Of a stretch of DNA of 36,132 bases, positions 1-36,132 are shown one piece after another; position 1 is the stretch's first letter; every line of letters begins with the position of its first letter. The notes beneath the pieces were generated by a model. That model did no database searches, was not told the DNA's origin, and saw nothing but the letters and a program-made list of their open reading frames with translations. A program made the translations under genes and the position numbers. The DNA comes from an uncultured Clostridium sp. (lineage in GTDB: Bacteria > Bacillota > Clostridia > Lachnospirales > Lachnospiraceae), in contig CAMEFI010000031.1 of NCBI GenBank assembly GCA_945915475.1, positions 1-36,132 on the forward strand. Reading direction: 5' to 3'.

Positions 1-517
1 TCTGATAGAATCTACGCTCGGAAAGACGGATTTCACGAATCTGCTCAAGTAAACGGTCAAAGTACTCTGTAGTAAGCACTGAACCGCCATTTTTCAGACG
101 TTCATCATCCATAGCCCAGCCTTTGATGGTGTAGTCCTTGACGATGCTGTTGGCCCATTTACGAAACTGCACTGCTCGCTCATTATTCACTTTAAAGCCG
201 ACTGCGATAATCATTTGAAGATTATAATGCTTGATATCGCGTGTAACCTGACGAGAACCTTCCGTTTGAACTATCCGAAAATTCCGGATAGTTGAATCTT
301 CCTCAAGTTCTGAATCTGAATAAATTTTTTTAATATGGTCGTTGATTGTACGAACATCCACATCATATAACGTGGCCATCATCTTCTGTGTCAGCCATAT
401 ATTCTCATCCTCATAGCGCATTTCAAAACTGTCCTGTTGGTCGCCGACAGTGGCAACATAGGTCAGATATTCTGCCGCGCTGGAACGGATTGTTACTTCA
501 TCTTTTTTCTTTTTCAA
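1..517 (-). CDS. RhuM family protein, C-terminus cut by window edge
   Basis: The reading frame stays open to base 1, so only the first 172 residues are present. It begins at a TTG (515-517) preceded on the minus strand by AAGGAGG about 8 bases away; no ATG fits this ribosome binding site. Visible family features include residues reading IWLTQKMMATLYDVDVRTIN (a helix-turn-helix-like segment), then STIRNFRIVQTEGSRQVTR and YNLQMIIAVGFKVNNERAVQFRKWA. These match the RhuM family (named from a Salmonella pathogenicity-island protein), whose molecular role is not settled; members are common in restriction-modification and other defence islands. It is the last gene visible in the leftward operon, 70 bases after the DUF262 gene. 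Identification is confident, function is not. Confidence 0.85.
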   Translation of the reverse strand, partial: MKKKKDEVTIRSSAAEYLTYVATVGDQQDSFEMRYEDENIWLTQKMMATLYDVDVRTINDHIKKIYSDSELEEDSTIRNFRIVQTEGSRQVTRDIKHYNLQMIIAVGFKVNNERAVQFRKWANSIVKDYTIKGWAMDDERLKNGGSVLTTEYFDRLLEQIREIRLSERRFYQ

Positions 518-587
518 GTAGAATTCCTCCTTCAGCTCAAACTAATACAACACTTCAAACATTTTTTCGATAAAAAATTGAATTTCT

Positions 588-2366
588 CTATTTACACAAT
601 TTTTCATATGCTTTCTTTACGATTTGGGCCATCAAAATTCTACGCTGATTCAAAAAATCGGGATAAGATAACTGCTCGAAATTCTCTGGAAGGGCATTCT
701 GTGCGCACACCAGCTTATAACCTTCTTCTCCCAGCTTCTCTTTATATCTTGCCACATACTCTGCTGGTGGTGCATCCGAAATGTCAATGTTTGTTGCGTA
801 GTCTAAATATGTAAAGTTAGCAATCTGGTTTCTATCACGGTCATTGTCATAGCCAATTTGCTCAAGATAATGCTTAGGGAAGATATGATGCTTATCAACC
901 GAATTTTTATCACCACTTGTTCCCAGCACAAAATACTGAGATAGTGGCGCAGTGCTAAATAGCATAGGTGTTCCCAAAACATTAATTGCTGCAATATATC
1001 CATACCAAGCTGGTGATGTTGCAGAAGAACTATTCAATTCAGATGGCAACGAATACGTGAAATAGTCATCAGTAAATCTATTCTTAATTACTGAATCCAA
1101 GTAAGTCACGAATTCATCGGCATTATGTACATCTCTCAAATCAGCAAACTGTTTTTCTACCTCTGTTTCTGTTGAGCCCGTATAAAATCCAGTAATCGTT
1201 GACATGAAAATCCATTTGCGGATAATCTTCTGTAAATCAACTGACGGAACCTTGTAATCGTACTTCCCAATCAAATACAAAACATAACTAAATACTACTG
1301 CATTTGATGATGCTACAAAGCTACCTTTTAAATATCCGGCAGTTGCAAACAAATTCATGAATGCGTGCCAATTATTGAGGTTGGTTACAACATCGAGTGA
1401 ATTCTTGAAAATTTCCAAGTTATCTTCTCGCACACTCTGTGTAATCTCACCTGTTTTCAAGTTTTTACCACGAAGCAACATATATGCATAACGAAGTCTT
1501 GCTCTTCTAAACCCTACACCAACAGCCATACGAATAAGGTGTGATGGGTCCACAAGGAGTATCTGATTATAGGATGTTCCATTGGCAGGAATTCTTGATT
1601 CTGCACAGAACTGATTAATCTTATCGTGTACGTCATTATCGTAAACAGCAATTAAGGTTTCAATAAAGTTCTTTTCTGTTAAGTTCTGACCGCCAGAATT
1701 AACTCGAACGAAAATTTCCGCCACATCCTCTTCATCGGCCTTTGAATTGATTTTTAATGTTGGCAGTGAGTAAATACCAAGGTTAAGAAGGTCATTGATG
1801 TTCTCTTCAATTAAGTCCTCCTCATCCTCTGTAAGCATGGCCTCACCGTTTTTCTCTCGACTTTCATTTGCAGATTTTATAAACGCCTTTCTAAACTTGG
1901 AAATGTTATGTTCTTGGTCGGCTGCAAACACACTGCTAATCTCACTAATCCATTCAGGATTGCGCTCATAGGCCTGTGTCCATACCGCAAATTCACGAGT
2001 AAGTGGATTAAAAGAGATTCTAATCTTTCTTTCCTTATAATCCTTATCCTTGATGGTTACACCATACATTGCTGCAAGTAATGCAGTCAAACGCTGCTGC
2101 CCATCAATGACAAGGTCGTCTGGCCGTTTATAGACTTTCTCGTTCTTGCCAATATGACCTGTATTTTCATAGTCATCCGGAGATGCCCAAAGCATGATGT
2201 ATCCAATTGGATAACCTTTCATCATTGAATCGAGCAGCTCACGGACTTTATTATCTTTCCAAACAAAGGGACGCTGAAGGTCAGGTAAACCGATACGTCC
2301 ATTCTTTACATCAGACAATAAATCAGCTACCTTGCTAGGAATATTGTCGAATAATTCTTTTCCCAT
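588..2366 (-). CDS. DUF262 + HNH (GmrSD-like) nuclease
   Basis: A 592-residue protein. The N-terminal DUF262 domain shows GLPDLQRPFVW at about 27-36 and the ParB-like DGQQR motif at 88-92, followed by the usual helical region. Near the C-terminus DKHHIFPKHYLEQIG (HH at 493-494) is an HNH-type (DUF1524-like) nuclease signature. DUF262 and DUF1524 together define the GmrSD type IV restriction family, in which a nucleotide-dependent domain controls cleavage of modified DNA; here both halves are in one chain. The ATG at 2366 has an AAAGGAG site about 9 bases upstream. It follows the small zinc-ribbon gene by 28 bases in the same direction, so it is probably in the same transcript as the type III genes. 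It could be an independent type IV enzyme or an accessory nuclease of this operon. Confidence 0.87.
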   Translation of the reverse strand: MGKELFDNIPSKVADLLSDVKNGRIGLPDLQRPFVWKDNKVRELLDSMMKGYPIGYIMLWASPDDYENTGHIGKNEKVYKRPDDLVIDGQQRLTALLAAMYGVTIKDKDYKERKIRISFNPLTREFAVWTQAYERNPEWISEISSVFAADQEHNISKFRKAFIKSANESREKNGEAMLTEDEEDLIEENINDLLNLGIYSLPTLKINSKADEEDVAEIFVRVNSGGQNLTEKNFIETLIAVYDNDVHDKINQFCAESRIPANGTSYNQILLVDPSHLIRMAVGVGFRRARLRYAYMLLRGKNLKTGEITQSVREDNLEIFKNSLDVVTNLNNWHAFMNLFATAGYLKGSFVASSNAVVFSYVLYLIGKYDYKVPSVDLQKIIRKWIFMSTITGFYTGSTETEVEKQFADLRDVHNADEFVTYLDSVIKNRFTDDYFTYSLPSELNSSSATSPAWYGYIAAINVLGTPMLFSTAPLSQYFVLGTSGDKNSVDKHHIFPKHYLEQIGYDNDRDRNQIANFTYLDYATNIDISDAPPAEYVARYKEKLGEEGYKLVCAQNALPENFEQLSYPDFLNQRRILMAQIVKKAYEKLCK

Positions 2367-2394
2367 CTTCTTACGCTCCTTTCTGGACTAAGGT

Positions 2395-2595
2395 TTAATA
2401 ACTTTTTCTTCTATCTGGGTTTCCGTCCTCATCCAATTTATATGATGAGATGTTTTGACTTGTCATTTCTGAATAACCAACTTCCCCACAATAAGGACAA
2501 TTGGCTGTTTCTCTTTCCTTACCGCCGGGATATACAGTTCCCCAAACTTCATATGCGTACTTTTTTCCGCATTTTTTACATTCTATTATTTCCAT
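2395..2595 (-). CDS. small zinc-ribbon protein
   Basis: A 66-residue protein with two CXXC knuckles (C6/C9 and C33/C36), the pattern of a single zinc ribbon, then a polar charged tail. The ATG at 2595 is preferred because GGTGA lies about 5 bases upstream; an in-frame ATG four codons earlier sits directly on an AAGGA. It begins only 15 bases after the stop of the Res gene and precedes the DUF262 gene in the same direction, so it is likely co-transcribed with them. I do not recognise a named family. A DNA-binding or protein-docking adaptor for the restriction complex is a guess from position only. Confidence 0.7.
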   Translation of the reverse strand: MEIIECKKCGKKYAYEVWGTVYPGGKERETANCPYCGEVGYSEMTSQNISSYKLDEDGNPDRRKSY

Positions 2596-2610
2596 GTATA
2601 TCACCATTCC

Positions 2611-5508
2611 TTACATAAAAAATCCATCTGTTTCAAAGATATGGTCTAGTTCGTCATTAGTCATAGCTTTTGACACCTTGTCCCTTACAGCGCTCTTTGA
2701 CATATCTAAGCGTTTAAAACGATTCTTGCCAGAAGCATCTTTTGACATTCGTATTAGTTGTATTCTTCCAACGCCCGGATTCTGACGAGCATATTCAGCA
2801 AAACCTCTTGCTTTTCCAAGATTATCCTTAAATTCAGGATTATGTGGTTCAAGAATATCAATAACATATCCAAGAATGTCATCTTTTCTTATAATGATAA
2901 AGTCAGGGAAAGTTGGTTTTGTTTCTCCATCAATTTCATAAGGTATGCATAATGCCCATGAACCTCTGGATGGATTACGAATCCAACAAACAAAATCTTC
3001 TTGCTTTTCTTCCTCTTCGATTACTCCGGCTTCCCATGTATTTAGTTTTAGTGTCGCACATCCAGTTGCATCATTAACGAACAGATGATTACGATATTCT
3101 TTGCCTCCTACTTCATGAGGAATCTGTATTGTTTCAGGCAAGCGGAAATTGTGCTTACTGACAACATCACCATCCGAAACTATACTGTCATATTGTCTTC
3201 TGATTTTATCTGAATCAATCGTAGCAATATATCTACGATAATCATCATTCAATCCATGAAAACGTTGCTCCGCATAAAGATTAAGTTTCTTGATGCATTC
3301 ATCATCAGCAACAAACAAAATAACATCTATCTTGAAATTATTAGGTTTTTCAACATCCATGTATTTGTTTCCATAAACCATTCCAATTCCTTCGTTTCCC
3401 AGTTTAACATCAGCTGCACGGAATTGTCTGTCTACATCAGTATCTGTTGTAGTGAACAAATCGTGTACATAAAAATTGTCTACGGTTTCTCCAAAGGCAT
3501 CAAAAATTTGTGTCGCCAGTTTAAACTGCTTAACCTGTAAAACGAGTGCATCATATGAACCGTTGGTCTTCAAGGATTCCACATAATCATGAATCATATC
3601 TGCTATTTCTGTTTGTACTTCACGTATCGCTTCTCTTTTCAATCCTGACATTGTAAGCAAGTGTGCCATCTTATAAAGAGAAGTTAGATAATTGCTAATT
3701 TTTATCGCTCTAACATTATATGAAAGCAACCCGGCATCATTAATGAACTTCATTACCTCTTCTCGGTCAAAAAGGTCTTCAAGCTCCTCATCTTCTTCCG
3801 GCGTAACAGTTTTAGTTTCTACTTCTGTATCATTTTCTGCATCATCTTCTGTCCTCGGAGTTTCTGATTTGGTAACATCACCCATCTCTTCTGCATTAGA
3901 CACCCTATCATGACCCCCAATTGATGGTATAGGCATTACAGGTGTTTCTGAAGTTTCTGGTTTATCTAAACCAGTGTCATGATTTTCTGAAGAATCATCA
4001 TGCTTATCTTCCGGGATAACAGATTGCTGCGACGCATTGCCTTTGTACTCTCCGGTATCCGTATCAAACATATCCAATGTCATCTGACCGGGATGTTGTT
4101 TCTCTTCCTTCTTTTTTCTGGTTTTAACGGTTAAAGTTTCAAACTTTTTACCTGTTAAAGGTTCGCCATAAATATCAGTAGGAATATCTCCACCTTCAGC
4201 ACTCTGCAAAGCATCTACTACTTCTTTTACGGTATCTTCGTTAAAATAAGGCAAATAAAGATGAACATCATTTAATACATCATCAACCTGAATGTGCATC
4301 TGCATAGGTGTTCTTACCATTCGTCCAAGCAACTGAGCAATATAAGTTGCATCAGTAGCATGCTTAAAAGACATCATCGTCTCAGCACGTGGACAATCCC
4401 ATCCTGTTGATAAGTTTTCTTTGAAGAACACCACTCTGATATTTCTGTCATCAGAAATTCTGGAAGGCTCTACATACTGTATGTCAAGGCCGTTGACAGA
4501 AATTGATGATTTAGTATCTCCGAAAGTATGAACAATCTGTCCGTTTTCAAATCTGAATCCAATACGCTCTTCTATTTTGCTAATGCAGTCTCCCAAATTT
4601 GTATCAGTCAATTTGGAACCACTGCCATTTAAAACCTGAATAACAAATACAGGATTAACATAGGCATAATGCTGCTCGTAGCAATACTGTGTCCAATGGT
4701 CCCACTTTTCTTTCCAATCATCTGCTGCCGCCTGAAGAATAGCCATATCATTATTTACAGAACCAGCTTCAGGATAAGTAATAACAATTCTATCCTTTAA
4801 CAATCCGGATGCACGAACTTCATCCGCTGTTACAACTGATTTGTGAATTGTAGAGGAAGTTCCTTCTACCAATGCATTAAAACGTTGTGTCGTTGCAGAC
4901 ATACCAATGACAACTGGCATTGGTGGAATATTATCCTCATCGCTGCCTTTGATGAATTTCTGCATGATGGTAGTTGCTTTGCCTGCTTCACGGCCCTGCA
5001 TACCACGATGCGCTTCATCGATAATAAAATATAAACGGTCACTTTTTTCTCTGACAGTATTCGCAATGGTCTGCCAAATAGTATAAGTTCTGCCATCACC
5101 ATTCTTTGTAAGATTAGATGTTTTGGAAAGCTTCTGTGTGTTCAAAAAGTAAATATGCCCATCATCAAACAATTCTTTATCAAATGAATCTTCGCTCACC
5201 GTTACGCATTGTCCCAGACGGATTTTATCTGCCTTTGTATCAATTTTAATCTTTGATTGTTCATTCAACTGCGGTGAATCAGACAACCATATAATGATAG
5301 AGTTCTGCTGCTCTTCGTAGTTCTCATCACCGAAGAAAATGCTCTCTATCAAAGAAGCCATAATGATAGTTTTTCCGGCACCTGTCGGTGCAGTGAAGGA
5401 AACCACCTGTGGAGAATGTGTCCTATGGTAGCTACCCATCGCCTCAGCAGTTTTCATTCGAATATCTGCGAGAGCTCTTTTTTGAAATGGAAATAATTCA
5501 ACTCTCAT
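2611..5508 (-). CDS. type III restriction enzyme, Res (helicase-nuclease) subunit
   Basis: A 965-residue SF2 helicase. Walker A PTGAGKT is at 41-47, DEAH at 164-167, the SAT motif in IGMSATTQ at about 204-206, and motifs V-VI in NLSTGWDCPRA and QLLGRMVRTP at about 365-401. A very acidic, Ser/Thr-rich linker fills about 485-590. The C-terminus has PDFIII (868-873) and YVIDILEPH (881-889), the position of the type III nuclease domain. In type III systems Res with Mod translocates and cleaves DNA that is unmodified at the Mod sites. The ATG has a GGGAGG site that lies inside the last codons of mod; only two bases separate the genes, indicating translational coupling. The expected Lys of the PD-(D/E)XK core is not in its usual place (residue 886 is Leu), so nuclease activity is less certain than helicase activity. 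Confidence 0.88.
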   Translation of the reverse strand: MRVELFPFQKRALADIRMKTAEAMGSYHRTHSPQVVSFTAPTGAGKTIIMASLIESIFFGDENYEEQQNSIIIWLSDSPQLNEQSKIKIDTKADKIRLGQCVTVSEDSFDKELFDDGHIYFLNTQKLSKTSNLTKNGDGRTYTIWQTIANTVREKSDRLYFIIDEAHRGMQGREAGKATTIMQKFIKGSDEDNIPPMPVVIGMSATTQRFNALVEGTSSTIHKSVVTADEVRASGLLKDRIVITYPEAGSVNNDMAILQAAADDWKEKWDHWTQYCYEQHYAYVNPVFVIQVLNGSGSKLTDTNLGDCISKIEERIGFRFENGQIVHTFGDTKSSISVNGLDIQYVEPSRISDDRNIRVVFFKENLSTGWDCPRAETMMSFKHATDATYIAQLLGRMVRTPMQMHIQVDDVLNDVHLYLPYFNEDTVKEVVDALQSAEGGDIPTDIYGEPLTGKKFETLTVKTRKKKEEKQHPGQMTLDMFDTDTGEYKGNASQQSVIPEDKHDDSSENHDTGLDKPETSETPVMPIPSIGGHDRVSNAEEMGDVTKSETPRTEDDAENDTEVETKTVTPEEDEELEDLFDREEVMKFINDAGLLSYNVRAIKISNYLTSLYKMAHLLTMSGLKREAIREVQTEIADMIHDYVESLKTNGSYDALVLQVKQFKLATQIFDAFGETVDNFYVHDLFTTTDTDVDRQFRAADVKLGNEGIGMVYGNKYMDVEKPNNFKIDVILFVADDECIKKLNLYAEQRFHGLNDDYRRYIATIDSDKIRRQYDSIVSDGDVVSKHNFRLPETIQIPHEVGGKEYRNHLFVNDATGCATLKLNTWEAGVIEEEEKQEDFVCWIRNPSRGSWALCIPYEIDGETKPTFPDFIIIRKDDILGYVIDILEPHNPEFKDNLGKARGFAEYARQNPGVGRIQLIRMSKDASGKNRFKRLDMSKSAVRDKVSKAMTNDELDHIFETDGFFM

Positions 5509-5510
5509 GG

Positions 5511-7601
5511 TTACCTCCCTGTATTAATTCGGAAATTATCCAAATAATCTCTATAAAGTTGATAGCAGTCTTTGCCATCGTAATGTCTTGTCATTTCTCG
5601 ATAAGCACTTTCGGAATCTGTCACAATGAACACTGTTTTTATCTCTGGGTGCCTATCAAGTTCTTTATCAAATTCCTGATAATATACTTCATCAATCAAA
5701 ACCGCCATTTTGTTTTCAGGTAGAATCATCATTTGAGGTAATTCTTCTGTATAAAACTCTGGACATTTTCCTACAGCTCCGCCCTTCATCCATAGCACAG
5801 GAATTAATTCTTTAAACTGACGTCCAAGCGCAACGGATGTCTTATCAAGAAAACTCAATTTACAAAATACTGCGTTGGCACGAAATCCATCTGACATATC
5901 TATTTCTGTATTTAGATATTTGTCTTTGACTGGATTGCCATCTACATCAACACCTTTAATTGTGCATACAGTTCGTGGCCAAGTCACATAATGTGCTATA
6001 CCATAAGACTCCCATTCATCGTCACCGGGATGCAAATCTTTTTTTGATAGGGCTTTTGCCTCATCTTCAGAAACTTCATTGTTTGTTACCATAATACAAC
6101 GTCTCTTCCCACCGTCCTCTGAGTTTAACAAATTGACCGCGTGGAGTGTTGTTCCTGAGCCAGCAAAGAAGTCTATTATTAACGCATTTTTCTTACGTAC
6201 CACAATCTTTAAAGCATCCTCTACCGCATAAAGTGATTTAGGGTAAGGGAACTTTCTATCCAATAGAAATTTTGAGAGCAATTTTGAGCCATGCCATCCT
6301 GCATTATGTGAGGTCTTATTCCACACTGTTTTTGGTGCACGTAATGAACCTCCGGATTTTTCCACTAAAACCGCTGCTCCAACTTCATTAATACTTTGAA
6401 TAATAACTTCTCCTCGCTCAATTCTTTTTTCAGTACCTTCATTTACAGTTAAAACAGACCACCCACTCGCTTTTCTCGAGGTCTTTCCTAGTCGCAAAAG
6501 TCCCTTAGCTAATCTACGTTTTGCAACTTCTGTGCCAGTACGCCACCTTGCTTCCTTACCATCAGCAGTCATTGGCCATATTACAGTTTGACCTTCAGGA
6601 ACTTTGACAGTTTCTTTAGGAACTCCTAACGGAATAGGGTCTCCGATAGACATTATTTTTCCGGTATCCTGATTAATAAAAATTGGGTAGAACAAGTTTT
6701 TAGAGTTTTCCCTTAAATTGCCTTTTCCTGTTCGAACAAACTGAAACCACAATTGACTCTTGGTTGATGATTGGCCTTCATTAAGCATATCATCCTCTGA
6801 TTTAGTGACCTCTGATTTGCCTATAAATACAAAAAATATGTATTCATCCGCCCTAGAAAATAATCCATCTCTTGTAGAGCCTTGACTACTAATGACACTG
6901 CTGACCATCTGTATTCTAGCATCTGAAAAGATTTCCTCCAACAAACACCCCAAATGCAAATATTCTTTTTCATCAATAGTAACAATCAATACAGAATCCT
7001 CTGGATTCAAAAGTTTCTTAGCAAGCTTCAGTCTCTTTTCCATGAAAGATAGCCATTTGCTATGACGGTATGCATCGCTGCTATCCACATAATCATTGTT
7101 GTATTTCCAATCTTTAGCACCTGTATTATATGGCGGGTCAATGTAAATACAATCCACTTTTCCGGCATAAAGATATTCTAAAAGTTGCAATGCATGATAA
7201 TTGTCTGCTTCAATCAATGTATGCCACAGGTCACTGTCCGGAGCATTTTCCACAGTATCCAGCAACTTTAAAGTCGGATAGATAGGCTCGCCAAATTCAG
7301 CAACTACAACAATTTCGTTCATCTGAAATGTCGATTGCTCATGTGTATTTCTACTTTCACAAATCACGTCTGAGCCATCAATTTTCAATACAGTATAGAT
7401 ATCGCGTACATACCCTGTTTTTAGTGCCACTTTTCTTCCTACTGTAATAGGCATATCATAAAGCGGAGTGCATTCCGGAAGGTGTTCCTCAAATACTAAT
7501 CCGAATTTTTTCTGTTTTACCAATTTATCTGTTTCTTGAAGAATTCTTTCTCTTAGAGCAGTATCATCAATCTGCATGATAAGGTCTTGTAATAAAGCCA
7601 C
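5511..7601 (-). CDS. type III DNA methyltransferase, Mod subunit
   Basis: About 696 residues. The catalytic motif IV DPPYNTG (about 155-161) comes before the SAM-binding motif FAGSGTT (about 479-485), the order of beta-class N6-adenine/N4-cytosine methyltransferases to which type III Mod subunits belong. The long middle part between them would hold the target-recognition domain; the N-terminal 120 residues are not a common Mod module that I recognise. Mod binds the recognition site and methylates one strand, and is needed with Res for cleavage. I choose the GTG at 7601 because GAGGTGA sits about 5 bases before it; another GTG at 7610 overlaps that site. It follows the radical-SAM gene by about 10 bases and precedes res by 2 bases. 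Confidence 0.9.
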   Translation of the reverse strand: MALLQDLIMQIDDTALRERILQETDKLVKQKKFGLVFEEHLPECTPLYDMPITVGRKVALKTGYVRDIYTVLKIDGSDVICESRNTHEQSTFQMNEIVVVAEFGEPIYPTLKLLDTVENAPDSDLWHTLIEADNYHALQLLEYLYAGKVDCIYIDPPYNTGAKDWKYNNDYVDSSDAYRHSKWLSFMEKRLKLAKKLLNPEDSVLIVTIDEKEYLHLGCLLEEIFSDARIQMVSSVISSQGSTRDGLFSRADEYIFFVFIGKSEVTKSEDDMLNEGQSSTKSQLWFQFVRTGKGNLRENSKNLFYPIFINQDTGKIMSIGDPIPLGVPKETVKVPEGQTVIWPMTADGKEARWRTGTEVAKRRLAKGLLRLGKTSRKASGWSVLTVNEGTEKRIERGEVIIQSINEVGAAVLVEKSGGSLRAPKTVWNKTSHNAGWHGSKLLSKFLLDRKFPYPKSLYAVEDALKIVVRKKNALIIDFFAGSGTTLHAVNLLNSEDGGKRRCIMVTNNEVSEDEAKALSKKDLHPGDDEWESYGIAHYVTWPRTVCTIKGVDVDGNPVKDKYLNTEIDMSDGFRANAVFCKLSFLDKTSVALGRQFKELIPVLWMKGGAVGKCPEFYTEELPQMMILPENKMAVLIDEVYYQEFDKELDRHPEIKTVFIVTDSESAYREMTRHYDGKDCYQLYRDYLDNFRINTGR

Positions 7602-7611
7602 TATGTTCACC

Positions 7612-8388
7612 TCAATTTTCTGTTATTGTCTTTTCTTTAATGTGATATTGAATACCACGCATTTCACAGAACCGTATTACCTCTACAGCTTTTTCGTTAT
7701 AGAAGTCCTTATGCTTCTTAAACGAACTCGCTTCTTTGCTGTAATTGGTTCTTCCGAATATTATCCTGTCTGTAAAACTCACTGCCTCCAGCAATTCCGA
7801 TAAATCTTGCTCAATCATATTTGGTGTCGGGTAGGGTTCAATACTTACCCACGTTTTACATCCAGCTTCATGAAGCTTTAGCAATGACTTCAGCCTCTCT
7901 TGATATGGTGCCGCACCCGGTTCCATTCTTTCTCGATAAGACTCTTTCAAAGAAACCAATGTGATTCCATACTCATTTTCTTTTGCAAGAGAAGCTAAAG
8001 ACACCGGAAGAATGCCCTTTGTAAGTACTGTGCATTTAATTCCTGCATCGTTTAATTTTTTAATTGATTTCAATGCCATGTCCTCAACTTCATCATAACC
8101 ATACATGAATGGGTCCGTTGAAAAGCACAACTGCACGGATTCAATCTTCCCCTTAAGTCGAGGTATTTCTTTATCCAATAATTCAAGTGTATTTGACACA
8201 AGTTTTGGTTTGCACCAATCCTCATAATCTTTCACTTGTCCAAAACGCTTTTTTTGTAAATATGCATAACAAGGAAACTTACATCCATGTGAACAACCCT
8301 GCACGAAATTCATTGTATAATCACCATACTCAACGCCTGTTTTATAGAGCATGCTTTTACGTTGTATATAATCTTCTATCTCAGCCAT
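7612..8388 (-). CDS. radical-SAM-like protein with CX3CX3C motif (TcmP partner)
   Basis: A 258-residue protein with GCSHGCKFPCYAY at about 31-43 giving Cys32, Cys36 and Cys40. The surroundings (VQGCSHGC, then LCFSTDPFM, TVLTKG, SLKESYRERMEPGA, WVSIEPYPTPN) resemble the SplB/COG1533 and Gp37/Gp68 branch of radical SAM proteins, which bind a 4Fe-4S cluster and cleave SAM. The spacing is CX3CX3C rather than the usual CX3CX2C. Proteins of this three-Cys type are typically encoded next to TcmP, as here (TcmP stop is 6 bases upstream). The substrate is unknown; relatives such as spore photoproduct lyase act on DNA bases. The ATG at 8388 has AAAGGA upstream inside the tcmP stop region. A role in base modification linked to the downstream type III genes is an inference. 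Confidence 0.8.
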   Translation of the reverse strand: MAEIEDYIQRKSMLYKTGVEYGDYTMNFVQGCSHGCKFPCYAYLQKKRFGQVKDYEDWCKPKLVSNTLELLDKEIPRLKGKIESVQLCFSTDPFMYGYDEVEDMALKSIKKLNDAGIKCTVLTKGILPVSLASLAKENEYGITLVSLKESYRERMEPGAAPYQERLKSLLKLHEAGCKTWVSIEPYPTPNMIEQDLSELLEAVSFTDRIIFGRTNYSKEASSFKKHKDFYNEKAVEVIRFCEMRGIQYHIKEKTITEN

Positions 8389-8394
8389 GAATCG

Positions 8395-9516
8395 TCATTT
8401 CCTTTCTGAAAATGTAATTGTTTTTTTGCTCACTATAGCGTCATAATCATCTTTAAGACTTTTCTTTATGTCCTTACGGTATCCATCGCTTGGAAAGACC
8501 GGATGCGCATCAAGCAATTTCCAGATTTCTTCTAATGGAACATCCTTTTGTCCGCAGAAGTGTTCCTGAACATAGCTTGCAACGTCAGTCAAATCATAGC
8601 AATACTCGTCCGTATTATGCTTAGCAAATCCATTACCTGAAAAATCAAATACAAGCTGTCCTTCCATACCGTGTCTGTTTTTGGTAGATGATTTGCCATC
8701 AAATGTTTTCCACGCTGTTGATTTAAAAAGCTTAAATCCCACTTCATGGCTGGTACAATGCACCAAATCATATACCAGCGCATTTCTTGTATTAAAAAAC
8801 GGAAATGCAGCCACATAATAATCCCTTGAAGCAGAACCTTTGAGTTTGTTGATGATTTCCAGTACTCTTTTTTCGTATGCTTCTTTGTTGCTACCATACG
8901 GAACCAATTCAGAAATATCCTCAACTTGATATGTACCGGTGTACTTTTTCTTTTTTTCTTCCTTCTTTACCTGTGGTATCGCTCTAACAGAATCCGATAT
9001 CATATGGTTAATAAGTACTTCTCCCCAATTTCTAAAGAACGGAGTCAAAGCATTCCAATCGATTGAAGCATCATATGGGTCGTATAAAAGGAAGAAATTC
9101 ATATGAGTATTATTGTTTAACTGAGGCCCTATCCATTTCAACAAGTCATTACCATCTTGAGTGGTTGTGACAATTCTGAAATTGCGTTCTTCCTCTGGTA
9201 AATGCTTTTTCAGTTCTTCAATTTTCTTTTGATTATAATCGTTAAAATATAGTTGAACTTGTTTATGCGGATATGTTCTTGCCACATCCAGTAGAGCGTT
9301 TGCAACTCTAATAGGTGTTCCATAAACAATTTCACCTTCATCACTTTTATACACGCCGCTGTTGCACATACAATCAATAAAAATAATGCCACTACAACTA
9401 TCAAGTAGCATAAGTTTCTGTGCCCATGACTTTATGTATGTTTCAATTAATTCAAACTTTTTAATCGTGTGCGGATGGGCATCGCTAATAATTTTGTCGT
9501 TATTACTGCTTGACAT
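8395..9516 (-). CDS. tcmP: three-Cys-motif partner protein TcmP
   Basis: A 373-residue protein matching the TcmP family: the N-terminal HPHTIKKFELIETYIKSWAQ, the Rossmann-like IIFIDCMCNSGVY at about 44-56 and FFLLYDPYD at about 141-149 recall a class I methyltransferase fold with a DPxx motif, although methylation is unproven for the family. The family is defined by its adjacency to the three-Cys radical-SAM-like protein, which is the next gene downstream (6-base gap). The start ATG at 9516 is preferred over the GTG at 9525, which overlaps the GAGGTG ribosome binding site. The XRE gene ends 11 bases upstream, so all are in one operon. Biochemical role unknown. Confidence 0.85.
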   Translation of the reverse strand: MSSSNNDKIISDAHPHTIKKFELIETYIKSWAQKLMLLDSCSGIIFIDCMCNSGVYKSDEGEIVYGTPIRVANALLDVARTYPHKQVQLYFNDYNQKKIEELKKHLPEEERNFRIVTTTQDGNDLLKWIGPQLNNNTHMNFFLLYDPYDASIDWNALTPFFRNWGEVLINHMISDSVRAIPQVKKEEKKKKYTGTYQVEDISELVPYGSNKEAYEKRVLEIINKLKGSASRDYYVAAFPFFNTRNALVYDLVHCTSHEVGFKLFKSTAWKTFDGKSSTKNRHGMEGQLVFDFSGNGFAKHNTDEYCYDLTDVASYVQEHFCGQKDVPLEEIWKLLDAHPVFPSDGYRKDIKKSLKDDYDAIVSKKTITFSERK

Positions 9517-9527
9517 ATTAAGCACCT

Positions 9528-9746
9528 CTATTCTCTATTCTCATCTTCAGGAATCAAATCGACCACATCACCAATATTGCAATTAAGTGCTTTACAAACT
9601 TTCATCAAAACATCCATACTAACTGTTTCGCCTTTTGAAAGCTTTGTAACCGAAGCCCAGCTAATTCCTGCAACTGCCTGTAAATCCTTTTTCTTCATAT
9701 CTTTATCTATAAGGATTTTCCATAATTTTTTATAACTTACTTCCAC
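9528..9746 (-). CDS. XRE family repressor (HTH Cro/CI type)
   Basis: A 72-residue single-domain DNA-binding protein: KLWKILIDKDMKKKDLQAVAGISWASVTKLSKGE carries the two helices of a Cro/CI HTH, followed by VSMDVLMKVCKALNCNIGDVV, which is typical of the compact YozG/HipB-like group. I choose the GTG at 9746 because AGAGGTGA lies just upstream and because the predicted transcription start is near 9794, which would leave the ATG at 9788 with almost no leader. It is the first gene of the leftward operon and faces the ImmA-type protease. By analogy with ImmR/ImmA pairs it probably represses its own promoter and perhaps the divergent one, through the repeats at 9823-9861. Confidence 0.9.
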   Translation of the reverse strand: MEVSYKKLWKILIDKDMKKKDLQAVAGISWASVTKLSKGETVSMDVLMKVCKALNCNIGDVVDLIPEDENRE

Positions 9747-9800
9747 TGTAGTCACCTCTCTATTCTGCAAAAGGACACACTTATCCAAGTTACTGTTATT

Positions 9801-9829
9801 AGTATATCACTTTCATTCAATTAATACAA
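9801..9829 (-). promoter_or_regulatory. sigma-A-type promoter of the XRE-tcmP-mod-res operon
   Basis: On the minus strand TTGTAT (-35, 9824-9829) and TATACT (-10, 9801-9806) are separated by exactly 17 bases. Transcription would start near 9794, 48 bases before the GTG of the XRE gene. The -35 box lies within the first AATACAAGA repeat, which is expected if the XRE protein autoregulates. Confidence 0.65.
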
Positions 9830-9861
9830 GAGTTTTTCTTCATAAATACAAGAATTTTCTT
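9823..9861. promoter_or_regulatory. direct repeats, candidate operators for the XRE repressor
   Basis: The nine bases AATACAAGA occur at 9823-9831 and again at 9845-9853, both followed by a T-rich run ending in CTT. The spacing of 22 bases is about two helical turns, so the two sites face the same side of the DNA. The second copy also contains AAGAA-N2-TTCTT (9850-9861), a short dyad. Together they sit between the two divergent promoters and overlap the -35 box of the leftward one. Confidence 0.55.
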
Positions 9862-9870
9862 TTTAGACGA

Positions 9871-9899
9871 TTGAAAAATTCATCCAAACTTGATATAAT
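9871..9899 (+). promoter_or_regulatory. sigma-A-type promoter of the ImmA-recombinase genes
   Basis: TTGAAA (9871-9876) and TATAAT (9894-9899) are separated by 17 bases, a near-consensus vegetative promoter. Transcription should start near 9906, only three bases before the first in-frame ATG (9909), so either the mRNA is leaderless or a later start is used. Confidence 0.7.
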
Positions 9900-9941
9900 A
9901 GTTAATATATGATTATACATAGCAGAAAGGATGTGTCATCT

Positions 9942-11537
9942 TTGGGTAAGTACAAAAATGAAATAGAACAATTTATATATGAGATATGCTATAAATCAAT
10001 GTGGGCGGAAGCCTACAATTACATATACAATCACCCTTATCAATTAAACTTATCTTTCTCACGTATTGAATATCCAGATAGTGCGACTTTGGAAGATATG
10101 GTTCTTGAATTCACAAAGGACATAAGAATCCAAGATGACCACCTGCTTTTTAACGCGATTGTCTCATGCACAATTCTTCTTACAGAAGACAATTACAAAG
10201 GCTTTTCTTCTTGCGATACAAGTCAGTGGCTTGACTTATCCTGTGATGCAAAAATTACAGACAAACTCGAATCCTTTGTTGTCGCATCAATAAAACCATA
10301 TTCAGGTATCCGCGCTATGAAAAAAGACGGAGCCGCAGTATCAAAAAATATTGTGCCAATTATCGCTAAAAAAGATTTGGAAGCAGAAGCCACTGCTTTC
10401 TTGGAAACCTATTACCCAGAAGCTTTAGTTACACCTACTCCTGTACCTATTGAAGACATCGCCACTAAAATGGGATTGGAAGTGATTCAAGGTTATAGAT
10501 TATCCGACGATTTCAGTGCATTCGGACAGATTTGCTTTTCGGATTGTGAGGCTGAAGTTTATGACCTTTTTAAATGTAAGCAAAATGTTATCCAAGTAAA
10601 GCGGGGCACAATTCTCATAGATGCCTATACATTTTGGGAACGTAATCTGGGGTGCGTCAAAAATACAATTACCCACGAAGTTTTCCACTGGTATAAGCAT
10701 CGAATGTATGCAACCATCAAACAAATTCTGCGCAACGAAAAAGTGATTGCATGTAGATGCCCCTCTTCAATGGTATATCCAGACAGTAACACGGAGTGGA
10801 CTGACGAGCAAATTATGGAGTGGCAAGCAAACAGCATAGCTCCACGAATTTTAATGCCATTTAAAACCTTCAAATTAAAAGTTGAAGAACTGTATCAAAA
10901 GTATGATTATAAGAACACTCCTCTTAAATTAGCTGTACTAACTTGTGTCGCTGATGACCTTGCAAAATTTTATGGCGTTTCGAGACAATCTGCACTTATA
11001 AGAATGATGGAAACCGGCTATAAGGAAGCCTCAAGTGTTTATCAATATGACAGTAATTCTGCCTTTCATTCATATATAAGCCGAGAGGATGCCTTCAATG
11101 CTTATTGCGATAATCAAGAATTAAGGCGTCTCATCGACGAGGAATTATTCAAATATGTTGATGGGTATTTTGTAATCAATGACAATCAATTTATAGAATC
11201 ATCTTCTGATGGTTCTGTATGTTTAACAGATTACGCATGGTCTCATTTAGAAGAATGTACCTTAAAATTCACTTGGAAATCCATCAAATCTTCTAATGCT
11301 CACAAGCACCTACCTTTTGAAATACTTCATAGAGCAAATGCTGACCAAAAGGTATCTAATTTTGATAAAGTTCAAAATAATGATGTTATTTCAGAAGCGA
11401 CCAAGAAAAAACACGAAGAGTTTGAAAAACAAAATGAGCTCAGAAAATCTCTTTATGGTAATAAATCATGTTGGGAAACAATGTATGAAATTATTCAATC
11501 CAAAGGTCTAAGCAAGCTGAATACTTGTACAGCCTGA
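9942..11537 (+). CDS. ImmA/IrrE family metallopeptidase with long N-terminal extension
   Basis: About 531 residues from TTG 9942 (542 from ATG 9909). The zinc protease motif HEVFHWYKH is at about 245-253 and the third-ligand segment [14 protein letters not shown] lies about 50 residues later, the standard ImmA arrangement. ImmA-type proteases cleave XRE repressors in integrative elements and phages; a cognate XRE gene is divergent here. The N-terminal 150 residues and the C-terminal 170 residues go well beyond the minimal ImmA domain (about 170) and could sense a signal. TTG 9942 is chosen because AGAAAGG (9924-9930) precedes it and the transcription start near 9906 leaves no leader for the ATG; the 11-base spacing is long, so the start is uncertain. 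The recombinase gene follows after 19 bases. Confidence 0.85.
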
Positions 11538-11556
11538 TAGAAAGCGAGGTTATTTG

Positions 11557-13122
11557 ATGGGAAATGTTATGGTTATCCCTGCAAGAAGGCAAGTTGGAAA
11601 TACCGCCAGACAGCAGGATGATAAGCCTAAGCTCCGAGTCGCGGCGTACTGTAGAGTTAGTACTGACAGCGATGAGCAGGCTACAAGTTATGAAGCTCAG
11701 GTTGAGCACTACACAGAATTTATTCAAAAGAACCCTGAATGGGAATTTGCAGGCATATACGCTGATGATGGTATTTCCGGTACCAACACTAAAAACCGTG
11801 ATGAATTTAATCGAATGATTAAAGATTGCGAAGCCGGAACCATTGACATGATTATTACAAAGTCAATCAGCCGATTTGCCCGAAACACGCTGGACTGCTT
11901 GAAATACATTCGACAGCTCAAAGATAAGAATATCCCGGTATATTTTGAAAAAGAAAACATCAACACAATGGATGCCAAGGGAGAAGTCTTAATAACTATT
12001 ATGGCTTCCCTGGCCCAGCAGGAATCACAATCCCTTAGCCAAAATGTAAAGCTGGGATTGCAGTTTCGCTACCAGAATGGTCAAGTACAAGTAAACCACA
12101 ATCATTTTCTCGGCTACACCAAGGATGCAGATGGAAATCTTATCATTGACCCGGAGCAAGCTGAGGTAGTAAAAAGGATTTATCGTGAATATCTTGAAGG
12201 CTATTCGATGAATAAAATCGCTAAGGGACTTGAAGCAGATGGTATTCTCACAGGCGCCGGGAAAACAAAATGGTGGACGAGCACCATAAACAAAATACTA
12301 CGCAATGAAAAATACATCGGTGACGCGCTTCTTCAAAAGACTTACACCACCGACTTTCTGAACAAGACCAGAGTAAAAAATAACGGTATCGTTCCGCAAT
12401 ACTATGTAGAAGGAAATCACGAAGCCATTATTCCAAAGGATATCTTCTTACGAGTGCAAGAAGAACTGGTACGCAGGCGTGTGGTTAAAACCAGTGCCAA
12501 TGGCAAAAAGCGCAGTTACAGCTGCAACCACTGCTTTGCGCAGATAGTCATTTGCGGCGAATGTGGAGAAATGTTCCGCAGAATCCACTGGAACAATCGC
12601 GGCTGCAAATCCATCGTCTGGCGTTGCCTTAGCAGGCTGGAACCCACCGGTCAGGAATGCCATGCAAGGACCGTCAATGAAGCTGTATTAGAGAATGTGG
12701 TAGTTCAGGCCATTAACACGCTCCTTGGCGACAAATCAACCAATCAGGCGCAGCTACAACAGAACATCGCCAAAGTTATCAGAGAGGCTCAGAAGACCAC
12801 CGCTGATGGCATTGATGAACAGCTGATGGAACTCCAGAAAGAGCTTCTCCAAAAGGCTAACAACAAAGAAGCCTATGATGAGATTGCTGACCAGATTTTC
12901 AAGCTCCGCGAGCAGCGTGAAAAATGCACTGTTGACACCGCTGCCAGAGACGCGCAGATTGCAAGAATCAATGAACTGCAGGACTTCATTAAACAGCAGC
13001 GTACCGACCTTGTTGAATTCAACGAGGCCTTGGTAAAACGCTGGCTCAAACAGATAACCGTCTGGGAAGACCACTTTACAGTGGAACTTAAGTCCGGACT
13101 GAAAATTGATATTGAAGGTTAA
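11557..13122 (+). CDS. large serine site-specific recombinase
   Basis: A 521-residue recombinase. The N-terminal resolvase domain has [13 protein letters not shown] with nucleophile Ser35 and the family segments [22 protein letters not shown] and [10 protein letters not shown]. The recombinase domain (about 160-270) includes [17 protein letters not shown], and the zinc ribbon has CNHC-x-CGECG-type cysteines at about 325-375, followed by a coiled-coil rich in Glu/Lys/Gln. This is the architecture of integrases that move ICEs and phages. ATG 11557 is used because GAGG lies 7 bases before it; a TTG sits one codon upstream. Base composition appears more GC-rich than in the adjacent immA-like gene. 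It shares the ImmA promoter and ends at the terminator at 13140-13180. Confidence 0.93.
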
Positions 13123-13139
13123 TGCCAATAGACACACGA

Positions 13140-13180
13140 AACCCTCTCGACCTTAGATGGCCGGGAGGGTTGTTTTGTTA
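13140..13180 (+). terminator. rho-independent terminator after the recombinase
   Basis: A 10-base-pair stem (AACCCTCTCG at 13140-13149 with CGGGAGGGTT at 13162-13171, one G-U pair) is followed by a T-rich tail GTTTTGTTATT. It lies just after the recombinase stop and just before the 3' end of the converging gene. Confidence 0.75.
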
Positions 13181-14461
13181 TTGTGCTTTACTTTCGGGAA
13201 GATAATAAATCTTTCCATCTTTAGAAATGAGTTGTACATCTTCAGCATATAATTCAGATTTATCAATTTTAGGAGAAATGTCATGTCCTATCTTCTGAGC
13301 TGCAATCATTTTTGCAGTTTTTTCTTCAATTTCACGGAAGTTTAAATCATCGTTAAACAGCCCTGGAATAAAATGAATTACACCATCAATTCCAGCTCTC
13401 TTTCTTCGAGACTCCTCCACCTCTATGCCTAATCGCTCGGCAGTGCTTTCATGCCAAGCAGTAAGTCGTGCTTGAGTATCAGATACCTGCTTTGAATATG
13501 TAGGCAATAATGCAATACACTGTTCTCTTGAAACTGCTCCAAGATGCAACGTATATCTCAAATCAGAAATTTTATATAAAACATCCAGCAGTGATTGTTG
13601 ATACATAAACCAATCTTGTGCATGTCCTAAAGCTTTTTCATAGCCTTCATAGTCAAAGTCTGATTTCTTTGCAAATCCAGTTAAAGTAAGATTAGCTTGT
13701 CCCAGAAGCTGAGTACACTCTTCTTCTAAACTATCAAGCTGAGAAATCTTCGAAAGTCGAAGCTCATCGTTTTCCAAAATCTCTGTCTGGAAATCAGCAA
13801 TCTTTTTAACATGAGCTACCAGCGAAAATACCCTACTTCGATATTCGTTATCCTGAAAATCCTGTATCTGAGTGATACCATCACTAATCGCTCCAAGTTC
13901 AGCATTAATCTGCGTCATATAATACTGACCTACCACCATTGATGCAACACCCATTGCCGCTGCTGCTGTATTAGCCACAACAGTTGTACCTTTTTGTGCC
14001 TCAACAGCTACCAAGTTAGCATGTCCTTTGATACCATCAGCCCCATGATAAATACCACGAACAGCACCTTCCATCGCTTTGGAATCTGTGAGCTTAGCAC
14101 CTGCTGGAATAATAGCTCGATACAAAACCTCTCCATTAGCCTTAGCCGCCTGTGCAGCATTGTTTACTGCATTTCCAGCCTGTGCCAAACCTGGAACAAG
14201 ATTATTTACATGAGCAAGTACCTTACTATCCGTAATTTCCACAAGTTTTGTTTCGTCCGGAATTGCCTCTGCCGGAAGGAGCTCCATCTGAATTACAAGT
14301 TCATTTGAAGCTTCTGCTACAGGTAATTCACTACTTGATGATTTACTTTCAACAGAAGCTGTATTCATCGGTTCTTCTTTGTTTTGTTTGTTTTTTAGGT
14401 ATAGTACAACTCCTACTGCTATCGCAGCTACAATGCATATACCAATTATTACGTATTCCAT
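13178..14461 (-). CDS. membrane-anchored helical protein of unknown function, SIR2 partner
   Basis: A 427-residue protein I do not recognise. It has one N-terminal membrane anchor (about 3-21) followed by Lys/Asn residues, a Ser/Thr/Glu-rich linker (30-55), an Ala-rich region, a second hydrophobic stretch at about 160-182, and a long predominantly helical region rich in Glu, Leu and Gln up to about 380. The second hydrophobic stretch within helices recalls membrane-inserting bundles, but no toxin family is evident. ATG 14461 has an AGGAGG site 9 bases upstream. The SIR2 gene lies 53 bases upstream in the same direction, so the pair is probably one transcript. Its function could be membrane damage or sensing in a SIR2-based defence pair; this is inference. 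Confidence 0.75.
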   Translation of the reverse strand: MEYVIIGICIVAAIAVGVVLYLKNKQNKEEPMNTASVESKSSSSELPVAEASNELVIQMELLPAEAIPDETKLVEITDSKVLAHVNNLVPGLAQAGNAVNNAAQAAKANGEVLYRAIIPAGAKLTDSKAMEGAVRGIYHGADGIKGHANLVAVEAQKGTTVVANTAAAAMGVASMVVGQYYMTQINAELGAISDGITQIQDFQDNEYRSRVFSLVAHVKKIADFQTEILENDELRLSKISQLDSLEEECTQLLGQANLTLTGFAKKSDFDYEGYEKALGHAQDWFMYQQSLLDVLYKISDLRYTLHLGAVSREQCIALLPTYSKQVSDTQARLTAWHESTAERLGIEVEESRRKRAGIDGVIHFIPGLFNDDLNFREIEEKTAKMIAAQKIGHDISPKIDKSELYAEDVQLISKDGKIYYLPESKAQ

Positions 14462-14514
14462 TTATCGTATACCTCCTATCGTTTATTCATAAAAGGCTTT
14501 GTAAATTTCGCGAA

Positions 14515-15567
14515 TTAATGATACGGATTAGACAGTGGCATATTTTTACCTCTATTTTCGTTTTCTTCGATAATTAGCTTTTCAGTCTTCTCATCTATTT
14601 CTGAAAAACTCATACCTTCCTTAAATCCTTTACTTCCGTCAAGCCACATACAATTCATCAATCTATCAAACGTTGCTTCACAACTTCTTCTTGGACAACG
14701 AGCTAATGTAGTATCAAAAAAGCTTGTATGATAAGAATAATGATGGGTATGAATAAACTGCTTCCAAGAATCCAACACTTCAGTCTCGTCTCTAATGTCT
14801 ACCAATTCTATTTCTTCCAAGTTTCTATCATTTACTGCTCCCCATGCTTGTTTAAGCATATCAACAGCTTCAGCGTCACTTGTTGGCGCACTATACCCAA
14901 ATATCGTAACCATATATGCTTTTTCAAGAGCATTTTTTAATTGTTTCCATGACTTTGAAATTGCTATATCTCCAGTATAGTCTTTTTTCTTGATAGGAAA
15001 TAAAAGTTTCATCGGCTTCAGTGGTTCTCCACATCGACACATTCTTCCCACATTACCCATTATATTATCCTTGGCACAATAGCCTACTGCAACATTTCCG
15101 TGAAGGAATGCGACTTGTGGTATGTTATCTGTATATCGCTGTGCTCTTGCTATTGCCTGAACCAAAAAAGGGTCCCAATTAAATGTCGCAATTAAATCCT
15201 TGCTTGTAAGGCTCATAACTAAAAAATCGTAAATGGTAGGTTCATCTGGTAACTGAAACTCACTCATATAGCTTCGTATAACATTTTCCAACTCATTTTT
15301 TACGTCATTGCATACCTGTTCATCCTTACTCCTATCATCTAATTCCATATAAATATCTTCAAGATTATCAGATGTTGTATTCAGTTTAACCTTCGAAATA
15401 ATATCCTTTAATCCCAGCTTTTCAATAAAACCGCTCATTGCCGATATCTTACGTCCATTTTTATCTCCGTGGGGTATAGCTGCACAACTGGCGCCAGCAC
15501 CCAGAATTACAACATGAGGTCTATTTTTCATATAATATTCATACTCTTCAACACTAATTTCTGCCAT
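14515..15567 (-). CDS. SIR2-like NAD-consuming domain protein
   Basis: A 350-residue protein with the Rossmann-type motif VVILGAGASCAA (GAGAS at 23-27), the catalytic-site segment LIATFNWDPF (Asn130, Asp132) and VAFLHGNVA with likely catalytic His156. CRCGEP and a nearby Cys suggest a small metal site, and GYSAPTSDAEA fits the end of the NAD-binding fold. In anti-phage systems SIR2 domains of this kind (Thoeris ThsA, DSR, SIR2-HerA) destroy NAD and stop growth of infected cells. ATG 15567 follows an AGGAGG site. It is the first gene of a two-gene leftward unit with the membrane protein at 13178-14461. I saw no second enzymatic domain, so target recognition is likely supplied by the partner. 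Confidence 0.85.
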   Translation of the reverse strand: MAEISVEEYEYYMKNRPHVVILGAGASCAAIPHGDKNGRKISAMSGFIEKLGLKDIISKVKLNTTSDNLEDIYMELDDRSKDEQVCNDVKNELENVIRSYMSEFQLPDEPTIYDFLVMSLTSKDLIATFNWDPFLVQAIARAQRYTDNIPQVAFLHGNVAVGYCAKDNIMGNVGRMCRCGEPLKPMKLLFPIKKKDYTGDIAISKSWKQLKNALEKAYMVTIFGYSAPTSDAEAVDMLKQAWGAVNDRNLEEIELVDIRDETEVLDSWKQFIHTHHYSYHTSFFDTTLARCPRRSCEATFDRLMNCMWLDGSKGFKEGMSFSEIDEKTEKLIIEENENRGKNMPLSNPYH

Positions 15568-15760
15568 TAATATATTCCTCCTAACATCTAATCCACTGTC
15601 CGAAAATGCCCTTAGTATCGAGTTGCCGGATTTGTTGCCAGTTTGCTACCCTTGCTCAAAAATGCCTGACATCTAAACTACTCACTCAATTTGCGTTATC
15701 TAATCCGAAGTCACAACCTGGCACACATTTTCGCAGTAGATATGTTTCCATATAAAATAA
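15568..15760. other. junction between island and chromosome, no gene seen
   Basis: No open reading frame with a ribosome binding site was found between the SIR2 gene and the rlmD terminator. The stretch may contain the promoter of the SIR2 pair (GATACT near 15617 on the minus strand is a possible -10, but no good -35 is visible) and it may hold the right boundary of the accessory region. I could not identify a duplicated attachment core. Confidence 0.4.
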
Positions 15761-15812
15761 CCGGGCCTTTTCAGGAGTTAGGCTTCTTATCCTAACTTCC
15801 GAAAAAGCCCGG
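15761..15812 (-). terminator. terminator after rlmD
   Basis: CCGGGCCTTTTCAGGAGTTA-type arm (15761-15782) pairs with the arm at 15791-15812 to give a stem of about 22 base pairs with few mismatches and a loop of about 8 bases. On the minus strand it is followed by TTATTTTATAT, so it should end rlmD transcription before the island. Confidence 0.75.
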
Positions 15813-15833
15813 AAATACGCCACTTTCTGTCTA

Positions 15834-17249
15834 TTATTTATCTTTTCTTGACATCAATACCACCGTCTCAACATGGCCACTATGGCCGAACTGGTCCACA
15901 GCGCACACTTTTTTCACCTCATATCCCGCTGCCACCAGCATCTTCACATCCCTGGCAAGAGTAGCAGGGTCACAGCTTACATACACAATCCGGTTCGGCT
16001 GCATTTTAACCATGGTTGAAATGGCGACTTCATCGCAGCCCTTACGTGGTGGATCTACCACGATTACATCCGCAAATTCTCCGGTCTGTTCATACTGTTT
16101 TGGCAGTACTTCTTCTGCCTTTCCCACATAGAATTCCACATTGGTGATGCCGTTCATCCGGGCATTTTTCTTTGCATCTTCTATGGCCTCCGGAATAATC
16201 TCCACGCCCTTCACCTTCCTCGCCTTCTGTGCCAGAAACAAAGAAATGGTTCCAATTCCACAATACAGATCCCATACCATTTCATCTCCATGCAGATCAG
16301 CATATTCCAGAGCTTTTCCATACAATTTCTCCGTCTGCTCCGGATTGACCTGATAAAAAGACAATGGACTGATCTGATACCTGACAGTTCCAATATAATC
16401 GGTAATGGTGTCGCTGCCCCAGATGGTCCGGCATGTACTTCCAAGAATCCGATTGGTCTTTTCCTCATTGATATTCAAGGAAATACTGGTCATTCCCGGA
16501 ATATCTTTCAGACTCTGCACCAGTTCCTGTTCCACATTTACCGACTTGGCACCAATTGGGGACGCAATCTTCCCCACCAGTTCTTTCCCGTTGAGAATGA
16601 CACAGGCCATCACTTCACCGGTCTTTTTTCCTACTCTGGTCAGTATGTGCCGCACCAGACCTCTATGCTGCTCCTCATCATATGGTTCCACCCGGTATTG
16701 CTCCATAAATATGCGAAATTTCCGAATAATTTCATCATTGACTGTCGCCTGCAGATAACACACATCCGTATCGATTACATGGTGTGTCCTCCCGGCATAA
16801 AATCCAATCACAAGGTTACCATCCTTATCCCTCCGCACAGGGAACTGCGCCTTATTCCGATACCGGAGGGCAGGCGGTTCCATCCCAATGATTGGTTCCA
16901 TCTTCTCTTCTATCTCTTCCATGCCACCAATCCTCTTTAGGCAATTCATAACCTTGCTCTGCTTCCATTCCAACTGCCTGTCGTATCGGACCTGCATAAT
17001 CGTACAGCCACCGCACTGCCTTGCATGGGGACAAATGGGCTCCACCCGGTCTGACGAAGCTGTTACAATCTCCATAAGCCTTCCATAGGCATAATTCTTC
17101 TTCGCTTTCACAATCTTAATCCGGGCAACATCCCCCGGCACGGTGTCCTTCACAAATACTGCCATGCCGTCAATGTGTCCGATTCCCTCACCATCATTTC
17201 CGATATCTTCTATTGTAATCTCATATTCTTTATTTTTCTCCAAAACCAT
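15834..17249 (-). CDS. rlmD: 23S rRNA (uracil-C5)-methyltransferase, RlmD/RlmCD type
   Basis: A 471-residue TrmA-family enzyme. An N-terminal TRAM domain (about 1-62) precedes the iron-sulfur cysteines in CPHARQCGGC (73, 79, 82). The SAM-binding motif is VWDLYCGIGTISLFLA and the catalytic region has DVIVVDPPRKGCD and YVSCDPATLARD, whose Cys is the nucleophile attacking uracil C6. In Gram-positive bacteria one such enzyme methylates U747 and U1939 of 23S rRNA. ATG 17249 is preferred because GGAAAGAG precedes it; a TTG four codons upstream is also open. This is a housekeeping gene and marks the chromosome side of the island boundary. Confidence 0.93.
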   Translation of the reverse strand: MVLEKNKEYEITIEDIGNDGEGIGHIDGMAVFVKDTVPGDVARIKIVKAKKNYAYGRLMEIVTASSDRVEPICPHARQCGGCTIMQVRYDRQLEWKQSKVMNCLKRIGGMEEIEEKMEPIIGMEPPALRYRNKAQFPVRRDKDGNLVIGFYAGRTHHVIDTDVCYLQATVNDEIIRKFRIFMEQYRVEPYDEEQHRGLVRHILTRVGKKTGEVMACVILNGKELVGKIASPIGAKSVNVEQELVQSLKDIPGMTSISLNINEEKTNRILGSTCRTIWGSDTITDYIGTVRYQISPLSFYQVNPEQTEKLYGKALEYADLHGDEMVWDLYCGIGTISLFLAQKARKVKGVEIIPEAIEDAKKNARMNGITNVEFYVGKAEEVLPKQYEQTGEFADVIVVDPPRKGCDEVAISTMVKMQPNRIVYVSCDPATLARDVKMLVAAGYEVKKVCAVDQFGHSGHVETVVLMSRKDK

Positions 17250-17350
17250 ATCTCTTTCCAATCACTTCTTAATTATCACACAAGCCATAGCTCGTGTACC
17301 TTTACAATACCACAAAGTTCTTAAGAAATAAAGGAAGTCAAAGTAAAATA

Positions 17351-17379
17351 CTGGCATTCTGGATAAAATGTGGTATAAT
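17351..17379 (+). promoter_or_regulatory. probable promoter of the alcohol dehydrogenase gene
   Basis: A perfect TATAAT (17374-17379) lies 17 bases after a weak -35 (CTGGCA, 17351-17356). It is about 70 bases before the ATG and is the only consensus -10 in the interval. Confidence 0.5.
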
Positions 17380-17450
17380 GTAAAAAATAGACAAAAAAAC
17401 ATTAACTTTAACATCATTTTAGCTATGGAATAATTAGAAAGGAGGATTAT

Positions 17451-18611
17451 ATGTTAAATTTTCATTATAATATCCCCACAGAAATTTATTTTGGTAAAGG
17501 GCAGATTGATAATCTTGGTTCCAATCTCAAAAAGATTGCTGACCATGTACTGTTAGTATACGGTGGGGGAAGTATTAAGAAAATTGGACTTTATGATAAG
17601 GTACTAGAACAGTTGTCAGCATATCACATTGCCTTTCAGGAACTGGCAGGTGTAGAACCCAATCCCCGGATTGAATCTGTACGCAAAGGTGTGGAGATTG
17701 TACGTGCTAACGACATTACATGTATCCTGGCAGTCGGTGGCGGCTCTACAATAGACTGTGCTAAAATTATCGCCAGCGGTGCTTGTTATGATGGTGATCC
17801 ATGGGAACAGGTGCTGGACAGTTCTAAGATTACCAAAGCGCTTCCCGTTGTCTCTGTCTTGACGCTTTCTGCAACCGGTTCTGAGATGGATGGTTTTGCT
17901 GTCATTTCAGACCTGGAAAAGAACGAGAAATGGGGTACTGGAAATGATATCACCAAGCCGGTATTCTCGATTCTGGATCCGGAATACACCTACAGCGTTT
18001 CTAAGAAACAGACAGCCGCCGGAACCGCAGATATTATGAGTCATACTTTCGAGAATTATTTTAACCAGGACAAAGGTGCTTTTTTACAAGGACGTTTCTG
18101 TGAAGGTATCTTACAAACCTGTATTCGCTATGCCCCGGTTGCCTTAAAAGAACCGGAGAATTATGAAGCAAGAGCGAATCTTATGTGGTGTTCTTCCATG
18201 GCAATTAACGGAATTGTATCCTACGGTGAGGGAGCAGCCTGGTCCGTTCATCCAATGGAGCATGAACTTTCTGCCTTTTATGACATCACCCACGGTGTAG
18301 GACTTGCCATTTTAACACCTTACTGGATGGAATATGTATTAAATGATGACACGGTATGGCGTTTCGCTGAATATGGAAGGAATGTATGGAGTATTACCGC
18401 ACGCAGCGATTACGATATTGCCCGGGAAGCCATCACAAAAACAAGAGAATTCTTCGTGTCCTTAGGGTTGCCATCCACGCTTTCCGAGATCGGCATTACA
18501 GACGAACATTTCGATATCATGGCAAAGAAAGCCGCTGACGGCGGATTGGCATACAGCTTTGTACCGTTAGATGCATCGGATGTGAAAAAGATTTTCCAGA
18601 TGGCTTTATAA
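17451..18611 (+). CDS. iron-containing alcohol dehydrogenase (butanol dehydrogenase type)
   Basis: A 386-residue group III alcohol dehydrogenase. The nucleotide-binding [11 protein letters not shown] is at about 95-105, and likely metal ligands are Asp194, His198, His267 and His281 in [30 protein letters not shown]. Length and motifs match the Bdh/YugJ/YqhD subgroup, which reduces aldehydes to alcohols with NAD(P)H and helps to dispose of reducing power in fermentation. The start follows AAAGGAGG by 6 bases. The MCP gene starts 36 bases downstream with its own strong ribosome binding site, so the two may be co-transcribed, although their functions do not obviously connect. Substrate cannot be read from the sequence. 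Confidence 0.93.
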
Positions 18612-18646
18612 GCTCATTCAACACTATGCAAAGGAGGAACTATATA

Positions 18647-20128
18647 ATGGATTATAACAACTATTCAGATGAACGTCGTGTCAATGCAACAGCGATGTTC
18701 TCCTACACATTACTGGTATTTATCTTAGTTGCATGCTATTTAATTGAAGTATTGAAAAAAAGCAGAACGGTGTCCTATTTTGTGGTATTTTGTATATTGG
18801 CATTAGTGCCATTTATCATATGCAAAGTACTGATTGCCCGGAACAAAGAGTCTTCACAGATGAAATATGTTATGGCAATTGGTTTCTTTATCTTTTATGC
18901 ATTTATCATTTTTACCACCATTTCACCAATCGCTTATGTATATGCTATTATGATGGCGGTTATTCTGCTTTGCTATAACAATAATAAGCTCATATTTTTA
19001 TATATGATAAGCGTTACCATCTGTAATATGGTGCAGGTTGCTTATCTGGCAGTAACACATCAGATTGCTTCCGAAGATATGCCGAATATTGAAATACGAA
19101 TCGCATCATTAATCCTGTTTACCTTATATTTGACCATGAGTACCACTGCTGCAGCGTTAACGAATACGAACCGAATGAGCCAGATTGAAGCAGAAAAGGA
19201 AAAAACGGCCAAGCTGATGGATCAGATTCTTCGGGTATCTAGCCAGATGACTGAGAACATCGGTACTGTTTCCGAGAAGATGGAGATATTGAGCGATACT
19301 GCTAACAAGACCAAGATATCCATGGAAGAGGTTACCCAGGGAACAGGTGAAACAGTGGATTCCATCCAGATGCAGATGGAAAAAACCGCAGAGATTGATC
19401 AGGCAATCCATCATGTCAGCAATTCTACCACAGCAATCTCTGACAACATAGATGCTACCCGAAAAGAGATTATAGCTTCCAAGACGAATATTGATGATCT
19501 GATTCGCCATGTGGAACTGTCCAATCAGGCGAACAAGAATGTTTCAGCCGAGATTGCTGAATTAAATGAATACGCAGAGAAAATGCAATCTATCATCGGA
19601 ATGATTAACGGTGTCACCACCCAGACCAGTCTGCTTGCCTTAAATGCAAGTATTGAGGCTGCCAGAGCCGGTGAAGCAGGAAGAGGTTTTGCAGTTGTTG
19701 CATCCGAGATATCCAACCTGGCCACCCAGACAAAAGATGCTACTGTCAATATCACAGAATTGATTGACAATGTATCTAGTGAATTATCCAACATGGTCAA
19801 TGTAATCGAAGCCTTACTTCATAATGCAGAAGAGCAAAATGATGTTGCTAACAACACAGCACGTTGTTTTGAAGGCATCTCCACAAAAGTGGAAGCCGTG
19901 TATCATGAAGTAGAAAAGCTGGATAAATTAGTAGCCGGCCTGAGCAGTGCCAACGAACAGGTTATCAAGGGTATTGAGACAATCTCCGCTGCTACTGAAG
20001 AAGTGACTGCACACTCCAGCCAGACTTTGGAAACAAGTGAACAGAACAGCAGCATTACAGACGAGATGGAAGAAATCGTACAAGCCCTCAGCAGCTTAGC
20101 AAATGAATTACAGGCAGTAGAGTCCTGA
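18647..20128 (+). CDS. methyl-accepting chemotaxis protein with six membrane segments
   Basis: A 493-residue receptor. Six hydrophobic segments are seen at about 20-36, 43-63, 74-91, 94-110, 115-136 and 151-171, so it has a multi-pass membrane sensor instead of the usual two segments and large outer domain, and no clear HAMP domain. The long coiled-coil signalling region contains the conserved hairpin tip with [20 protein letters not shown] at about 323-342. It would control CheA kinase activity in chemotaxis or a related pathway. ATG 18647 is preferred because AAGGAGG lies 9 bases before it. Ligand unknown; small hydrophobic or membrane-derived signals are possible given the topology. Confidence 0.9.
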
Positions 20129-20161
20129 TTTGTTACATAGAATCATAAGTATCATATGATC

Positions 20162-20215
20162 AGGGGTATTTTCTGAAAAAGTATATTCTTTTACAGAAAA
20201 TACTCCTTTTTTTTG
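20162..20215 (+). terminator. terminator after the MCP gene
   Basis: AGGGGTATTTTCTG (20162-20175) pairs with CAGAAAATACTCCT (20194-20207) with one G-T pair, and is followed by eight T residues. It ends transcription of the receptor gene before the SPFH cluster. Confidence 0.85.
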
Positions 20216-20297
20216 CTTTTTTGAATATGATGATGTAAATGGTATATTACCCAAATCACCAGATGGAATATGTGTAATGATAGTTACACAATATTTA

Positions 20298-20326
20298 TAG
20301 ACATTTTTCGACAAAAATAATATAAT
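20298..20326 (+). promoter_or_regulatory. probable promoter of the ydjI-ydjG-ydjH cluster
   Basis: TAGACA (20298-20303) and TATAAT (20321-20326) are separated by 17 bases, about 50 bases before the ydjI-like ATG. No alternative sigma-factor motif was recognised. Confidence 0.6.
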
Positions 20327-20375
20327 AAATGTGTATGTAACCTATGACTACAACGCAAAGAAAAGGAGAAGATTT

Positions 20376-21719
20376 ATGGGATTAATCAAAGCAATTTCCG
20401 GTGCCATCCGTGGCGTAGCAGCTGACCAGTGGAAGGAATATTTCTACTGCGATTCCCTTGACACCGATGTATTAGTAACAAAAGGACATAAGCGAACCAA
20501 TAGCAAATTTGGTTCCGGCAACAAAGGCAATGACAACCTTATTACCAATGGTTCCGTGATTGCTGTCAATGAAGGTCAGTGTATGATTATTGTTGATCAG
20601 GGTAAGGTCGTTGAATTCTGTGCAGAAGCCGGAGAATTCTTATACGATACGTCTACAGAGCCTAGTTTGTTATTTGGTGATCTGGGCGACAACATCAAGA
20701 AAACATTTTCAACAATAGGAAAGCGTTTTACATTTGCCGGTGATACCGGAAAAGATCAGCGTGTATATTTCTTCAATACAAAAGAAATCATGGGTAATAA
20801 ATATGGCACTGCCAACCCGGTACCATTCCGTGTAGTAGATACCAATATTGGTTTAGATGTAGATATTGCCGTACGTTGTAATGGTGAATATTCTTACCAG
20901 ATCTTTGACCCAATATTATTCTATACCAATGTATGTGGTAATGTAACAGAAGAATACACACGGGATCAGATTGACAGCCAGTTAAAAACCGAACTTATGA
21001 CTGCCTTGCAGCCTGCATTTGCTCAGATATCTGCAATGGGAATCCGTTATAGTGCCATTCCGGCCCATACAATGGAAGTAGCAGATGCACTGAACAAAGA
21101 GCTCTCCGAAAAATGGGGTCAGTTAAGAGGTATCCGTGTCGTATCCTTCGGTGTGAATACGATCAAAGCATCCGAAGAAGATGAACAGATGATCAAAGAG
21201 CTTCAAAAGAATGCTGTTCTTCGGAATCCAAATATGGCCGCTGCCACTTTAGTCGGTGCACAGGCTGAAGCAATGAAATCCGCAGCATCCAATACTTCTG
21301 CCGGTCCGATGATGGCATTTGCCGGCATGAACATGGCAAATATGGCAGGCGGTATGAATGCCAATTCACTCTTTGCAATGGGACAGCAGCAAAACAATAC
21401 CCCACCAACCACACCAACACCTGCAGTTCCATCTCCGGCTCCTGCATCTGATTCCTGGACCTGCTCCTGTGGTACGGTGAATACAAGCAAGTTCTGCTCT
21501 AACTGCGGCTCTCCGAAGCCTGTGCCTGCTGAGGGCTGGACCTGTTCCTGCGGTGCAGTTAATCAGGGCAAATTCTGTCAGGAATGTGGTGCCAAAAAAC
21601 CTGCCGGAGCTCCATTATACCGCTGCGATAAATGCGGATGGCAACCGGAGGATCCAACACATCCACCAAAATTCTGTCCAGAATGTGGAGATGTATTCGA
21701 CGAGAACGACATTCAGTAA
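20376..21719 (+). CDS. ydjI: SPFH domain protein with C-terminal zinc ribbons (YdjI family)
   Basis: A 447-residue protein. The SPFH-like (virion core protein/YdjI) domain fills about 1-300 and starts MGLIKAISGAIRGVAADQW. A Met/Ala/Gly-rich linker at about 300-345 and a Pro/Thr linker are followed by three zinc ribbons: CSCGTVNTSKFCSNC, CSCGAVNQGKFCQEC, and CDKCGW with CPEC. In Bacillus subtilis YdjI works with YdjG and YdjH to bring PspA to stressed membranes; the same three families are encoded in a row here. ATG 20376 follows AAAGGAGA by 6 bases; an in-frame earlier start at 20331 lacks such a site. The B. subtilis homologue is shorter, the extra length being the additional ribbons. Confidence 0.87.
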   Translation: MGLIKAISGAIRGVAADQWKEYFYCDSLDTDVLVTKGHKRTNSKFGSGNKGNDNLITNGSVIAVNEGQCMIIVDQGKVVEFCAEAGEFLYDTSTEPSLLFGDLGDNIKKTFSTIGKRFTFAGDTGKDQRVYFFNTKEIMGNKYGTANPVPFRVVDTNIGLDVDIAVRCNGEYSYQIFDPILFYTNVCGNVTEEYTRDQIDSQLKTELMTALQPAFAQISAMGIRYSAIPAHTMEVADALNKELSEKWGQLRGIRVVSFGVNTIKASEEDEQMIKELQKNAVLRNPNMAAATLVGAQAEAMKSAASNTSAGPMMAFAGMNMANMAGGMNANSLFAMGQQQNNTPPTTPTPAVPSPAPASDSWTCSCGTVNTSKFCSNCGSPKPVPAEGWTCSCGAVNQGKFCQECGAKKPAGAPLYRCDKCGWQPEDPTHPPKFCPECGDVFDENDIQ

Positions 21720-21746
21720 CCACATAACACAGAGAGGGGACAATAT

Positions 21747-22847
21747 ATGGACGATTTAAATGATATCAACATTGTAGATACCAAAGAAGAAACCGATAAA
21801 AAATGTCCGCAATGCGGCGGGGTCATGGATTTTGACCCCGCAAGCGGCAAATTAAAATGTCCTTACTGCGACTACGAGGAATCCATTCCGGTTAAGGATG
21901 ATCAGCCCCAAAAAGCAGAGGAATTAGATTTGAATGCCGCAACACTGACAGCAAACAAAGACTGGGGTGTAGCAACCAAGACAGTCCTATGCAAAGCCTG
22001 CGGAGCCGAATCCATTTATGACGCCATGCAGACATCTGCCATATGCCCATTTTGCGGCTCAAACCAGGTAATGGATGCCAACGAACAGGATACAATTGCT
22101 CCTGGTGGAGTAGTTCCTTTTTCCATCAGTGATAAAGAAGCCTCCGAGCTTTTCAAGAAATGGATCAAACGCAAATGGTTCTGTCCGAAGCTTGCCAAGG
22201 AAAGTGCTAAACCAAAGCATTTTAACGGCATTTATCTTCCTTATTGGACATTTGACAGTGATACCTTTTCTACCTTTACAGGAGAATACGGAATTGACCA
22301 TACCCACAGGGATCGCAACGGTAACACTCATACCGATACAACCTGGCATCGCATTTCCGGCACACATAAAGAATTCATCAATGACGAACTGGTTCTTGCT
22401 ACTTCCAAACATGACATGTCAATATTGCGCAAATTAGAGCCATTTGATACAGAGAACAATAAGTCCTATAAGCCGGAATACATTGCCGGTTTTGTTGCAG
22501 AACGTTATTCCTTGGGATTAAAAGATGCCTGGAGTCAGGCTATGAAACTGATGAAGGAACGCCTGACACGTCATGTGGAAAATGATATCCGTAATGAGCA
22601 TCATGCTGATCACACACGTAATGTACATTTGAATACCGATTTCCGTGCTGTTACATACAAATATCTGCTATTGCCTATCTGGGTATCCAATTTCAAATAT
22701 AATGACAAAGTGTATCAGTTTATGGTAAATGGTCAGACTGGAAAAGTTGCCGGCAAGACCCCATTATCCATTCCTAAGATTATCATTACAATAGTAGCCA
22801 TAGTTGCTATCATTGCCTTGTTGTATTATCTTGGAGTATGGAGCTAA
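21747..22847 (+). CDS. ydjG: zinc-ribbon membrane protein, YdjG family
   Basis: A 366-residue protein. It has a TFIIB-like zinc ribbon at about 20-42 (CPQCGG, CPYCDY), a second ribbon at about 72-98 (CKACGA, CPFCGS), a soluble domain with the conserved YLPYWTFD segment, and one C-terminal membrane helix at about 340-362 rich in Ile/Val. This fits the YdjG family. It lies 27 bases after the ydjI stop with an AGAGGGG site, and ends 14 bases before ydjH, so all three are co-transcribed. YdjG is thought to form a membrane complex with YdjH that helps recruit stress proteins. No enzyme motif is seen. Confidence 0.85.
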   Translation: MDDLNDINIVDTKEETDKKCPQCGGVMDFDPASGKLKCPYCDYEESIPVKDDQPQKAEELDLNAATLTANKDWGVATKTVLCKACGAESIYDAMQTSAICPFCGSNQVMDANEQDTIAPGGVVPFSISDKEASELFKKWIKRKWFCPKLAKESAKPKHFNGIYLPYWTFDSDTFSTFTGEYGIDHTHRDRNGNTHTDTTWHRISGTHKEFINDELVLATSKHDMSILRKLEPFDTENNKSYKPEYIAGFVAERYSLGLKDAWSQAMKLMKERLTRHVENDIRNEHHADHTRNVHLNTDFRAVTYKYLLLPIWVSNFKYNDKVYQFMVNGQTGKVAGKTPLSIPKIIITIVAIVAIIALLYYLGVWS

Positions 22848-22861
22848 ACAAAGGAGGTTCT

Positions 22862-23620
22862 ATGGATTATCAACCACTTATCCTTGTACTTATCCTGGTA
22901 CTTGCCATTATTGGTGCAGTATACTATCTGCTTTACCGGGTTAAACGCAAGGCACAGGAGTTCTCCCAGGCAATTTTCGGTACATCAGATATCACCAAGG
23001 CGGCAACTTCCCTGAAACAGGAATATGCATCTACGCCCAAGTCTGTGTCGGCTATGACCAGCTTGCTGTTACCGAAGATTGTATCCGATTTTCCAGACTT
23101 TCAATATGATGAAATGAAGGAACGGGCAGAAAATGTACTCACATCTTATCTTCGTGCAATTACGCAGCGCAAACCTGCATTATTAACAGATGGTACAACA
23201 GAGTTAAGACAACAATTAGAGAATCATGTGGAAATGCTATTAGCCAAAGGATTGCATGAACGATATGACCAAATACACATTCACCGAACAGAGATTAATC
23301 AATACCGAACAACTGCCGGCCGATGTATCATCACCTTCCAGACTGCTTTGGAGTGTTATCATTGTATTACAGATTCCAATGGAAATGTCACAGAAGGCTC
23401 AAAAGAGTACAAATACCAGACAAAATACAACACTGATTTAATTTATATCCAGGACCGTAATCTCGTTGAAAATGAGCTTGATAATGCGCTTGGTATCAAT
23501 TGTCCGAACTGCGGTGCACCAGTCTCTTCCTTAGGTGCTAAAGTTTGTGAATATTGTGGTTCAGCCATTATTGAACTGAACATTCACGCATGGAATTTTA
23601 GTAACATAGAAGAACTATAG
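22862..23620 (+). CDS. ydjH: membrane protein with Tim44-like region and zinc ribbon, YdjH family
   Basis: A 252-residue protein with an N-terminal membrane helix (about 6-26) followed by basic residues, a soluble alpha/beta region (about 80-200) that resembles the Tim44-like fold by pattern, and a C-terminal zinc ribbon CPNCGAPVSSLGAKVCEYCG. Arrangement and order match YdjH of the B. subtilis psp operon. ATG 22862 is preferred because AAGGAGG is 4 bases before it; an earlier in-frame start overlaps the end of ydjG. It is the last gene of the cluster and ends just before a strong bidirectional terminator. Confidence 0.82.
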   Translation: MDYQPLILVLILVLAIIGAVYYLLYRVKRKAQEFSQAIFGTSDITKAATSLKQEYASTPKSVSAMTSLLLPKIVSDFPDFQYDEMKERAENVLTSYLRAITQRKPALLTDGTTELRQQLENHVEMLLAKGLHERYDQIHIHRTEINQYRTTAGRCIITFQTALECYHCITDSNGNVTEGSKEYKYQTKYNTDLIYIQDRNLVENELDNALGINCPNCGAPVSSLGAKVCEYCGSAIIELNIHAWNFSNIEEL

Positions 23621-23658
23621 AACAAAGAGTCGCAAGCGACACCCTAACCCTATAAAGC

Positions 23659-23690
23659 AAAAAAGCGGTTGCATATGCAACCGCTTTTTT
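23659..23690. terminator. bidirectional terminator between ydjH and the ABC ATPase
   Basis: AAAAAGCGGTTGC pairs with GCAACCGCTTTTT around a four-base ATAT loop, flanked by A and T runs on both sides. It can end the rightward ydjH transcript and the leftward ABC ATPase transcript. Confidence 0.92.
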
Positions 23691-23705
23691 GGGGAAAGCA
23701 AGAGA

Positions 23706-24818
23706 TTAATCTAAAATCTTCTGCTCTGTTTCTTTATCAAAGATATGAATCTTGCTTAAGTCAAATGCTAACTGTACAGTATCACCAGGTCTAGCTGTTG
23801 TACGAGCATTTACTCTTGCAGTAATATCAAACTGATCAATTGTGAAGTATAAGTATACTTCTGCACCTAACATCTCGTAGATTGTAATTCTTGCATCAAT
23901 GATACTCTCTGGAGAAGACTCAAGGAACAACTGCTCATCATGAATATCCTCTGGACGAATACCTAATACAACTTCCTTATCGATATAATTCTGCTCAATC
24001 AAAATCTGTGCCTTTGTATCAGGAATCTTAATTGAGTGAGAACCAAACATTAATAATACATCTGCACCAGACTTAACAACCTTACACTCGATGAAGTTCA
24101 TTGGTGGCATACCCATGAAACCTGCTACGAATAAGTTGGTTGGCTTATCATATAAGTTCTGAGGTGTATCAACCTGCTGAATGATACCATCCTTCATAAC
24201 TACGATTCTTGTACCAAGAGTCATAGCCTCTGTCTGGTCATGTGTTACATAGATGATAGTTGTCTGTAATCTCTGATGTAACTTAGAAATCTCAACACGC
24301 ATCTGAACTCTTAACTTAGCATCCAAGTTTGATAAAGGCTCATCCATCAAGAATACCTTAGGCTCACGAACGATTGCACGACCCATAGCTACACGCTGTC
24401 TCTGACCACCTGATAAAGCCTTTGGCTTTCTGTCAAGCAAATGCTCGATATCAAGAATCTTAGCAGCCTCATGTACCTGCTTATCAATCTTCTCCTTTGG
24501 TACTTTTCTTAACTTAAGACCGAATGCCATGTTATCATATACTGACATATGCGGATACAAAGCGTAGTTCTGGAATACCATTGCGATGTCTCTGTCCTTA
24601 GGCTCAACATCGTTAACCATCTTATCGCCGATCCATAATTCACCGGAGCTGATATCTTCCAAACCTGCGATCATACGAAGTGTAGTAGATTTACCACATC
24701 CAGATGGTCCTACGAAGATGATGAACTCCTTGTCCTCAATTTCAAGATTGAAATCCTTAACAGCATTGAAGCCGTTTGGATAAATCTTGTAAATATTTTT
24801 AAGTGATAAACTAGCCAT
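23706..24818 (-). CDS. sugar ABC transporter ATP-binding protein, MsmK/UgpC type
   Basis: A 370-residue ATPase. Walker A GPSGCGKST is at 37-45, the Q-loop in VFQNYALYPH, signature LSGGQRQRVA at 135-144, Walker B VFLMDEPLSNLDA at 155-167, and the H-loop in TIIYVTHDQ. The C-terminal 130 residues hold the MalK-type OB/TOBE domain with GIRPEDI. Proteins of this group energise several carbohydrate ABC permeases in trans; no permease or binding-protein genes are nearby, which fits a shared ATPase. ATG 24818 is chosen because AAGGAGG is 8 bases upstream; the ATG two codons earlier is too close to it. A bidirectional terminator follows. Confidence 0.92.
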   Translation of the reverse strand: MASLSLKNIYKIYPNGFNAVKDFNLEIEDKEFIIFVGPSGCGKSTTLRMIAGLEDISSGELWIGDKMVNDVEPKDRDIAMVFQNYALYPHMSVYDNMAFGLKLRKVPKEKIDKQVHEAAKILDIEHLLDRKPKALSGGQRQRVAMGRAIVREPKVFLMDEPLSNLDAKLRVQMRVEISKLHQRLQTTIIYVTHDQTEAMTLGTRIVVMKDGIIQQVDTPQNLYDKPTNLFVAGFMGMPPMNFIECKVVKSGADVLLMFGSHSIKIPDTKAQILIEQNYIDKEVVLGIRPEDIHDEQLFLESSPESIIDARITIYEMLGAEVYLYFTIDQFDITARVNARTTARPGDTVQLAFDLSKIHIFDKETEQKILD

Positions 24819-25129
24819 TTTCATTTCCTCCTTGAGTTGTATATTTTCTGCTGACTAAATCATAGTGTTATAATACCTCATTTGATATTTAAAAGAAATA
24901 TTATTATTGAACAAATAAAATTTCAATTCTTTGTTCATTTTGTCTTTTTTCAAAATATTATCAGAAAAATGCACATTGTTTTATAATTTTTATTATCTAA
25001 AACTACCTATAACCCTTGGTTTCAAGGCTCTAGCCCCTCTAAATAATGACAAAACTCGTGCAAATATTCCAATGGTTTTTGAGTTTTTGTGCTATTAGCC
25101 AATTCATTTTATTGAAATTGCCGAATACC
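24819..25129. other. AT-rich gap with candidate operator TGAACAAA-N14-TTTGTTCA
   Basis: No gene was found in this 311-base gap between the ABC ATPase start and the TagA-like stop. It contains an inverted repeat, TGAACAAA at 24908-24915 and TTTGTTCA at 24930-24937, whose half-sites are 22 bases apart, about 90 bases upstream of the ATPase start, so it could bind a dimeric regulator. On the minus strand TTGAAA and TAATAT overlap it with a 17-base gap but the -10 is poor. A weak hairpin (AAAACTC/GAGTTTT, about 25050-25080) may follow the TagA-like gene. Confidence 0.4.
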
Positions 25130-25864
25130 TTAGACATCTCTGTCTTTCTTCTGCTGTTTCAGACGTAATTTCATCCTTAAATTGTTAAAAAATGTCTTAA
25201 TTCTACCTTCTTTACGTGACCATTTATATAAATTATCCATTTTTAATTTCTGGATAGATTCCGGCACCTCTGCATTTGCAACCGCCTGGTTATACAGAAT
25301 CTGTCCGGTAAAAAAAGTTACTCCGGCATTCATTTTATTCCGGTAATTCTGCAAAAGCTCCAACTGTTTGCGTTCCTCTAATGCAATGACCAATATATCC
25401 GGAGCAACCGAATTAATCTCATTCACAATATGATCCAAGGATTCTTCCTGTTCTGTCAAAAACATGCCGCTCAGAGTCAAATACGGACGTTTTGCGTGGA
25501 TGCTTTCCTGCACAGACAGAAATCTGTCTTCATTCTCTGCCACAAGCAATATCTCGGCGCCAACAGCCACCACATAATCTAATATCTGATCAAAATATCC
25601 ATCAAAGAAAAAGGGATCTCTCTTGTGACCCAACACTTCATCTACACTGTTATTCACACTTGCATTGCCGGGGAACACCAAATCTGCCTCCGCAACAACA
25701 CCTTTCCAATCCTCATTTTCCTGCAAAAGCAGTAAAGTCTCGCTATTCACGAAATATATCACTTTACTGCTTTCTTCTTTCAAACACTGTATGGTGGCAT
25801 CTCCAGCCACTTTTGTAGAATCGATATCTATTGCGATATCCAATAGTTGGATTCTATTCCTCAT
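25130..25864 (-). CDS. WecG/TagA/CpsF-like glycosyltransferase, degenerate
   Basis: A 244-residue protein of the WecG/TagA family size. FVNSETLLLLQ at about 38-48 and the ADLVFPGNASVNNSV segment at about 60-74 align by pattern with the donor-site region of the family, which adds ManNAc to lipid-linked GlcNAc. However the usual conserved Asp in the (P)DG(x)G(V/I) motif is absent here, and the middle section is unusual, so the protein may be inactive or have another substrate. The C-terminus is very basic, as in TagA, for membrane contact. The start follows TGAGGTAA, and the gene begins 11 bases after the LytR_C gene stop, so the two are co-transcribed. Confidence 0.6.
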   Translation of the reverse strand: MRNRIQLLDIAIDIDSTKVAGDATIQCLKEESSKVIYFVNSETLLLLQENEDWKGVVAEADLVFPGNASVNNSVDEVLGHKRDPFFFDGYFDQILDYVVAVGAEILLVAENEDRFLSVQESIHAKRPYLTLSGMFLTEQEESLDHIVNEINSVAPDILVIALEERKQLELLQNYRNKMNAGVTFFTGQILYNQAVANAEVPESIQKLKMDNLYKWSRKEGRIKTFFNNLRMKLRLKQQKKDRDV

Positions 25865-25875
25865 ATATTACCTCA

Positions 25876-26487
25876 TTATTGAACAGATGCGTCACTATTG
25901 CCTATAACAATAATAATATCCGCATCATCTAACGTAATGCTACCTTTGGTAACAGAACATGCACCGGAATCCGGAGTACCCACTTCTACAGCAGCTCCCG
26001 AAAAATAAGTAAGCAAATCCTGCCCCATTCCTTCTTCCTTCACATAGATCTTTGTCTGGGACTGTGCCCCTGCACTATAATTCCCTGCTCCTACATTTGG
26101 AAATCCCTCACTCGTAAGCTTACTCTGCCATTTGCCTGCAAGCCCCGACGTATTGGTACTGTTCAGAACAATAATCTTCTTATCCGTGGAAGCAATCTCC
26201 TCAACAGCTTCTTCTGTTGTTACCTCTTCCGTCGTGATCTCCTCCGTTGATGCATCGGCATCCTCTTTGGTATCACCTGCATTCTCCTTATCAAGCATTG
26301 CCTGTAATTCTTCATCACTGTAAGTAGAGCCTGCTTCCGTTGTCTCCCTTGCTGCTAATTGTTTCTTATCTGACCGAACCTTTATAATGAAAAATGCGGA
26401 AAATCCTAAAATCACAATTGCCATAAGCACTACCATCGAACGTAAAAATGCTTCACCAAATACCCTTAAAATGGTCTTTTTATCCAT
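25876..26487 (-). CDS. membrane protein with LytR C-terminal (LytR_C) domain
   Basis: A 203-residue protein: N-terminal cytoplasmic tail, one membrane helix at about 17-37, an acidic Thr/Glu-rich outer linker at about 48-100, then a LytR_C domain (IIVLNSTNTSGLAGKWQSKL, about 104-195). LytR_C domains accompany LCP-family enzymes that attach teichoic acids or capsule to the wall, but the LCP catalytic domain itself is absent. ATG 26487 follows AAGGAGG. It is transcribed with the TagA-like gene downstream, which supports a cell-envelope polymer role. Confidence 0.8.
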   Translation of the reverse strand: MDKKTILRVFGEAFLRSMVVLMAIVILGFSAFFIIKVRSDKKQLAARETTEAGSTYSDEELQAMLDKENAGDTKEDADASTEEITTEEVTTEEAVEEIASTDKKIIVLNSTNTSGLAGKWQSKLTSEGFPNVGAGNYSAGAQSQTKIYVKEEGMGQDLLTYFSGAAVEVGTPDSGACSVTKGSITLDDADIIIVIGNSDASVQ

Positions 26488-26523
26488 TGTATTGCCTCCT
26501 TAAATTTGTTCATAATCTATTTA

Positions 26524-26564
26524 AGTATAACAGAGTTGCATTCCTTTTTCAACCATTATATACT
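26524..26564. promoter_or_regulatory. overlapping divergent promoters
   Basis: Rightward: TTGCAT (26536-26541) and TATACT (26559-26564), 17-base gap, for the reductase gene. Leftward: TTGAAA (complement at 26547-26552) and TATACT (complement at 26524-26529), 17-base gap, for the LytR_C gene. The -35 boxes interlock, so simultaneous use by polymerase would be hindered. Confidence 0.65.
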
Positions 26565-26594
26565 GTAGATAGTATATGAAGAAAGGATTCTATT

Positions 26595-27323
26595 ATGAAA
26601 CAAACCGCTATTATTACCGGGGCCTCCCGGGGCATTGGAAAAGCCTGTGCCTTAGAGCTTGCCCGGCATTTTGACACAATTGTTATCAACTCCTGTCACC
26701 ATGAAGCTGACTTACTTGCAACAAAGGAAGCAATTACCTCTCTTGGTACCAATTGTCTTACATTCACGGGAGATGTGGGGGACTATTCCTTCACCTCTTC
26801 CATGATGCAGCAGATAATGACGGAATGCCCTGCTATTGAACTGTTAGTGAATAATGCTGGTATATCTTATGTCGGATTATTAACGGATATGCAGATAAAT
26901 GACTGGAATCAGATTATCCGGACAAATCTGACTTCTCTGTTCAATTGCTGCCAACCAATCATTCCCCAGATGGTCAAACGTCAGTCCGGACATATCATTA
27001 ACATTTCCTCCATGTGGGGAATCAGCGGTGCCTCCTGCGAAGTCGCTTACAGTGCAGCAAAGGGTGGTGTCAATGCTTTCACTAAGGCGTTGGCTAAAGA
27101 ACTCGCTCCCAGCCATGTCCGGGTGAATGCTCTCGCATGCGGTGCCATTGATACCCAGATGAATGCCTGTTTTACAAAAGAGGAACGCGATGCTTTATGC
27201 GACGAGATTCCAGCCTGTCGGTTGGGGACTCCGGAAGAAATCGCACAAATGGTCTACCATTTATATCAAAGTCCTTTATATCTGACAGGCGAAGTCATAA
27301 AAATAGACGGTGGTTATCTCTAA
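26595..27323 (+). CDS. FabG-like short-chain dehydrogenase/reductase
   Basis: A 242-residue classical SDR. The cofactor motif TGASRGIG is at 8-15, NNAG at 86-89, and the catalytic tetrad Asn111, Ser139, Tyr152 and Lys156 (YSAAK) is complete. Closest in pattern to 3-oxoacyl-ACP reductase (FabG, YmfI-like), which uses NADPH to reduce 3-ketoacyl groups in fatty acid synthesis, but it is not beside other fab genes, so the substrate may differ. Start ATG 26595 follows GAAAGGA. A promoter with 17-base spacer lies upstream, and a hairpin overlapping the stop codon ends the gene. Confidence 0.88.
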   Translation: MKQTAIITGASRGIGKACALELARHFDTIVINSCHHEADLLATKEAITSLGTNCLTFTGDVGDYSFTSSMMQQIMTECPAIELLVNNAGISYVGLLTDMQINDWNQIIRTNLTSLFNCCQPIIPQMVKRQSGHIINISSMWGISGASCEVAYSAAKGGVNAFTKALAKELAPSHVRVNALACGAIDTQMNACFTKEERDALCDEIPACRLGTPEEIAQMVYHLYQSPLYLTGEVIKIDGGYL

Positions 27324-27333
27324 ACCACCGTCT
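27305..27333. terminator. bidirectional terminator between fabG-like and NlpC/P60 genes
   Basis: AGACGGTGGTT (27305-27315) pairs perfectly with AACCACCGTCT (27323-27333) around a 7-base loop that includes most of the reductase stop codon. T-rich sequence follows on both strands (TATTCTTCT to the right, ATTTTTATG on the minus strand), so it can serve both converging genes. Confidence 0.85.
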
Positions 27334-27358
27334 TATTCTTCTCATCTATCCAACTGCA

Positions 27359-28108
27359 TTACTTCTTCTTGGCATATCGTGTTACACTCTCATCTGTCTC
27401 TTCTCCCGGATATGTCTCTGACTCCAACACTCTGCCAACAGCAACATACTTGCGGTAATTATAATCCGAAATCACAATCCCCGTTGATTCCGTTGATGCA
27501 TGTACAACCTTTCCATTCCCTATGTACAAAGCAACATGGGAACAACTCCTCTTACTACTTCCATAGAAAATCAAATCACCAGGCTTAATATTCTTCATCT
27601 TCACCTTCTGGGTATCTCCGATCTGGCTATACGCATTATGCGTTAAATCATATCCAAACTTCTTATATACTGCTAAAGTAAAACCGGAACAATCTGCACC
27701 CTTTGTAAGGCTTGTACCACCATAACGATACCTATTACCAACATACTTCAATGCATAACTTATTACCTGTTTCTGTTCAATTGACATTCCTGTATAATCT
27801 ACAACTGTCACCAGACAGGTATAACGCTTACCATCTAACTGCGCAGTTACCTTAGCACTTCCTACAGAATTCGGTGTAAGTAAACCTTCATCTACATTCA
27901 CCACTTTCTTATTCGACGTTGTCCAGCTATCCGCTTCCTCTTCCAAATCTTCATCTGTGTCAACTAAATCCAGCTGATAAGTGGTCCCCATCTCTAAAAC
28001 AAGTTTCTTATTATTCAACTTTACTGCAGCCTGTGCGTCTACAGAAAAGAAAATCATCATTCCAAATGTAAATAACAATGTTGAAAGTGTTAACCCTGTA
28101 CGTTTCAT
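27359..28108 (-). CDS. secreted NlpC/P60 peptidoglycan hydrolase with Ig-like domain
   Basis: A 249-residue secreted protein. It has a signal peptide with likely cleavage after DAQA at about 27, a BIG2-like domain at about 28-105 (SWTTSNKKVVNVDEGLLTPN), and an NlpC/P60 domain with YRYGGTSLTKGADCSGF, giving Cys140, His191 (CSHVALYIG) and His203 (VVHAST) as the catalytic set. Such enzymes cut gamma-D-Glu to diamino acid bonds in cell-wall peptides. ATG 28108 is preferred because GGAAGGA lies about 8 bases before it; the TTG six codons earlier is in the leader. A promoter is suggested at 28157-28184. Confidence 0.9.
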   Translation of the reverse strand: MKRTGLTLSTLLFTFGMMIFFSVDAQAAVKLNNKKLVLEMGTTYQLDLVDTDEDLEEEADSWTTSNKKVVNVDEGLLTPNSVGSAKVTAQLDGKRYTCLVTVVDYTGMSIEQKQVISYALKYVGNRYRYGGTSLTKGADCSGFTLAVYKKFGYDLTHNAYSQIGDTQKVKMKNIKPGDLIFYGSSKRSCSHVALYIGNGKVVHASTESTGIVISDYNYRKYVAVGRVLESETYPGEETDESVTRYAKKK

Positions 28109-28156
28109 CCTTTTTATCCTTCCCAATACTTATCGTATTAACGTTTACCAAGGTCT

Positions 28157-28184
28157 ATTTTAACACATTTTTTACATTTTTCAA
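28157..28184 (-). promoter_or_regulatory. probable promoter of the NlpC/P60 gene
   Basis: On the minus strand TTGAAA (28179-28184) and TAAAAT (28157-28162) are separated by 16 bases, about 50 bases before the start codon. Confidence 0.5.
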
Positions 28185-28229
28185 GTTCTTTTTGAAATAA
28201 ATGTAACATTTCCGTAACAAATTATCATC

Positions 28230-28709
28230 TTATTCCGGATATTCCAGTCTCTCCTTTGTTATATTGCATAATACTTCATCATAATATCGCTTAGCCACAT
28301 ATCGAGCCATCGGAAGATTCATATCCAGATAATTCCCACAGTCTCTTGCACAGGCACCCGGAACCTCCCCATCAAAATCTTTCATAAATCCATACATTTC
28401 CCTCATCAGATCAACAACATCCCTTGATTCATAATCCCCTGCTAAAATGAGATAAAATCCGGTTCGGCAACCCATTGGTCCAAAGTAGATCACTTTTTCC
28501 TTCCAATCCCGGTGATTTCTCAAAAAAGTAGCACCTAAATGTTCCAATGTATGCACTTCTGCTGTATTCATAACCGGTTCATAATTCGGTCGTGTCATCC
28601 GAAGATCAAAGGTGGTTATCGTTTCTGTTCCAACCTTATCTTTTCTCGATACATAAATACCCGGCAGTAATGTTAAATGATTCACTGTAAAACTTGCTAT
28701 CTTATCCAT
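28230..28709 (-). CDS. luxS: S-ribosylhomocysteine lyase LuxS
   Basis: A 159-residue enzyme. HTLEH (His53, Glu56, His57) with Cys124 (ACARDCGNY) forms the metal site, and Cys81 in GPMGCRTGFYL is the catalytic cysteine. It splits S-ribosylhomocysteine into homocysteine and DPD, the precursor of the AI-2 signal, in the activated methyl cycle. ATG 28709 follows GAGGGA. It lies 29 bases after mtnN in the same direction, so SAH is processed by two adjacent products. No strong hairpin was seen after the stop. Confidence 0.97.
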   Translation of the reverse strand: MDKIASFTVNHLTLLPGIYVSRKDKVGTETITTFDLRMTRPNYEPVMNTAEVHTLEHLGATFLRNHRDWKEKVIYFGPMGCRTGFYLILAGDYESRDVVDLMREMYGFMKDFDGEVPGACARDCGNYLDMNLPMARYVAKRYYDEVLCNITKERLEYPE

Positions 28710-28738
28710 TGAACAATTCCCTCTTTCTTATTCTCATA

Positions 28739-29434
28739 TCAACTCAAAACTTCACACAATGCCAGCAGTAATCTCACAGAATGCTCAATTGCTTTCGCCT
28801 CAAAAGTAGGATAATCCTCCGATGCAGAATCATCCGCCTTATCGGAAATCGCACGAATGATCAAAAAGGGAATCCCATTCAAATAAGCAGCATGTGCAAT
28901 AGCAGCGCCCTCCATCTCTGTACAGTAGCCTGCAAAATTCTCTACAAGCCACTCTTTTTTCGCCTTATCGGAGATGAACTGATCTCCACTGACCACTCTG
29001 CCTTCAAAAACAGTAACTTCCGGATTCACTCTCTCGCATGTTTCTTTTGCAATTTTACGAAGTCTGGTATCTGCCTGAAAGGACAATGTATCCATTCTTG
29101 GAATCTGTCCCACCGGATACCCAAATGCAACAGCATCCATATCATGTTCTAACGCATCCGTTGACAGGACAATATCCCCGATATTGATATCCGCATTCAA
29201 AGAACCCGCAATTCCTGTATTAATCACCGCATCTACATGATAAAGATCTGCCAGAATCTGCGTACACATAGCCGCATTCACCTTACCGATTCCTGATCGA
29301 ACCACCACTACCGGATGGCCTTTCACTGTTCCCTTCAGGAATTCCATAGAAGCAACCATTTGGGTCTCCACATTCTCCATCTGTTCTTTTATCTTTGCTA
29401 CCTCTTCATCCATTGCGCCAATAATTCCAAGCAT
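28739..29434 (-). CDS. mtnN: 5'-methylthioadenosine/S-adenosylhomocysteine nucleosidase
   Basis: A 231-residue nucleosidase. GIIGAMDEEV with catalytic-region Glu11, VVRSGIGKVNAAM, NTGIAGSLN, VSGDQF, CTEMEGAAIAHAA and ISDKADD (catalytic Asp) match the MtnN/Pfs family. It removes adenine from SAH, MTA and 5'-deoxyadenosine; SAH becomes the LuxS substrate. It begins only one base after the histidine kinase stop codon, with a GGAAAG site inside the kinase gene, so translation is likely coupled. 5'-deoxyadenosine is a product of radical SAM enzymes, so this enzyme may also support those reactions. Confidence 0.96.
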   Translation of the reverse strand: MLGIIGAMDEEVAKIKEQMENVETQMVASMEFLKGTVKGHPVVVVRSGIGKVNAAMCTQILADLYHVDAVINTGIAGSLNADINIGDIVLSTDALEHDMDAVAFGYPVGQIPRMDTLSFQADTRLRKIAKETCERVNPEVTVFEGRVVSGDQFISDKAKKEWLVENFAGYCTEMEGAAIAHAAYLNGIPFLIIRAISDKADDSASEDYPTFEAKAIEHSVRLLLALCEVLS

Positions 29435-29435
29435 C

Positions 29436-30809
29436 TTATTCTTCCTTTCCTTTCATAAGCGGAATCACAAGTTTCACTGTAAACTCACCTTCCACTTCAT
29501 ATTTCTTGAATTCTCCATGTTGAAGTTTCATAATACGTTCGCATGTAATCAGACCAATATTGGTACTCTCATGCCGATCTAGATTCTCCTTAACCTTATT
29601 ACGAATCCGCAGTACCAGATAATTCTGCTCTTTACTTGCAATAATTTCAATAGGCTGATTCTTATCCGCATATTTATTCAGATTGGATAAAATGTTATTC
29701 AATACCCGCTGCATATACCGAACATGAATAAGACAGATATCTCCCTCGTCAATATGATTATGGGCAACTATCTCGTATCCATCTTCTTCCAGATTCAAAA
29801 ACTGATTCTCCACTAAATCCATTACTAATCCATATGCCGAAACGGACTCAACCTCAACTTCCTTGCGATCTTCTCCATAAATCAAAAAATATTCGAACAA
29901 CTCGTCCGACAAATCTTTGATCTCTTTTGTCTTTGCAAGAGAAAGTTCCAAAAATCTCTTCTGCTGTTCCGGATCTTTTTCTCTTTCCATATTAAGGATT
30001 TCCAAGTATCCTGTCAAGGTGGTAAGAGGCGTCCGTAAGTCATGAGACATTGCTGTGACCAGATCTTTATTCGCCTGTAGCATTTTTTTCTCTTTTTCCT
30101 GGTTCTCAATAATCGAAAGTCGCATCTGCTCAATACCCCTGGCAAGATTACTGATCTCATCCTCTCCCTTGATGGTAATGGGATATTCCAGATTGCCGCC
30201 CTCTAATATCTGTAGTTCCTGCTCAATCTGATTGATATAACTGAATTTTCTACTTAATAATTTTGATAATAATATCACAAATAATACGATTGCCAGCCCA
30301 ATTGATACAATCCAAATATAATTATAATATTTCCAATAATCATAACAAAACATATCCACACTTGCCGTAGAACCATCTGTCAGTACAAGCTTATACAAAT
30401 TATCGGAATCAATCAATTCATTACTGGTATAAGAGTCCTGCAACGATGTGTCACCCTCGTCAACACCGTTATCATCTGCTTCATAATAAGCATAATCGGA
30501 ATTGAAGATCACGCGATTGTTCTGATAAATGGATATATATTCATAAGGATTATCATCCGCCCATTTCACCAGCTCACCAATATTCGCCACACCAATTCGG
30601 TTGGTCGTAACATAATCCTGCAAATCTTCCATATATCGGTACTGAAAATTCTTATTCATTTCTTTGCTGTTAAAAAGCTTCTCAACCCCACGGCTCCCTA
30701 ACTGAATCATAAGGAATCCACAACCAAAAGCAATTGCTGCAGTAAACATAATCGCACCAAGTAAATACCACATCAAACGGTTTTTCAGGGCATATGTGAT
30801 CTTAGACAA
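29436..30809 (-). CDS. two-component sensor histidine kinase
   Basis: About 457 residues. Two membrane helices (about 12-37 and 164-186) enclose an outer sensor domain of about 125 residues; then a HAMP region, HisKA with phospho-acceptor His256 (AMSHDLRTPLTTL), and a HATPase domain with N box NNILSNLNKYAD and a NIGLITCERIM segment. The usual DxGxG G1 box is replaced by RIRNKVKEN. The start is a TTG at 30809 preceded by GAAGGGGAT, overlapping the end of the response regulator gene by 8 bases; an ATG at 30851 lies deeper inside it. The signal is unknown. It is translationally linked to mtnN downstream. Confidence 0.9.
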   Translation of the reverse strand: MSKITYALKNRLMWYLLGAIMFTAAIAFGCGFLMIQLGSRGVEKLFNSKEMNKNFQYRYMEDLQDYVTTNRIGVANIGELVKWADDNPYEYISIYQNNRVIFNSDYAYYEADDNGVDEGDTSLQDSYTSNELIDSDNLYKLVLTDGSTASVDMFCYDYWKYYNYIWIVSIGLAIVLFVILLSKLLSRKFSYINQIEQELQILEGGNLEYPITIKGEDEISNLARGIEQMRLSIIENQEKEKKMLQANKDLVTAMSHDLRTPLTTLTGYLEILNMEREKDPEQQKRFLELSLAKTKEIKDLSDELFEYFLIYGEDRKEVEVESVSAYGLVMDLVENQFLNLEEDGYEIVAHNHIDEGDICLIHVRYMQRVLNNILSNLNKYADKNQPIEIIASKEQNYLVLRIRNKVKENLDRHESTNIGLITCERIMKLQHGEFKKYEVEGEFTVKLVIPLMKGKEE

Positions 30810-31494
30810 CTCGATATCCCCTTCCCCATATGTTATGCAAATACTTTGCACTCGGACCCGTGTCTCCTAATTTCTTGCGGATATTCCGAATATGCACCAT
30901 GACCGTATTAGTAGAGTTTGGCAAATAAGCTTCTTCCCACACGGTTTCATAAATCTCTTTTGCCGTAAAAATATGATTACGGTTAGAAGCCAATAATAAA
31001 AGGATCCGATACTCGATCTCCGTAAGTGGTATTTCTACACCGTCCCGTATCACCTGTTGCAAATCGGTATCCAGAATGATATCCTGAATAATAAGCTGTG
31101 ATTTTTTTCTCTCTCCTTCTGAGTCTAAGTGAGGACGTTTTAAAAGTGCTTTCACACGGAGCAACAATTCCGTACAGGAAAAGGGCTTTGTCAGATAATC
31201 ATCTCCACCTGCTTCAAATCCCTCAATCAAATCGGATTCCGCAGACTTTGCTGTCAAAAACAAAACGGGTACCTCTGCCGTTTCCCGAATTCTGGCACAT
31301 GCATCAATACCATTACACTTCGGCATCATAATATCCAAAATCACCAATGAAATATCCGAATTGAACTTCCCAACTGCTTCCTCCCCATTGACTGCCATCA
31401 CTACTTCAAATCCGGCATCTTCCAACATAATCCGCAATATTTCACGAATATCTTTTGCATCATCTGCAACTAATATTTTCTGTTTCTCTGCCAT
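30802..31494 (-). CDS. OmpR-family response regulator
   Basis: A 230-residue regulator. The receiver domain has acidic pocket Asp11/Asp12, phospho-acceptor Asp54 (LVILDIMMPKCNG), Thr in LFLTAKS and Lys in DDYLTKPFS. The winged-helix DNA-binding domain contains LTEIEYRILLLLASNRNHIF and IWGRGYRVV at the end. ATG 31494 is chosen; GTG codons just upstream (31503, 31497) are alternatives since AAAGG sits close to them. Its gene overlaps the kinase gene, so these are a cognate pair, followed by mtnN and luxS in one probable operon. Confidence 0.92.
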   Translation of the reverse strand: MAEKQKILVADDAKDIREILRIMLEDAGFEVVMAVNGEEAVGKFNSDISLVILDIMMPKCNGIDACARIRETAEVPVLFLTAKSAESDLIEGFEAGGDDYLTKPFSCTELLLRVKALLKRPHLDSEGERKKSQLIIQDIILDTDLQQVIRDGVEIPLTEIEYRILLLLASNRNHIFTAKEIYETVWEEAYLPNSTNTVMVHIRNIRKKLGDTGPSAKYLHNIWGRGYRVV

Positions 31495-31551
31495 CACTCT
31501 CACGCCTTTCTCAGGATTCTCTTACGTTCTATATTGTTTTCAGTATAGCAA

Positions 31552-31578
31552 ATTATAAGAGAAAAACATATGTGTCAA
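31552..31578 (-). promoter_or_regulatory. possible promoter of the two-component-mtnN-luxS operon
   Basis: On the minus strand a perfect TTGACA (31573-31578) is followed after 15 bases by TATAAT (31552-31557). The short spacer predicts weak basal activity, such as at activated promoters. A TATACT further on (31542-31547) is too distant from the same -35. Confidence 0.45.
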
Positions 31579-31600
31579 AGGAAGAATTAAGAATTCTTTA

Positions 31601-32338
31601 TTATTTATCCTTTTGTTTGATCAGATCCTCTAATTCCTGCAGTTCCGTCTCATCCATCTTTGTATAAGCAGCCAGCTCTGCCATTGTGGGTTCGGTCCCA
31701 TTTTCTTCTGCCAACAATTTTTTTGCTTCATGCACAAGACTAATTTTCCCGACCAACGTGCTCTCCTGCTCACGTTCGTTATTCATCTCAGATGCATAAT
31801 TCATAATCGCCCGTTCCACCGCATCCTCTAACTCCTGCTCTACATCATAAGCCTGTTTACAGCCACACAATTCACTCAGTTTCAGAAAAAGTGCAACATT
31901 GCCTTCCTGCACTAAATCTTCCACCATTAGTCTCGGTTCTATATACTTGTCCGCAATTTTTAACACCATTTCCAAAGAAAACATGGAAATCGGTTCAATG
32001 GCCTTTTCATCACCTGCCAATAAGGCTTTATAAAATGTAATTCTTTCTTCCTCTTCATACTGCGGAATTCCCGCAAGGTCCTGTAAATACATCTCATATA
32101 CTTTTGACGACCTCTCCTCATTCTCCTCATCCACTGCTTCGCCGCTTTCATCATTGGAAGCATTCTCATCCTTTTCCGGATTCATCAGATAATCCATCAC
32201 CATCTTCTTATGTGCATCGCTTAATTCCATATCCGAAAAATAGCTTAGTATCTCCTCTTCTGTCATAGCTTGCTCTGATGTCCGCATAATCTCTGCCACA
32301 CTTGAAAGCGTATCCATAAATGCCTGCTCATCTAACAT
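31601..32338 (-). CDS. sigma-70-like protein lacking promoter-recognition regions
   Basis: A 245-residue protein. After an acidic N-terminus, MYLQDLAGIPQYEEEERITF and LAGDEKAIEPIS resemble sigma region 1.2, and KIADKYIEPRLMVEDLVQEG resembles region 2.1-2.2, the part that binds core RNA polymerase. LVGKISLVHEAKKLL and EPTMAELAAYTKMDETELQE resemble region 3. Regions 2.3-2.4 are poorly matched and region 4 is missing, so it should not recognise -10 and -35 boxes by itself. It is rich in Glu. ATG 32338 has GGAGG 8 bases upstream; a TTG five codons earlier overlaps that site. It could act as a polymerase-binding modulator or a decayed sigma factor. Confidence 0.75.
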   Translation of the reverse strand: MLDEQAFMDTLSSVAEIMRTSEQAMTEEEILSYFSDMELSDAHKKMVMDYLMNPEKDENASNDESGEAVDEENEERSSKVYEMYLQDLAGIPQYEEEERITFYKALLAGDEKAIEPISMFSLEMVLKIADKYIEPRLMVEDLVQEGNVALFLKLSELCGCKQAYDVEQELEDAVERAIMNYASEMNNEREQESTLVGKISLVHEAKKLLAEENGTEPTMAELAAYTKMDETELQELEDLIKQKDK

Positions 32339-32424
32339 GTTCTCTTCCTCCAATATTACTCTTCTATATCAAGCTTAAAATGTATAATTACCCATCTTCA
32401 TGTATCACATTATTCAAGTCAAAC

Positions 32425-33213
32425 TTATTCTTCCCGGATCAGTATATCCAGTGTATGTGCGCCGGCACCAATTAAGTCCTGTCGTTCGCATGTAGAAAGA
32501 TGATAATCAATAAACAACCCAAAGGTCTCCTCATCCATGGCATTTAACACCGGACGCATATAGTTAGCCGGGCCGTCCGGCGATATAATCTGCAGTCGTC
32601 TCAGTTTCACCACTTTATTCAAAGCATTAATATCCTCAATTCGTACATAATCATATAAATCTTTTTCAGATGATCTAGAATGAAAATCTGAGGTGAGCCT
32701 TTTTTCTTCCATGCATTCCCTGATATGATTCTCTTTAAATGCATATGTAAGTACACAGTACTCATTCATACAATATGCAACCAGAATGATACCACCTTTT
32801 TTCGTCACCCGTTTTGCCTCGGCAAGTGCACGCACTTTGTCCTCCATTGTGAATAAATGATACATAGGACCAAAAAGCAGTGTCATGTCAAAGCATTCAT
32901 CCGCAAAACGTTTCAGGTTCAATGCATTTCCCTGATATGCCTTCACGCTGCTTTGTTTTGATTTCAATATTCCAAGATTATATTTCACAAGCTCAACCGC
33001 TGTCACATCATACCCTTCCTCTGCCAGGGCAACACTGTATCTCCCGGTTCCGGCTCCAATGTCTAATACGGACGCCTGAGGCATATCTGCAAGATATTTG
33101 TGAATGTACTGCATGGTAGTAATATACTCCACCTGACCATGACGGCTCAGCAATCGTTTCTCTTCATTAAACTTGTTATAATATTGTTCTAATTCGGTCA
33201 TTTGCTTTGCCAT
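32425..33213 (-). CDS. class I SAM-dependent methyltransferase
   Basis: A 262-residue protein with motif I VLDIGAGTGRYSVAL at about 49-63, followed by acidic VTAVE, and ECFDMTLLFGPMYHL in the motif IV area, typical of small-molecule methyltransferases of the UbiE/Methyltransf_11/25 type. Substrate cannot be told. ATG 33213 has AGGAAGGA upstream at a spacing near 10. It is 86 bases upstream of the sigma-like gene in the same direction, and about 57 bases downstream of the zinc-ribbon membrane protein. Confidence 0.85.
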   Translation of the reverse strand: MAKQMTELEQYYNKFNEEKRLLSRHGQVEYITTMQYIHKYLADMPQASVLDIGAGTGRYSVALAEEGYDVTAVELVKYNLGILKSKQSSVKAYQGNALNLKRFADECFDMTLLFGPMYHLFTMEDKVRALAEAKRVTKKGGIILVAYCMNEYCVLTYAFKENHIRECMEEKRLTSDFHSRSSEKDLYDYVRIEDINALNKVVKLRRLQIISPDGPANYMRPVLNAMDEETFGLFIDYHLSTCERQDLIGAGAHTLDILIREE

Positions 33214-33270
33214 ATTCCCGGTTCCTTCCTAACTGCCGACGCTCCAATTCATTGGGATAAATCTTTCTAT

Positions 33271-34863
33271 TTATCCTACAAAACCACAATGTGGATACAT
33301 ACCTATCCTTTCAACATTTCCGTTATCATCCGTAAAAATATCAACCATATAATTTCCAAATGCAGTACCAGTAATAAATACATTATCCATATAATCTACA
33401 GCATAAAAACCATATTCCAATAACAAAGAACGTGCCTCTGTTTCAGACATGCCCGGATACACCCCCAGTAATGTCACATTGTCAATCTTATTATTTTCAT
33501 ACACAATATACCCTGCATCTTCCCCGGAATCAAAATAAAACTCTGTTTCATTTACTGATCCTTCTCGCACCAGTCCATCCTCTTTTTCTGTAAATTGTGC
33601 CGATACAGAAGAAGCTAACATCTTCTCCACCTGTAAAAAATCATCATTATTCTCTATATAACAGATACCCATATCCATCTGTCCAGGCTGCAGTTTTGCA
33701 TTCACTTTCTCTTTCACATCCGCTATAAAATCATCTGTATAAGATGTATACTCTTTATCCATAATATATTTCCAGGATATCTCTATTTCTGTCGCACCAC
33801 CAAATACGGATTCATACCATGTATCATATTCTGCTTTATCCTTATACTCTGTAGCATCTAATCCATACAAATAGACAATACCATCATTATCCTTATCCGC
33901 CTCACTTGGAAAATCATCCGGTCCATATTCCCGCTCCCAGGATTCAACATATCCAATATCTTCATACTGATCTGTCTCTGCATTATACTGATAGGCTGAA
34001 TATGGCCATAAATCAACACCATATGTTTGATTATGACTGGCTATCCCCATCACAGCACCATTCGAATAAAAGATACTACCTGGAAACACAACTAATTCCT
34101 GTTCTAAACTGTTATTTTCCACATTATATTCATACACCCATTCTGCCATCTCTGCCATCGATCCATTCAAAATGGATAAAATAAGCTCTTCTTTCCCATC
34201 TCCATCAATATCTGTAATTGCATATTCATTTAATGCTTCCTCTGAATCATATTCCTCAGCCGTACAATATTCATCGTTTGGAAGAACACCAAGCGACACA
34301 CCTGTCAGAACACCCGCATACGCATTTCTCCGTGCCACTATGTTATATTCTTCCTGTTCCATTTTTTCAAATAAACTCTTCATATTATTCTCACACTGAC
34401 CACAGATATCCACATCCTGCTTTGCAATCGCAGTCTCATAATCGGATACCGTTTTGTTGTAAGTTTCTTGAATTTCTCCGCTTAAAGTATGGGCAGCAAA
34501 TTGTGTCTTCCACTGATCGAGCTGAGCCTGAAAAGAAGACACGTCAATTGGCTCTGTTCCTTCTTCTACACTTTCATTTTGATTCGATAACACTCTAGAA
34601 CTATCCTGTTTGGCAGACTGTTTGCTTTTTTCATGATTCCCTCTCATGGCATACCATATCATCACTCCGGATAAAACAAATAGCACAATAGAAATACCCA
34701 CAATCACATATATCATCTTCGGCGTCTTTTTATCAGATTCTTCCTTTGACACTTTCTTTTTTGAAACGCTCTGACCATTTGGTTTAGAATCCATTTTGGT
34801 TCCACATTTTATACAGAATTTTGCACCATCCGGTGTCTCTTGCCCACACTTATTGCAAATCAT
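33271..34863 (-). CDS. zinc-ribbon membrane protein with Ca-loop-like motif
   Basis: A 530-residue protein. A zinc ribbon (Cys3, Cys6, Cys17, Cys20) is followed by a Lys/Ser linker, one membrane helix (51-72) and a large outer region. Residues about 110-180 are helical; TDIDGDGKEELIL at about 218-230 is a calcium-loop-like element seen in VCBS/EF-hand-like repeats. The C-terminal part is mixed alpha/beta with VTLLGVYPGMSETEARSLL, which resembles SH3/BamE-like membrane proteins only by pattern. ATG 34863 is used since AAAGGAGA is 7 bases upstream; an earlier ATG lacks a site. Function unknown. Confidence 0.8.
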   Translation of the reverse strand: MICNKCGQETPDGAKFCIKCGTKMDSKPNGQSVSKKKVSKEESDKKTPKMIYVIVGISIVLFVLSGVMIWYAMRGNHEKSKQSAKQDSSRVLSNQNESVEEGTEPIDVSSFQAQLDQWKTQFAAHTLSGEIQETYNKTVSDYETAIAKQDVDICGQCENNMKSLFEKMEQEEYNIVARRNAYAGVLTGVSLGVLPNDEYCTAEEYDSEEALNEYAITDIDGDGKEELILSILNGSMAEMAEWVYEYNVENNSLEQELVVFPGSIFYSNGAVMGIASHNQTYGVDLWPYSAYQYNAETDQYEDIGYVESWEREYGPDDFPSEADKDNDGIVYLYGLDATEYKDKAEYDTWYESVFGGATEIEISWKYIMDKEYTSYTDDFIADVKEKVNAKLQPGQMDMGICYIENNDDFLQVEKMLASSVSAQFTEKEDGLVREGSVNETEFYFDSGEDAGYIVYENNKIDNVTLLGVYPGMSETEARSLLLEYGFYAVDYMDNVFITGTAFGNYMVDIFTDDNGNVERIGMYPHCGFVG

Positions 34864-35025
34864 ACGTATTCTCCTTTTTTCATTTGTCATTTTTACTGTC
34901 AATCAATATAAAAACTATTATAACGTGAAACCATACAATAATCAAATACGAATTATAATGGGAAATTTCTAATATTTTTATACAAAAACTGCTTTCCACT
35001 ATCTACATCCTCTTTACAATAAAGA

Positions 35026-35478
35026 CTAGAGTTTGTATTGCATAAAATTACCATTATGAACAAACCCATAAGCTGTATATAATTTCACTCCCATATCAGA
35101 AGCTGTAATCTGTATGGTTCCACACCCATAATTTCTGGCCTCTTCAACAACTCTATGTAAAAGTTCTTTAGCGATTCCCTTTCGCCTATAACTTGGATCA
35201 GTAAACATACTAGATAAAAGTCCCATTTTCCCGCTAGGACATCCAAAATATGGTGGTTTTTCTACAAACGACATCCCGCTTGTACCAATAATCCTACCAT
35301 CATCTACAGCAATCCATGACACAAATGTACCATCTTTCATGTGCCGTTTATAATAATCCCTCAATGCCGGTTTTAGATCAATATCTTCTTTTGCTCCTTC
35401 TTCCCTTAACTGATTTATTCGCATTTCAATGAATACATCAAGTTCATTTTCACTCAATCTTTTATATTCTATTCCCAT
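35026..35478 (-). CDS. GNAT family N-acetyltransferase
   Basis: A 150-residue GNAT. FTDPSYRRKGIAKELLHRVVE carries the acetyl-CoA loop RRKGIA, and KLYTAYGF is the usual motif B ending. Earlier GTSGMSFVEKPP supports the central sheet. Substrate is unknown. The ATG at 35478 is chosen because GGAGG lies 8 bases before it; the longer frame starting at 35568 has no ribosome binding site and an atypical Asn/Phe-rich N-terminus. Confidence 0.87.
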   Translation of the reverse strand: MGIEYKRLSENELDVFIEMRINQLREEGAKEDIDLKPALRDYYKRHMKDGTFVSWIAVDDGRIIGTSGMSFVEKPPYFGCPSGKMGLLSSMFTDPSYRRKGIAKELLHRVVEEARNYGCGTIQITASDMGVKLYTAYGFVHNGNFMQYKL

Positions 35479-35629
35479 TTCATTTTCCTCCACAAACAAC
35501 GAGTTTTCGAATTCATAAAATTCAAATTCATCTAGGTTATTATACCAATTATTATTCCATGTTATCAACCCAAGTGCCCGTAAAAGACCCAGAAATCATA
35601 AAACTATTATTAAAATTCCCGGGACCAAA
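35479..35629. other. leader of the GNAT gene, nothing else recognised
   Basis: The stretch upstream of the GNAT start shows no additional gene or clear promoter. The open frame that extends into it (to 35568) has no supporting site. Confidence 0.35.
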
Positions 35630-35661
35630 AAAGAACGACCGGAGTATTTTCCAATCGTTCT
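35630..35661 (-). terminator. hairpin with T tract on the minus strand
   Basis: AGAACGA (35630-35636) pairs with TCGTTCT (35655-35661). On the minus strand the stem is followed by TTTTTT, so it looks like a terminator for something transcribed between it and the tRNA-Arg terminator, or a back-up terminator. Confidence 0.6.
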
Positions 35662-35666
35662 AAGTC

Positions 35667-35766
35667 ACGTGCGTGAGAGGGCGCACGAAGTCCGGTGGAC
35701 TTCGGCTTTTGCACCGACCGAAGCGGAGCGAAGACCGAACTTGTTGGAATACGAACCGAAGGTTCG
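35667..35766. other. hairpin-rich spacer with partial copy of the tRNA-Arg 3' end
   Basis: ACGTGCGTGAGAGG at 35667-35680 repeats the tRNA-Arg end at 35816-35829. After it come short hairpins: GAAGTCC/GGACTTC (35688-35704), CTTCGG/CCGAAG and CGAACC/GGTTCG. No credible protein-coding frame was identified. Confidence 0.45.
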
Positions 35767-35813
35767 TTGCATGAAAAAAAAGCAGGACACTCTTTCCTGC
35801 TTTTTTCATGCAA
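35767..35813 (-). terminator. terminator after tRNA-Arg
   Basis: TTGCATGAAAAAA with GCAGGA pairs with TCCTGCTTTTTTCATGCAA, giving a long stem with a small bulge. On the minus strand GCAGGA-loop-TCCTGC is followed by eight T residues, the proper order to end the leftward tRNA transcript. Confidence 0.85.
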
Positions 35814-35816
35814 TAA

Positions 35817-35890
35817 CGTGCGTGAGAGGATTCGAACCCCCGACACCTTGGTCCGTAGCCAAGTGCTCTATCCAGCTGAGCTACACACAC
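35817..35890 (-). tRNA. tRNA-Arg(ACG)
   Basis: 74 bases with complete cloverleaf: acceptor GTGTGTG/CACGCAC (one G-T pair), D stem GCTC/GAGC, anticodon stem CTTGG/CCAAG with loop CTACGGA giving anticodon ACG (inosine-modified to read CGU, CGC and CGA), and T loop TTCGAAT. The discriminator base is G. CCA does not appear to be encoded. Confidence 0.95.
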
Positions 35891-35964
35891 ATATTCAATT
35901 AAAATAAGTCTTCCTAAAGAAGACCTCTCCCAACAAATATATAATTATATTCTTCCTACTAAAA

Positions 35965-36051
35965 TGCCGGCGACCGGAATCGAACCGGTACGGGAGTATA
36001 AGTCCCGCAGGATTTTAAGTCCTGTGCGTCTGCCAGTTCCGCCACGCCGGC
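35965..36051 (-). tRNA. tRNA-Leu(UAA)
   Basis: 87 bases, with acceptor GCCGGCG/CGCCGGC, anticodon stem CAGGA/TCCTG with loop CTTAAAA giving anticodon TAA, a long variable arm (CGGGACTTATACTCCCG) typical of class II tRNAs, and T loop TTCGATT. Discriminator A. Confidence 0.95.
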
Positions 36052-36079
36052 ATTCTACACTATCTATTTGATAGTGGAA

Positions 36080-36132
36080 TGGAACCTACAGGGCTCGAAC
36101 CTGTGACCCTCTGCTTGTAAGGCAGATGCTCT
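36080..36132 (-). tRNA. tRNA-Val(UAC), partial at window edge
   Basis: The last 53 bases of a leftward tRNA: D-stem end AGAGC, anticodon stem TCTGC/GCAGA with loop CTTACAA giving anticodon TAC, T loop TTCGAGC and 3' end AGGTTCCA. The 5' part lies outside the window. Confidence 0.92.

Follow-up and report, generated by a model that had tools for sequence, protein, structure and literature searches.

Why do genes for a methyltransferase-like protein and a radical SAM protein stand directly in front of a type III restriction-modification system? The window, a stretch of 36,132 nucleotides that forms an entire contig, holds eight leftward open reading frames (ORFs) in which this arrangement occurs. 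The original prediction treated them as one operon and a candidate undescribed system, in which TcmP and its radical SAM partner (hereafter rSAM) either make a base modification seen by Mod/Res or extend the defence. The features concerned are:

9801..9854, minus strand: putative promoter/operator of the cassette, inverted repeat and -10-like TATACT
9528..9746, minus strand: XRE regulator, 72 aa from the likely GTG (HTH_26, 80.5 bits)
8395..9516, minus strand: TcmP (three-Cys-motif partner), class I AdoMet methyltransferase-like (TIGR04474, 118 bits, cut-off 53)
7612..8388, minus strand: radical SAM protein, CX3CX3C at C32, C36 and C40 (PF04055, 52.2 bits, cut-off 29.5)
5511..7610, minus strand: Mod, type III modification methyltransferase (PADLOC MTase_III, 521 bits)
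2611..5508, minus strand: Res, type III restriction subunit (ResIII, 55.2 bits)
2395..2607, minus strand: zinc-ribbon-like protein, 70 aa, two CxxC pairs
588..2366, minus strand: DUF262/HNH protein, GmrSD-like (type IV-like; GmrSD_N, 112.8 bits)
2..517, minus strand: RhuM protein, incomplete at the contig end (PF13310, 142.9 bits)
9909..11537, plus strand: divergent IrrE-like phage-family protein (phrog_4031, 342 bits)
11554..13122, plus strand: large serine recombinase, CcrB/CcrC-like (Resolvase, 125 bits; Recombinase, 89.8 bits)

All eight predicted leftward genes are present as ORFs with family or motif assignments, in the order XRE, TcmP, rSAM, Mod, Res, zinc-ribbon-like, DUF262/HNH and RhuM, and the listed ORFs are separated by 2, 6, 1, 2, 3, 28 and 70 bases. 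As listed, the XRE ORF spans 9528–9788 from an upstream TTG start and the TcmP ORF extends to 9525 (TcmP residue numbers count from that ORF). The likely starts, taken from the upstream sequence and an alignment of relatives, are GTG 9746 for XRE and ATG 9516 for TcmP, and the gap between the two genes then becomes 11 bases. With these starts, the 2 to 11 bases proposed for the first five genes come close to what we find, and the 2-base Mod-Res junction is exact.

A single promoter for all eight genes is plausible. A consensus promoter scan gave 29 promoter-like sites compared with 34.8 in shuffled sequence, that is, no excess, and one terminator-like site, within Mod; the larger gaps before the DUF262 and RhuM genes leave room for additional promoters. 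On the 5' side of XRE, an inverted repeat (TTCTT-N9-AAGAA, 9854–9836) and a -10-like TATACT (9806–9801) are suggestive of a promoter/operator for the cassette, and sequence in this position is partly conserved among 20 aligned loci.

The eight genes do not behave as a single unit, as only the first five are conserved. In the ORFs of 40 related loci, the zinc-ribbon-like protein had no phmmer match at E 1e-8 and the DUF262 protein none at E 1e-15; the latter (cluster c95) also had no clustered relative in 64 loci, and its GmrSD_C match (18 bits) falls below the cut-off of 23. The RhuM cluster (c15) recurs in L023, L068 and L022, the last with an identical sequence in L083. The conserved core is thus XRE-TcmP-rSAM-Mod-Res, and the zinc-ribbon, DUF262/HNH and RhuM genes are no fixed part of it. 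The core order is also found in Blautia, Faecalicatena and other Bacillota, and its repetition in independent genera exceeds chance. On the opposite strand, the IrrE-like protein (cluster c5) is a frequent cassette neighbour (15 of 64 loci, including the window and one duplicate), and the large serine recombinase, at 141.7 bits far below the CcrB cut-off of 900, is probably a mobility gene.

Partners of the TcmP-rSAM pair

Is the pair tied to type III enzymes? Loci were gathered by searching for the pair itself, and half came from viral contigs, in which clustering of cargo genes is expected in any case; from one set of 60 loci, only the 30 at no less than 52% identity joined the collection of 64, and the 30 at 23–38% were left out. 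Of the 62 loci whose sequence extends upstream of rSAM, 56 have TcmP as the adjacent gene on that side and on the same strand, a count that keeps five loci whose rSAM exactly repeats that of another (L044, L083, L087, L088 and L100); in L067 and L096 the upstream TcmP is split in two pieces. An XRE homologue lies immediately 5' of TcmP in 20 of 51 loci. The association with type III mod and res genes recurs outside the window rather than being absent elsewhere. The pair is not specific to type III, as its neighbours vary among type III, type I, HindIII-like, GmrSD, McrBC and TIR/Abi_C genes.

These partners were placed on an rSAM tree of 55 loci, which omits the five repeats, L079 (96% identical to L002), L075 with its long fused frame, and L069 and L077, which are cut or broken. 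Of the 55 loci, 31 received a restriction or defence partner: type III in 17, type I in five, GmrSD, McrBC, HindIII-like and a type IIG-like methylase in two each, and TIR plus Abi_C in one. The other 24 have no assigned partner, which is not proven absence: in L042, L085 and L091 the sequence runs out shortly behind the pair, and a scan of 20 of the 24 loci, covering 149 of their 152 neighbouring proteins, matched HsdS, type II methylase, MADS, HEC-07, PDC-M24 and AbiLi models among the families listed (25 of 153 from Pfam, 25 of 75 from PADLOC), not tied to individual loci. The tree requires 13 partner changes among the 31 assigned loci, a soft number because few of the inner branches (8 of 52) have good support. 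Partner types are clustered and not random, type III accounting for 7 changes against a shuffled mean of 14.7.

Comparison of loci placed the exchange just past the rSAM stop codon: in four locus pairs with differing partners, DNA similarity ends 0–51 bases beyond the rSAM gene. Between L084 and L090, which both carry GmrSD, similarity continues for 4.1 kb. Some of this abruptness comes from the intergenic region, because L092 and L094 share a HindIII-like partner yet lose similarity at the same place, regaining it about 400 bases on. The TcmP proteins of L090 (GmrSD, type IV) and L092 (HindIII-like, type II) are 90.5% identical, and those of L084 and L092 82%. Thus, varied partners, similarity that ends past rSAM and this TcmP identity of 90.5% indicate that TcmP-rSAM is an exchangeable module, not a part of the type III chemistry.

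In wider genome samples, a partner was assigned in 5 of 9 other rSAM genomes at class level and in 3 of 13 at phylum level, so the restriction link weakens among distant rSAMs. Pairs of TcmP with DUF5131 occur in L008, L024 and L170, the last two adjoining Mod-Res genes. Plasmids gave no rSAM match at E 1e-20 and no match to DUF5131-type TcmP at E 1e-10. Six phage records had an rSAM match, one full-length at 68% and one over a third of the query at 73%, and each of two TcmP queries had one match.

TcmP and the radical SAM protein

By family match, the window rSAM is a predicted radical SAM enzyme. Its cysteine motif, CSHGCKFPC, departs from the canonical CX3CX2C by one inserted proline, and this CX3CX3C form is invariant in all 64 rSAM loci (repeats included) and in 31 of 31 rows of the rSAM alignment. 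Among four radical SAM families compared by hhalign, rSAM is nearest to the TIGR04470-type pair protein B (98.9%) and the SPL-like family (98.5%), ahead of DUF5131 (81%) and a PflA control (21%); we take its branch to be the one labelled spore-photoproduct-lyase (SPL)-like. It is similar to TIGR04470 (radical SAM mobile pair protein B) and the SPL-like family in this sense, but the members compared have CX3CX2C, and it scores below the cut-offs of TIGR04470 (37 against 410 bits) and of DUF5131 (17.6 against 28.9 bits). The invariant CX3CX3C is itself a departure from the usual motif. As a term it is not new in print, having been used in a review (for NifB) and in a sactibiotic paper; the review gives the NifB motif once as CX3CX3C and also as CX3CX2C (PMC9692996).

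TcmP carries, in order, the putative methyltransferase motifs I (D51-C-M-x-N-x-G57), II (acidic, N95-D96) and IV (D149-P-Y-D), and its DCM-N-G and DPYD motifs are invariant across 14 aligned rows; motif IV takes the form DP[YF][DG] rather than DPPY. Its nearest profile among those tried was a 23S/tRNA m5U methyltransferase domain, at an hhalign value of only 44% with motifs I, II and IV in register; two other methyltransferases tried scored low (Mod 6%, HsdM 1%), and seven non-methyltransferase families gave 0.0–0.4%. TcmP is a methyltransferase-like, presumably AdoMet-binding protein, and as expected of a three-Cys partner, the rSAM gene lies 6 bases downstream. PDB sequence searches with the TcmP and rSAM profiles returned no match at E 0.1 and none credible at E 10.

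Possible roles of the cassette

What might such a module do? We lean, at slightly less than an even chance and from sequence, towards the following: (i) XRE-TcmP-rSAM would be a self-contained, probably self-regulated cassette, XRE being its putative controller; (ii) it would often be carried by phages and other mobile elements; (iii) its neighbours would be interchangeable restriction systems, most of them located behind it, in the window type III Mod-Res; (iv) TcmP and rSAM would jointly modify a nucleic acid, most likely by catalysing an AdoMet-dependent two-enzyme step; and (v) this modification may act as a second, autonomous defence layer against phages beside whichever restriction enzyme is present. 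In this light, the cassette appears to supplement antiviral defence in general. In two phage loci, L098 (with a capsid gene) and L101 (with a terminase gene), it has no assigned restriction gene beside it, which suggests that it can act alone.

A bolder version, possible and on the doubtful side, is that a single radical-SAM nucleic-acid-modifying module serves restriction types I to IV as a universal companion, for instance by disabling phages that have evaded cleavage, and moves between them as a unit whose end is the rSAM stop codon. We know of no accessory enzyme common to restriction systems of types I to IV; a two-protein module exchanged among them, if confirmed, would imply a step from which restriction in general benefits.

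Could the pair instead mend self-DNA lesions or breaks left by any type of restriction enzyme, as an SPL-like repair or self-protection companion? The proximity of rSAM to pair protein B and the SPL-like family is consistent with this, and such a companion would suit types I to IV alike. However, the pair also occurs in L098 and L101, where no restriction gene was assigned, and no repair-protein relative of TcmP was found, and the PDB sequence searches gave nothing credible; we regard this role as improbable.

Mere hitch-hiking, in which TcmP-rSAM is phage cargo that shares a defence slot with restriction genes and has no joint function with them, would account for the 24 of 55 loci without an assigned partner and for the common phage backbone beside many copies (DNA polymerase A, an Enc34-type single-strand-binding protein and DUF2800; clusters c8–c10, 10 of 64 loci each). 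Yet in most assigned loci the restriction gene lies on the same strand a short distance after the pair, and the upstream XRE repeats with differing partners; we consider hitch-hiking quite improbable.

The other proposal of the original prediction was that the pair makes a base modification read by Mod/Res, in which case the five genes would form one modification-dependent restriction system. It is favoured by the tight gaps, the recurrent order with Mod-Res and the adjacency of methyltransferase-like and radical SAM proteins to a DNA methyltransferase. Moreover, all four other genomes whose Res is at least 71% identical to that of the window have an adjoining TcmP. However, among 12 assessable other genomes that encode a relative of the window Res, 8 lack a TcmP next to it, and an obligatory pair for this Res family was therefore rejected. 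Mod has its own catalytic motifs (DPPYNTG and FFAGSGTT) and a variable middle part in a conservation profile of 14 rows, as expected of a type III enzyme with a variable target domain. Related pairs stand beside type I, II and IV systems, and type IV enzymes work by the reverse logic. Thus, a mark read by Mod/Res is very unlikely, and extension of the defence by TcmP-rSAM would fit the data better. Finally, the pair might act on hypermodifications of phage DNA and thereby open it to restriction enzymes that are otherwise blocked. The action of SPL-type radical chemistry on bases and the blocking of type I to III enzymes by modified phage DNA would suit this role, but modified DNA is what McrBC and GmrSD target, so that taking the marks away would work against them, and we give this little credence.

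Related systems

The Mod and Res proteins resemble known type III restriction-modification in their motifs, the variable Mod middle and the 2-base junction. They differ in being preceded by XRE-TcmP-rSAM and in the nuclease-like motif of Res, which has conserved helicase motifs and PD...DILEPH in 12 of 12 rows, ending in EPH, without the usual lysine of E-x-K.

The system is not wholly undescribed, as PADLOC already lists candidates containing TcmP: the component A models of PDC-M30 (PDC-M30A, 56.9 bits, E 4e-16) and PDC-M41 (PDC-M41A, 40 bits), which have no curated cut-off, match the window TcmP. What differs is the partner. The component B models, 241 positions long, reach 15.9–16.9 bits with rSAM across about 55 residues; they match the same N-terminal rSAM stretch as DUF5131 does, and component B is therefore probably DUF5131, whereas the window partner belongs to a separate CX3CX3C radical SAM family. 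The cassette with this rSAM is a variant of such candidates, and makes TcmP pairs such as PDC-M30 testable beside different restriction systems. In P. aeruginosa, 32 of 100 strains were predicted to carry PDC-M30 (PMC10855318). Among the matches listed for openly licensed PMC papers, we found no functional study of the TcmP-rSAM pair or cassette and no description of an exchangeable restriction neighbour of TcmP pairs.

A single upstream element common to varied defence systems has precedents: BrxR/CapW, found upstream of diverse defence systems (PMC9122601), and RptR, which precedes type I and other modules (PMC12255303). Both are regulators alone, whereas the recurrent element of the cassette includes two enzyme-like proteins. 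A further TcmP gene has been listed beside a phage-defence gene: S. meliloti SMa2243 adjoins the Hna gene SMa2245 and shows a similar expression change (PMC12445080).

The operon and its type III relatives

On the minus strand of the window, one entire contig (C31) of a host genome of 3.09 Mb in 81 contigs, the genes for XRE, TcmP, a radical SAM protein (rSAM), Mod, Res, a zinc-ribbon protein, a DUF262/HNH protein and RhuM follow one another from right to left, RhuM being truncated by the contig end. The listed ORFs are separated, from XRE to RhuM, by 2, 6, 1, 2, 3, 28 and 70 bases; the likely true starts, GTG 9746 for XRE and ATG 9516 for TcmP, whose positions are similar in relatives, set the XRE-TcmP gap at 11 bases. 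Judging from gap sizes, the first six genes (XRE through the zinc-ribbon gene) are probably co-transcribed, a unit that we do not extend to DUF262/HNH and RhuM. A scan of positions 1-10100 detected one terminator-like site, within Mod, and promoter-like sites not above shuffles (29 vs 34.8). An inverted repeat lies near the -35 region in front of XRE, and the upstream stretch is partly conserved among relatives.

Window TcmP as query matched seven loci (numbered L), and a TIGR04474 search of 194 genomes gave matches in 10, own genome counted, seven of them above the cut-off. Blautia sp. An249 (L003), Faecalicatena faecalis (L004), a Lachnospiraceae MAG (L005) and two genomes from the family of the window (L021, L022) share the order XRE-TcmP-rSAM-Mod-Res; L002 and L006 carry TcmP-rSAM-Mod-Res without an XRE match. 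Identity to the window in these seven loci is 75-76% for Res, 70-78% for rSAM and 57-67% for TcmP. Six of the seven (not L002) have a second TcmP between TcmP and rSAM, absent in the window; this strongly diverged protein of ~290-310 aa occurs in L003, L004, L005, L006, L021, L022, L045, L081 and L082. Downstream of Res, L003, L004, L045 and L093 encode a protein of neighbour cluster c16, whose L003 member has an AIPR domain (abortive-infection-type family).

Is the pair, TcmP and rSAM, a fixed part of this type III system? Searches with a limit of E 1e-60 identified Res relatives in 9 of 391 genomes and in 6 of 194, each count including the window's genome. Among the 13 other Res genomes, TcmP-rSAM was found in three (G268, G033, G063), TcmP-DUF5131 follows Res in G364, the Res region of G086 runs into the contig edge, and the fetched flanks of eight held neither TcmP nor rSAM. 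TcmP accompanied 4/4 Res of at least 71% identity and 0/8 more distant assessable Res. Thus, the Res family does not require the pair.

Partner systems and their exchange

We assembled 64 rSAM loci from the window, the TcmP search (five), the TIGR04474 search (four), a class sample (391 genomes, 10 with an rSAM match) and a phylum sample (398 genomes, 14 with a match; window's genome counted in each), viral contigs (30 of 60, selected at 52% identity or more) and a single phage record. CX3CX3C was present in 64/64, and TcmP was the next same-strand gene upstream of rSAM in 56; the upstream gene was missing from the stretch in L069 and L079, and another gene stood there in L049, L074, L075, L076, L077 and L107. 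TcmP is broken into two pieces in L067 and L096. A 55-row set leaves out nine loci: L044, L083, L087, L088 and L100 (exact rSAM repeats), L079 (96% identical to L002), L069 and L077 (cut or broken) and L075 (long fused frame).

Partners in the 55 loci, labelled from neighbour clusters and domain matches (L086 from clustering alone), were type III in 17, type I in 5, GmrSD, McrBC, HindIII-like endonuclease plus methylase and type IIG-like methylase in 2 each, and TIR plus Abi_C in 1, with none assigned in 24. In the two genome samples alone, 8/22 other rSAM genomes had an assigned partner (class 5/9, one of them TIR/Abi_C; phylum 3/13), and all 8 had rSAM identity of at least 61%. The original prediction that the pair co-occurs with type III mod and res thus holds in that the association recurs in other genera; it is not confined to them, as types I, II and IV also stand beside the pair. 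The partner lies upstream of the pair in L068, L103 and L105 and on the opposite strand in L106; a 97-aa ORF intervenes in L095, a GIY-YIG/DUF4357 protein in L047, and a gene for an HNH protein stands ahead of McrB/McrC in L043. In L065 (10509-12623), Mod is broken into three reading frames, with Res and the pair still open. In L170 (10432-12289), a TcmP that scores 319 bits against the pooled TcmP profile is paired with DUF5131 and lies after Mod-Res, not before.

Seven pairs of oriented loci, four with unlike partners, were compared at the DNA level, with positions counted in bases from the rSAM end. Among unlike partners, L090 (GmrSD) and L092 (HindIII-like) show 78% identity over -2254 to +51, with no match beyond; the match of L047 (type I) with L095 (type IIG-like) spans -1973 to +2, that of L043 (McrBC) with L080 (type III) spans -1915 to +35, and that of L084 (GmrSD) with L092, which share much of the upstream phage backbone, reaches 0. 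The TcmP proteins of L090 and L092 are 90.5% identical, and those of L084 and L092 82%. With the same partner, the L084-L090 match extends to +4069; that of L092 with L094, both HindIII-like, stops at +2 and returns at ~+400 for 3.5 kb, so the sharp end of similarity partly reflects a poorly conserved intergenic gap. The L091 sequence stops where its contig does. On the rSAM tree, 31 typed loci needed 13 partner changes (minimum for seven labels, six), and type III needed 7 against a shuffled mean of 14.7, showing that partner types are clustered. Since the tree is weakly supported (8/52 inner branches starred) and partners cluster, exchange recurs, though not freely. In 20/51 loci, an XRE relative lies immediately 5' of TcmP, and the partners there include type III, I, II, IIG-like and GmrSD systems. 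Given exchange at the rSAM border and the recurrence of XRE with unlike partners, TcmP and rSAM, often with an XRE regulator, behave as a cassette.

Mobile setting

Several copies of the pair adjoin phage genes encoding DNA polymerase A, a single-strand-binding protein of the Enc34 type and DUF2800 (clusters c8-c10), and the neighbour is a capsid gene in L098 and a terminase gene in L101. In the window, the cassette neighbours an IrrE-like phage-family protein and a large serine recombinase, after which come two unassigned genes and the following gene:

15834-17261: RlmD-like m5U methyltransferase gene (tRNA_U5-meth_tr; "RlmD-like" is a label given here)

The island adjoins this gene (both within 11554-17261 of the window), and members of the gene's family (cluster c14) also occur close to the cassette in L021, L045, L064, L065 and L093. 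Seven regions beside the RlmD-like gene were fetched from genus relatives, among which these regions differ; the five long ones have little in common with the window except that gene, and the G009 region holds the 427-aa gene (88%) and a RhuM (74%).

Protein families and proposed role

TcmP motifs D51-C-M-x-N-x-G57, N95-D96 and D149-P-Y-D are kept in 14 aligned rows, and D51, G57, D149 and P150 are invariant across 20 more diverse ones. By hhalign, TcmP scored 98.5% against the second TcmP, 44% against the m5U methyltransferase family of 15834-17261 (motifs I, II and IV in register), 6% against Mod and 1% against HsdM (motif I aligned in both), and 0.0-0.4% against seven families (Res, rSAM, IrrE-like, DUF2800, AIPR, serine recombinase, RhuM). 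rSAM scored 98.9% against TIGR04470-type pairB (5 rows), 81% against DUF5131 (3 rows), 21% against PflA (10 rows) and 98.5% against a 16-row family gathered through weaker TIGR04470 matches; alignment with the latter, a putatively "SPL-like" (spore-photoproduct-lyase-like) family, places the extra rSAM residue as a proline ahead of the third cysteine. Bicaudaviruses (archaeal, two-tailed; phage records H3-H6) encode a radical SAM protein ~30% identical to window rSAM over 72% of its length. DPPYNTG and FFAGSGTT occur in Mod, whose variable stretch covers roughly residues 230-450. Res combines helicase motifs with PD...DILEPH, the latter in 12/12 rows (window 2611-5508 and 11 aligned relatives); in this C-terminal nuclease-like motif, histidine replaces the lysine of PD-(D/E)XK enzymes.

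What might the pair do? Modified DNA is attacked by type IV enzymes and spared by type I-III enzymes, yet nearly identical TcmP stands beside type II and type IV enzymes; the original prediction of a base mark made for Mod/Res is therefore unlikely. We favour an antiphage role, with repair of self-inflicted damage by the pair as a serious rival. Beyond the demonstrated level of recurrent pairing, motifs and partner exchange, we infer XRE control and a nucleic-acid chemistry: XRE would regulate the cassette, TcmP would bind AdoMet and a nucleic acid, and rSAM would generate a 5'-deoxyadenosyl radical and change the nucleic acid bound by TcmP, a change that may stop phage multiplication by itself, alongside cutting by the restriction system.

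No description of the cassette was found in the available parts of PMC12445080, PMC10853773, PMC10855318, PMC12429752, PMC10250203, PMC9692996, PMC12988326, PMC7641849, PMC13356809, PMC12255303 and PMC9122601. In the PADLOC candidate defence systems PDC-M30/PDC-M41, component A matches window TcmP, and component B, taken to be DUF5131, is matched weakly by window rSAM. TcmP-containing candidates are therefore already in PADLOC, and the cassette with a CX3CX3C rSAM represents a further form of this kind of candidate.
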